A stretch of DNA of 64,000 bases, from assembly GCF_026151205.1 (NCBI RefSeq), contig NC_087079.1, positions 496,001-560,000 on the forward strand, in the 5' to 3' direction. Both the position numbers and the translations under genes were made by a program. Positions 1 through 64,000 of the stretch are shown here, piece after piece (position 1 is the first letter of the stretch; the number at the start of each line of letters is the position of its first letter). This DNA comes from Bolinopsis microptera (lineage: Eukaryota; Ctenophora; Tentaculata; Lobata; Bolinopsidae). The notes under the pieces are model-generated. The model was not told where the DNA came from and made no database searches. It saw only the letters and a list, made by a program, of their open reading frames with translations.

Positions 1-3000
1 GTGATGAATATTAGAGGAATACGTTGTGGAGGTTTGAAGTTGGAGGCACACCGTACGATCAGAAGTAACAAATAGACGAAAAGCAATAATTTCTATATTA
101 AATAAAACTGATATAAAGGGCCGCTCTTCTTTTCAAAAATATGCTAAAACGAGTTTGAGTCTGCTATTTCTTCAGTTCAAGATCAAAGATTTGTCATAAT
201 GATCTCGTCATCACTATTAGTACTAATACACTTCTTTGACGTTAAAGTAGATATCTCATTTTAAAAATAAATGACGTCAAAGACTCCCGCTACTTAAATG
301 AAATCTACAAAAAACATTTCCATCTTCAATTTGATAGCCCATCAATCAAAAGTCTTTGAGTTAAGAAATTTAGAAAATTATGTCAGTTTGTTAGCCAGCT
401 CAGAATTATAAATTAGGGTGAAGCAGTATTTAATAAAGCTGCGAATTCATGAGAAAGTCGTCAGGCTATTTTCTCATTTGAAAGTTTATTTTAAATCAAT
501 TAATACGATAAGGATCTGGTGGCTAAGGATATTCCTAAATATGTTCAGAAAATCGGACGTTACAAAATTAAGGAAATTCGGCAAATCAAAATTCAAGATC
601 TTCTCAATGGATAAAGAACTGGAGACCAGACAAAACGCGTTAGAAATGGCAATTGAGGCTTCGAGTATTAATACCCGAGAGGAATATGTAATTGTAAAAC
701 CAACATATGTAATCTGTGTAATTAACACAGAAAATCTAGTAAACCTAAACTCCATCACGATTGTTTCGTACCTTCCTAGGACACAACATAATATCGTACT
801 GAACGATGTTTAACAATATGGGATCTAATGGCACTGTGTCCTGTGTATTCTACTACTAACATAGTACATTACTTTAGGATGTGAACCCGCTAGCTTAACT
901 CTCTTCCGTGCTATTGCGGGTAATGATGGATTAAACTGGGGCTAAATCTCTCATATGACCTAGAGTTAAATAACTTGATAGCCCCAAAAGACTGCACCCT
1001 CTTCCTGTTGTCTCGTTACAGACTTAGTCTACTTCTGTGCATGTGGATTTTATTATATAATAGTTCCTAATTAACTGTCCTACTGACAGTGACAATAGTG
1101 GTACGCGCTAAAACCTAACTTCGATCTTGATAAAAAGTAAAAACCTCACAAAAAATACTGCTCCCACTTTTGAGAGAAAAAAGCGCACGTTTTTTTACCG
1201 AGAACAAAATAAGCAGAAAGCAAAAGATTTTTCTCCTAAGCCTTATGACATGTGGACTGCTTTTCGTAGATAAAGATTAATGACATGAAAAATAGCACCG
1301 AAAATGGCATTTCCTTGGATATAAAAACGATATCCTTTATTACCTAACAGAACTTGAATAGCCTATGACTTGAGTAGGACTATTAGCCTAGTGATTGAGA
1401 GTCACATACAGTTCACAATACAGCTCTCTGAGTGGAGATTGGAGTCATGTGACCTAAATCCAACTCTCTGATAGGTCACTGAATGTAAAATCTACAGCGA
1501 TGAGTTGACAAAAAAAAAGGACTGACTGGGGACTGGCCTGTGAAATAGAGTGAGATTGTGGACCTTGGGGTGCAAGACCACGAGTAAGAAATCTCTGAAA
1601 GCTATTCAACCCCGGAAACTCTGAACCACCAGAATGGTACTGACTGCTCAAAAATATTGGTATCTCTTATAGCTAAACGATGGCTGACAAATCATCTATG
1701 TCTCACCAACATCCTTTGTTCATCGCTTCATTACCCTAGACTCATCCAAAATTAAGGGACAAAAACTTCCCAACATTTTACCGGCAAAGATCCAGCTAAT
1801 AGACGAAAGAGGATGGTGCTAGATATTCCTTTGTCAGAAGTCCAGTGTCTGGCAAATGGGCGAACAAGAAGTGATGGATCAGCGGCGGTCTCCCCAAGTC
1901 GAGTATTTGTATCCTCTGCTGGGGAAATGACCTACCATTGTCCCCTCAGTTAGCTTTGTACAATACGTCTTTAGATGTATCTGACTTCTAATTTTCAAAT
2001 TTGAATGAGCAGGTGCTTAAAAATTGGAGTATTTACGATCATGATTTAATAAAATACCGCACGAGTCTAATACTATTCCTATTGTTCTTATCCTAATTTA
2101 ATGATTTAACCTTGCTTTGTTATGACTGCCACTAGGAATCCCCCTGTACTCCTGAGGAAGCAAACTAATACTCAGCTTTGGGCTGAGTTAACTTCCTCGG
2201 GATCCTTCCTCTACTTAACTTCTCACGTCCACCAATCAGAGGTCTTCCTCAGGGTCATGTGCCTCATATTGACCTCTAAATCCCAAGATCAAGGACCCGA
2301 ACAAAAGGTCCCCTGATCACCGTCACTCTGTCGAGGATTTACAGAGGCGTGGAAACAGGCTATTAGTCAGTGTTGCAGAATATTGTAGGGTGTTGTCGAG
2401 CTGCCTGATCATTATACCTCGCTACTTTAAAATCGCTACAACTCAATACTTACTTTAAGCCAGCTACAAAGTTTCAACAACTTTTGAAACTCGGTTAAAT
2501 TGAGGAACTTATAAGTATGGGGAACTGTCCATGATACACAATTCAAATAATGTTGTGCAATTTTGTAAAATATGGAGGTCGGAGGAGAAGAAATGAAACA
2601 GTATGATCCCTATACTTTCCTCGGATATTCGTATCGCTACTAAACGTAATCTAAGAAATAGCTTCAATCTGATCGAGCCTGGAAGAGCTTGAACCTAGCA
2701 ACGATCTGGTCATTCACCAGCAATTAAGATCAAGCAGCGGGGAGACTGTCGGTCTCGGTATAACTGAGATCTGTGCATGTCTAGTCTCCCCTAAAATAGT
2801 CTCGCGTGATTATAGATTGGTCAACTGACTCCCACGTGATCTTTGCTACTCTAGAATTGGACGTCGTACCACGCAATATTTGATTGAGATTCAGTTTAGT
2901 TAATTACCTCTCCTCATTAACCGATCTTTGTAGGGCCCACAAATTAGACAACTTCTTGCGCGATTCTTTAACTAAAGGCTAATTACTAAAGTTAATCTAG

Positions 3001-3340
3001 CAAATTGATCGGGCATTGTATTGCAGTGAAATGGTGACTGGCGTACGTCACGTAACCATGGTTACAATGAGCTATTGTAGGGAAACTCCCTGCTCGACTA
3101 CTGGCAACTAGGAACTGCTCAGTTATACAACTTCAAGTTTAATCAGCTGAGTTATGAAGTTCTAGAATCATACATAATTATACTCATATTCTAGATTTAT
3201 GTAATATTATTCGTTATTCAAGAGGAAGGGGTTGGAGAAGGACCTGTCGTGATATCGTGGATCCATTTAGTTCCACCGAGATCTGGTAGTACTCGTCATT
3301 CTGCTGCCTCCATGTATCTTGCACAAGAGAAAAATGGGTG
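1..3340. other. No recognised gene
   Basis: AT-rich sequence with only short open frames. A 131-codon frame at 418-813 starts with GTG, is rich in K, I and R, and shows no motif I recognise, so I do not call it. A C homopolymer lies at about 3353-3365. I see no RNA gene or long repeat here. Confidence 0.5.
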
Positions 3341-3430
3341 ATCTTCTCCCTCCCCCCCCCCCCCCACCCCCTCAATTGAGCTACTGGAAGTCATTATACC
3401 GGAGAATGCTTCGCAAAATGGGAAATTATC

Positions 3431-4563
3431 AAAATGTACTACCGGTAGAACATTTTCAAATATGAACTTTCCTGGGTCAACACTTCACAGTTTGATTTCT
3501 TTCCAGTTACCTTACGAGACATATTTATATGGTACGAAATTTGGGGATTTTTGGAAAAAATCCCCATATTTTCGTACTACCAAAATTGTGGCCGCCATTT
3601 CAAAATCCCACACATTAATTTTTATGTAATTGGCTTAAGTAGGGCTAATTTGAGGTGAATTTGTCAAATAAGTTGTTATACATGTTTTGTGAGAATGAGA
3701 CAAGGATACGCATTTCTCAGGTAAATAGAAAGTTACTTAGTATAAAAATTACTGAATAGAAAATACTGGTTTTTCAGTGTTACGTGAAAAACGTGCGTCA
3801 GATTCAAAATTATCTCACATATAATTTTATATAGACTTCTATAACAACGACTAGTTTCACACTAGAAAAACAAAATAGAATAAGGAAGACATGCAATTTT
3901 CACCGTTATGGAATAACTTGAACAGCAAAACATTGTTGTTAAACAAATGGATCCTGCTCCGAAAATTCTAATATTTTAATTGCCTCAGTTATAGCTGATT
4001 TCCTAAATCCGTTTTTAATGATAGTTTTACCACGATTTAAACGAAGAGAATGATTCTTAATTAATTTAGTTTTTCACGATTTTTAAAAATTCCATCAAAA
4101 ACTGATTTTGATTTCTCTGAAATAATTTAGCGTGAAAATGCGACAATTTAATTTGGGGTACGAAATTTGGGGATTTCTGAAAAAAATCCCCATATTTTCG
4201 TTCCCCCATAATTCCGATCCCCAGAATTATGATCCACATAAATATGTCTTGTAAGGTACCAATAAGCGAGTTCACTGTGGATGGAACAAGCCACAATGAA
4301 GTACTAAACGCTAGATTACCGAAGATAGCTTTGATAAACAGATAATCATCAGAATAGAAAGAGACATTTTGGAAGATTTTTAAATGGAAGCTTTTCTCTG
4401 TTTCGTTGACCAAAATTTCATAGTTTTGACTGTATTTTTGACCAGAGACCAATCAGCTAGTGAGGTCAGTGTGAATGACACAATCCACGATTGGAAGCTG
4501 AATATCGGGAGAAAACTTTTATGAAAGGAAAATCATAAAAATGTCCTACCGGTAGGACATTTT
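3431..4563. mobile_element. Fold-back (inverted-repeat) element candidate
   Basis: The block is bounded by two related palindromes centred on CTACCGGTAG. The one at 4538-4563 is a perfect 26-bp palindrome, and the one at 3431-3456 has one mismatched pair. Inside, about 90-110 bp at 3503-3590 reappears inverted and diverged at 4155-4262. Both arms carry a hairpin containing TTGGGGATTTTT opposed by AAAATCCCCA. I see no transposase. A 128-codon reverse frame (4066-4452) overlaps the inner arm and is probably a by-product. The exact ends and any target duplication are unresolved. Confidence 0.45.
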
Positions 4564-5399
4564 CAGATTTCAGCTTACCGAAGATATCAGCTTACCTCTA
4601 GAAATATTCAGAGCGGCCCAAGTAGGCTAGGTCAACGGTCGTGAACAGTCAGGACAATATATGTGTACTATGATTTACATGAGTTATTGTATTTGAAGAA
4701 CGGAATTCTGTTCGACTTCGCTACCTAAGATATCAAGCACAATGATGTGCAGATTATTATGGCTGCCCGAGTCCTGCCTTTGGAGAACCAAGTGATCTGA
4801 CCACCATATGCGTCCTCAAGTAATAAGCATGCAAGCTTGAAGCACCGTGGGAAACTATAGCTGCTGACACCGCGATTAATTAGCTTTTGCACAACTAAGA
4901 TGTAAAAGGGATGCCACATTTGGGAGCGTCAAGGAATACAGGGAATACAAGGAATACAAATTTCAAATCTTAAGTTACAACAGCAACTGTGATCAAGATA
5001 ATAAATATAATAATATTATAACTATAAACTCGCCCCTCTCCATAATGATAATACTAATATTCACAAATATAAATAGAATTTGACTATATTAAATCTTTTA
5101 TTTGATAAACTTTGTTATTATATCGCCACTTGCATAGGGTACCCTAGCTCGATGAGTGTAGCTTTGTAGGCAACGGTGCTCGAAGAGTAATGTTGAAAAA
5201 TGTTGTAGATGTACGTTTATGGCGCGGAACGTTGGTTAGTGGTTACGTGTTACGGCAAGAATCGACGTTTATTGACTCCAAGAACTTTTTACGGTTGTTG
5301 AACCAGTTGGTGATATACCTGGCGACAATTCTCGAAAGATGTATCACTATCTGGCACTCGTAAGTCATTGATGTAAAGAAACCATTATGATTGGAGATG
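4564..5399. other. No recognised gene
   Basis: AT-rich spacer between the fold-back element and the LINE relic. It has a short direct GGAATACA repeat near 4931-4960. I see no coding sequence. Confidence 0.4.
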
Positions 5400-6990
5400 A
5401 GCTTGACTAGGTTTGTATCAGGAAATATGGTGTGAATTGTTGAGTTTGGGGTGCTGTCGCTCGACTTCGATGCACCCCAATCGTATTTAGGATGTTCCGT
5501 CTAGCGACAGCGTTAATATCACAATGGTTTAAGAGATGTTCTTCGTTTTCGACAATATGGGCGCTAAAGATAATGCTGCACCATGTGCATATTCGATCTT
5601 CACGAGGAGTCTTGTTATATCTACCTAATTCAACCTCCAGTCGGTGTGCACTTACGCGGAGTCTGGTGGTATTTACCCTATCGTTATACCTAATCACGTG
5701 ATCTAGGTAACACTCTTTCCCAAAGCTTGATTTTAGATTGTGGTAGAAATCTAGTTTCTGAGAAGAGTTAATGTACAAGTTCTAAGACTCTTTGAAATAC
5801 GTTTTGATCGATTTTAATATTACATGACGACTTTTGATACCGTTGTGTATAAGGAAGTTTTCTTTGGGTGGTTTTATAACGTTTGAGTGTTTTTTTTGCA
5901 GCTGGCTATACGTGTTTTTTAGTTTTAAGATGAAAAGCTGTCACATGATCGGCGGAGAAAGATGGGTCAATAGTAAGGAGTGGCGCTAAGCCTCTGTACC
6001 AGTGGCAGTATAAGTTCAGGTTCTTTTGTTCTTGGAAGGCCAGTGAAACTAATGAGCCGTCACTAAGATTATGCAGACGTTGAGTATACCTAAGGGTGAG
6101 ATTGATACATTCGTAAATCAACGGATAACGCCCTGAGTCACCCCAGACGCCCGCATTAGTCGCTTTCCGATTAACTCCTAGGGACCATATCAGAAAGTGT
6201 AGGTGCACTTTTTCAGAATTGAGCAGGCTAATTTTCTTGAGTATGTTCGTTCGGATGTCAGTGTTTGTTTCAATTTTATCGCTGTGGTTTGCTCGTTTTG
6301 CGATATGTTTTATAATGGACATAGGTGTGTAAATAGGTGCCCCATATAGAACGATAGGTTTAATGAGACTGTCGAAAAGGGTCGTGAGAAATATTAGTTT
6401 GGATTTGTTAATCGTGCTTTTCATGGCATACATGGCACGCATCGCCTTCTTTTTCAGTTCAGTGCGGGCTTGGGTGAATGATCCTGAGTTATGAATTTCG
6501 ACTCCTAGGTAGCAGTATGACTCGACCTCCTTAATGGTGTGAGTACAAATTTTAAAACTTGCGTCGTTCTCAGATTCTGACTGAATTTGGAATTGAACTT
6601 CATGAGCTTGGTTTAAAAAAATTAATTTCCACTCCCCATTGGATGCAATAGTTGTTCAGTGTATCGAGCTGTTTTTGAAGGGTCTTCGGATCTAGAGCTA
6701 GCAATATTAGGTCGTCGGCCCAGAGTAGGTGGCTGATTAATTGATTAAGAAGTCTCGGGCAGTTTCATTGCCAAGTAACTTATTGAGAAATTTGTCCAAT
6801 TCTCTCAGGGTATCGAAACGACGAGACCAGTGACATCGGAATTTTTGTTCGAAGTATTGGATGGTTTAATATAAGAGTTAACGAGAAAGATGTCACATTT
6901 TAGCCCAAAGAAGGTTCTGTCTAGTTTGCACGCTATGACATCCTCTATTTGACATTTTCTAACCTGACGCCACGAGCATATTCATTTTGA
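5400..6990 (-). pseudogene. Internally deleted LINE relic (EN piece joined to RT C-terminus)
   Basis: Read on the reverse strand, this is a broken relative of the LINE at 54.9-60.8 kb. About 6790-6990 encodes an endonuclease fragment (CDIFLVNSYIKPSNTS) resembling the LMLINVYDSPPNSS region of the intact ORF2. It is followed directly by an RT motif C segment (about 6650-6760, SHLLWADDLILLAL). The RT-distal region (5906-6442; WGDSGRYPL matches WGDTGRYPL) and the cysteine-rich C-terminus (5407-5778; CTWC, then EEHLLNHC) come next. Frames change several times and stops interrupt them, so it is dead. The distal part of the endonuclease and the RT core before motif C are missing, so this is an internal deletion and not only a 5' truncation. 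Confidence 0.8.
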
Positions 6991-7480
6991 ACCATAATGC
7001 ATACAGTGATACACCCCCATGTTTATTGTCTCGACGAGTGTTATTAAATCTTTAAATGTTCTAAAACCTGGGTGTTTGATGGGTTGTCTGATTTCTTGTA
7101 AGCAGACAAACGGACAATTTTCGAAGATAGGGCCTTGCCAATTTACCTACGTGCTACGGTCAGGGACCCCTCACCCCTGCACCCCAGACTATAATGTCTA
7201 TCAACATTGAAGCTGCAGCTGAATGACAAGCTCAATCATTAATCATTAATCAATCCCATGTTGCCAGCTTATTATATGTGCCAGCAATTATTATATGTGC
7301 TATGGCTCGTTACTTTCTTTTGGGGGAAATGTGAAAAGAGTTCGTGCGGACCCAGCAAAGCTTACTGGCTGGGCGTATTACTACTATATATACAGCTCCT
7401 ACTAATTTGCTCGCCCAAAAATTTCATGTGACTTTGGTTTTTATGGTTTTGCAGCCGTACAAAACGGTTTTACATAAACC

Positions 7481-7583
7481 TTGGAGGACTTCGCCGCTTC
7501 GACACGCCACGCAAACCAGTCAACCAGAGCGTTGCTTTGTTAATTTGCAGAGCAACGATCTGGAAGGGTTGACATCGTCAATG
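7481..7583 (+). repeat. GC-rich dispersed repeat, family B, copy 1
   Basis: About 103 bp starting TTGGAGGACTTCGCCGCTTC and ending in the near-palindrome TTGACATCGTCAA. It is related to the reverse-strand copy at 9006-9118 and the partial copy at 44185-44237. It is markedly more GC-rich than its surroundings. No coding potential is seen; it is probably a short non-autonomous element. Confidence 0.6.
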
Positions 7584-7587
7584 AAAC

Positions 7588-7617
7588 ATAAACCCTAATC
7601 CCAACCCTAACCCTAAC
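7588..7617 (+). repeat. Short interstitial CCCTAA-like run
   Basis: About four imperfect CCCTAA/CCCAA units lie just after the family B repeat. Looser CCTAACCC motifs recur at about 8010-8100. This is too short to call a telomere relic with confidence. Confidence 0.4.
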
Positions 7618-7879
7618 GAAAATTCACAAGAATTTTCTTAAAATTTGGACGAGCAATTTAGTAGGAGCGCCATGACACAGTTGCTCTCGTCCAATTAAAT
7701 TGCTGCATATCATGAGGGTAATTGCTTTTATATATTATTAATATTGGCGACGTTTGACCACGAAAAATCACAAATGGCTACAAATAGCAGCGTTTGATCG
7801 AAACCTGGTTACTATACCGCGCGCCTTTTTGTTCTTCTCCATGATTCTTATGCAAAGCTTTGCGAATTAGTAGCTGGGT

Positions 7880-8130
7880 CAGTCAATTAACAATGTAGGA
7901 TGATGATTAATCACTATGCACTATACAGTTGATTGTCACGTAAATTTTTAACACGTCCTCTATAAGATGGCTCTGAATCATATATGACTATTCGACGCAA
8001 AATCCTAACCCTCTATAATCTGATCCCAACGGCCATAACACAAGCCCAATCCCTAACTGAAGCAATAAGCATATGCTGAAACCCTAACCGATAACCCCGA
8101 CGAGATATTAAGCCAACTTCCTTATATGGT
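7880..8130. repeat. Dispersed repeat related to 37141-37265
   Basis: The stretch beginning GATGATTAATCACTATGCAC and reaching CTGATCCCAACG resembles 37141-37265 (GATGATTAATGACACTACAC to CTGATCCCAACCC) in order and spacing, with substitutions and small gaps. No open frame of note; probably two copies of an unnamed dispersed repeat. Confidence 0.45.
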
Positions 8131-8456
8131 CAAATCACGTAATCGAGACTGGAGACAGTTTTTTGCCGATATCTTGCTAGGGGAGCATTTAAACCCTCTG
8201 TCATGTGCGGTGATTCGGAATCAGCGTACGAAAATACAACGAATCAGGTAGATTTCAACTGTCAGGGGCCCTTTTAGAAAAATATCCGAAATCGATTGTA
8301 GAGTGATTTAGCACGCTCGAACAATGTACACGGAGACGTATCATAAATTTAAATTTAACCGCGCGGTGACCGGTGACCAGACCCCTAGCGCTTATAGTAG
8401 CATGCGCCCGCCATTTTTTACTTTCCCGGTGGGATTCCCGATCCCACCTTTTTGTT

Positions 8457-8556
8457 GTAGCGCGATGCACTACTGGGTCGCGCGCGCATCAAATAATGCT
8501 TCTCGCAACCACGTATGCAGATCGGCGAAATGCGAAGGATTGACATCGTGAATCAA
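8457..8556 (+). repeat. GC-rich dispersed repeat, family A, copy 1
   Basis: About 100 bp, from TAGCGCGATGCACTACTGGG through ATCAAATAATGCTTCTCGC and GCAGATCGGCGA to TTGACATCGTGAATCAAA. Other copies lie at 8828-8941 (same strand), at 36813-36914 and 37025-37126 (opposite strand), and partly at 36461-36535. Family B has a similar TTGACATCGT terminal motif. Confidence 0.65.
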
Positions 8557-8827
8557 ACCTTTTTGTAAAATAAGTGCGTCATATTTTTATGAAATATTAA
8601 AAAATATTAAAAATTGATCGTTGATCATCAGTTGCAAAGTATTTTGACGCGCGCGTAAGTCGGTTGTAACATACAAAGTTACAATTGGGTAGCGGCTAGT
8701 TTGTAAACATTATCTGCTCGATACAATAAAATCATGAAACCTAGTTTTGAACATATTGCAATTGCAATTGAACCTCTTTATCTTGTGTATATAAATAACA
8801 CATTCATTATTGTTAAAAACTTCTTTT

Positions 8828-8941
8828 GTAGCGCGATGCACTACTGGGGTGCGCCGCGCATCAAATAATTCGTCTCGGTAGATCGGCAAGATGCACCACT
8901 GTGCCTCACCGAGCTGCGAAGGATTGACATCGTGAATCAAA
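8828..8941 (+). repeat. GC-rich dispersed repeat, family A, copy 2
   Basis: Same order of motifs as the copy at 8457-8556, with an internal difference around 8875-8920 where CACCACTGTGCCTCACCGAG is present. It ends in the same TTGACATCGTGAATCAAA. Confidence 0.65.
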
Positions 8942-9005
8942 AACTTCTTATACAAACATCACCGACATTTGATTTAAAAGTGATTCCTGTCATTACATGT
9001 AACTT

Positions 9006-9118
9006 AGTTGACGATGTCAACCCATCGAGATCGTTGCTCTGCGAAGCAGAGCAACGATCGACGATGCGAAGCAAGAATGCTAGTTCGCGCGGCGCGTCGA
9101 AGCGGCGAAGTCCTCCAA
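9006..9118 (-). repeat. GC-rich dispersed repeat, family B, copy 2
   Basis: The reverse-strand and most complete family B copy. It contains a strong internal hairpin CGTTGCTCTGC/GCAGAGCAACG (about 9032-9057) and the terminal near-palindrome TTGACGATGTCAA. Confidence 0.65.
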
Positions 9119-10365
9119 TACATGTAACATGTAATGTTTTATCAGACGTTCCGCAATAATTTATTTTAGGGCCCTGTCTCTCGTCATTTTTACTATTTAC
9201 CATTATGTCATGATAACCCTGTTATTTTGGTTGTTGGTGGGGTAATCTAGTTAATAATATAAGGCTTACTTTATCCAGAGCCCTTATAGTGGCGCGCCCC
9301 AGCCTCCCGTGAAACAAGCGCGCCCGCAATGGCGCGAAAGCACATGGTTAGATGAAATATAAGGCCAAAATGTTTACTTGTTACTGGGCCAAAATGTTTA
9401 CTGGGCCGCGCTCAGCCTGTCATTCCGCCAAATCTTTATCTATATGTTAATGAACATAATAGCCTGGGGTCCTCAGGTAACCAAAATGTATATTATTATT
9501 ACAATTATATTGAGATGTAACAATTGTTAACAAAACGCAATCAACAATAAACTAATATGATATTATTTAACTTGTTATATTATTCATTATTGAACTTGTA
9601 TAATGTAATTAAACTGCAATGATGATGAGGATGATGAACATTTTAAAGTAACCAGCTGCAATGAGTAATTTTTTAATAATAAATATTAGAGATCAATTTT
9701 CAGCAGATAATTTTAAAATACCCACCCACCTAACAAATTTATACATGGTTAGTAAGTTTAAAGTGATAGAATATAAATAATAACTGAGCACGAAAAAAGA
9801 TCCAAGCAATTACTACGCTTCAATTTATAGAAATTATATTAATAGAAAAATGTTCATAGACAATAGAACAAAAATTCAAATTTACCGCGTACCAGTCACT
9901 TGACTTTCATAATTTTATACAAGTAGTCCAATAAGCTGATTGTAGTGCGAAACTATGACAAAACCAGATGTAAGAGATTTGGTTGGTGAGGCGGGTTATT
10001 ATAGTCTCTACCTGTCTTGTTCATATCACTCAGTTTATGACGTACTTGAGTTAATTTGGTTAGTTTTTCACTATATCGTACAACTTTTATAAATATATTT
10101 TGGAGGTATGTATCATATAGGGCTTGTGTCGTCATTCCTATGTGTGGTCTGAATACCATCATCTGGCAACCATCAGCAATCTGCAACACATTAAAAGCTC
10201 TATGGTAACATTCTAGTTAAATCTTAACTGCCAACATGTGGAATCAACTCAACTTCAGGTTTTAACTTTACAAGAGAGCTCGTACACACAGGCTCTTAGC
10301 TAATAGCATATTTTCGTATTATTAATCTTCAGTTGGACATGAGATTTTTTGTACTTAGTATATTC
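9119..10365. other. No recognised gene
   Basis: AT-rich spacer. Short frames are present, for example a 78-codon reverse frame at 9953-10189, but none carries a recognisable domain. A polypyrimidine-rich TTCTTTATGTTACAG just before 10370 resembles a splice acceptor and may belong to the retroelement fragment that follows. Confidence 0.4.
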
Positions 10366-10369
10366 TTTA

Positions 10370-11156
10370 TGTTACAGCTAGCAGCAGAGAAGGGTGCAAG
10401 TTCCTGGCTAACCACCTTACCACTCAAAAGCTATGGTTATCTCCTGAATAAGCAACAGTTTTCAGATGCTATAGCTTTAAGATATAACCTGAAGCTGAAA
10501 GATTGTCCAAAACTTTGTACTTGTGGTGATTCCTACTCCGCAAACCATGCCCTCAGATCACGTGTAAACTTGGGGGTTATGTGACCTTGAGGCATAACTC
10601 ACTTCTAGATACAATAGCTAATATCATGCGGACAGTCAAATGCAAAGACGTTCAGACAGAGCCCCCTCTTCTTCAGCGGCATGCAGTTACCACGAGGTAC
10701 AGTAACTGGAGATCAAGCCCGACTAGATATATCAGCAAGATCAGTTTGGAATGCGTTGGAAAGAGCATTTTTTGATGTAAGAGTGTTTCACGCTCCTGCT
10801 CCAACCAACGCCGCTAAACCAATTCCTATGATGTATTTGGCTCACGAGACTGAGAAGAAAAGAGCATATAATGCAAGGGTCCTAGAAGTGGAAAAAGCTA
10901 CCTTTACACCTTTAGTTTTCTCCACAACAGGAGGCATGGGAGTCGAAGCGCAACGCTTGATTAAAAAGCTTGCACAAAAGATGGAATCTCCAACGGGTCA
11001 GCGTTATTCAGACTCAGTTACATATCTTGAAAGCGCTTGCGCTTTGAGGTATTAAAGACAACGGTTATTTCGATAAGGGGGGACAGAGGGCCCAAGTTGC
11101 GATGTAAACCAGACAATATTGAAGATTTAGATTTAAATATTGAGCCCTTTGGCTAG
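10370..11156 (+). pseudogene. Frameshifted retroelement C-terminal fragment
   Basis: Three frames joined across frameshifts give one recognisable protein. The segments are EKGASSWLTTLPLKSYGY and CTCGDSYSANHAL (frame from 10333, broken near 10552), then LGGYVTLRHNSLLDTIANIM (to about 10680), then ARLDISARSVWNALERAFFD, FFDVRVF and EKKRAYNARVLEVEKATF (10681-11040). After a last shift, LRFEVLKTTVISIRG follows, with a stop at 11154-11156. From memory of the family, this block (GASSWL, FFDVRVF, EKKRAY, FTPLVFSTTGGMG) is common C-terminal to reverse transcriptases in marine invertebrate genomes. The D...E-x-K pattern suggests a nuclease-like fold, which is inference. At least three frameshifts make it non-functional; the N-terminal RT part is absent. 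Confidence 0.7.
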
Positions 11157-11604
11157 AGAATACTTTCTTGAATATTTTCGATAGTTTTTAATATTGGTAA
11201 TATTAATGAATTGTAATTGATTGATATGTAATATTTAGGCCCGTGGCCAGTTTTCACAAAGTATATTCTTTACCTGATGTGTAACGGCACACACCTAGCC
11301 TGTAGTAAGTAAAGCTCTTGTGTGATCGATGATTCTATTGCACAGATTGTGGTAGGCACCACTAAATATCTCGAAATGCTTTGGATGCATGTAAACAGGC
11401 AGCCCTGTTTCTATTCGAAGTTCTTTAGAGGATGACACAGACCGAGACCACCAGAGTCTGCAGCTACTTCAACTGTGCTCATTAGGGGTCCTACCTTCCT
11501 GGTAATCCAATAGTTTTTCTTTAATTGTATAACCTGACATCTCATGTTAATTACCACAGCGTATAGCATCAGTCTACTGAGAAGCATGATCCAACTGTTT
11601 TACT
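11157..11604. other. No recognised gene
   Basis: Spacer between the retroelement fragment and a CA microsatellite. It may include upstream exons or promoter of the following 14-3-3 gene, but I cannot identify them. Confidence 0.4.

Positions 11605-11700
<96 letters not shown>
11605..11700 (+). repeat. (CA)n microsatellite
   Basis: About 48 uninterrupted CA dinucleotides, 270 bp upstream of the first 14-3-3 start codon and probably within or upstream of its 5'UTR intron. Confidence 0.97.
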
Positions 11701-11702
<2 letters not shown>

Positions 11703-11945
11703 CGAGTGAAGGTAGAGTAACTTGACAGTCTTTGAATAGTATCCTTTTCCTCCATCATGTACTTGTACTTGTATTCAAGAGAAACACATTACCAGCATAG
11801 GGGCAGTTACAGTGCAGCGATAAGAGATAAAAAACTGCTAAGATTATCAGCACACTTATCAATTACGAATTTTAAACATTAGTAATGTTGTGTATTTTGA
11901 TTTCTTCGCTATTCTGAGTAAACATTTATGAAAAAGTTTTTAATA

Positions 11946-11967
11946 TACTAACCTGGCCATGTTTCAG
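11946..11967 (+). promoter_or_regulatory. Putative branch point and 3' splice site in the 14-3-3 5'UTR
   Basis: TACTAAC, then a short pyrimidine-containing spacer, then CAG immediately before AATG. The spacing of about 14 nt is short but plausible for a small-intron invertebrate. Confidence 0.55.
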
Positions 11968-11968
11968 A

Positions 11969-12691
11969 ATGACTTCAAGTAACCATGTTGCCATTGCTCG
12001 TCTGGCAGAGCAAGCTGAAAGGTATAATGATATGTCCTTTGAGATGAGGAAACACATTGAAGCGCTTAATGGAGACATCTCAGAGGATGACCGAAACCTG
12101 TTCTCAGTCGCTTATAAGAATGTTGTTGGACAAAGGAGGTCATCTTGGAGAGCCATGTGTGGTATCGAAAAAAAGCTCAACGAAAGCGATGCTAAATTAG
12201 CTCAAGTAAAAAATTACAAGGAGAAAATCGAAGCAGAGTTAACAGATCTTTGTAATGAAGTCTTGAGGATTCTTGATGACCTTTTAATACCAAATGCCAG
12301 TGAAAGTAAAGAGAAAGTGTTTTACATGAAAATGAAAGGAGATTATTTACGATATCTTGCTGAAATTCAGAAGGAGTCTGATGAAAAGGACAGCATAAAT
12401 AATGCTAGGCAAGTGTATCAGGATGCATGGGATATTTCTGAGAAAGAGTTGGAATCCACACATCCTATCCACCTGGGCCTTGCTCTCAACTTCTCTGTGT
12501 ACTACTTTGAAATTCTAGATGACAAGGTCAAAGCATGTGATCTTGCAAAGAAAGCATTTGATGATGCAATCAGTATGCTTGATAATCTGAAGGAGGAATC
12601 GTACAAGGACAGCACGTTAATCATGCAGTTGTTAAGAGACAATCTTACCCTCTGGAGTGCAGATGGAGAAGATGAGGATGAAAATCAATAA
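11969..12691 (+). CDS. 14-3-3 protein, epsilon-like, single coding exon
   Basis: This 240-residue protein is a complete 14-3-3, an all-helical dimeric adaptor that binds phosphoserine/phosphothreonine motifs in the cytosol. The phosphate-binding residues are in place by alignment to known family members: K50 (YKNVVG), R57 (RRSSWR), and R128/Y129 (YLRYLAE). The signature [18 protein letters not shown] lies near the C-terminus. The acidic tail ending DEDENQ and the LNFSVYYFEIL segment resemble the epsilon class. Length is slightly shorter than vertebrate epsilon (255). The coding region is intronless, unlike the neighbouring gene. TACTAAC (11946-11952) followed by TTTCAG (11962-11967) two bases before the ATG looks like a branch point and acceptor, so a 5'UTR intron is likely and the gene is not an obvious retrocopy. 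An ATTAAA polyadenylation signal lies at 12926-12931. Confidence 0.95.
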   Translation: MTSSNHVAIARLAEQAERYNDMSFEMRKHIEALNGDISEDDRNLFSVAYKNVVGQRRSSWRAMCGIEKKLNESDAKLAQVKNYKEKIEAELTDLCNEVLRILDDLLIPNASESKEKVFYMKMKGDYLRYLAEIQKESDEKDSINNARQVYQDAWDISEKELESTHPIHLGLALNFSVYYFEILDDKVKACDLAKKAFDDAISMLDNLKEESYKDSTLIMQLLRDNLTLWSADGEDEDENQ

Positions 12692-12925
12692 GGCTTGTAA
12701 TTACGATAATTCTCACTTAGGACATAGATATGAACCGTTGTGAACTTTGCTGGCTATTTCATATGAGTGAATCAGGAATTTTCCAGAAGAAATTGATTTG
12801 AAATGATTTTTTGTGTTACAGTAAAACCATATTTATTATATAACATGTAATTGAATTGCATCATGTATTTTAGGTCTAGAAGTTAATATTCGTTTTGTTA
12901 TTGTATGTGCTCATTTTCAACTGTC

Positions 12926-12931
12926 ATTAAA
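12926..12931 (+). terminator. Putative polyadenylation signal (ATTAAA)
   Basis: A canonical variant hexamer 235 bases after the 14-3-3 epsilon-like stop codon, in AT-rich 3' sequence. Confidence 0.4.
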
Positions 12932-14209
12932 GTATTTGTTGGTTTATTATCAAATTCTAAGCTTATATTTGTAGTTCATTTGGTTACCAATTCGGTAAGT
13001 TTAGAATTAAACATAAATTTATACTCACTTGGCACAGCCCTGGAGGTGATTTAATTATCTTTGTACTTATTTAATCGATCTTAATCTGTCTGCTGTCATC
13101 ATGTTCGCAATTATGTAGACTGTAGAGGAGGAATGTAAGGAATATAATGTTTTTCACATTGTTCCTAATTCTCGAACTCACTTTGCCTTGATATCTGTAA
13201 ATAATGCAATATAGAAATATTTGAAGAGTTCTTGTTTTAGGAGCATATTGCATACTTAAATCTACAACAATCACCTGTGTTTTCTGAACAGTCTACTTGA
13301 ACCTAATCCAGATATACATTTGGCCGCCAGAATACAGAAAATTATCGAGATGTTTAAGTTTAAAATTCATCTCATTTGAAAATTTCTTATGTTTTACCAA
13401 GTGAATTTTGTTAATGGCTATGTATGATATTTTTGACAATTTTCACCTAAGGATCAAGGAACTAAGAAAAAAGCATTTATTTTAACTGTTTTAGACCTTC
13501 AGTATCTTGAAGTGGGCATGGCCCTTGAAAAGATGGTTTATATTTTATTCATCAACTAGATACATTTATTTTCAAATCGCTATGTTTGTATTTATGGTTG
13601 CCTTGGTGATGATCTTTATTTTGGGACTAGATGGCAACTGTTAGAATCCCATATTAAGTAAAATTAAAGTCATTTTCGACCCGGCTGCATACATTGTTTT
13701 CAAGACTATTTCTGTATTGCTTAGAATTTGTAATTTTGGTATTCTGTTCGATACAAAAGAAAGGTATTTAATTTAAGTTGATATATTACCATTTGTCAAG
13801 ATCAAATAAATTGGCACATATTTAGTCGACAGTGTAGCATGCTTCGTATCACATCTTGTATTATGTTGTGTTTTGTTGTGTTTTCAGCAATTAATTATTT
13901 ACATGTTTTTGTTTTGCCATACTACCAGACCGTTATTGTTTCCTATATTCTCAACTCACTTCAATGATCCAATTCCTTTGCATCTTGAAATAGTTCTTAC
14001 CACCATAATATGTTTATATCTACCAACGGTCAACACAACCGTGAAGTCATGTGCATTCACAAAAACGTTTTGAAATTATTATTATTATTAATTACGAATT
14101 ATTTGTTACACTTGTCAGAAAATAAGTGAAGGATGTTAACATTTAATCTTGTTATAGCACACAAGTGTCAGTCTATTGATCAAGTGACGTTGTCTCTGCC
14201 AGCAAGGAA
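12932..14209. other. Intergenic between the 14-3-3 genes
   Basis: AT-rich, with no recognised coding sequence. TGTCTCTGCCAG ending at 14202 resembles a splice acceptor 7 nt before the next ATG, suggesting that the zeta-like gene also has a 5'UTR intron. Confidence 0.4.
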
Positions 14210-16670
14210 ATGACCACTGACTTGAACGACCACGACACCCTCATCATCCTCGCTAAATGGGCCGAATCTGCTGAACGTTACGATGACATGGCTGATTACA
14301 TGAAGAAGGTAAGCTTGAAACGTGCAGGAAACAGCGATATTTTGAGAAACTCCATATTTAAAAGGAAACCCAAGAAATACGAAATCATTAAACTTTCCAT
14401 GATGCTTAAGCGTTCAGCTAGCTATACAACTTGCTGATGTTTCTTCTCCAGGTCACAGAAGCCAGCACCGAGCTGAGTCAGGAAGTAAGAAACCTGCTCT
14501 CTGTAGCTTACAAGAACGTTGTCGGTGCCCGACGATCTTCTTGGAGGGTCCTCTCTTCACTGGAGACCAAGGTAAGGAAGAATCCCTTAAGGAAGCCCAT
14601 GCACTGTTCTTTTGTTGTTTTCTCAGCTTCTGAAGCCAGGTCGCACACATTTCTCATTGGGCGGAAAAATGAAGCCGTAAAACATTATTTAAAAGCCAGT
14701 GGAATGTAAGATCAAAAAGCTGATAAAATGTTGGTTTCAGTAGAGCGACGAGCATGTTAGACCTTTAACTTATTCTAGCAAATCTAGAAACCATTTCCAT
14801 ATCACGATCACCCAACATTCATTTGTTTGAAATAAAATAAATCAGGTACAATTTTGCATTGTATGATGTTGAAGAAGCCCACAGTAAAGTTTTGCAAATC
14901 AAAGTGTCTAAATTTTAGATCACAACCGTAGCTTTTTCACCGTGTCAAAAACAAGTTGATTTCGTAGTAAAAACAAGTGGGTCATCCCAATTGATGATTT
15001 ACTGAGGAGGTTTTAGTTGAATATAACCAATACTTCAGTTTTACCCATGTTAAATGTTACCATGGTTACTGTGATACACTTGAATGTCGTTATACCTCAA
15101 TTCCAACAACTATTTTTTGTATTGCAACATGACTTGTGATTATCTTTTCCCAAAGAGCAGACGCTATTTTCCATGCATTGCACATGATGCATTTTGTGAC
15201 TCAGTGATTATTCTTTAGTAGTTGATGATGTTGATGTTTTATCTGTTTTGCTTTCTGTACTCAGATCAGGGGTTAGCATTTATTGTGGCAGGAGCACTGG
15301 CGCAAAATTTATACAAATCTTCAACAATTTGTATGTCGTTATTATTCTTTAAAAATGGCCCGAAAAGTAAAATAATGCTCCGAAATTTGCTCTAGAACCG
15401 CAATAAATGCTGGCTCCTGTTGCAGGTGATGAATCAGAACGATGACAAGAAAGTAGCTCTTGCAAAGGACTACAAAAAGAATGTGGAAGAGGAGTTGACC
15501 GCCTTGTGTGAAACAGTCCTCAGTCTTTTGAACGACCACCTAATTCCCAATGCTAAAGAAATTGAGAGCCAGGTGCAGTGGTTTTACTGTCTTATCAACC
15601 GTCTTATCAACCATCTTTTGTAGAAGTTATTGGGCTTCAGATTATGAGCTACACGATTTAAGAAATGGTTCTGAATTTATACAGTGAAGTCCGCTCTTAG
15701 GTATTCTACTTGAAGATGAAAGGTGATTATTACCGATATCTAGCTGAAGTTGCCAGTGCAGAAAAGAAAGAAGAAGTGGTACAGAAGTCTCACGACTCCT
15801 ATGAGGAAGCCTCCAAGGTTGCAGATGAGCTGGACCCCACTCATCCAGTAAGACTGGGACTAGCTCTCAACTATTCCGTCTTTTTCTACGAGATTGGTGG
15901 TAAGAACCTTTGTTTATGTAAAATGTTTTTGGCTCCTGCCATTATTTATGAAGTTTAGAGATTGTGTCTACTACCCGCTCATACCATGACCAGTAGTGTT
16001 AAGTCCATACTAATTGGTTAATCTGTCACTAATTGAAGAGGGGTTATAGTGACCTGGGTGCAGTTAATCTTGCTTGCATATTAAAGAACCATTAAAACCC
16101 GCTCTTTAGCAGTGCCCACATACATTGTCAGGGCTAACTCTCAACTAGTTAAAACACTGCCTTATAACTCTTATCACAGCTTCTGATTAACATCAGATGT
16201 GCATATATTGTGGTTTTAAACTTCTAGCATAATATGTGGACTACATAATGTTAGACAAATGATCGAACCAAGTTAAAAGGCTGCCGATCAGTAAGCTTTA
16301 AACAATTTTAGCTGAACACATAAAAACCAGCATGATATGATAATGTCACTAGTTGACTGACCCATCGCTCGAGCTATCGAGAATAGTTGTGCAGATGAAT
16401 GTAAACTCTACTTGCTACAATCTAAAGGGGAGAGTTCATACCATCATGATTGTGGGGTTTTTGATTCAATTATGGATATTTTCAGGGCAACCTGACGAAG
16501 CATGCAAACTTGCCAAGAATTCGTTTGACGCAGCTGTAGCAGAGCTGGATAACCTGGACCAGGAGAGTTACAAAGATAGCACATTAATAATGCAGCTCCT
16601 CCGAGACAATCTCACTCTGTGGATGAGTGAACAAGAAGACGGAGAAGAGGCTGCAGGAGACAAAGAATAA
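14210..16670 (+). CDS. 14-3-3 protein, zeta-like, five exons (isoform a)
   Basis: Coding exons: 14210-14308, 14452-14571, 15426-15572, 15701-15899 and 16486-16670. All junctions are GT-AG and sum to 750 nt, giving 249 residues. Exons 1-2 (residues 1-73) encode the N-terminal dimerisation helices and binding residues K54 and R61 ([13 protein letters not shown]). Exon 3 begins in phase 0 at VMNQNDDKK. Exon 4 carries R134/Y135 ([10 protein letters not shown]). Exon 5 carries [18 protein letters not shown] and an acidic tail. The sequence resembles the zeta/beta class of metazoan 14-3-3 adaptors. The last three exons are duplicated downstream at 17539-18325, so this may be one gene with two alternative 3' halves. 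The intron between exons 2 and 3 is about 850 nt. Confidence 0.95.
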
Positions 16671-17538
16671 GTAGTGGACCATTGACTGGGTCACATGTGA
16701 CCATGGACCCTTCATATTAATGCTGCCATGATACAAGAACTCAGTGACCTGCCCGTATAATATTTGTTAGCTGTCCTAATGAAACTTTAAACATTCGGGG
16801 TCTCTGTTTAAGAATATTTCTATCAATTATTCGTCGTGCATACTGTAACTCGTTTTAATGACTAGGTTTTCTAACATCTTCCTAGCTCTGTAATATCGAG
16901 CTGGATATTACCAGTATTGGTACGATATTATGAAGGAGTATTCATTTCGGACTCAAAAATATTATCTTCCTGGTCACAAGAATTTTTTTCTACTAAAAAT
17001 ATTTTCTACGTTAACCACACTTGTATTCACCTCACTTTATTAAGTATTGAGAGTTCCTTTGATTTTTGTTGTTCGAGGTCACTTGTTGACTGATGATGAT
17101 TTAACTGTTTGTTACAATATTGGACAAATTCCCGCCTCATTTTTAGAATTTATGTTATGAAAATTTTAATTTCTTTTAATATATCTGATACTTTCATTTC
17201 TACAATGATCACTCAATCACAGAAATTAATTTTAGCTTCTCTTGAAGCCGGCAAACTCGAACTTGTAGCCTTAAATTTGGATAGAAATGTTGATCTGAAG
17301 ATACTGATAAGACGGTCGTCTAGCTCCGTGAATATACTGGTCTGACCTGCCCTGGATGCAGCAAACTTGAAATGTGTGATACCTAGGATTCAGAAGCTGG
17401 GATATAGATTGTACCTTTTTTAATAAAGAGGGCTTCAGTGGACTTGCAATTGCCTTCACAATCGTGATTAATGCTGTGAAATAGGTTGCACATTGTTAAC
17501 CGCATTACTTATAGCTTTGTTAATTGAGGGTATTGCAG
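16671..17538. other. Spacer / 3'UTR of isoform a, no exons 1-2 found
   Basis: I looked here for a second copy of the MTTDLND and YKNVVG exons and found none. The TTTTTAGAATTTATGTTATGA region (about 17140) is echoed at about 18870-18920, so some flanking 3' sequence was duplicated as well. Confidence 0.5.
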
Positions 17539-18325
17539 GTGATGAACGACGAGAAGAAGGTAGGATTAGCTCGGGACTACAAGAAGAGGGTGGAAGATGA
17601 ACTGACTGCCCTGTGCGAGACCGTACTGGGTCTGCTCAACGAATATCTTATTCCGAATGCCAGCGAACACGAGAGCAAGGTTTCTTTTCTTTTCTCTGAT
17701 TCTAATTCTGTCAAGGGCCTGAATAAAGGTTCTGTGCTAGTTAGATGTATTATTGTATATGAATCGAAGGTTTATATTATTTGTAACTAAAACATATGCC
17801 AGGTGTTCTACATGAAGATGAAGGGAGATTATTACCGGTACCTGGCAGAGGTAGCTAACGCCGAGAAGAAGGACGAGGTTGTACAACAGTCCCACAAGTC
17901 CTATGATGAGGCTACTGACGTTGCACAAAACCTGGAGCCCACCCACCCTGTCCGACTGGGACTTGCACTTAACTACTCCGTCTTCCACTACGAAATTGAA
18001 GGTAAGATCGCATTTCAGTTGTGCATCATTGCATCGTTCGTTTTGATGCCGATATTAAATACTAGATACTCTGATTCAAGATATTCCAATTAAAGGTGCT
18101 CTGAACAGTTCAACTCTTCTTAATTTTATCAATATCTTAGGTTGTCCTGAGAAAGCTTGCAAACTCGCTAAGGAATCCTTCGATAAGGCTGTAGCAGAGT
18201 TGGATAACCTTGACCAGGAGAGTTACAAAGATAGCACATTAATAATGCAGCTTCTCCGAGACAATCTCACTTTGTGGATGAGTGAACAAGAAGACGTTGA
18301 GGATAACGCAGGGGACAAAGACTAA
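17539..18325 (+). CDS. 14-3-3 exons 3-5, second copy (alternative 3' half or partial gene)
   Basis: Three exons, 17539-17679, 17803-18001 and 18141-18325, are collinear with exons 3-5 of the preceding gene. The reading phases are the same (0, then 0, then 1), and exons 4 and 5 have identical lengths (199 and 185 nt). They encode [26 protein letters not shown] with the R/Y pair, and [18 protein letters not shown], ending at TAA 18323-18325. No copy of exon 1 or 2 is visible between 16671 and 17538. The frame is open throughout, and most differences from the first copy are conservative or silent, suggesting selection. Spliced to exons 1-2 (14210-14571), it would give a 247-residue 14-3-3. Otherwise it is a truncated tandem duplicate or an assembly gap. 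Confidence 0.85.
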
Positions 18326-20818
18326 AGTTAGCGCGCAAGACTGGGACTCGCGTGCAATGCGCAACACAGCGCTCCGTAGTGCGCTCCATAGTGCTGCTGA
18401 CATGTCTTGACAAATCTGTGTGCTACCTTGATCCGTATATAATATTATATGTGTAACAACATAAATCATAATATAGGTCTCTCGGTTACCTTTGGGGTTG
18501 ATTTATGTCATATGAACAATATATGATGTATGCTTATTTTATAGTATTATAAAGGCGTTTAAAACGACTCATCTAGATGTTATATACAGTCCTTACTTGT
18601 TTCATTTTAGGAGTTTTTGGATGGTTGGTTCGATGTCATGACGCTTTAATTGATCAATTTGCTGGCCACTAATTGCAATATTAGCGTTCAAGTTAAAAAC
18701 ATTTTCTATATTAATTATACCCCTTTCCTTATTGAAAAGTGATTAAAATTTCCTTTAATTTTTTATGACGTTCGGAAGTCACTAGATGACGATTGATGAT
18801 TTATCCTAAGTTATAGTGCTTTTCTAAATTTTCTAAGTTAACCTGGGACCAATACGGGATCCTCGCCTCATTTTTAGAGATTTGTTTTATGAAAATTTTA
18901 ATTTCTTTTAAGATACCCGATGCTTTCATTTCTTTAGTCATTGCCATTTGACATGCGCCTATATAGAATCGGTACAAAAATTTGGGTTTTTTCCAAATTT
19001 TCTTTGGTCATTAACTTTGTGGTGTTACATGAATGATAATTAGGAAAACTTTTGTGATATATATCAAATGATTGATTATTAACATTTGTTTCCAACTTAA
19101 TTTAGTATATGGATCCTTTTGTTATTCACCGAAAAAATTGTATGAAACGAATCATTCCAGTTTTTTAAAGAATACTTGTGCGAAAAACCAGGCCGCTAGT
19201 AAGTAAGACTTGTACAATATTATGTAGATCTTATACTTAAGACACTTCCATGGAATTATGTAGAATTTGTTCGGAATAAATTCCTAATCAGTACCAGATG
19301 CTACTACATTTCACAGAAAGCCCATGGGAATCAAATTACAAACTCATTACCATTCATCTTAAGTTAGCTGTAGAAGAACTGTAGATAACTTCCTTGACAT
19401 AAGTCATAGCCTGCATATATAAAATTGGTAGGTTCTGATAAACTCTAATTTGTTATAATAAAGAATGCTGAACTACTGATTTATCCAGACAACAGCCTCC
19501 TTGCTAGAGTATTTCAGTATAGTGTATACTGGGTATACTGTGTGCTGTTCTATCGCCAACAATTGCATTCTATAGAAGATACGTATCTATTGTTCTATTA
19601 AACAGATAGCAGATGTTTCCTAAATGTACCCTGGTTGCTGTAAGGCGTGGAGTGTAGTAGGCGTGGAGTGATGACATTAACCGTAATTATCACTTTTGTT
19701 CTGGATTTAGAAAAATGTAACTGTTATTACTGCATGACTCCTACACAATAATATGTATTTAGATAAGTTAAGACTTTCCGTCCTTTTATTCACAAGCTTT
19801 CATACATAGAATATATATATGTATCTTCCAAGAAAAGTGTCGAATAGTTATAAATATTATCAGAGTCACAGCATTGATCACGTGAGAACAGGACATGTAG
19901 CTGTAATGTGTGCCACCTTACACCCCACTAGCTCTGGATTGTCCCACTGTTGCCATGGTGATACTGGTATTAGAAAGGGGGATTTCCCGCCACATCCCTC
20001 AGTAAGGTGATATGTGTATTAGTTTCGTGAGCCTGGACAGTCGTCATTTCCAGATACTGAGAATACATTAAGTAGCCCCCCGGCCCCCACTATAGTGCAC
20101 TATCCCCCCCCCCACTATAGTGCACTATCTCCTTCATCTGAGAGGTGAGGCTCACATCCCACTCGTGATTATCAGATATCATCTAAAGCAGTGTGCAGAA
20201 TCTTGTGTCAGATCACATGTCAGATATATAACTGCAGGCTGCTTCTAGCCAGCTGTGGTATTGTTTCGGCTGGGAAGTACACGTGTAACAGTGTGGTACG
20301 TGTTTTGTTGTGTCTTGTGTGCGTCCTGTCAATAGTGTATAGAGTGGGTTAATTCTGATCATATATTTGACACATATTTAAAGTATTACTAGTGCAGTGT
20401 TTGATAGGATAACTATCGTTTCCATTACGTATCCCGTACTACTGACGCAATATTTGACGTTTAATGAAGACCATTTAGTCGGATCACATTTAAATAACGG
20501 TAAAGATGATGTCAGTGACTGAAATATAAGGCTGTTAGAATGTGCGAGATAACAGGCTACATTTCAACACTACATTGTACACTCAGATAATGGAGGGTGG
20601 GTGTGGTACATTCCAGCAGTACATTTAGCCGTTACACTCCTGGTGGGCGGCTTACATTCCTTAAACAGCTTTCTTAGCTACATTCTGTTAAAACAGCGGT
20701 ATTCTACAGTGCTTCAATCAAGTGGGTGATTTTATGTGCTGTTTATTTAGAATATACCTTACGTAATCTGACCACAGTGGTCTCATCTTGGTAGGAAGGT
20801 GTGTCATCTTTACAAGCG
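18326..20818. other. No recognised gene
   Basis: AT-rich. Around 18720-18930 it resembles 16990-17190 (attenuated similarity downstream of both 14-3-3 stop codons). A short duplicated CACTATAGTGCACTAT occurs near 20090-20130. No coding sequence recognised. Confidence 0.4.
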
Positions 20819-21426
20819 CTACATTAACAGTGCACTACATTAACAGTGCACTACATTAACAGTGCACTACATTAACAGTGCACTACATTAACAGTGCACT
20901 ACATTAACAGTGCACTACATTAACAGTGCACTACATTAACAGTGCACTACATTAACAGTGCACTACATTAACAGTGCACTACATTAACAGTGCACTACAT
21001 TAACAGTGCACTACATTAACAGTGCACTACATTAACAGTGCACTACATTAACAGTGCACTACATTAACAGTGCACTACATTAACAGTGCACTACATTAAC
21101 AGTGCACTACATTAACAGTGCACTACATTAACAGTGCACTACATTAACAGTGCACTACATTAACAGTGCACTACATTAACAGTGCACTACATTAACAGTG
21201 CACTACATTAACAGTGCACTACATTAACAGTGCACTACATTAACAGTGCACTACATTAACAGTGCACTACATTAACAGTGCACTACATTAACAGTGCACT
21301 ACATTAACAGTGCACTACATTAACAGTGCACTACATTAACAGTGCACTACATTAACAGTGCACTACATTAACAGTGCACTACATTAACAGTGCACTACAT
21401 TAACAGTGCACTACATTAACAGTGCA
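20819..21426 (+). repeat. 16-bp minisatellite, 38 copies
   Basis: The unit CTACATTAACAGTGCA repeats for 608 bp, exactly 38 units, with no variants that I can see. Each junction forms GTGCAC-like dyads (TGCAC/GTGCA). Confidence 0.97.
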
Positions 21427-22017
21427 CATATGTGATAGGTAGTTTTTAAGCAGATTTTATCTCTCCTCAGATGTAGAATAAAGGCAAGTAAAGTACAATG
21501 TTGTGAACACTGTGTACGTTATCTCTTCAATGCTATCACTTTTCACTTCCGACTTTCTGCTCGTATTTTCATCTCAAATTACCACATTTCACTCTGGTCA
21601 GCTTGTACTACCTAACTGGTTGGTATTTATACATGATGTCACTATAGTTGACACTCCCTCTTAGCAAGCGTCATCTCTTTTAAAACGTTCCCTCAATTAT
21701 AAGGCTTCATCTCAATTTTGCAAAGTTCCAGAAACCCGAGGAAAAAGTTGCAACTAGAGCAGCCCGCTAGTAGTGACTAGAGGCCCACTCTAAGAGTGCT
21801 CTAACTACTAGCTAGTTACTACATTTAGTTCTAGAATGATGCGTTGTTTGCTAACTTTGAAACTTTCTCGCACTCCCCCACGAATGTTTGATCCGTAACG
21901 TTGTTGTAAGAACCGCTCTCTGATTTCTGAATGTAGGTATGAGAGAATGTAGGTATGAGATGTGGTGTTGATTAGATTTACTGGTAGTCCACCTGCTGCT
22001 CCAACTCTACATCTCCT
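21427..22017. other. Spacer between minisatellites
   Basis: No recognised gene. Short local duplications are present, such as GAATGTAGGTATGAGA near 21931-21960. Confidence 0.4.
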
Positions 22018-24595
22018 TACACTGAGTAGTGGCCCTATACTACATCTAGTGTACACTGAGTAGTGGCCCTATACTACATCTAGTGTACACTGAGTAGTGG
22101 CCCTATACTACAGCTAGGGTACACTGAGTAGTGGCCCTATACTACATCTAGTGTACACTGAGTAGTGGCCCTATACTACAGCTAGTGTACACTGAGTAGT
22201 GGCCCTATACTACATCTAGGGTACACTGAGTAGTGGCCCTATACTGCAGCTAGTGTACACTGAGTAGTGGCCCTATACTACATCTAGTGTACACTGAGTA
22301 GTGGCCCTATACTACATCTAGTGTACACTGAGTAGTGGCCCTATACTACATCTAGTGTACACTGAGTAGTGGCCCTATACTGCATCTAGTGTACACTGAG
22401 TAGTGGCCCTATACTACATCTAGTGTACACTGAGTAGTGGCCCTATACTACATCTAGTGTACACTGAGTAGTGGCCCTATACTACATCTAGTGTACACTG
22501 AGTAGTGGCCCTATACTGCATCTAGTGTACACTGAGTAGTGGCCCTATACTACATCTAGTGTACACTGAGTAGTGGCCCTATACTACATCTAGTGTACAC
22601 TGAGTAGTGGCCCTATACTACATCTAGTGTACACTGAGTAGTGGCCCTATACTGCATCTAGTGTACACTGAGTAGTGGCCCTATACTACATCTAGTGTAC
22701 ACTGAGTAGTGGCCCTATACTACATCTAGTGTACACTGAGTAGTGGCCCTATACTGCATCTAGTGTACACTGAGTAGTGGCCCTATACTACATCTAGTGT
22801 ACACTGAGTAGTGGCCCTATACTGCATCTAGTGTACACTGAGTAGTGGCCCTATACTGCATCTAGTGTACACTGAGTAGTGGCCCTATACTACATCTAGT
22901 GTACACTGAGTAGTGGCCCTATACTACATCTAGTGTACACTGAGTAGTGGCCCTATACTACATCTAGTGTACACTGAGTAGTGGCCCTATACTGCATCTA
23001 GTGTACACTGAGTAGTGGCCCTATACTACAGCTAGTGTACACTGAGTAGTGGCCCTATACTGCATCTAGTGTACACTGAGTAGTGGCCCTATACTACATC
23101 TAGTGTACACTGAGTAGTGGCCCTATACTGCATCTAGTGTACACTGAGTAGTGGCCCTATACTGCATCTAGTGTACACTGAGTAGTGGCCCTATACTACA
23201 TCTAGTGTACACTGAGTAGTGGCCCTATACTACATCTAGTGTACACTGAGTAGTGGCCCTATACTACATCTAGTGTACACTGAGTAGTGGCCCTATACTA
23301 CATCTAGTGTACACTGAGTAGTGGCCCTATACTACATCTAGGGTACACTGAGTAGTGGCCCTATACTACATCTAGTGTACACTGAGTAGTGGCCCTATAC
23401 TACATCTAGGGTACACTGAGTAGTGGCCCTATACTACATCTAGTGTACACTGAGTAGTGGCCCTATACTACATCTAGGGTACACTGAGTAGTGGCCCTAT
23501 ACTGCATCTAGTGTACACTGAGTAGTGGCCCTATACTACATCTAGTGTACACTGAGTAGTGGCCCTATACTACATCTAGTGTACACTGAGTAGTGGCCCT
23601 ATACTACATCTAGGGTACACTGAGTAGTGGCCCTATACTACATCTAGTGTACACTGAGTAGTGGCCCTATACTACACCTAGGGTACACTGAGTAGTGGCC
23701 CTATACTACATCTAGGGTACACTGAGTAGTGGCCCTATACTACATCTAGTGTACACTGAGTAGTGGCCCTATACCACATCTAGGGTACACTGAGTAGTGG
23801 CCCTATACTACATCTAGGGTACACTGAGTAGTGGCCCTATACTGCATCTAGGGTACACTGAGTAGTGGCCCTATACTACATCTAGGGTACACTGAGTAGT
23901 GGCCCTATACTACATCTAGGGTACACTGAGTAGTGGCCCTATACTACATCTAGTGTACACTGAGTAGTGGCCCTATACTACATCTAGTGTACACTGAGTA
24001 GTGGCCCTATACTACATCTAGTGTACACTGAGTAGTGGCCCTATACTACATCTAGTGTACACTGAGTAGTGGCCCTATACTGCATCTAGTGTACACTGAG
24101 TAGTGGCCCTATACTGCATCTAGTGTACACTGAGTAGTGGCCCTATACTACATCTAGTGTACACTGAGTAGTGGCCCTATACTACATCTAGTGTACACTG
24201 AGTAGTGGCCCTATACTACATCTAGTGTACACTGAGTAGTGGCCCTATACTACATCTAGTGTACACTGAGTAGTGGCCCTATACTACATCTAGGGTACAC
24301 TGAGTAGTGGCCCTATACTACATCTAGGGTACACTGAGTAGTGGCCCTATACTACATCTAGGGTACACTGAGTAGTGGCCCTATACTACATCTAGGGTAC
24401 ACTGAGTAGTGGCCCTATACTACATCTAGTGTACACTGAGTAGTGGCCCTATACTACATCTAGTGTACACTGAGTAGTGGCCCTATACTACATCTAGGGT
24501 ACACTGAGTAGTGGCCCTATACTACATCTAGGGTACACTGAGTAGTGGCCCTATACTACATCTAGGGTACACTGAGTTGTGGCCCTATACTGCAG
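22018..24595 (+). repeat. 34-bp minisatellite, about 76 copies
   Basis: The unit begins TACACTGAGTAGTGGCCCTA and closes with TACTACATCTAGTG, repeating for about 2.58 kb. Variants recur: GGGTAC for GTGTAC, TGCATC for TACATC, and CAGC for CATC. GGGTAC units are concentrated in the right half, suggesting local spread of variants. Confidence 0.97.
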
Positions 24596-25063
24596 TACAA
24601 TTATTACATTTAATTGTAAATTTCCCCTTCCATTAGATAGTTAAGCACCTTTATTAGACGATTATATAGGGCCGGCGGTATTGTACACCTGCTTATAATA
24701 TATCCAAGTGATGTTGGTTTTGAAAATATCAGAGACTTACAAAATTATAAATATTAAATATTTGCAGCAATTAGTGCGAGACAAAGTCCTAGTCCTTAGT
24801 CATCTTTGTGGGCGATTGTTCACTATTATGTACTGATTATTACACACAAGTAACAATTCTCATGATTTGCCGTGCACTGGATGAGAATATTCAAAAGAAG
24901 CTGAGTAGTAAACTGTACCAGGAACACCACTGTAACACTACGTAATGAACTGTAAATGTAATAACACTACTACTCACTGTGTATTAGTTATGCAAGTTGG
25001 GGCGCTCATTTTGCTTCTTATCACAGTAAATATGTGCGGTTAAAGTAAAGCCTTCACAGTAAC
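24596..25063. other. Spacer between minisatellites
   Basis: AT-rich, with no recognised gene. Confidence 0.4.
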
Positions 25064-28000
25064 GCAGTGAATAGTGACTTGTATAGTGCAGTGTATGGTG
25101 ACTTGTATAGTGCAGTGACTTGTATAGTGCAGTGAATAGTGACTTGTATAGTGCAGTGTATAGTACAGTGTATAGTGCAGTGTATAGTGCAGTGACTTGT
25201 ATAGTGCAGTGTATAGTGACTTGTATAGTGCAGTGAATAGTGACTTGTATAGTGCAGTGTATGGTGCAGTGAATAGTGACTTGTATAGTGCAGTGTATAG
25301 TGACTTGTATAGTGCCGTGAATAGTGACTTGTATAGTGCAGTGAATAGTGACTTGTATAGTGCAGTGTATGGTGCAGTGAATAGTGACTTGTATAGTGCA
25401 GTGTATAGTGCAGTGAATAGTGACTTGTATAGTGCAGTGAATAGTGACTTGTATAGTGCAGTGTATAGTGCAGTGAATAGTGACTTGTATAGTGCAGTGT
25501 ATAGTGACTTGTATAGTGCAGTGTATGGTGCAGTGAATAGTGACTTGTATAGTGCAGTGTATGGTGCAGTGAATAGTGACTTGTATAGTGCAGTGAATAG
25601 TGACTTGTATAGTGCAGTGAATAGTGACTTGTATAGTGCAGTGTATGGTGCAGTGAATAGTGACTTGTATAGTGCAGTGTATAGTGCAGTGAATAGTGAC
25701 TTGTATAGTGCAGTGAATAGTGACTTGTATAGTGCAATGTATAGTGCAGTGAATAGTGACTTGTATAGTGCAGTGTATGGTGCAGTGAATAGTGACTTGT
25801 ATAGTGCAGTGTATAGTGCAGTGAATAGTGACTTGTATAGTGCAGTGAATAGTGACTTGTATAGTGCAGTGTATGGTGCAGTGAATAGTGACTTGTATAG
25901 TGCAGTGTATAGTGCAGTGAATAGTGACTTGTATAGTGCAGTGAATAGTGACTTGTATAGTGCAGTGTATGGTGCAGTGAATAGTGACTTGTATAGTGCA
26001 GTGTATGGTGCAGTGAATAGTGACTTGTATAGTGCAGTGTATAGTGCAGTGAATAGTGACTTGTATAGTGCAGTGAATAGTGACTTGTATAGTGCAGTGT
26101 ATGGTGCAGTGAATAGTGACTTGTATAGTGCAGTGTATAGTGCAGTGAATAGTGACTTGTATAGTGCAGTGAATAGTGACTTGTATAGTGCAGTGTATAG
26201 TGCAGTGAATAGTGACTTGTATAGTGCAGTGTATGGTGCAGTGAATAGTGACTTGTATAGTGCAGTGTATAGTGCAGTGAATAGTGACTTGTATAGTGCA
26301 GTGAATAGTGACTTGTATAGTGCAGTGTATAGTGCAGTGAATAGTGACTTGTATAGTGCAGTGTATAGTGCAGTGTATAGTGCAGTGAATAGTGACTTGT
26401 ATAGTGCAGTGTATATTGACTTGTATAGTGCAGTGTATGGTGACTTGTATAGTGCAGTGTATAGTGACTTGTATAGTGCAGTGTATAGTGCAGTGTATAG
26501 TGACTTGTATAGTGCAGTGTATAGTGCAGTGTATAGTGCAGTGTATAGTGCAGTGTATGGTTAATAGTGACTTGTATAGTGCAGTGTATAGTGCAGTGTA
26601 TAGTGCAGTGTGACTTGTAAAGTGCAGTGTATAGTGCAGTGTATAGTGACTTGTATAGTGCAGTGACTTGTATAGTGCAGTGAATAGTGCAGTGTATAGT
26701 GCAGTGTATAGTGACTTGTATAGTGCAGTGTATAGTGCAGTGTATAGTGACTTGTATAGTGCAGTGTATAGTGACTTGTATAGTGCAGTGTATAGTGACT
26801 TGTATAGTGCAGTGTATAGTGCAGTGTATAGTGACTTGTATAGTGCAGTGTATAGTGCAGTGACTTGTATAGTGCAGTGACTTGTATAGTGCAGTGACTT
26901 GTATAGTGACTTGTATAGTGCAGTGTATAGTACAGTGTATAGTGACTTGTATAGTGCAGTGTATAGTGCAGTGTATAGTGCAGTGAATAGTGACTTGTAT
27001 AGTGCAGTGTATGGTGCAGTGAATAGTGACTTGTATAGTGCAGTGTATAGTGCAGTGAATAGTGACTTGTATAGTGCAGTGAATAGTGACTTGTATAGTG
27101 CAGTGTATAGTGCAGTGAATAGTGACTTGTATAGTGCAGTGTATAGTGACTTGTATAGTGCAGTGTATGGTGCAGTGAATAGTGACTTGTATAGTGCAGT
27201 GTATGGTGCAGTGAATAGTGACTTGTATAGTGCAGTGAATAGTGACTTGTATAGTGCAGTGAATAGTGACTTGTATAGTGCAGTGTATGGTGCAGTGAAT
27301 AGTGACTTGTATAGTGCAGTGTATAGTGCAGTGAATAGTGACTTGTATAGTGCAGTGAATAGTGACTTGTATAGTGCAATGTATAGTGCAGTGAATAGTG
27401 ACTTGTATAGTGCAGTGTATGGTGCAGTGAATAGTGACTTGTATAGTGCAGTGTATAGTGCAGTGAATAGTGACTTGTATAGTGCAGTGAATAGTGACTT
27501 GTATAGTGCAGTGTATGGTGCAGTGAATAGTGATTTGTATAGTGCAGTGTATAGTGCAGTGAATAGTGACTTGTATAGTGCAGTGAATAGTGACTTGTAT
27601 AGTGCAGTGTATGGTGCAGTGAATAGTGACTTGTATAGTGCAGTGTATGGTGCAGTGAATAGTGACTTGTATAGTGCAGTGTATAGTGCAGTGAATAGTG
27701 ACTTGTATAGTGCAGTGAATAGTGACTTGTATAGTGCAGTGTATGGTGCAGTGAATAGTGACTTGTATAGTGCAGTGTATAGTGCAGTGAATAGTGACTT
27801 GTATAGTGCAGTGAATAGTGACTTGTATAGTGCAGTGTATAGTGCAGTGAATAGTGACTTGTATAGTGCAGTGTATGGTGCAGTGAATAGTGACTTGTAT
27901 AGTGCAGTGTATAGTGCAGTGAATAGTGACTTGTATAGTGCAGTGAATAGTGACTTGTATAGTGCAGTGTATAGTGCAGTGAATAGTGACTTGTATAGTG

Positions 28001-30131
28001 CAGTGTATAGTGCAGTGAATAGTGACTTGTATAGTGCAGTGTATAGTGACTTGTATAGTGCAGTGTATGGTGACTTGTATAGTGCAGTGTATAGTGACTT
28101 GTATAGTGCAGTGTATAGTGCAGTGTATAGTGACTTGTATAGTGCAGTGTATAGTGCAGTGTATAGTGCAGTGTATAGTGCAGTGTATGGTTAATAGTGA
28201 CTTGTATAGTGCAGTGTATAGTGCAGTGTATAGTGCAGTGTGACTTGTAAAGTGCAGTGTATAGTGCAGTGTATAGTGACTTGTATAGTGCAGTGACTTG
28301 TATAGTGCAGTGAATAGTGCAGTGTATAGTGCAGTGTATAGTGACTTGTATAGTGCAGTGTATAGTGCAGTGTATAGTGACTTGTATAGTGCAGTGTATA
28401 GTGACTTGTATAGTGCAGTGTATAGTGACTTGTATAGTGCAGTGTATAGTGCAGTGTATAGTGACTTGTATAGTGCAGTGTATAGTGCAGTGACTTGTAT
28501 AGTGCAGTGACTTGTATAGTGCAGTGACTTGTATAGTGACTTGTATAGTGCAGTGTATAGTACAGTGTATAGTGACTTGTATAGTGCAGTGTATAGTGCA
28601 GTGTATAGTGCAGTGTATAGTGACTAGTATAGTGCAGTGTATAGTGCAGTGTATAGTGCAGTGTATAGTGCAGTGTATAGTGCAGTGTATAGTGTAGTGT
28701 ATAGTGAATAGTGACTTGTATAGTGCAGTGTATAGTGACTTGTATAGTGCAGTGTATAGTGCAGTGACTTGTATAGTGCAGTGACTTGTATAGTGCAGTG
28801 ACTTGTATAGTGACTTGTATAGTGCAGTGACTTGTATAGTGACTTGTATAGTGCAGTGTATAGTGACTTGTATAGTGCAGTGTATAGTGCAGTGTATAGT
28901 GCAGTGTATAGTGCAGTGTATAGTGACTTGTATAGTGCAGTGTATAGTGCAGTGTATAGTGCAGTGTATAGTGCAGTGAATAGTGACTTGTATAGTGCAG
29001 TGTATAGTGCAGTGTATAGTGCAGTGTATAGTGCAGTGTATAGTGACTTGTATAGTGCAGTGTATAGTGACTTGTATAGTGCAGTGTATAGTGCAGTGTA
29101 TAGTGACTTGTATAGTGCAGTGTATAGTGCAGTGTATAGTGCAGTGTATAGTGACTTGTATAGTGCAGTGTATAGTGACTTGTATAGTGCAGTGTATAGT
29201 GCAGTGTATAGTGCAGTGTATAGTGCAGTGTATAGTGCAGTGTATAGTGCAGTGTATAGTGCAGTGTATAGTGCAGTGACTTGTATAGTGCAGTGACTTG
29301 TATAGTGCAGTGACTTGTATAGTGCAGTGACTTGTATAGTGCAGTGTATAGTGCAGTGTATAGTGCAGTGTATAGTGCAGTGTATAGTGCAGTGTATAGT
29401 GCAGTGTATAGTGCAGTGTATAGTGCAGTGACTTGTATAGTGCAGTGACTTGTATAGTGCAGTGACTTGTATAGTGCAGTGACTTGTATAGTGCAGTGAC
29501 TTGTATAGTGCAGTGACTTGTATAGTGTAGTGACTTGTATAGTACAGTGACTTGTATAGTGCAGTGTATAGTGCAGTGTATAGTGCAGTGTATAGTGCAG
29601 TGTATAGTGCAGTGTATAGTGACTTGTATAGTGCAGTGTATAGTGCAGTGAATAGTGACTTGTATAGTGCAGTGTATAGTGCAGTGTATAGTGCAGTGAA
29701 TAGTGACTTGTATAGTGCAGTGTATAGTGCAGTGTATAGTGCAGTGTATAGTGCAGTGTATAGTGCAGTGTATAGTGCAGTGTATAGTGCAGTGTATAGT
29801 GCAGTGTATAGTGCAGTGTATAGTGACTTGTATAGTGCAGTGTATAGTGCAGTGTATAGTGCAGTGTATAGTGCAGTGTATAGTGCAGTGTATAGTGCAG
29901 TGTATAGTGACTTGTATAGTGCAGTGTATAGTGCAGTGTATAGTGCAGTGTATAGTGCAGTGTATAGTGACTTGTATAGTGCAGTGTATAGTGCAGTGTA
30001 TAGTGCAGTGTATAGTGCAGTGTATAGTGCAGTGTATAGTGCAGTGTATAGTGCAGTGTATAGTGCAGTGTATAGTGTATAGTGCAGTGTATAGTGCAGT
30101 GTATAGTGCAGTGTATAGTGCAGTGTATGGT
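25064..30131 (+). repeat. Megasatellite built from 12-bp units (about 5.07 kb)
   Basis: The array consists mainly of three 12-mers, AGTGACTTGTAT, AGTGCAGTGTAT and AGTGCAGTGAAT, in mixed order, with some shorter CAGTGACTTG junctions. Because 12 is divisible by 3, long open frames appear on both strands (up to 508 codons), with periodic YSAV/NSDL or HYTS/HYTL translations. I treat these as artefacts of the repeat, because no unique flanking domain joins them. An internal higher-order duplication spans about 25340-26980 and 26981-28610. Confidence 0.95.
25340..28610 (+). repeat. Tandem higher-order duplication, about 1.63 kb x 2, inside the megasatellite
   Basis: Rare landmarks recur at constant offset. 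AGTGCAAT lies at 25731 and 27373. ATGGTTAATAG occurs near 26557 and 28187, TGTGACTTGTAAAG near 26609 and 28239, and TACAGTGTAT at 26931 and 28561. The last three pairs are 1630 bp apart, and the first is 1642 bp apart, one 12-bp unit of difference. The precise ends are estimates. Confidence 0.85.
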
Positions 30132-30752
30132 TAAAGAGCAATATTGCCAAGGAAAAGCAGAATTATAAGCTAGAACAGTAAGCTGGAATATTAGTTCTAG
30201 TTTAAGAGGACCATGGCCATCTAACCTGTGTATGCATAATTACAGTGAATAATTCATACATAGCGTCAGTATGGTTGAGCAGTAAGATCAAGAATATACG
30301 TTAGTTACTAATATAGTATATACGTACGTAGTTTGTAGCTACACTTGTAGCGTGGCACACTTTACCAGGCCACTACTTCCCGGGGTTATTGACGTAATGT
30401 GACGGGGTAACGGCCCCACAAAGCTGTCACTTAATTAATAATTAGCATAACAGATTATACTGCCTGCAGTGAGTTACACTGTGAGAGTGAGTGAGTGAGT
30501 GAGAGTGAGTGCGTTTACACAAGCTACCCGGGGTTCAATAGTGGAGAAGTTAGGGGTCCAACTATAGATTTAACTGCTGTTCACAATAAATCGATCTAAA
30601 TTTACATTTTATGACATTTTCTGCAGAAAGTATAACAATACTTCTCATTGCAACGTACATTATAAAACATTTGAACTAGTCATAGTTTTAGGTGGGATGA
30701 CATAACACAAGTGCTGCGCTGCAAAGACTTCCTGCTCTGAGGAATCCGTGGA
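30132..30752. other. Upstream region of CEP19
   Basis: About 620 bp between the megasatellite and the CEP19 start, presumably containing its promoter. A GTGAGTGA microsatellite lies at about 30483-30511. I see no clear TATA box at a useful distance. Confidence 0.4.
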
Positions 30753-31265
30753 ATGTTTGCCCCCAAGAAGTGTGGTATACGTTACGAGCCTCCCACTCTA
30801 GTAGTAGAGTACGTGGTACTGGCTACTGGCAAGCTCCACAGGAGGAGTATGCCGCTCAGAGACGTCACCGCTAACAGTAACCCTGACAACGAGGCCAGGA
30901 AGTTCAAAAACAATCCTAAACACGGTAAGTATTTGGAAAAGATTTCGCAAGAGAAGCTGTCAAGGATTTTGAGTAAATGTATCAAGTTTCTGAAGGGGGC
31001 AGCAGCTATCGGGTCCAACAAGCCAGTCAGGCTGAACTTGGACGATGATTTTATGGGGGGTTCCACAGACATGGACATGAACAAGCTCAATGACTCTGAA
31101 CTGCAGTTCGAGAAATCTAAAATGAACAAAGATTTTATGGAGAAGCAGATAAGACCTGGTGACCCTGATTACGAGTATGACAAGGAAGTAAATTACGGGA
31201 GTGGGAATCTTGGTGATGTGGAATGTGACTGGGACGAGTCCGAGAACTCGGACTTCAGCTTTTAA
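30753..31265 (+). CDS. CEP19: Centrosomal protein CEP19 orthologue
   Basis: A 170-residue protein in one exon. It opens with KKCGIRYEPPTLVVEY, matching the vertebrate CEP19 start (KKCGIRFQPP). The family landmarks then follow in order: a basic MPLRD segment, KFKNNPKHGKYLEKIS, LNKLNDSEL-type sequence (DMNKLNDSELQFEKSKM), and the acidic end DPDYEYDKEV, then CDWDESENSDF (vertebrate CGWDTESADEF). Length is close to the vertebrate protein (about 165). From family knowledge, CEP19 sits at the mother centriole and basal body and recruits RABL2 to start intraflagellar transport. The start at 30753 places KKCGIR at residue 5, as in the family. No coding intron is seen. It lies 0.6 kb after the megasatellite, and no neighbour suggests a shared function. 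Confidence 0.92.
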   Translation: MFAPKKCGIRYEPPTLVVEYVVLATGKLHRRSMPLRDVTANSNPDNEARKFKNNPKHGKYLEKISQEKLSRILSKCIKFLKGAAAIGSNKPVRLNLDDDFMGGSTDMDMNKLNDSELQFEKSKMNKDFMEKQIRPGDPDYEYDKEVNYGSGNLGDVECDWDESENSDFSF

Positions 31266-32009
31266 GTCAGTTCTGGTTAACAGATCCTAGTCAATATATT
31301 GTTTTTTGGTTTTTATGATTTTATCTCAGATTTTTGACATAATATCTCAGAGCATGATGAGTTATAATGATTTTGCTCTCCCCTTTTGTGATTACCCCGA
31401 TCCAGGCCAAGCCACAGCTTAATAGTTAGGCATGTATTGTGTATACTTATTAATGTAAAATATGTATGATAACTTATTAAAATGTTTCTATCCGTCATAC
31501 CAACAATTTCCTTGGAATGCCAATTACATACCAGCAACAGCAAGTGGGGGGGGGGATAGCAATGTAGAGGTCATTAAACTGCTGGAGGTGGGGCAGCAAT
31601 GTAGAGGTCACTAAACTGTTGATAGTTGATGTTGCTATGACGTCAGAACTCACAGCATGCATTTATTAGAGTGCAACTGTGCGGCGGTTTAAACTTGCAA
31701 ATACGTCCAGACGAGAAGACTTGCGGAGAAGTTACTATAGATAGATTACTGCATGCAGGGGAAATGATTATCTGCAAATAACATGTGGTTAATCCTTGTA
31801 TCTGGATAGTATTAGTTAACTGTGCTCCATATTGAGGTTGTGTTTATTATATGTATTACATTTTACAGCAATGTTTGGTAAATCATGGGTTGAGTAGACT
31901 TTGGGCACGGTTGGTTTCTCTGGTGTAATTTACTATATTTTATCTTGATTAGTCCCCCCCCCCCCTGCATCAACACTGCCTGATATACTCCTCCTTACGT
32001 TTTGTTAGG

Positions 32010-32110
<101 letters not shown>

Positions 32111-32408
32111 AAGACAGTCTTTCTGCGCTTAACAAAGTTAGCGTTATAAACAGCTCTCTTCACATATTGTGACAGTGTAATTTCCTGTTGGAACTAGGAT
32201 CTGCATTACAGTAATCTGTTGCTGTAACTCATCTTATTACATAGCGTCTTATAGTCGGAGCTGGCTTGATGAGGCTGTAGAACTAATGGCATTACCAAAT
32301 GTGCTCTCAATATACAGTAAATATGTGAGACCGGACACCTACACTGTTGTAATGTCCTGGCGAGGACGCTAAAGCTGCGTATTTCAGATAATGTATTGCC
32401 ACATGTAG

Positions 32409-32420
32409 TCTCTCTCTCTA

Positions 32421-32512
<92 letters not shown>
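32409..32512 (+). repeat. (CT)n microsatellite 2
   Basis: About 52 CT units, slightly interrupted at the left end (TCTATCTCTCCCTC), 300 bp after the first (CT)n tract. Both tracts are close to an ACATGTAGT-like flank on one or both sides. Confidence 0.97.
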
Positions 32513-32515
<3 letters not shown>

Positions 32516-33234
32516 TGTAGTTTTATCAGGTCATATTATCGCAAGCTGAGTAATCACCGTCTTATCACTACAATTTCACGTGTAATCGCCTTGTACGTGT
32601 TCTGCGTGTCAATGTAACTAATGGATTGTAGAGCTGTAGTGTGTACAAATATTGGCTTCCTTGTTCACTGGTGGCTGTATCTCTCTCCACTTCAAATATA
32701 TAATAGTAATACTTAAACCAACATAGGCCAATCTAAATAACGTTCAGTGAACGTTTACTTATAAACCAGGGGGGGGGGGGGGATCAACCTCATAAACTAT
32801 TTGTGTAATTAGAACTGAGTAATGTAACTCTTCCTAATTGAAAGAGTAGAAACTAAGGGAACCTTTCAGCAGTGGGCGGTCGCAGGGCATACTATTTCAC
32901 AAGTATGAGAAACTTATTATAATTGCAGCTCGCCTCCACAAATATTCCAAAACTTTGCAGTATGTGTGGTCTGGTGATAGTGTGCACTATCACAAGATAT
33001 TCGCACGATGAGGCGACTTTTGTGGTATTGAGGGAAGTGTGTTATACAAATATGTTAAATTCATCCTGTATAACATGTATAATAAATTAATAGTGTACTT
33101 CGTAGTATCCTATAATAAAACTTCTTTATTATTGAAATGGAACCAATAGTAATAGTAATAGTAGTAGTAGTAGTAGCTTAGCATACTTACTGATATCCTG
33201 CATGTTTATTAAACCCTCCTTACGAGTATTGTCT

Positions 33235-33386
33235 AACACGTGACTTAGTTTCACTTGACACGTGACATAGTTTTACTTGACACGTGACATAGTTTAACTT
33301 GACACGTGACATAGTTTTGACACGTGACATAGTTTTACTTGAAACGTGACATAGTGTTATTTGACACGTGACATAGTTTTACTTGA
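33235..33386 (+). repeat. 22-bp tandem repeat with E-box cores (7 units)
   Basis: Unit approximately ACACGTGACATAGTTTTACTTG. Six of the seven units keep the palindrome CACGTG; the sixth reads AACGTG, and the fifth repeats at a shorter spacing (18 bp). CACGTG is the core site of bHLH-Zip factors. Whether it is used here is unknown. Confidence 0.9.
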
Positions 33387-35835
33387 CCTAATCGTAGGTT
33401 AAAGTACTCTTTCTACTCTGATGAGAATTAGCTTGTTAGGGAAAAGTGGGAGAAATAGCTTTTTGTGGGAGAGTCCCTCCAGTTGGAGACACTGTAAATG
33501 AAGTAGGCACCTGAGTGATGCAGACGTCAAAAATCGTTTATCAACCTCACAAGTATGCCCTTATATGGTAATATTAAACCCTATCATTAAAACACTCTCG
33601 CTAGTGTACCGACAGTTATACGTTACATCCCGTGTTAGGAGACAGATGCTTATCATTACCACATTGACAGAATGTACTCTCTGTAGTAAGACAAATCGCC
33701 CTTTTTCTGAGCACTTGCCATGGCCCATTCGAAATAATATTACCTTCAAACGATCTATCAATATTATGTAAAGGAACTTTGGTAAGTCACCTTTAAATTT
33801 AACTGAGCTTTACCATAACGTGCAATTAAATGATGGTACGTTTTATCAAGTATTCGTCCAATTTAGTGAAGGCTTAATTACTGTCCTACCAAAATTTACT
33901 ATCAAAATCAGGAATTTAATTAAATCTACATAAATCTGGGTCAGAACACAAAAACCGAGTGTAATCCTTAATAGTTCAGTTTATTAATATTATGGTAATT
34001 AATTGATTCTAGCTTTAGGACCAATTTCTGAGGGGTGACGTGTAGTTGTAGTTTAATTATAAGACCCGCAAACTAATAATAATATGTTAGTCCCGTTCTA
34101 CCTAAATAGTTTATGTTTCGTTTAACTTAGTTTTAAATCATTTAATAGATTCTGCTGACTGGCCAGATGGGTAATTGACGCTAATTATTGTATCACGTAT
34201 TGCACTGTGTACAACTCCGTTCCATTGATTAAAAGTTAATTGCCCTTTCCTTGACGAGTGGTAATATATTCCTCCATTTCGTCTAGGTGTAAGTTGAACA
34301 CTTGTTCTAAGAATAGTTTCTATCTTATTACAATGTGATGAGCACTGAAATAGTGACATGGCATGAAGGGAGCTGTGTAGGTTCACTTAAACCTGGATCA
34401 CCCTGGATTACTTGTACATTATGGGGGGCCGGGGGCACAATGCACATGTTAGTACCTTGTTATTTGAGACATACTGAAATTGCTTGTCACAACAAGCATA
34501 ATTAGGGTTAGGAGATTAGCTTCCTGTATTTTAAGACACTTACTTACTTTTAAGTGTACCAACTTACCGGCCCCAACCGGCGCTGCCCCCTCCTCAATAT
34601 TACCCATCACACCAGGGTTATTACCTGCAGGAGGGGGGGGGGGCACCCCTGAATACAGTATCAGTATTTATTGAGTCCGTTACACCCAGTGTTAATGTAT
34701 TCAGACTTGTTCAATAGTTTCATGTAAGTAGAACTGCCATTACGTTAAACTTGGTGTAGGAATGTTATACGTCAATCTCAACGGAAGTCGTTACATTAAA
34801 TTTCTTAAATTTCGTGTCAATTAACTTGAGATTATCAGTCCCGTTTGCTATCATCATTATCATCCTCATCATGTTATTTTAAGTAAAAGGGACTATTTTT
34901 AATTCTCGGTTAAGGGAAGTTCAGGCAGCTCAAGTGATTGGCGCAAAGCTGTTCAAATAGCCGGTAAGAATCTGAGGACTGGGACCAATCTGCAACAACG
35001 CCCATACGACTAGCAATAATTTACGGCTTGAAGAAGTACAAAGTTTACTCGCCGCAGCATTTTGAGCAATATTTGCGCCACGTACTCACATATTCAGCTT
35101 TGCTGATTCCGCCATCGCTATGTAGTACAACTGCAAGTTTGCTGATTCTCATACGGCATGGTTTCCGGTCTGGACGGCCAATCGGCTCCCAAATTTTACA
35201 TCAAGTAGGATTGAAAGCATACTAATTACTATACTGCAGTCCTTTCAGTTTATAATGCTTACGTATCTAATGTGATTCATGTGAAGTGTAGTGTAATATA
35301 ATTTCCCTCTGAATTGTGGTCATGGGTGACACCCGTGAAAATGGAAAAGTGTCTCCAACGAGCGTGCTAAATCACTACACTGGAACCTTCGAGAATTTTC
35401 TAAAATGCAGCTGAAACCAACTTGCAACTTGAATCGATGTATTGCAAGTTACAAATGATGTCAGGACGGTATATAATATAAATGCTACCCCTACTTATGA
35501 CGTCCAGCAAATAGGGAGGGGGTGGTTTTGGAATTTCGAACAAATCCGGACAGGGGGAGGGGGTGGTTTCTTACAATCCGGAAATTTTGGCAGAATTAAC
35601 GAAAAAGTCTCATTTATTTCAACTCTATGACACAAATTACTTCGTAAGTTTAGATTCCTGTATTTTGATTTTTGAACGAAAAGTCGATTCCCAGAGCAGC
35701 TCATGAGAGCCGAGTTTTATTCGTACTCTTAAGAAGTAGCTGGAAATCCGGACGTCTGGGGAGGGGTTGGTTTTAAAAATTCGGACAGGGGAAGTGGGGT
35801 GGTCTGAAAATCTGCGATTTTGGCGGACGTCCTAA
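33387..35835. other. No recognised gene
   Basis: AT-rich with scattered homopolymer G runs (for example about 34632-34643). Near 35510-35570 and 35756-35800 a G-rich motif (GGGAGGGGGTGGTTT-like) is repeated several times. No protein family recognised. Confidence 0.4.
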
Positions 35836-36231
35836 GGGGTCGTTCACATATTACGGAATCAGCCGAGGGGGGGGGGGGGGGTTTCAAATGATTGCGGGGG
35901 TGTTTTGATCGTTGATTACGTAATCAAATTTTTAATTTTTTACCGATTTTCGAAATACCAATTTGACAATTTTCGTAAATTATGTAATCAAAATTTTCGT
36001 TTTTTTAACCAATTTTCGTTTAGTAAGTGCTTTGCGATTATTTCATTCATTAGTCCGTTGTGATAGCTTTTAATAAATAAATGGCTGAACATGTAATAGA
36101 TAGTAATAAAATTATTATGTCTTATCTTGATTACGTAATATAGGAGGGGGGTTGGGTCTTGATCACGGGGGGGGGGGGGGGGGGGGGTAAAAATTGCCAA
36201 AATGTTGATTACGTAACATGTGAACGACCCC
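35836..36231. mobile_element. Harbinger-like MITE 1 (TAA target duplication)
   Basis: The ends are GGGGTCGTTCACAT (left) and ATGTGAACGACCCC (right), inverted, and flanked on both sides by TAA (35833-35835 and 36232-36234). It is 396 bp, and its subterminal regions also pair (TTACGTAATCA motifs). Two long G runs lie inside. There is no transposase. The three-base TAA duplication with GGG-starting ends is typical of PIF/Harbinger elements; the assignment is inference from that. Confidence 0.75.
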
Positions 36232-36460
36232 TAATATATAAGCAATAAGTAGATGGCCGCTTATTTAACATTTAAATCACTCTGCATCTGGCATCGAAAC
36301 TTTTTCTAGTAAAAGTGCCCCTGACAATTGAAACTTATTCGAATCTATGTTGTATGTATCTTTGTATAATGATTCCGAATCAAATGACATATAAAATATA
36401 TTGATTCGATTTGGTACGTGAGTTCTCGGGGAAAAACTTTGTCGATCACGTGACATGGCC

Positions 36461-36535
36461 TTGATGCGCCGCGCAGATCGGCGAGATACGCTACAATGCC
36501 TCGCCGAGCTGCGATGAATTGACATCGTCAATTAA
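36461..36535 (+). repeat. Family A repeat, partial copy
   Basis: Carries GCAGATCGGCGAGATACGCT and the terminal near-palindrome TTGACATCGTCAA. It lies immediately left of MITE 2. Confidence 0.5.
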
Positions 36536-36542
36536 ATGATAA

Positions 36543-36943
36543 GGGAGCGTTCACATATGACGTCACCAAGATATTGGCCAATTTACTCCCCCCTCCAATA
36601 CAATGACGTCAGCCCTTGCTTAATGCTTCGCACTTACCCGGTCCCCCTCCCGTTCAGCCAGCGGGGGTATAGAATATAAACAGTTGGTTAACTGAGTTCA
36701 GTTCATTAACGGATGATACTCGTACGCGTAAAATATTTTCCCCAAATATTACCGTTGACGGTTCCAATATGACTCGGCGCGCGTCGACGGTCAAATATTT
36801 TAAAAGTATCACTTGATTCACGATGTCAATCCTTCGCATCTCGCCGATCTGCATAAGTGGTTGCGAGAAGAATTATTTGATGCGCGGCGTGACCCAGTAG
36901 TGCATCGCGCTACAAAAGTATCACCCGTTAAGTGAACGCTCCC
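36543..36943. mobile_element. Harbinger-like MITE 2 (TAA target duplication)
   Basis: Inverted ends GGGAGCGTTCAC and GTGAACGCTCCC are flanked by TAA at 36540-36542 and 36944-36946. It is 401 bp. Its ends resemble those of MITE 1 (GTTCAC core), and both right flanks read TAATATA. A family A repeat (36813-36914) is nested in it. Confidence 0.75.
36813..36914 (-). repeat. Family A repeat nested in MITE 2
   Basis: Reverse-strand copy beginning TTGATTCACGATGTCAATCC on the plus strand and ending GCATCGCGCTAC. Its location inside MITE 2 implies it inserted later or was carried with the MITE. Confidence 0.65.
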
Positions 36944-37024
36944 TAATATAAAGTAGTAAAGTCAATCCTGCAAATCCCGACGATTTTCATGTTTCAGTCG
37001 GAAACTCCCAACCAATAAATTTTT

Positions 37025-37126
37025 TTGATTCACGATGTCAATCCTTCGCATTTCGCCAATTTGCATAAGTGGTTGCGAGGAGCATTATTGGATGCGCGGT
37101 GCGGCCCAGTAGTGCATCGCGCTACA
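37025..37126 (-). repeat. Family A repeat, copy 5
   Basis: Same orientation and motif order as 36813-36914, with about ten substitutions, 212 bp downstream of it. Confidence 0.65.
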
Positions 37127-37140
37127 AGAAATTTTTTGGA

Positions 37141-37265
37141 TGATGATTAATGACACTACACTCGACTGTCATTCACGTAACTTTTTCAACCCGTTCTCTA
37201 GCTGGCCCTGAAAGACTATCCGAAACCATAACCCTCTTATCTGATCCCAACCCAATCCTTAATAG
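37141..37265. repeat. Dispersed repeat related to 7880-8130
   Basis: Starts GATGATTAATGACACTACAC and runs to CTGATCCCAACCC, with motifs in the same order as the copy at 7880-8130. Confidence 0.45.
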
Positions 37266-38506
37266 TTTATGTAATAACACCCCGGCGAACGCCGCGGGCT
37301 TCATATTGCTGCGCGTGTTAAAACAAATTTTCGGCATAAATTTGTCAGGAGATCGACTGTAATTCCGTTTACGAACCTTTTAAAGATATTTGACAGTGCC
37401 GATTCTATCCCGTAAAGGATTTTCAATAGTGCCGAGGAAAAATAAAACATCAAATTCATTCATCTGAACATTAGTAAAGGTTATAATGATATCAAATCAA
37501 GATTTCAAACGCGTACAATCATTAACTCTAATCAAGTATTGTCAACTGTGATTAAAGATCATAGCAAAGTATGCTATCCTATATGTAAGCTACAATGAGG
37601 AAGAAACAGCATTATACAACAGTATTACAATAATAAATATAGATATAATACCAAAAGGTAACTATTACTGCTAATAAACACAGTTTAAAGATAAACTTAT
37701 CAAATTTAAAATTGACACGAAACTAATACGCGGTTTATATTAGAATGCAACACAAACACTAAACACATCAAATAGAAACAAAAAAAGATATCTCGCACTG
37801 TCAGTCATTACATATTACAATAATATAAATAACACCGAAGAACTCATATATCAACAGCTCGAGTAGCGCACACTACTAGTACTAATCTCGAGTGTCTGAC
37901 AGTGGCAGGGGAAGCGTCCAAGGTTCGATGCCGCGACCGTGATCTTTTAAACATTTTGTGAAAGTCGTCTTTGTTTAAGAAGGTCCACTTCCAGTAGCCC
38001 ATTTTCTCCCCACATAACATTTCTTCATCCTCAGCAAGACCTGTTTTATTTTCCATTACAGTAATTCCATGTTCCAATGAAATCTAACTCTTCAATTTTA
38101 ATATCAGCGGTCGGATCCTGAAATATGGAAGTGAAACTCAGTAAATTTTTACAGTCAAGTAATACTATAACTTCTATTCGTAAAATTTTACAAGATTTGT
38201 TTCCAGTTTCGGACAAATTCACAATATAACTACATAACAACTTAGTAATGTAAGCAGTAAGGGCCCTCTCCAAATTTTAATCTGTAGAAGTGCACGTGCA
38301 AATAACGCGCGGCTTCAATGCAAAAATACGTGTGTGCTCTTGGCGCGCGCTAAAACTCTGCGCTGAAAATATTGGTTTAGTACCACAACGAGAGTTTTAA
38401 AATTCCCACCAATTTCAAACTCCAGAAAAAGAATCCGAAATTTTGGGACAGCCTAAAACATATTCTGATTAATGCTTTTCGACTTTATTTGTCCGTAAAC
38501 TGACAA
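37266..38506. other. No recognised gene
   Basis: AT-rich; short reverse-strand frames at 37844-38077 and 38046-38273 show no recognised domain. Confidence 0.4.
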
Positions 38507-39462
38507 CTACAGCAAATCTATCTTCTCTACGAACTGGGCCCGAGTTACTTGTTTTAAAATACAGCAAATCCATCTTCTCTACGAACTGGGCCCGAGTTAC
38601 TTGTTTTAAAATACAGCAAATCCATCTTCTCTACGAACTGGGCCCGAGTTACTTGTTTTAAAATACAGCAAATCCATCTTCTCTACGAACTGGGCCCGAG
38701 TTACTTGTTTTAAAATACAGCAAATCCATCTTCTCTACGAACTGGGCCCGAGTTACTTGTTTTAAAATACAGCAAATCCATCTTCTCTACGAACTGGGCC
38801 CGAGTTACTTGTTTTAAAATACAGCAAATCCATCTTCTCTACGAACTGGGCCCGAGTTACTTGTTTTAAAATACAGCAAATCCATCTTCTCTACGAACTG
38901 GGCCCGAGTTACTTGTTTTAAAATACAGCAAATCCATCTTCTCTACGAACTGGGCCCGAGTTACTTGTTTTAAAATACAGCAAATCCATCTTCTCTACGA
39001 ACTGGGTCCGAGTTACTTGTTTTAAAATACAGCAAATCCATCTTCTCTACGAACTGGGCCCGAGTTACTTGTTTTAAAATACAGCAAATCCATCTTCTCT
39101 ACGAACTGGGCCCGAGTTACTTGTTTTAAAATACAGCAAATCCATCTTCTCTACGAACTGGGCCCGAGTTACTTGTTTTAAAATACAGCAAATCCATCTT
39201 CTCTACGAACTGGGCCCGAGTTACTTGTTTTAAAATACAGCAAATCCATCTTCTCTACGAACTGGGCCCGAGTTACTTGTTTTAAAATACAGCAAATCCA
39301 TCTTCTCTACGAACTGGGCCCGAGTTACTTGTTTTAAAATACAGCAAATCCATCTTCTCTACGAACTGGGCCCGAGTTACTTGTTTTAAAATACAGCAAA
39401 TCCATCTTCTCTACGAACTGGGCCCGAGTTACTTGTTTTAAAATACAGCAAATCCATCTTCT
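38507..39462 (+). repeat. 52-bp satellite, left block (about 18 copies)
   Basis: The unit contains CAAATCCATCTTCTCTACG, then AACTGGGCCCGAGTTACTTG. Copies are almost identical; the first has a T for C near its start and one unit has GGGTCC for GGGCCC. It is interrupted at 39462, where CCATCTTCT joins the 474-bp units. Confidence 0.97.
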
Positions 39463-40689
39463 TTAGTAGTGGAACAGCAATACTAAGCTAAGGTAATGGG
39501 ACTACTGCGGACCCTCTACCGGCCAAACCTTGTTAACAAAGCCGCAGTCAAGGTTCGGTGAACGGTAGTTAAAAGCGCTTAAGGGACATAAGTCAAATTG
39601 GTAGAGCAACATCATGTAGTGGATGTCTTAAGAAATGAGGAGTAGGTAGAATGTTAGGTTGCTCCTTTATAAATCGTCTTTTTCTCCGATAATAAGTTGA
39701 CATCAAGTCTTGAAAATTATTCGAGAAGAATCTCGAATAATTTAGTTGCAGCGTGCCACATGGCTATCTAAACTGCAAACCCTACCCATTGCTGAGCAAG
39801 GCCTTTATCTTCTCCGACGAGCGGGATCATCAATAATGAGGTCTGATCGTCATCTTCTTACAGCGTTCGATGTCTGTGTGAAGGTAAAATGGTGATATCC
39901 TCTGGATCAGGCAGAGGTTGAGTGTTATCGGGATTATTTCTTTAGTAGTGGAACAGCAATACTAAGGTAATGGGACTACTGCGGACCCTCTACCGGCCAA
40001 ACCTTGTTAACAAAGCCGCAGTCAAGGTTCGGTGAACGGTAGTTAAAAGCGCTTAAGGGACATAAGTCAAATTGGTAGAGCAACATCATGTAGTGGACGT
40101 CTTAAGAAATGAGGAGTAGGTAGAATGTTAGGTTGCTCCTTTATAAATCGTCTTTTTCTCCGATAATAAGTTGACATCAAGTCTTGAAAATTATTCGAGA
40201 AGAATCTCGAATAATTTAGTTGCAGCGTGCCACATGGCTATCTAAACTGCAAACCCTACCCATTGCTGAGCAAGGCCTTTATCTTCTCCGACGAGCGGGA
40301 TCATCAATAATGAGGTCTGATCGTCATCTTCTTACAGCGTTCGATGTCTGTGTGAAGGTAAAATGGTGATATCCTCTGGATCAGGCAGAGGTTGAGTGTT
40401 ATCGGGATTATTTCTTTAGTAGTGGAACAGCAATACTAAGGTAATGGGACTACTGCGGACCCTCTACCGGCCAAACCTTGTTAACAAAGCCGCAGTCAAG
40501 GTTCGGTGAACGGTAGTTAAAAGCGCTTAAGGGACATAAGTCAAATTGGTAGAGCAACATCATGTAGTGGACGTCTTAAGAAATGAGGAGTAGGTAGAAT
40601 GTTAGGTTGCTCCTTTATAAATCGTCTTTTTCTCCGATAATAAGTTGACATCAAGTCTTGAAAATTATTCGAGAAGAATCTCGAATAAT
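39459..40689 (+). repeat. 474-bp tandem units (two full, one partial)
   Basis: Unit 1 starts at 39459, unit 2 at 39938 and unit 3 at 40412, each with TTCTTTAGTAGTGGAACAGC. Unit 1 has a 5-bp insertion (AGCTA) near its start. Unit 3 stops at 40689 at the hairpin ATTATTCGAGAAGAATCTCG and is followed by an inverted copy. Each full unit contains an exon-like open segment (39752-39883 and 40226-40357). Confidence 0.93.
39752..39883 (+). other. Exon-like open segment within the 474-bp unit
   Basis: Preceded by TTTAGTTGCAG (acceptor-like) and followed by AAG|GTAAAA (donor-like). The 132 nt are open in phase 0 and encode a 44-residue peptide containing RATWLSKLQTLPIAEQGLYL and RHLLTAFDVCVK. The same segment recurs at 40226-40357 in the next unit. 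I do not recognise the protein. It could be a captured exon or chance; there is no gene model around it. Confidence 0.3.
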
Positions 40690-41140
40690 AAAGGCCTTGC
40701 TCAGCAATGGGTAGGGTTTGCAGTTTAGATAGCCATGTGGCACGCTGCAACTGAATTATTCGAGATTCTTCTCGAATAATTTTCAAGACTTGATGTCAAC
40801 TTATTATCGGAGAAAAAGACGATTTATAAAGGAGCAACCTAACATTCTACCTACTCCTCATTTCTTAAGACGTCCACTACATGATGTTGCTCTACCAATT
40901 TGACTTATGTCCCTTAACTTTAAGCGCTTTTAACTACCGTTCACCGAACCTTGACTGCGGCTTTGTTAACAAGGTTTGGCCGGTAGAGGGTCCGCAGTAG
41001 TCCCATTACCTTAGTATTGCTGTTCCACTACTAAAGAAATAATCCCGATAACACTCAACCTCTGCCTGATCCAGAGGATATCACCATTTTACCTTCACAC
41101 AGACATCGAACGCTGTAAGAAGATGACGATCAGACCTCAT
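40690..41140 (-). repeat. Inverted copy of the 474-bp unit (right palindrome arm)
   Basis: The arms 40412-40689 and about 40755-41037 are reverse complements apart from small indels. The 65-nt centre (40690-40754) is itself inverted relative to the corresponding part of the direct units. From 41037 to 41140 the inverted copy continues into the distal part of the unit and stops where the 52-bp satellite resumes. Confidence 0.92.
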
Positions 41141-41508
41141 TAAATCCATCTTCTCTACGAACTGGGCCCGAGTTACTTGTTTTAAAATACAGCAAATCCA
41201 TCTTCTCTACGAACTGGGCCCGAGTTACTTGTTTTAAAATACAGCAAATCCATCTTCTCTACGAACTGGGTCCGAGTTACTTGTTTTAAAATACAGCAAA
41301 TCCATCTTCTCTACGAACTGGGCCCGAGTTACTTGTTTTAAAATACAGCAAATCCATCTTCTCTACGAACTGGGCCCGAGTTACTTGTTTTAAAATACGA
41401 CAAATCCATCTTCTCTACGAACTGGGCCCGAGTTACTTGTTTTAAAATACGACAAATCCATCTTCTCTACGAACTGGGCCCGAGTTACTTGTTTTAAAAT
41501 ACGACAAA
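41141..41508 (+). repeat. 52-bp satellite, right block (about 7 copies)
   Basis: Same unit and orientation as 38507-39462. The last three units carry ACGACAAA in place of ACAGCAAA, a local variant. Confidence 0.96.
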
Positions 41509-41827
41509 GTTAACTGCTGAATGTTCCCGGTCAAAAATTAATTATAGTTTATATTAAAATATTGTCTATTGTCTATGTTTTACTATAATGCTGGGAGCCT
41601 TGTTGTAAATAATAGGGTACATACCATTCCTTGAAAGTCGTTATTTCGGAGTGAGCAATCATTTTGTTGACTAACGAATCTAAATTGAAATAGTCGAATA
41701 TCACTCAATTTCAGTTGCAGGTCGACATCCTTAAAATTAGAGAGCAAATAATTTTATTTTGTACTCTACTTCAGTCAATATAAATAGAAATTACAGCAAT
41801 TTGAAGTAACAGCATATCAAGCTATAT
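41509..41827. other. No recognised gene
   Basis: AT-rich spacer. Confidence 0.4.
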
Positions 41828-42416
41828 GAAACTCGAGAGACTGTGGGATACTAAAGGGAAAGGAAGCAGTTCTAACGAGCTCTCCTCAAACACAAGGATA
41901 TATCTTGTAAACTCGGCTAGTATATATCAAACATTTGTCATGGAGTTGTAGAGGGAGTTATGTGCCTCGCCGGGCTAAAGTAGTGGATGACCTTGCTGTA
42001 CGGCAAGTTAAACAAGGATCTGAAACTACTAGGTTCCGTACAGACTCAACTCTGCACCCGTGTCAATATGTTCATTATATGCAAGCCTCTTGATTTATAA
42101 TCACCGAGTCTAGTAATTGTTTAAGAGAGTTCTCTGGCAGTTACGAAACTCGAGAGACTGTGGGATACTGAAGGGAAAGGAAGCAGTTCTAACGAGCTCT
42201 TCTCAAACACAAGGATATAACTTGTAAACTCGGCTAGTATATATGAAACATTTGTCATGGAGTTGTAGAGGGAGTTATGTGCCTCGCCGGGCTAAAGTAG
42301 TGGATGACCTTGCTGTACGGCAAGTTAAACAAGGATCTGAAACTACTAGGTTCCGTACAGACTCAACTCTGCACCCGTGTCAATATGTTCATTATATGCA
42401 AGCCTCTTGATTTATA
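41828..42416 (+). repeat. 272-bp direct duplication
   Basis: 41828-42099 and 42145-42416 are near-identical, starting GAAACTCGAGAGACTGTGGG and ending CTTGATTTATA. They are separated by 45 bp. A few substitutions distinguish them. No open frame runs through, and no LTR features (TG...CA ends, tRNA primer site) are evident. Confidence 0.93.
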
Positions 42417-43078
42417 TCATACATAATTATGAAAGCCTCGCAGAGATCTCGATTAAATCTGTAAACGTACATTTAACGGTAAGATATATAGATAGCGCGC
42501 AGTATATGCGCACGCATAAAACCAATATGGCTGCCACACAAAGCTACAAACTGGAACAAAAAATGAAAATTGTGAATTCAACCAGATTGGATACTATTAT
42601 CCAACGCGACATTGGTTTGGGCGCATTATCGACACGTTTTAAATGCGCGGAACATTTTTGTGCGCGGCACTAGCATTTTAAATTTTCAAAATTCAAATCA
42701 TAGCCAGAGTTATGGTTATTTTTCAAGACAAATTTTGAGGCAAATTTTACGTGTAAATTATTCATTTTTCATTCATGATCACTCATAATTTGAACAATTT
42801 ACCTTGGATTGAATTGAACTCTTCAGTATTCGATGATTAAAACAATTGTTTTAAGAACAGAGTAGTTTTAAAGCTAAACATTCGCAATTTGTCTTAACAG
42901 GAGTCTTGGGAGAATTATAAAAATGAAATTTAAACGTTTTAGCGGCGCATGAAGCTCGCGGCGTTCGCTGGGGTGAATAAGCGCCATGAGTTGGCACAGA
43001 ATTTTTTCTTCTGGTTTCGAAGAATTTAGTACTGCAAAAGTTGTTTTAAAATGTGAATAAAATAATTTCACCGTGTAG
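42417..43078. other. No recognised gene
   Basis: AT-rich. A 98-codon forward frame (42377-42673) crosses out of the duplication and has no recognised motif. Confidence 0.4.
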
Positions 43079-43668
43079 CAATTTGTATCACGTCGTGACC
43101 TCCACGGTCGTTTCTACGATACAGGGGGAGCCGCGCACTCGTGCGCAGCGGGTCATACAATGTATGACAAGTAGCAATTATTGACGGATATTTCTTCGAA
43201 GTAGCGCGCGCCGCTTTCTTCCCGAAATGGCCAAACCATTAACAATGGTCAAAGCAATTGTCGCTAAAAATGTTGCGCGGCGCTTGTTCGCCGCGCGTGC
43301 TTTTTGCGCAAATTTTCAGTTCTTGACCGATATAATTGACCATTATTAATGATCTGTCCCGGCGCGCGCTACTTCGTAGCACTTGCCGTCGGGCCATTTC
43401 GAGAAGAAAGTGGCGCGCGCTACTTCGAAGAAATTTAGACGAGTAATATCCGTCAACCGATATAACTTTCATTGCTCTAACCAGAGCCCTCTCGCTTGCA
43501 GTAGCGCGCGACCGGAACAAGCGCGTCACGCAGTACGCGTAGACATTTGTCATACGTTGTATGACCCGCCGCGCACGAAGTGCGCGGCTCCCCTGTATCG
43601 TCAGGACGATAAAGCCATAAAAACCATACATAGTGAAACGACCGTGGGGGTCGCAACGTGATACAAGG
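43079..43668. mobile_element. GC-rich fold-back element
   Basis: The outer arms (43084-43118, TTGTATCACGTCGTGACC onward, and 43634-43667) and inner arms (43118-43170 and 43548-43602, both with GAGCCGCGCAC and GTCATACA) are inverted copies. Between the arms, short GC-rich motifs such as GTAGCGCGCGCCGCTTTCTT recur in both orientations, and again at about 43785-43825. No transposase is present. Confidence 0.65.
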
Positions 43669-44184
43669 TTACTTGTAGGTTAACAACCTACCAGGACGCG
43701 CGCCGAGTTGGACTCATCGACGGTAATATATGGAACAGAAATTTTACGAGTATCACCCGTTAAGATGTTAATCGTGTAAATTTCTTCGAAGTAGCGCGCG
43801 CCGCTTTCTTTTCGAAATGGCCCGATGGCAAGTGCTACGAAGTAGCGTGCGACAGGCCAGACCATTAACAATGGTCAAGAGTTATAGGCATTTTAAGGAA
43901 TAAATTACCTGTTTTTCGTCTTTTTTACACTCTCTGCCCTTGCAACACACAGAAGGCCCACGCCCCACATACAGCTCGACGTTATCGTGCTTCATGGAGA
44001 ATTTAAATTATTCACACTTAGAGGCTACTTTTAAGTAAAACAAAATTTAAGTAAAACAAGGTACCAAATTTATCAAAAGCAGACACAAAAATCTTTGCCA
44101 ACTCATGGCGATTATTACATAAACTAACGAGCCATGCTTTTTTGATCGTACATTGTATATTAATATCATATTATATCTTTGCTG
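43669..44184. other. No recognised gene
   Basis: Includes a further copy of the GTAGCGCGCGCCGCTTTC-type motif (about 43785-43860) and then AT-rich sequence. Confidence 0.4.
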
Positions 44185-44237
44185 CTTGGAAGACTTCGCC
44201 GCTTCGACGCGCCGCACGAACTATTATTCTTGCTTCG
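44185..44237 (+). repeat. Family B repeat, partial copy
   Basis: Carries CTTGGAAGACTTCGCCGCTT and the following GACGCGCCGC, matching the left end of the family B copies near 7.5 and 9.1 kb. The right end is missing. Confidence 0.55.
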
Positions 44238-44671
44238 TTGTTTTCTTGAAATTGTTGTTTTCTTGAATAAGAGTTGTTCTCAAAATTGCAAATTTTATCC
44301 TCGTTCTCACATGCCTTATTACATAACAATATCCTGTATCTCCCCTTCCTTTTTCTTGCTACGAGGTCTGCTACTCTGTTGACGAACTGCTTACACTCTT
44401 TAGACATTCATCTAGATGTGAGGAATACAGCCGGGGTTATATTACTTGTTATTGTACCGTATTTATCAAATTGTATTAGTTTTTCCTATTTGCTGTCTTG
44501 GCACTCGAATTAAAGTCTGAATATTATAATTAGATGGTAATAAAATATGGTAATTAACACAGATACTTCAAAACTAAATCTTCGTCTAAGTGTAGAAAGA
44601 AAATTCTCAAGTTTAGTCATGATTGAAGTTTGTGGACTGAAGTCAAGTTGTTTAACTGTAGGACTAGTCAA

Positions 44672-46245
44672 TCAGCTTTGGCGAAAGCATCTAAAACATT
44701 TCCTTAGTGTTTTGAAGGTTGTATCTCTCACCACTTTAGTTGTTAGCAAGTAAGCTATTGGACTGGCAGCTGTTGCAATTAGCAATATAGAGTAGAGGAT
44801 GTCAAGCAAGAAGAAGGTCCTTGAGTCCCTCTCTTTGTAGATGAGCTCTGGTGCACTTATAAGGATAACCCAAGGAATTGCAGAGGCAATGTTGAGAAGC
44901 AAAATCACCACAATAGACCAAGGAAAAGATTCCCGCTCTGTTTTAATCTTCTTTTCTATGGCAACTACCCTGTCGTCAGATTCCAGTGAGGAGTTTAGAT
45001 GTTCCGTCTCTGATGTTTTGGATAGTGATGTTGGCTTTGTAGAAAGAGCTCCATGAGATTCCCTTGCATTTCTTATGATTTTGTAGATAATACTGTACAT
45101 GACTGCAACTGCTACTTTTGGGGCAATCAATCCAAAGCCACAAGAGAGGGTGAAGCAGGCCACACATTTAACTGTCCAGGCTTTGGCCAGAACACACTGC
45201 TTATTGAACATTTGCAACTCACAAAGCTGAAGCAAAGGAAGGAAGCCAAGTAGAAATGTTACCAGCAATGCCACACCGAACCCTACTAATTGGTTTCTGT
45301 ACGTCACAATTTCTCTCCAGCAAAGTGGATACGTCAGGAAAACAACTCTTACAACTGTCACAGCTAAAACTGCCATTGCAGGCATGATTATCCCTGATGA
45401 AATTGAGAATCGAAAATTAAAGAGAATTGTTAAATTAAAAAGTAAATCTAGTTAGATTTAATTGTGTGAAGGGTTTTAATTAAAAACTGTCATGCAATGT
45501 GTATGATATAAAGAAACAACATGAAAATGTGTCTGAAAATGTAAGGCCTGAAAATGCTTTCTTAAACCGACCTGTTAGCTGAAAAGAGATGTTCATTTGA
45601 TCTGATGCTCCATCACAATTTGGTACTTTTCCTGGGTTTATCTGCAAGAGTAAAGCTCATAATTACACCTGATGAAATTGTAACATCCAATCTTTCGAGT
45701 CAATTCAAATTATGAAATTAAAAAGAGGGTTAGCCATCATTGGAATAGCTAACGATTTTCATTTGATCAAAAGATTTACCAGATCATGAAGGAGTAAGAT
45801 GATGATTTGGGTTGCAAAGTACAGTATTGAGAGGGCATAGAATATCACTGACATATACAGTTTCATTATAGGTCGCAGGTGTCTGATTATAATGTAAACA
45901 AGCAGCAGAGAAAAGAATACCATCATAATAATAGAAGGTATCATAACCACTCTTGTAATGTAAAACTTGTTATACACAAACTCTGAAGTTTGGTTACTTT
46001 CATTTTGAGCCACGCCCAGTTCTTCATTATATGGTGTTTCAGTTAAGTATTCGAAAGGGTTCACCATATTAATAGGTTTAATCTTCTGCGGTGTCCCGAA
46101 TGGGTTTGGCATTACATTGAACATTACTGGATACATCGTACGGTCCTTCATGACAGTAGGTTTGAACGATTCCAGCTGGTCAGTCTTAACTGTCAAAACT
46201 TCCATATTTCCAGGACTAGTCTCATCCATGACATACAAAACTAAG
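44672..46245 (-). CDS. Rhodopsin-like seven-helix receptor (5' end not found)
   Basis: Reverse-strand exons: 46245-45780, 45641-45572 and 45393-44672, with consistent GT-AG sites and phases; the stop is at 44672-44674. The order is an extracellular segment with glycosylation sites (NESNQTS), TM1 (IPSIIMMVFFSLLLVYIII), TM2 (VIFYALSILYFATQIIILLL), a loop with CDGASDQMNIS, TM3, TM4, TM5, a basic third loop (about 60 residues, ending KKIKTERES), TM6 (SIVVILLLNIASAIPWVILI), TM7 and a short basic cysteine-containing tail. At the end of TM3, VVRVVFLTYPL sits where class A receptors have DRYxxxxxPL, and SPIAY replaces NPxxY in TM7. Ligand unknown. The exon at 46245 begins mid-codon, so at least one upstream exon is missing from this model. 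Confidence 0.8.
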
Positions 46246-46889
46246 CTGAAATCAAGCAACAATTAGTTTCAAACCAAATTTGAATACAGTATATAAAATT
46301 TTCTAGCTGTTTGCTTTATGAGCAAAATAGTGCAGATTTGCAATGACTTAAAAGCATACTAAAACCATAAACGTGTAAAAAAATAAATCAGCACATCCAC
46401 AGCAGGACTGTAAGAACAGTGGAAACTAGTTGCCACCTTGGTGGTTGTTGACAAATCAATATTCATGAGCTAGAGTGTCATTTTAATTGTTATGGGGCCA
46501 GGGGAGTAGTCAGTAGGTTACAAAAGCCAGACCGCCTCCAAGCATATCCTCATAAAAAGTCATTGTAATCAAGTATTGGTAGTTTATAAAATGTGACGGA
46601 CAACAGCAAGATCTTGTGACTTGAAGCATTGAACATTATGTTCCATGGCTATGGTCTGCATTATCTGAACAATAACTAGGTTTATAATAATGATATGAAA
46701 GGAGGTCACCTTGACAACATGCATGTGCCAATAATGAGTTATGAACAGTCGCTTATCTCTCTAGTTTAGTGCAAACTAACTAAGCTAGATCAAACGAAAC
46801 TAGAGCAAACTAAGCTCTAGAGCAAACTAAGCCAGAACAAGCTAAGCTAAAACAAAGGAGAAACTTATCGTCTGAAATTAGAGAAGCAA
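46246..46889. other. Region upstream of the receptor exons
   Basis: Should contain the first receptor exon(s) or an intron, but I could not identify a signal peptide exon. A short GAGCAAACTAAGC-like direct repeat lies at 46765-46850. Confidence 0.35.
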
Positions 46890-46893
46890 TTAA

Positions 46894-47741
46894 GGCCACA
46901 GGGGGGGGGGGGGGGGGTCGAGGCTTCAAAAAATGTAAAAAAACATTATGCTTTGAATCAATATATATTTTTGTGGTGGATACTTTGCCACCACTCATTT
47001 GTCTGTAGCTATTTTACTTTTTTTAATAAATGAGGTTAACCAATTCTCATTTAACCTCATTTTTTTGATAAATCGATAATGGAGGGCAGAAATATTGATG
47101 CCATTACAACTGAAAACTACGATAAGCTTTGTTTTTATTGTTTTTGTGTTATTTCAGCAGTTAAACTTTGAAAAATATACAAATTAAGGCAAAATACTCA
47201 AAAATCACATAACATAAAAAACAGTTTTTTGCCTCTCCTGAAAACCTCGAATTTTTGACTTTAAAATCTATCTTCTCCTAGAGTTTTTATCCATTTCACC
47301 TCAAATTTGGAACTTATGTTCCTGACATAAATTTAAAAGTTTGTTATGTAACGATTGTTGTAATTTTGCTCCTAACTCTTTTTATGAGGTTAACCATTTT
47401 AAATTTTGTTACCCGCACTCATGGTTAACCTCATATCTCAGCTTTGGAGCAAGATATCATAAATCGTTACATAACAAAAACTCAAAATACCTTGAAGAAC
47501 ACTGTTGCCAAGTTACAAGGTTCTAAGTCATAAACTGAAAAAGAAGATAGATTTTGAACACGATTTCATTTAAAGTTTTCATTTACAATAGAATTACAGG
47601 TAAACCTCAAAATTCAACGCGCGATATCTTCAAATAGGAAACTTTGTTTTCGGTAAGGACAAAAGCATTTGAAAATTTAGATCGAGCTCTACAACATATC
47701 TCAAAATCTCAAAATCGACCTCGGACCCCCCCCCTGTGGCC
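46894..47741. mobile_element. TTAA-flanked inverted-repeat element (piggyBac-type MITE candidate)
   Basis: The ends GGCCACAGGGGGG and CCCCCCTGTGGCC are inverted. TTAA flanks both sides (46890-46893 and 47742-47745), giving 848 bp. Inside are paired hairpins; for example, 47337-47484 opens TTTGTTATGTAACGATT and closes AATCGTTACATAACAAA, with GAGGTTAACCA and its complement within. A TTAA duplication is the hallmark of piggyBac. The terminal bases do not look like classic piggyBac ends, so the superfamily is uncertain. No transposase is present. Confidence 0.65.
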
Positions 47742-47745
47742 TTAA

Positions 47746-49402
47746 GATGGCAGCAGTAGTATCAGGTAGATTACACGGAAGAAAGTCGTTGACAGACAGA
47801 CTACAGTTAAACAGAAAACCTAGCTTAAACAAAGTCTACTTTGTCTATCCTACATGCTTCCTTCTCAACACAGTGGTTATACAACTTTTTCTATTTTGGT
47901 TGAAGGACTGCGAATACCCTCAAATTGTCACCTCTATTTAACTCAGGCTTTGAATTAACTCAATTGTAATGAACAAAATATAACAATGAATGAGAGATAA
48001 ACCACATTCTAAAATAACACATTGCAGATAACATTTAATAGTAAAATACATAATATTAACAAGGTGTGCCGCACGGTAGGTAATGTGAGTGTATTAACAA
48101 CACGGCTACTTTGGTGTGCAGTACCTCCTCTCCTTGTCATTATATTCAGTGCTTATTTCAGAAGTGGTATTTCACAATTACAATTACAAATATACTGGCA
48201 AACTTTTAAAATAATCTCGACATAAAGAACAAAGAGTGTTGTATGAACTGTTGTTTGAGGTGATTGGCAATGTTGTTGGGATGTTAGATGACACAGCATC
48301 GTGCTCATGCAATTAACAAGTTAATGAAACTCCCATAGTAATTAGTCCTCCTCACTTTTTCATTAATTACAGCGACTTTAAGGAACAACGTAAGAGCAGT
48401 TAGTTCATGACGAAAAGGATTTAACGTAATATTTGGGGTATAAACTGTATCAAAAGCAATAATTCCAGCAGATATCTGGAGGCTTGTTACTCCGTAAAAT
48501 ACAGTATGTTTAAATAATAAATATGTTTAAATATGTTTATAGATTAGACTAGAGATTGGCGGTGTATACTGTATATTTCAATACTTGCACCCATAATTTA
48601 AATCGTCCATCATCAGAAGTTTATATTAACTAGATTATTAAGAATTAAACACCACGCCATCGGGGTACTAATGTAATTATAATGAGGATATTTGAACAAT
48701 ACTCTAGTAGCAACAATGTATATATAATATAATAATATTATATTACATAGTCATAGTACATAAAATGAACAATGTGGATAACAAATGAGGCGAATATTAA
48801 GGTTTAGAATATCTGATTATCTGAATTGGCTTTATATTTTACTAGTGTAACCTGTGCCAATGGCCGGGACTTCACTATCGCAGTTGAATTGCAAAAGTAT
48901 TAACAGTGCAAAAGTTAAAATTGTGCAAAAGTATAAACTCGCTCAGTTGAAACCGACCGCATTAGAGTAAGTTTAATTCTGAGCGCCCATCACGTAATAC
49001 GTATCCAATAGTAATACTTAATAGGCTCCTAAATGGGGAGAGAGAGTGAGAGAGAAGGTGGGAGAGAGGGACAAAAATTGAGTCACTTTAATATCACATT
49101 TGCAGTACAACTATTGTGCTATAGTAAACACTACTATTGGTTATTGTGCTATAGTAAACACTACTATTGGTTATTGTGCTATAGTAAACACTACCATTGG
49201 TTATTGTGCTATAGTAAACACTACTATTGGTTATTGTGCTATAGTACACACTACTTTTGGTTATTGTGCTATTGTAAACACTACTAATGGTTACTGTGCT
49301 GACCGAATACTATTTCTTGTTTTTTATTACCAGCGTGATAATGATAGTTAAAGCTGTCAAAAAGATTTAATCAATCCTTGTACTTAAGTAATTACAGTAG
49401 GT
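47746..49402. other. Mostly empty spacer
   Basis: No recognised gene. It contains a 30-bp tandem repeat at 49112-49290. A pyrimidine tract ending TTACAG at 49397 precedes the next gene's ATG. Confidence 0.4.
49112..49290 (+). repeat. 30-bp tandem repeat, six copies
   Basis: Unit TTATTGTGCTATAGTAAACA followed by CTACTATTGG, with a few substitutions in the last two copies. It is non-coding and lies just upstream of the Q/N/P-rich gene. Confidence 0.93.
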
Positions 49403-52400
49403 ATGGCGGACCGTACGAACTACCAGAATAGACAGTGGATGGGAGGCTGGAATGACCCTCCTCCAACTGTATTAGCAAACCAGGACAAGTATAAAGGGAG
49501 ACAGTCCATCGTGTCTAAACAGGCCCGTCCCGGTGCTAGGTAACCTTACTTTTTACCTTTTAAAGCTTTGTGCGAGTGTTTCTCATATTTTACGTGCTTC
49601 TTATTACGACTAGTAGCACGACTTCAGTTAAAAGAGACTGTTTATTAATATGTATCATGTAGTCCTGAATTCTGAGACCGTTACAATTACTCCATCTCAG
49701 GAGTTACCCTAGTAATCCACTTGTAAGTGGTACTGGAGTTGCGGGTCACCAATTGGCAATGACTCCAGGCGCTGGTGGATATTCTAACCCTCAAGGTGGC
49801 TACAATAGCCCCCAAGCTCAAGGTGGCTACAATAGCCCCCAAGCTCAAGGTGGCTACAATAGCCCCCAAGCTCAAGGTGGCTACAATAACCCTCAGGGAG
49901 GCTACTCAAGTCCACAGGGTGGTTATAATTCTGGTGGTTATAATAACCAAGCGTACGGAGGACAGGGTAAGTTGAGGAATGTTTGGTATTTGCTGACCTA
50001 TACTTGCTATACTTGCTATACTTGCTATACTTGCTATACTTGTTATACTTGCTATACTTGCTATACTTGCTATACTTGCTATACTTGCTATACTTGCTGA
50101 ATCTATCTTTACAAACTAAAAAAGCTAAGCTTTCTTTGGGCTGATCACGGTGCTCACCTCTCCATGCCAAATAGAAGCTAATTTATCGACATGCAGATAA
50201 AGTGCTGAATTTAAGGAGGAGTTAGAAGGATAGGATAGAGAGAGAAAGGCTAAAGCTGCTTCATAGTTAGATGGCAGTTATCGTGGCGAGGTAGCACAGA
50301 AGCATTGACATATCTCCTAAATAAGCAAGATAGTGCATAACTATAAGTTTCTGTAAGTATTGGGCCTGTCTAGCCATTGTCAAACACTTTCTACCCCTAG
50401 TAATGCCTTCCTTGCTCAATAAGAAAACATGAAAAACCTCCGGCTTCCCATGATAATCGTCATCTAACAAACCACGTGATCAGACCACGTGATACAAAAC
50501 ATGACCACCTGGTACCCAGGTGGGGATCATTACCAAACTACACACGGTAACCACGGTAACGCGGGCTCCTGGTCTATAACAGACTATCTTCGTGCGGGAA
50601 TAGACAAGATAGACGTTAATTCTATTAACCAAACTCTTAATAGCTGGACTGAGAAAATAGGTACGACATTGTTCAGTTCTGTGTTTGGTACGACATTGTT
50701 CAGTTCTGTGTTTGGTACGACAAATTTGTTCACTTCTGTGTTTGTAACGACATTGTTCAGTTCTGTATTTGATGACTAAAAGGCACTTTTTATCTGTGTT
50801 TGATGTGCTAAAATTCTACTAAATGATAATTGTCTGCATGTTGTAATAAACCATTATAGTGCACGAATGATTACATTTTTAAATTAATTCTTTTTAGTTT
50901 TCTCTAATTATACTGAAATTTGTATAATAAGATAATAGACTCAATTTAGGGTGATAAAATTAAGAAATGAAAACTCTGGCCCCTTCTGAATTAATCAACC
51001 AATTATTTGTAAGAACTCAGTTTGCATTAAACTCTTTCCTTTTTCAGGTGCCTACACTTACAGCATGCCACAGGCTCAGAACAACGTATCAAAGAATCAG
51101 GACCACTTGTTTTCAGCTAATTCGCCACAGTACAACAGTTACAACAACAACCAGTACGACAACACCCAGTCCAACAACACCCAGTTCAACAACAACCAGT
51201 CCAACAACAACCAGTACAACCAGCAATACAACAGCCAGCAGCCAAGCCAGTATAACCAACAGTACAGCCAACAAGGAGCACAAAATGACCCTCAGTTTGA
51301 GCAACAAGCCCAGCAACAGTACGCTCAACAGATGTACAACCAACAGAAGTACGATTACGATCAGTTCTCCATGTACCGAGGTCCTGAGGATCCAGCTCCC
51401 CCTCCTATTATGAGTCCTTCTGCACAACCTGCTGCACAACCTGCTGCACAACCTGCTGCACAACCTGCTGCACAACCTGCTGCACAACCTGCTGCACAAC
51501 CTGCTGCACAACCTGCTGCACAACCTGCTGCACAACCTGCTGCACAACCTGCTGCACAACCTGCTGCACAACCTGCTGCGCAACCTGCTGCGCAACCTGC
51601 TGCACAACCTGCTGCTCCAGCACCGGAAATAGTTCAACAGCAACACTACCAACCCCAGCCAGTTGTTGAGCCGGTTCAGACCAGTGAGCCAGTGGCAATG
51701 CCAGTACCGGCAGTAGAGCAGAGCCAGGATTATTATCAGCAGTACTACAACTACGCGGCTCAACCTGACCAGCCCAGTTTCCAGGCTGATTATGGAGCGG
51801 TTCCAAGTATACCAACTGCTCAGCCAACACCAATACAAGACCAGGGTGGTCTCTACCAATCTTGGCAACCACATGAGTTTAATACTCAGCCTCAGCTCTC
51901 AACAGAGTTCATGGCCCAACATATTCCTGCTGAAACTCTAGTTCAACCTGTGGAGCCCTTCCAAAAATCTTCAGAACTATTACAGGATCCTGTTGAAGCT
52001 TGTCCACAACCAGTTGAACCAACACCACAACCAGTTGAACCAACACCACATCCAGTTGAATCAACACCACAACCAGTTGAATCTATCCCTGCTGAAGCGA
52101 TCCCTGAAACTGTTGAAATTGCTGACCCTCAGCAGGTTTCTGAGGATGTGTCCTCAATAACACCAGAGGAGAGTGCACCAGAAGCACCTGTCCAGACGAG
52201 TTTACCAGAACCTGCTACACCAGCACCAGAAGAGGAGCCAGTGGTTACGGTCCAACCTGAAACAGTACCTGATGTTGTAGATACCGAGCAAGTTGTATTG
52301 GAACAGGTTGAACCTGCAGTGGAGCCAGCTCAGGAGAGTGTAGTGACTCAGCCTGTTGATCCTGCTGACTTCTTCAGCTCATTCCCCTCTCAAATAAGTG

Positions 52401-53155
52401 AGCAACCTGTTGTGGAACCTGTTGTGGAACCTGTTGTGGAACCTGAAGTTACTGCACCTCCTATCCCACCTCAGCCAATAAGTGAACCTGTTTCTCAACC
52501 CAGTGCATTTGCGCCTCCTCCACTTACCTCATTCTCTGCTTTTGCTCCACCAACTGGTGGACCACCACCATTCAGTGGATCCTCTCCTTTTGGTGGACCT
52601 CAATCGCTAAGTGGACGTCCTCCTCTCGGTGGTCCTCCTCCTCTCGGTGGTCCTCCACCATCAGCTTTTGGCCCTCCACCTGTGCTATCTGGACCTCCTA
52701 ATACTGCTAATATGTTTGCTCCGATATCTAGTGATACAGGTGCCAACCCATTCCGCTCTTCGCCCGGCCCGAGATCCTCCCCTGGAGCTAGAGCATCCCC
52801 TGGAGCTAGAGCATCCCCTGGAGCTAGAGCATCCCCTGGAGCTAGAGCATCCCCTGGAGCTAGAGCATCCCCTGGAGCTAGAGCATCCCCTGGTTCAAAT
52901 GGTTCACCTGTTCCTCCTCCCTTCCTTCCTACTAGTATTGCTGCGTCTGAAGGCCCAGTATCTGAACTACCCAACTCACCCCCCATATTACCTGTGGAGA
53001 GTTTCGGAGGGGTCAGTATATTTAAACCAGCTCCAGTTGAATTGGAACCATCTGAACCGGCAAGTGCTGGGTGGGACAATAACTTCGACACTTGGGACGA
53101 AGATCTTGATAATGGTGATACCCTTAATAAAGATTTCGAGGACATTCAATTGTAG
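49403..53155 (+). CDS. Q/N/P-rich low-complexity protein with N-terminal GWNDPP motif
   Basis: Four coding exons: 49403-49539, 49701-49966, 50520-50660 and 51048-53155. The GT-AG phases sum to 2652 nt, giving 883 residues. In order, the protein has GGWNDPPPT at residues 14-22; three GGYNSPQAQ repeats (exon 2); a short region, SWSITDYLRAGIDKI, that looks like an amphipathic helix (exon 3); N/Q/Y-rich sequence; about 16 AQPA repeats; a P/E/V-rich part with PTPQPVE repeats; GGPPP runs; about six SPGARA repeats; and an acidic end, GWDNNFDTWDEDL. No globular domain is recognised. GWNDPP also occurs in the proline-rich part of SEC31 and in SRA1, so a link to COPII coat assembly is possible, which is inference. 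A splice acceptor 5 nt before the ATG implies a 5'UTR intron. Confidence 0.8.
49796..49876 (+). repeat. 27-bp in-frame coding repeat (GGYNSPQAQ x 3)
   Basis: Three exact or near-exact copies within exon 2 of the Q/N/P-rich gene, keeping frame. Confidence 0.9.
49999..50098 (+). repeat. 9-bp intronic repeat (TATACTTGC, about 11 copies)
   Basis: Lies 32 bp after the exon 2 donor of the Q/N/P-rich gene, inside intron 2. Confidence 0.93.
50661..50779 (+). repeat. 27-bp repeat copying the exon 3 splice donor
   Basis: GTACGACATTGTTCAGTTCT plus GTGTTTG repeats twice exactly and then twice with changes. Each copy starts with GTACGAC or GTAACGAC, the same bases that form the exon 3 donor at 50661. 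The frame stays open through the copies (GTTLFSSVF repeats) to a stop at 50777-50779. Confidence 0.85.
51421..51612 (+). repeat. 12-bp in-frame coding repeat (AQPA, about 16 copies)
   Basis: Unit GCACAACCTGCT in exon 4. Two copies have GCG for GCA. It creates a long reverse-strand frame that I treat as a shadow. Confidence 0.95.
52784..52891 (+). repeat. 18-bp in-frame coding repeat (SPGARA, about 6 copies)
   Basis: Unit CCTGGAGCTAGAGCATCC in exon 4 of the Q/N/P-rich gene, nearly identical between copies. Confidence 0.93.
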
Positions 53156-54061
53156 ATAAATGTAGTGGGCACAAACTGTGCTTTTTGAAATTTATTCTGG
53201 TCGATTTCAATCGAATTTTGTGGATCAAAATGCATGCGAAAGAAATTTAAGAGTGCTGGTAACGTAACTTACACGTGATTTACACAGCACCTATGTTATT
53301 TTTGAGATGCCAATGAATTATGTTTCGGGAAAATTGGCGAAATTGTAAAGTTTCTCGAAAGAGTTCGATATTATGTAAATACTTATTCAAATCGCTTCGA
53401 CAAAATTTTGAATCATTTAGCTTATAATTTCATGATTTGACTCATAATATTGAATGACAGCTGTTGTTTAAACTTGATGGTTTTAGATCTAGGATGATAT
53501 TCCAGTGGCATTTTGCAGGGATTACAATTTGTCGATTATTGGGTCAGTGAACCTTGACTGAATTCAGTATATTTTAGATCTACAACTTTTTCTTAGAATT
53601 GGTGTGTCATTGTTTGTCTCTCTATGACCCAAGCCAAGTTGCTGTCACGAATTCGTGCCAATCCTAAGTCCACTTTTTGACTGTTGCTGTAATAATAAAT
53701 AGGATCAAGAACTGAACCCGCTTGCCACGTAGAGATTTTCACCCGTGAAATTGTACATATTCGTAAGGCGCAATGTGTCTCAATAGAAAAAAGTTTTCAT
53801 TTCTTGCGCAAGATCTGTGCGCGGCATAATCGACCACAATGACGCGCGCATACGTACCTGACTAGTTATTTTCATAATATGCAATAGCAACGTACCGAAC
53901 TTCTCTTCATATCCTAACAATCTCTAGTCTATATAGGTAAATGTAAAAACACATCGTAAGCAATAAATTGCGACTAAAACTTTTTATTCAGTAATTATAC
54001 AATGTAACGTTTTGAAGTACAGATAACAGAAGACGACCAAAATGTCATTATTCATTATTGT
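53156..54061. other. 3' flank of the Q/N/P-rich gene
   Basis: AT-rich. AATAATAAATAGG near 53691-53703 contains AATAAA, a possible polyadenylation signal about 540 bp after the stop. No further gene recognised. Confidence 0.4.
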
Positions 54062-54064
54062 TGT

Positions 54065-54213
54065 ATTTTACCAAAACCCATAATCATGGGTAGAGTGGAC
54101 CGCTGTCAGTGTCTCTCTTTCCCAAACAAAAGGAAATGATATAACTTTGATTGACCGTTCTCAAATGCAAAATGATACCGAGAATGAAATCGGTCGCTCG
54201 GTTTTGGTAAAAT
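54065..54213. mobile_element. Small inverted-repeat element candidate
   Basis: A perfect 14-bp inverted pair, ATTTTACCAAAACC and GGTTTTGGTAAAAT, bounds 149 bp. No clear target duplication is present, so this is a tentative MITE. Confidence 0.4.
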
Positions 54214-54329
54214 ATCATCTCTTTGATTATAATGTCAGGGTACTTTATAAAGTCGAAATATAAACTGATATCTTCGTTAATAAGGAGGAAGTTTCAACGA
54301 TTTCGAAATTTTTCGGCTGTTCAGAACGT

Positions 54330-54530
54330 CGATTTCTGCGATTCTAATTAGACAGGATTACCCTAGGATTTATCCTAGCGCGTCCGAGATATCTCGGATT
54401 TTATCAATCCTAACGCCGATCCAGTCCCCCCAGGATACCTCCGATGAATTCCTATCGCCGAGCGGCGATAGGATGTGTAAGTTCCGAGAGGCGATAGGAT
54501 TTGCTATCGGACCCGATAGGAAATTAAAAA
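54330..54530. repeat. Cluster of short perfect palindromes
   Basis: It includes TCCGAGATATCTCGGA (54383-54398) and CCTATCGCCGAGCGGCGATAGG (54451-54472), followed by further GGCGATAGGA and CGATAGGA motifs. It is probably a GC-rich dispersed repeat. Confidence 0.5.
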
Positions 54531-54648
54531 CCTATGTGACATTGCGCATTGTTAACACGAAACAAAACCGCGCAAAATATGAAGTGGTACGTCTACAACC
54601 AAACCACAAATCGACGTGACGGCGACACGTTTTGGAATCAACATCGAG

Positions 54649-54896
54649 AATACATCTAATGATGCTACTATCAATATCATATTATGTAAATGTTCAGGGC
54701 CCTTCTGTAAAAACATTAAGAATACATCTAATGATGCTACTATCAATATCATATTATGTAAATGTTCAGGGCCCTTCTGTAAAAACATTAAGAATACATC
54801 TAATGATGCTACTATCAATATCATATTATGTAAATGTTCAGGGCCCTTCTGTAAAAACATTAAGAATACATCTAATGATGCTACTATCAATATCAT
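54649..54896 (+). repeat. 72-bp minisatellite, left part (about 3.4 units)
   Basis: The unit contains AATACATCTAATGATGCTAC, then GTTCAGGGCCCTTCTG. It stops at TATCAATATCAT (54896), and the same unit resumes at ATTATGTAAATG (60813). Since 72 is divisible by 3, a frame stays open through it into LINE ORF1. Confidence 0.95.
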
Positions 54897-54921
54897 CTTA
54901 CTATATATAAAGCGAGACGAT

Positions 54922-56765
54922 ATGCTGAGTGATAGCTCAGATGGTATCAGCTCGCAAGAAGATAGCGCAGATGAATGGGAAACACCAGCAGAAAACTCAA
55001 ACCCAGACGTAAAACTGAAAGAGCTCGAAAAGAAAACAAAGGCACCCATTACTTCTAAAAACAAGCGCGCAAGAAAGAAAAAGGAAACATCTAAAGTTGG
55101 TACATCTACAGGATCTAATCAAACTGATACTTTGGTGAACTGCGACTCTTGTAGTCTTGTAAGTCCATAACAGAAGGCCCTCTGAAGGTGCTCCAGGAAT
55201 GCCTAATTCGACTACAAGATGACATATGTAAGCAAAATGCAATCATCGAAAATCTTGCGATCCAAACCAGAACCATGCAGGAGCAACACCCCAACCCAAA
55301 AACTCCCCCGCCAAACAAGAGATTAGAAGCAAACAACAAACTAATATTCGAAACTCTCAATACCCAGCAAACTTGTTTGGACACAATTACAGACTCTCTC
55401 AGTAAAATGAAAAAAGATTACACTAAAACGAAGAACAAAATCGACGCCCTAGAGCCGAATGTGCAGAAAACGAAAAAGAGTATAACTACTGACCTGATGA
55501 ATCCCACAACCAAGGTCAATAATAATGCAACATCTTCTCCGCAAGTTGCTAAACGAGAATGCATACCTGAGTATGCAGAAACCTCACAGCGTCAACAAAC
55601 AATGATACTTTGTGTACTAGCAGCGTTGTGGCGTGACAACCAGGAACTGAAATCCTCCTTAAAAGAAATGAGAGGAATGTCCACCAAAGACAAATCTTTC
55701 GATCAAGCTAAAAGCAAAGCTGGAATAGAAAAGGAAAAGTCCTCAAACAACAATGGGGCTCAAAAAACCAGAGGCACTAATGAATTGAGTAACATGAAGC
55801 ACCACAACACAGAGTTGTCTTCATTCAGTTCAACGACCAAGGAACCACAAAAGGATGCTTGTGCTATGACGGAAAACTCAGGAATCTTCAGAATCGCGGA
55901 AAAGGACCTCCCTCAAACTACCAACACATCAGAGAAAATAATCCTGAACAGCACAAAAACTAAGGAAAACGAAAAGAATGACGCCCCACCTGATGACTCG
56001 ACAGATTGGAATATGTCAACAAACTCTGATTCGAGAAAACATCTACTTCCCAATCCTAAGACAAACCAGCTGAGGAAAACAAACATCCTAACCAACTGCA
56101 AAGCTAATCTTCCTTTTACTGGACCAAAGAGTAGTCAAAGCAAAAAGTTCAATACACACAAATGTCTCATTGTGCATGATGCTTACTTCGACAAATTCGA
56201 GCAGGACAAATTCTCACGAGTCTTTGACATCAGCCGTCTAAAAGAAAAATCTGCTGAATCTACCATCAAGAACGGAAATCTGATTTCACGGATCAAGGCA
56301 GTCAAACCAGAAACTGTAGTTATTCACGTTGGTTTCGGTGACGTGCTGTGCAATACAGAAGGCAACACCATAACAAATAACTTTAAAAAGATTATTTACA
56401 ATGTTTTAGAGAATACCTCAACCAAACTATGTGTTTCGCTTATGATACCAGTACCAGGATACCCTGAAACCAATAGTAGACTACGGCAGATCAACAACAC
56501 CTTAAGGGAATCTATATCCTGCGAAAGAACCTCTCACAAGTACAAGGATCGCCTATTTACAACCAACAACGACTCTCTAGGAGGATACATAGAAAGAAAA
56601 AGCAATGACAATGGAAAAGCAAGTATCCAACTTAGTGAACGTGGACAATCTAGGCTTTGGCTACGAGTACGTCTCAGAGACAGTCTGCAGCGCTGTGTAG
56701 GAATCCAAACACCATCAAAACAAACAAACAACAGAACCCTACGGAACGATTCACTACATGAATAA
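54922..56765 (+). pseudogene. LINE ORF1, degenerate SGNH-hydrolase-like, one frameshift
   Basis: The first part (54922-55169) encodes a charged segment starting MLSDSSDGISS. Translation then needs a shift of frame between about 55155 and 55170 to enter the 525-codon frame (55188-56765; its first codon in the track is GTG, so the true start is probably the upstream ATG). The middle is low-complexity, K/N/S/T-rich, with a likely coiled-coil near the start. The last 200 residues resemble the esterase domain of CR1/L2-type ORF1: CLIVHDAYFDKF, then VVIHVGFGD, then SIQLSERGQSRLW. Where active SGNH enzymes have GDS, GxND and DxxH, this has HDA, GFGD and a Q in place of H, so it should be inactive. 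ORF1 proteins bind RNA and assist retrotransposition. Confidence 0.75.
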
Positions 56766-59700
56766 CGATCACAAGAAAAGGCATAGTGAGGTAGAATATA
56801 AAAACTGTGATTTGTCGATCCTCTCCTGGAATATTCACGACATTAATCACCAAACCCTTGGGAAGAAAACGGATCAAAATGAATTTACCAGAATTCTAAC
56901 CAGCGGTTTAATTTTCTGCCTCCAAGAAACAAAAGGGAATGTCGAGCTTCCCCAGTATAAATGTTTTAACAAACTAAGGTCTGACTCACGATCAGGTGGT
57001 CTCTGTATCGGTGTTCACAGATCTATTAGTGAATTTGTAAGGCCTATTATGTGTGAATCACAAGACATCTTGGCTGTAAATATCTCAACTACAGCTACTG
57101 GGCTCAGCAAGGACCTAATGCTTATAAATGTGTATGACTCTCCTCCCAACTCATCTTACAAATTAAAAAAGCTCGCCTTGGGCTCGGATGTAGACACAAT
57201 GGGGCATACTCTTGAATTCATTGCGTCACTTAAGACCAAAGCGATACTTCTAGTTGGGGACTTCAACGCAAGAACAGGTAACCTTAACGCAGATGAAGCG
57301 GTTCAACCCTGCAATGAGGAATTCACAACAGGTCAAATCGAGTCCTACCCTTCTTACCACAAACAACGAGCAAGCAGGGACCCCGTCATCAATGACCGGG
57401 GTAAAAAATTTCTAGACTTAATTCAGAGCTGTAATATGTCTATCCTAAATGGATCCACTCTAGGTGACATATTTGGCGAATCGACGTCACACCAATACAA
57501 TGGAACTAGTATTGTGGACTATATGGCATTATCAAACGACACACGACATGTCATCAAACATTTCAAAGTCCTTGAGCTCTCCGACCTATCAGACCATCGG
57601 CCGCTGCTGTGCTCTTTGAAATCAACTCAGAAAATAATAGACTCAGAATCAGCTCTCAACCTTTACGATGATGTACAAGAAAAGGTGCAGTGGAATGGTG
57701 AGCAATCAGCAGAAGAATACAAAGCAAGGCTCCTTAAGCTAAGTACGCTTAAAACTATCTCTGACCTTGTTGACGAAGTATGTCACTCTGAAGAAGACGT
57801 CCACAGACTTAACCTTAGATTAACCAGACTCCTTGTGGACATCAACAAAGATGTAGAGGGTCCCCGAAAAAATCATATCACCAAGAAACGCAAGCCAAGA
57901 ATTCAGGCCAAAAATCGCTGGTTCGATGCAAAATGCATTATACTAAAACGAGAAGTCAACAAGCTTGCCAGAAAATATGGAAAACAGCCTAGAAACGATG
58001 TTATACGCATTGAGTACTACGCTAAGAAAAAGGAATACAAGCGTCTCATCAAGCATAAAAAATACCTGTTCTACAAAGAAATAAATGAAGACATCTTGCA
58101 AGACGGGCATATCTCATGGAAGGACTTCAATAAACTTAAAGATGCCAATAAAGAAAAGTCCGTACTTGACCTCTTCGATATAGAGAACTTTTATAAATTC
58201 TTTAAAGATCTGTACAAGACCAAAACAGTACCTAAAGAATTGGTGAAACTGAATGATGAAAGTGAAATCATCATCGACACTGAAATCCTTAACAGAGATA
58301 TCGACCAGGAAGAAATGAAGAAAGGCATCAAATGCTTACAAAATGGAAAGGCAGCGGGTATCGACTTAATTCTTAATGAGTTCCTCAAAACATCGACGGA
58401 CGAAGTTGTGAAACTCATTCAAAAACTCTTTAATGAATGTCTTAAGTTTGGTGTATACCCTTGGAACACCACTATCGTTACCCCTCTCCACAAAAAAGGT
58501 TGTCCACATGACCCGGATAACTATCGAGCAATCGCCGTGGGCAGCAATTTGGGCAAGTTATTTTCAAATATTTTGCTCAGTCGACTTCTCGAATTCAGAG
58601 CTGTACATTGCCCCGAATCACAGAACCAGAGAGGATTTTGCAAGGGGGCCCAAACCTCTGATCATATTTTCACACTTAACACCTGTATTGAAAAATATGT
58701 AAAAGTCCAACGGAAAAGAATCTACAGCTGTTTTGTAGACTTTCAGAAAGCGTTCGACACGGTATCAAGAGAAGCACTATTGTACAAACTAAATAAGCTT
58801 GGCATGCAGGGGCGGTTTTTTGACTGCCTCCAATACATGTACAGAAACTCAAAAGCAAGGCTTAAAATGGTTAAAAAGCTCTCAGCTTGTTTTGACGTTA
58901 ATGCAGGAACGGAACAGGGCCACCCCTTGAGCCCAGAACTCTTCAAATGCTATATCTACGAACTCTCCCTCCAGATTAACGCCCTACCCGGAGTGGAAAG
59001 TCCCCAACTCAACAACCAACAGATTACTCACCTGCTTTGGGCGGACGATCTGGTCCTGCTAGCCCTTAACAAGGTCAGTCTTCAGCTAATGATTGACCAA
59101 CTCCACATATTTTGCAATAACTGGGGATTGATTGTTAACATTAAGAAAACTGCGGTCATCATCTTCAATCCCTCAGGAAGGCAGTTACTCGAGAGTAAAA
59201 CATTTACCTACGGCAGAAGTATTGTAATCCCCTCGGTCAAAAGCTACTGCTACCTAGGTACTCATTTCACAATATGTGGCAGTATGAAGCTTAACCAAGA
59301 GCAGCTCAGGATCAAAGGACTTCGAGCATACTTCTCCCTGAAAAAGACGGTTGATCTCTCCTCAATTTCTAAAGAGGCTGTGTTCAAACTCTTCGATGCC
59401 CTTATACTTCCTGTCGTCTCATACGGTAGTCAGGTGTGGCTCCCCTATACCAACATTCTCAGCAACATCTGCCAGAAGAAAACACAGTCTGACAAAGACA
59501 CACTCAGTCAATTAGCGAATGACAGCATCGAGCGCCTGCATCTCTCGCTGCTAAAATGGACGACTGGGGTCAACAAGAGAACTTCAAATATCCCGATATG
59601 GGGAGACACAGGAAGATATCCCCTTGGAATACAATTGAGTAAGCTCTTTCTTGACTTCCACAACAGACTCGTCCTCCTTGACAGAAAAAACTCACCACAG

Positions 59701-60342
59701 ATTGTTCGCCATGCTTTTGTAGAGCAAAGAAACCTAGAACTGACCTGGTTCCGAACATCAAGAGCGCTGACCGACGCATTTGACCCAGGAGCAATTAAAC
59801 GAACAATTGTCTCGAAGAATGCTCCCATGCCGAACAGCCAACTCGTTCGGAGTAGAATGAGAAATTGGTTCCAAGAAAAGTGGGAAAAAGCTCGACTTGA
59901 AAACAAAAAGCTTACATTCTACAACGAAGTCAAAAGCAGCTTTGGATTAGAACCATACCTGTCTCTACCCAATCACAAGAAAACCCGATGTACTACATGG
60001 CTGAGGACAAGCTCCCACAAACTTAATATCGAGACGGGGCGATATGGCTGGAAAAACTCAAGCATCTTCTACAGAGCTTGCCACTTCTGCTGCAGCTCAG
60101 ACAGAATCACCATAGACCTCCTGAACGAGCTCCCGTTTAGTGACATCATTAAAGAAGACGAAGTCCATTTGCTTAAAGAATGTCCTGTCTACAAGGAGAT
60201 CAGACAAAGAAACAGCACAGACCTTCACAACATACTCACAAATAGTCAATTCAGTAAATTATTTAATGAAGATTACATTTTGGAGACCAGAAATTTTGTT
60301 TATAATCTATTTCGTGAAAGATTTCCTAAAAGTAAGCTATGA
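56758..60342 (+). CDS. LINE ORF2: AP endonuclease plus reverse transcriptase
   Basis: 1194 residues, uninterrupted. N-terminal apurinic-type endonuclease: LSWNIHD (about 22), CLQETKG, LVGDFNART (about 165) and LSDHRPLL (about 278), the usual metal and catalytic residues. Reverse transcriptase: GKAAGIDLILNEFLK, RGFCKGAQTSDH, FVDFQKAFDTV (about 658), GTEQGHPLSPELF and LLWADDLVLLAL (about 760), with the catalytic aspartates present and W in place of the usual Y/F before ADD. The C-terminus has a cysteine/histidine cluster (CHFCCSS about 1107, then HLLKEC), possibly a zinc-binding knuckle. ORF2 nicks target DNA and copies element RNA from the nick. Its ATG overlaps the ORF1 stop as ATGAATAA. The frame looks capable of encoding an active enzyme. 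Confidence 0.95.
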   Translation: MNNDHKKRHSEVEYKNCDLSILSWNIHDINHQTLGKKTDQNEFTRILTSGLIFCLQETKGNVELPQYKCFNKLRSDSRSGGLCIGVHRSISEFVRPIMCESQDILAVNISTTATGLSKDLMLINVYDSPPNSSYKLKKLALGSDVDTMGHTLEFIASLKTKAILLVGDFNARTGNLNADEAVQPCNEEFTTGQIESYPSYHKQRASRDPVINDRGKKFLDLIQSCNMSILNGSTLGDIFGESTSHQYNGTSIVDYMALSNDTRHVIKHFKVLELSDLSDHRPLLCSLKSTQKIIDSESALNLYDDVQEKVQWNGEQSAEEYKARLLKLSTLKTISDLVDEVCHSEEDVHRLNLRLTRLLVDINKDVEGPRKNHITKKRKPRIQAKNRWFDAKCIILKREVNKLARKYGKQPRNDVIRIEYYAKKKEYKRLIKHKKYLFYKEINEDILQDGHISWKDFNKLKDANKEKSVLDLFDIENFYKFFKDLYKTKTVPKELVKLNDESEIIIDTEILNRDIDQEEMKKGIKCLQNGKAAGIDLILNEFLKTSTDEVVKLIQKLFNECLKFGVYPWNTTIVTPLHKKGCPHDPDNYRAIAVGSNLGKLFSNILLSRLLEFRAVHCPESQNQRGFCKGAQTSDHIFTLNTCIEKYVKVQRKRIYSCFVDFQKAFDTVSREALLYKLNKLGMQGRFFDCLQYMYRNSKARLKMVKKLSACFDVNAGTEQGHPLSPELFKCYIYELSLQINALPGVESPQLNNQQITHLLWADDLVLLALNKVSLQLMIDQLHIFCNNWGLIVNIKKTAVIIFNPSGRQLLESKTFTYGRSIVIPSVKSYCYLGTHFTICGSMKLNQEQLRIKGLRAYFSLKKTVDLSSISKEAVFKLFDALILPVVSYGSQVWLPYTNILSNICQKKTQSDKDTLSQLANDSIERLHLSLLKWTTGVNKRTSNIPIWGDTGRYPLGIQLSKLFLDFHNRLVLLDRKNSPQIVRHAFVEQRNLELTWFRTSRALTDAFDPGAIKRTIVSKNAPMPNSQLVRSRMRNWFQEKWEKARLENKKLTFYNEVKSSFGLEPYLSLPNHKKTRCTTWLRTSSHKLNIETGRYGWKNSSIFYRACHFCCSSDRITIDLLNELPFSDIIKEDEVHLLKECPVYKEIRQRNSTDLHNILTNSQFSKLFNEDYILETRNFVYNLFRERFPKSKL

Positions 60343-60812
60343 CTTAGTATCCTTATTTCGTGCACAATTTGAAACCTTTTAATTATTTATTTAAGATATT
60401 ATGTTTTTATTTTGTTTGGTTGTATAACTTTCATTTAACTGATTGGGATCTGACACATGTAATTTTGTAATGATCTTTCTAATTTCTAATTTCTAATTTC
60501 TAATTTCTAATTTCTAATAATTTCTATGTGTATATATCCGTGCCATTTTACTGACACCACGGCATCAACTTTAACGCGACTTTCCGCAAAAACCGTAAAA
60601 CATATACAACTGAAACTTTTTTGACTGGGTCAAATGCTTTAATGGCCTTCAAATCAGCATGAAAAAAATAAAAAATTGGCCAAGGAATAATAATTTTAGT
60701 GCCCAAAATTTGGACTCTCAAGTGGTGTCAAAAACGCGAATTAAATAGGTAATAATTATTTTAGTCTCTCGAGTCTTGACACCACTTTAGGGTTAGACGG
60801 GTTCCTGCTAGT

Positions 60813-61288
60813 ATTATGTAAATGTTCAGGGCCCTTCTGTAAAAACATTAAGAATACATCTAATGATGCTACTATCAATATCATATTATGTAAATGTTCA
60901 GGGCCCTTCTGTAAAAACATTAAGAATACATCTAATGATGCTACTATCAATATCATATTATGTAAATGTTCAGGGCCCTTCTGTAAAAACATTAAGAATA
61001 CATCTAATGATGCTACTATCAATATCATATTATGTAAATGTTCAGGGCCCTTCTGTAAAAACATTAAGAATACATCTAATGATGCTACTATCAATATCAT
61101 ATTATGTAAATGTTCAGGGCCCTTCTGTAAAAACATTAAGAATACATCTAATGATGCTACTATCAATATCATATTATGTAAATGTTCAGGGCCCTTCTGT
61201 AAAAACATTAAGAATACATCTAATGATGCTACTATCAATATCATATTATGTAAATGTTCAGGGCCCTTCTGTAAAAACATTAAGAATC
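60813..61288 (+). repeat. 72-bp minisatellite, right part (about 6.6 units)
   Basis: Continues in register with 54649-54896. The two parts together make 724 bp, about ten whole units. Units are nearly identical. Confidence 0.95.
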
Positions 61289-63218
61289 ATAGGCGAGTGA
61301 TTTAATTGGATTTTTGACCGTAGAAAAAATATGTTGGATTGTTTTCTAAACTAATTATCAAACAGTTCAGCTAATCACAGTGCTGGCAAGCACGAGCGGT
61401 GTCTTTATTTGGGGTATACTATGTACCCCCTTTACTATTGTACCCCCTTTACTATTATACCCCCTTAACTATTATACCCCCTCTACTATTATACCCCCTT
61501 TGGTACACGTTGGAAGCCTCTTTCGTGCACGCGAAGCGTGCACTCCGGCCGGCGGCCGAAGGCCGCCGCCTCCGGCAGGAGTTTTTCAGGCATTAAGACT
61601 AATCGGAAGTCGTTCAGCAGATTTATTTTTAGTTCAAAACATTCTTAGTACAGTCAAATCCGTCCTAATTTAAGCCTTTGTCGGACAAAATTCGCAACAA
61701 AGCGATTTTAACGGGATATGGTCGGGACAGGTCCCAGGAATCATTCCAGAGAGTTCCCAAAATCCTCGACTTCAGGAAAATCCACAATTACCACTTTTTT
61801 ACCACCTTTTTACCACTTTGGTTTTCTGCAAATAAGTCACGTTCTGAATATCCTAGAAGATTCTAGTTTAAAGCATTGTGTTTAGAAAACAAAGAAGAAC
61901 AACTTTTCCTTTAACAACTTTTTCAAAAATAAATTATTTAATTAATAAATTAAATAATTAATAAAATTTCAAATATTTCAAAAATATATTTTCATAAAAA
62001 ATGTTCACAATTACATTCCACGTGCAATGAACTAATTTTTATAAAAATTTTCACTTTCAATATTTTGGACTTGTAAAATTTTCGAAATTCGTAAAGAATA
62101 ACCACTATTTATCACTTTTTACCACATTGAATCTCCGCTAATAAAACGACTTCTGAATGTCGTCGAAGGTTCTAGATTGAACCAATGTGTTCAAAATATA
62201 AAAGAGAACAACTTTTTATCTGACAACCTTTGGATTAGATAATTAATTGATTTATTAATTAAATAATAATTAAATTTTTAAAAATTTCAAAATATACTTT
62301 TTATCAAAAATATTTGCCGTGACGTAAAATGAATTTACTTGAATAACAGAACATACACCGTCACATAGATTAGATAACAGATTTAAAAAATTCAGATAAA
62401 TGGAATAAACGGTAAAATATCAAAATTTGTACGATACTATTATAGCTTATTTATAAATATTTACACATCATATCTCTCGACTTACAGAAACATCAACTGG
62501 ATTAGACCACAGAACTGCCTCTCTGCAAATCAAAACATCTGCAAAACGATGTGCGAAACGGATTGAAAATGACGAAGTTATCAAGCAATTTGTTTATCTC
62601 GTTAGCGAAATTGATTGGGTTATCAATGATTACCTAATTGCTTATCACGTGACAGGGTGCTAGGATACCGTAATTGGGCTTTCTGCACGATTTCTGTGCC
62701 ACGCTTTCACTGGATCAGACACCACCAGTCGGATCCACGGAGTTGGTAAGGATCGGCTATTCAGAACGATTCCGATAGTGGGAATCTAGTGCACTAAGCT
62801 ACGGAGAAAGTCACGAGAAATTTTTGGGCGAGCGAATTAGGAACTTAGTAAGAGCCTAACGTATGTGTACTATACCACCTCCCCCCTCCCCCGCACAATA
62901 ATTTACCCTGTCTGTAATCCGGTTTGAGGATTTATCATTTAGTGCGATCTCTACGTTACAGAATGGACATTTGTTTAAACTGTGTTCGCGGACTAAAGAT
63001 GGTCCTGTCTCAGTTACAACGAACTCCTCTTCATTGGCCGATATAATAGTTAACAGCACTATGTTTACAGTATGCACTGAAGGGGTATCCTAGTTGCTTG
63101 AACTTTTAACAGGTGCCCCGCCTCATTTAAACCTCAATTAAGTTTCCTATCATTCGGTTGAGTCGACCGTTGAGATCCCTTAGATCCAATGGATCCTTAG
63201 CTACTCCCTAGACTAGGT
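61289..63218. other. No recognised gene
   Basis: Contains a 17-bp-type repeat at 61424-61501 and then strongly AT-rich sequence (about 61860-62480) in which two blocks resemble each other (61791-62000 and 62103-62320; both contain ACTTTTTACCAC-like motifs and TAATTAATAAATTAA-like runs). A reverse frame at 62856-63077 has a CPFC motif, but I cannot assign it. Confidence 0.4.
61424..61501 (+). repeat. 17-bp tandem repeat, five copies
   Basis: Unit approximately ACCCCCTTTACTATTGT, with CTTAACT and CTCTACT variants. Confidence 0.88.
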
Positions 63219-63285
63219 GACACTGGGATTCGAACCCTGAACCTCTGCGCAGAAGGCGGATGCTCTAACCGCTAGGCTAGATATG
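63219..63285 (-). repeat. tRNA-derived sequence (SINE head or tRNA pseudogene)
   Basis: On the reverse strand an A-box-like TAGCCTAGCGGTTAGAGC is followed by an anticodon-like loop CTTCTGC (would be TCT, arginine) and a B box GGGTTCGAATCCC. The acceptor stem does not pair and the D, anticodon and T stems each have a mismatch, so it is not a working tRNA. This is the usual look of a tRNA-derived SINE, but its 3' body is not identified. Confidence 0.6.
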
Positions 63286-63755
63286 AATCTTTGGAACTGG
63301 TCTATGGTCACTGTCTGCAATAATACACACAAGACGTCACTCAGAGCTGAATCAGTCATGCCGTTGTACTGCCGTTTAATTTCGTTCAGTGACCAGGGGT
63401 TGTTGATCCAACCTGTGGTGCGTTGATTTCTTTATTTATACAAGGTATGAGAGGCGTCAGGATAAAGAATAGGACTGTACGTATCCGTTTCAAATTTGCT
63501 GGGCATAGTTTAAAAGTTAGTGCACTTACTTAAAAGATAAATAGTTTAAATAGTACCTGAGGACAGCAACCCTTTCCATATTTCATTCCATGCAAATTTA
63601 CATTGTCGATCATTCGCCCTCTTAAAGCTATTCACCGAAACTAACTCCTCATTTGCCTGGTAAATTAAAACATTGTATTGGTTAAGAATAGCTGATTTCA
63701 TAAAAATCGAGATCACTAGATGAAGCAAGACTTTCAGTTCTTGAACAGAAGTCGC
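63286..63755. other. No recognised gene
   Basis: Spacer with no recognised coding sequence. Confidence 0.35.
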
Positions 63756-64000
63756 AATCTTCAACAGCAGACATCAAGTGCGAACAGCTCCCGCCAACAT
63801 TCTTATCGTGTTTACCATCAGCAGCAGGTGTGGGATGAGAATGACCTAGATCCGATAAGCTGGGATGGAAGATGAACAATGGGACACATGTACCAGTGAC
63901 CACTCTTATGAGTACAGCTCCGAAAAAGCTCATTCAAAAAATCAGTTGCAAATGTTTAAAGTCAGGTTGTGGCAATGCTTGTTCATGCAGAAAAGCAGGA
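63756..64000 (+). pseudogene. Frameshifted fragment with cysteine-rich (CxC) end, cut by window edge
   Basis: Three frames, read in order, give EQLPPT, then RQHSYRVYHQQQVWDENDLD, then WKMNNGTHVPVT and KLIQKISCKCLKSGCGNACS. This order (LPPT, QHSYRVY, W..NDLDP, then CxCxxxxCxxxCxCRKxG) recalls a protein type widespread in invertebrate genomes and often repeated, probably linked to mobile elements (from memory). At least two frameshifts are needed, so this copy is broken. It runs off the window. Confidence 0.5.

Follow-up and report, generated by a model that had tools for sequence, protein, structure and literature searches.

A 14-3-3 locus with one 5' half and two candidate alternative 3' cassettes

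Single-locus 14-3-3 diversity in other animals

The 14-3-3 diversity of vertebrates (the YWHA genes) resides mostly in separate genes, and in most genes with alternative last exons the alternative ends are unrelated in sequence. The shrimp 14-3-3 forms ES and EL arise by splicing. In the published sources, shrimp ES and EL are described as two isoforms of one 14-3-3 type, 14-3-3 epsilon (PMC8478922), and Drosophila leonardo (14-3-3zeta) as one gene with three isoforms produced via mutually exclusive exons (PMC6071210, PMC3795638, PMC3364263). In leonardo, according to the same sources, one exon is chosen per cluster, competing RNA pairing has been reported, and the docker lies downstream of the cluster. 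Terminal exons are distinguished from mutually exclusive exons in the available text of PMC5740500, and in that of PMC4761220 14-3-3 is mentioned only where the Hippo pathway is described and in a reference. The first-pass annotation of this DNA had described animal 14-3-3 diversity as usually a matter of separate genes, a generalization that omits leonardo. Single-locus 14-3-3 diversity is already known from leonardo, and the three-exon 3' cassette layout described below would be a further form of it. In a literature search on 14-3-3 isoforms and ctenophore exon duplication, this layout is undescribed in the titles and abstract openings of the matches listed, among which subscription journals are thinly covered.

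The locus analyzed here resembles leonardo in that a single 14-3-3 locus with constant and alternative parts would give several isoforms, and shrimp ES/EL in that two isoforms of one 14-3-3 type would occur in an invertebrate. Unlike leonardo, three terminal coding exons with their stop codon and 3' UTR would swap together here, and there is no shared downstream coding exon. When the start of intron 2 (14572-14900) was compared for RNA pairing with 15100-15425 and 17202-17538, 10 of 60 and 17 of 60 shuffles, respectively, were as good, so that pairing did not rise above shuffles in the single arrangement examined. The layout shares with alternative-last-exon genes its common 5' exons and, at each end, a separate acceptor, stop codon and predicted 3' UTR, the last judged from homology; it differs from most of them in that its two ends are homologous to each other, each a three-exon copy in which the fold is preserved. 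Relative to the vertebrate YWHA paralogs, both predicted products resemble zeta and gamma, with C-half identities of about 58-61%.

Layout of the locus and its predicted products

The window, that is, the whole 64,000-nt stretch of DNA that was analyzed, contains on its + strand a two-ended 14-3-3 gene in which exons 1-2 (14210-14571) are present in a single copy and a three-exon 3' set is present in two, set A (15426-16670) and set B (17539-18325), with a separate stop codon per set. By translation, exon 1 (14210-14308, +, 99 nt) supplies the start codon and codons 1-33 and ends in phase 0 at a GT donor, and exon 2 (14452-14571, +, 120 nt), bounded by an AG acceptor and a GT donor, supplies codons 34-73, ends in phase 0 and carries K54/R61 (zeta K49/R56 by the residue map). 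Set A consists of exon 3a (15426-15572, +, 147 nt, phase 0 at both ends), exon 4a (15701-15899, +, 199 nt, ending in phase 1) and exon 5a (16486-16670, +, 185 nt with the stop). Set B consists of exon 3b (17539-17679, +, 141 nt, phase 0 at both ends), which has the same ttgcag acceptor as 3a and an in-frame stop at the sixth codon upstream; exon 4b (17803-18001, +, 199 nt, ending in phase 1); and exon 5b (18141-18325, +, 185 nt with the stop), whose later part hardly differs in DNA sequence from that of exon 5a. The introns of the gene are GT..AG throughout, the phases after exons 1/2/3/4 are 0/0/0/1 in both sets, exons 4 (199 nt) and 5 (185 nt) are of equal length in the two sets, and exon 3 is two codons shorter in B. 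The pyrimidine fraction of the acceptor tract is 0.50 for 3b, a weak value, 0.50 for 4b, 0.55 for 3a and 0.59-0.73 for the others.

The phase-0 donor of exon 2 fits the phase-0 starts of both 3a and 3b, and joining exons 1-2 to either set gives isoform A (249 aa) or isoform B (247 aa). Against the Pfam 14-3-3 family (PF00244, cut-off 33.2 bits), these score 324.5 and 324 bits, respectively, covering profile positions 1-222 of 223; among solved chains, A scores best with 14-3-3 gamma and B with 14-3-3 zeta. The first-pass annotation is thus borne out by the exon map, the GT/AG sites and the translation in its account of exons 1-2 as occurring once and exons 3-5 twice, with equal phases, equal lengths of exons 4 and 5, a stop codon for each set and a phase-0 exon 2 joinable to either; each join reads as a full-length 14-3-3. 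Its suggestion that one locus could make two 14-3-3 isoforms agrees with two complete predicted frames of about 324 bits each. Because all phases match, two further chimeras, 3a-4a-5b and 3a-4b-5b, both complete 249-aa reading frames, would be possible by exon skipping.

We consider it probable, on the evidence of the genomic sequence, that the locus is one 14-3-3 gene in which exons 1-2 serve two alternative 3'-terminal cassettes, which would derive from an old partial tandem duplication. As homology shows, exons 3-5 were copied together with the 3' UTR, and exons 1-2 now stand without a second copy. On the other side are the weak acceptor tract of 3b and the intron 2 pairing scores, which did not exceed shuffles. 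Isoform A would arise by splicing of exon 2 to 3a and cleavage near a possible poly(A) signal, AATAAA at 17422-17427 (+), which a motif scan places 752 nt past the stop and 117 nt before 3b, the motif also being present in introns. For isoform B, set A would be skipped and exon 2 spliced to 3b, and the transcript would end near 19275 or 19457, where simple motif matching gives a possible AATAAA signal at 19275-19280 (+) and another at 19457. The phosphopeptide groove would be kept in both isoforms; the differences would lie in the outer surface, the loop preceding helix D and the K85 dimer salt-bridge position, so that the likely effect would concern dimer choice, surface contacts and separate 3' UTR control rather than the phospho-motif read.

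Half count, selective constraint and rival explanations

Profile and protein searches covered 265 Mb in 232 contigs, with only the best candidates scored. The exon 1-2 protein gave 8 matches at E<=10 from 8 scored candidates, at five loci: the two-ended gene, an intronless neighbor (11969-12691) and genes on C1, C11 and C3. Six C halves were recovered (18 matches from 21 scored candidates), one at each of the five loci plus set B; two of the 18 matches, on C1 and C11 (profile 109-174), represent a diverged fragment and were not counted as a half. Set B is the only recognizable C half without an N half of its own. The copies of the diverged fragment also lack an N half, which shows that partner-less C-half pieces occur here, though these are far more diverged than B. 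No second copy of exons 1-2 was found between sets A and B in the genome search, in which the best candidates were scored and a very diverged pair could escape, and exon 2 is the only phase-compatible donor adjoining set B. It is therefore likely that exons 1-2 are shared by both sets, the main argument being the half count, given a correct assembly and sufficient search sensitivity. As for the source of 17202-17532, just before 3b, comparisons with intron 2 (its end and the whole), the upstream region, exons 1-2, intron 4a and two control stretches gave nothing clearly above shuffles; the best was intron 4a, with 9 of 100 shuffles as good.

Other members of the family were observed in the same searches. 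The neighboring 14-3-3 gene with an intronless coding region (11969-12691, +) lies 1.5 kb upstream and is complete, with 240 aa and 303 bits; being about 50% identical to A and B, it is no recent retrocopy of the two-ended gene. A diverged 14-3-3 at C3:11746194-11746837 shifts frame after its N-terminal part; a frameshift or an unusual intron would be required to read it through, and it is possibly decaying. Two near-identical diverged 14-3-3-like fragments at C1:23055278 and C11:4645255, spanning about 1779-1988 and 1756-1965 of the respective extracted pieces, are about 31% identical to isoform A there and perhaps represent a copied or mobile piece. No relatives of the gene were confirmed in viral contigs. 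As to the host, innexins are present and a search for zf-C4 nuclear receptors, run without a positive control, gave no match, which would fit a lobate ctenophore such as Bolinopsis.

At the protein level the two sets share 80.5% identity across 174 aligned residues, with 34 substitutions and one two-residue gap. Over 174 codons, the comparison of synonymous and nonsynonymous change between the sets, which had been proposed earlier, gave a dN of 0.128, a dS of about 1.7 and a dN/dS (omega) of 0.074, pointing to purifying selection on B; pS between the sets is 0.81 in exon 3 and 0.75 in exon 4, both saturated, and 0.46 in exon 5. In a C-half tree of seven sequences, A and B are sisters with support of 100/100, and the protein branch of B (0.087) is shorter than that of A (0.196); the C3 paralog was excluded from this tree and from the alignment because its frame is broken or unusual. 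Since partial tandem copies are often non-functional, set B might be taken for a dead partial duplicate, but its open frame, intact splice sites and conserved 3' UTR, together with the low dN/dS, the saturated pS in exons 3-4 and the shorter branch, make that reading extremely improbable, and under neutral drift to 0.4 changes per site a copy of the same length stayed stop-free in about 0.1% of 2000 simulations. Given a dN/dS of this order combined with saturated synonymous change, set B is, as judged from its codons, under purifying selection and not debris. We regard as very improbable the possibility that set B gives an N-truncated protein starting at codon 2 of exon 3b, a Met. An ATG is indeed the second codon of this exon, and in-frame stops lie just upstream, but GTG ATG opens exon 3a as well, so that the Met of 3b is inherited. 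In 3b both the acceptor and the Val codon ahead of the Met are retained, and although the product would be missing helices A-C as well as half the phosphate pocket, its interface residues are unchanged.

Two other explanations place a separate gene behind set B. One supposes two complete tandem 14-3-3 genes, the second of which lost exons 1-2 in the assembly only, by collapse or misjoin. According to PMC10232365, the B. microptera assembly, if it is the same one, underwent gap closing and haplotig purging, which we counted in favor of this explanation. The same paper reports RNA-seq and Iso-Seq evidence used in annotating B. microptera. Elsewhere in the genome, two innexin pairs, C1:4254005/4378223 (124 kb apart, on opposite strands) and C7:6754013/6935049 (181 kb apart), each have identical match scores at two places of one chromosome; they are either recent duplications or uncollapsed haplotypes, and copies may thus be uncollapsed or misplaced. 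The window, however, contains 0 N in its 64,000 nt, and the 3' UTR homology of set A reaches 17201, leaving about 330 nt before 3b with no similarity to exons 1-2. Because synonymous sites of exons 3-4 are saturated, a collapse would also require near identity to have persisted in exons 1-2 alone, and we judge an assembly artifact improbable. Equally improbable, in our view, is a separate unit in which set B receives its 5' end from a distant or unrelated first exon, or by trans-splicing, without use of exons 1-2. Spliced-leader trans-splicing has been reported in ctenophores, which favors such a unit, as does the fact that the 3b acceptor could accept any phase-0 exon and that a first exon need not resemble 14-3-3. 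Against it, B retains residues of the dimer interface and the groove whose function depends on a 14-3-3 N half: it keeps K74, Y82, E89, R127 and Y128, whose working partners (helix A, K49 and R56) are coded only by exons 1-2, and these exons are the sole free N half in the genome search, in which the best candidates were scored.

If both isoforms are made from the shared exons, as the single-gene reading holds, the locus would provide an instance of 14-3-3 diversification by splicing at one locus outside bilaterians, as leonardo does in flies. It would also amount to a natural experiment in which a constant groove is combined with variation of the outer surface and of half the dimer interface, and which could show in what 14-3-3 isoforms differ when client reading is constant. 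More tentatively, and with appreciable doubt, we suggest that a non-bilaterian, probably a ctenophore, evolved a single-locus 14-3-3 isoform switch independently of insects, built on a C-terminal cassette of three exons that brings its own 3' UTR, a changed dimer pairing (Asn/Arg at K85) and a fixed client groove, the cassettes having been kept apart over saturating divergence, with exon 5 partly homogenized.

Swapped residues, 3' ends and neighboring features

The comparison of the isoforms covered 30 zeta positions, of which 11 fall within the shared half and 19 within the swapped one. The roles of these positions, salt bridges excepted, are those we presume for zeta, with one label uncertain. 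Of the positions in the swapped half, 18 of 19 groove and dimer positions are identical in A and B, comprising all 14 groove or phosphate positions and four of the five dimer positions, the exception being zeta K85, which is Asn in A and Arg in B. K49, R56, R127 and Y128 (zeta numbering), which we take to be the phosphate-binding residues of zeta, are all present in both isoforms. The dimer interface itself is split, helix A and part of helix C being common and helix D swapped, with zeta K74, Y82, K85 and E89 mapping to exon 3. With respect to the dimer salt bridges of 14-3-3, given as D21-K85 and R18-E89 in PMC3795638, the R18-E89 pair is kept in both isoforms and the D21-K85 charge pair in B only (as R); E5 is T in both. 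In A, the Asn at the K85 position may make one dimer contact weaker, and the swap should leave phosphopeptide reading unchanged, since the groove positions are identical. These results modify the first-pass annotation, which had assigned both K54/R61 and the dimer interface to the common half: the former placement holds, and the latter does not, as exon 3 carries K74, Y82, K85 and E89. Its assignment of R134/Y135 (isoform A numbering) to the swapped half agrees with the residue map. A fixed dimer interface does not fit four interface positions in the swapped exon 3, one of them different (K85; N in A, R in B), nor do swapped client-binding halves, understood as differing client reading, fit 14 groove/phosphate positions identical between A and B.

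Beyond the coding exons, the presumed 3' UTRs of set A (16671-17201, +) and set B (18326-18933, +) are homologous, with a local score of 81 against a maximum of 26 in 200 shuffles. They are most alike at their ends, where the blocks 17133-17201 and 18864-18933 share 90% identity despite saturated introns and saturated synonymous sites in exons 3-4; for intron 3, 165 of 200 shuffles were as good as or better than the A-B comparison, and for intron 4, 6 of 200, a borderline value. That similarity has lasted longer in the 3' UTR than in the introns suggests that both sets serve as mRNA ends and points to a putative regulatory element, although gene conversion could also have helped to keep the 3' UTRs alike. 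In the genome search, with very common words skipped, the conserved end block occurs only after set A and after set B, and a transposon origin of the shared block is unsupported by these two copies. No RNA fold of the conserved end stands out (z of 0.01 for A and 1.07 for B), and no Rfam match was obtained at gathering thresholds within 11500-20500.

Exon 5 displays a different pattern of divergence. In its later part, the DNA of A and B is 96% identical in two 50-column windows, and in a motif located there the sets differ at 2 of 17 degenerate codons, as compared with 11 of 17 between A or B and the intronless and C1 paralogs. Degenerate codons coding for the same residue are changed in 6 of 38 cases in the last part and in 57 of 98 elsewhere (Fisher p of 7e-6, with the cut chosen after looking), and the longest unchanged run, a test without a chosen cut, gave a p of 0.023. 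This looks like local gene conversion, which would make exon 5 seem younger than exons 3-4.

Several further features were recorded in the window. A tandem minisatellite of about 5 kb at 24984-30239 is open in several frames on both strands, with TALYKSL-like repeats; GC skew is strong across this region (0.56-0.58 over 26-30 kb). The stretch 54583-61305 contains a LINE-type ORF, with endonuclease and reverse transcriptase matches at 56701-60342, flanked on both sides by the minisatellite just described (NTSNDATINIILCKCSGPFCKNIK). A CEP19-like gene (Pfam PF14933, 138 bits) lies at 30741-31265 on the + strand.
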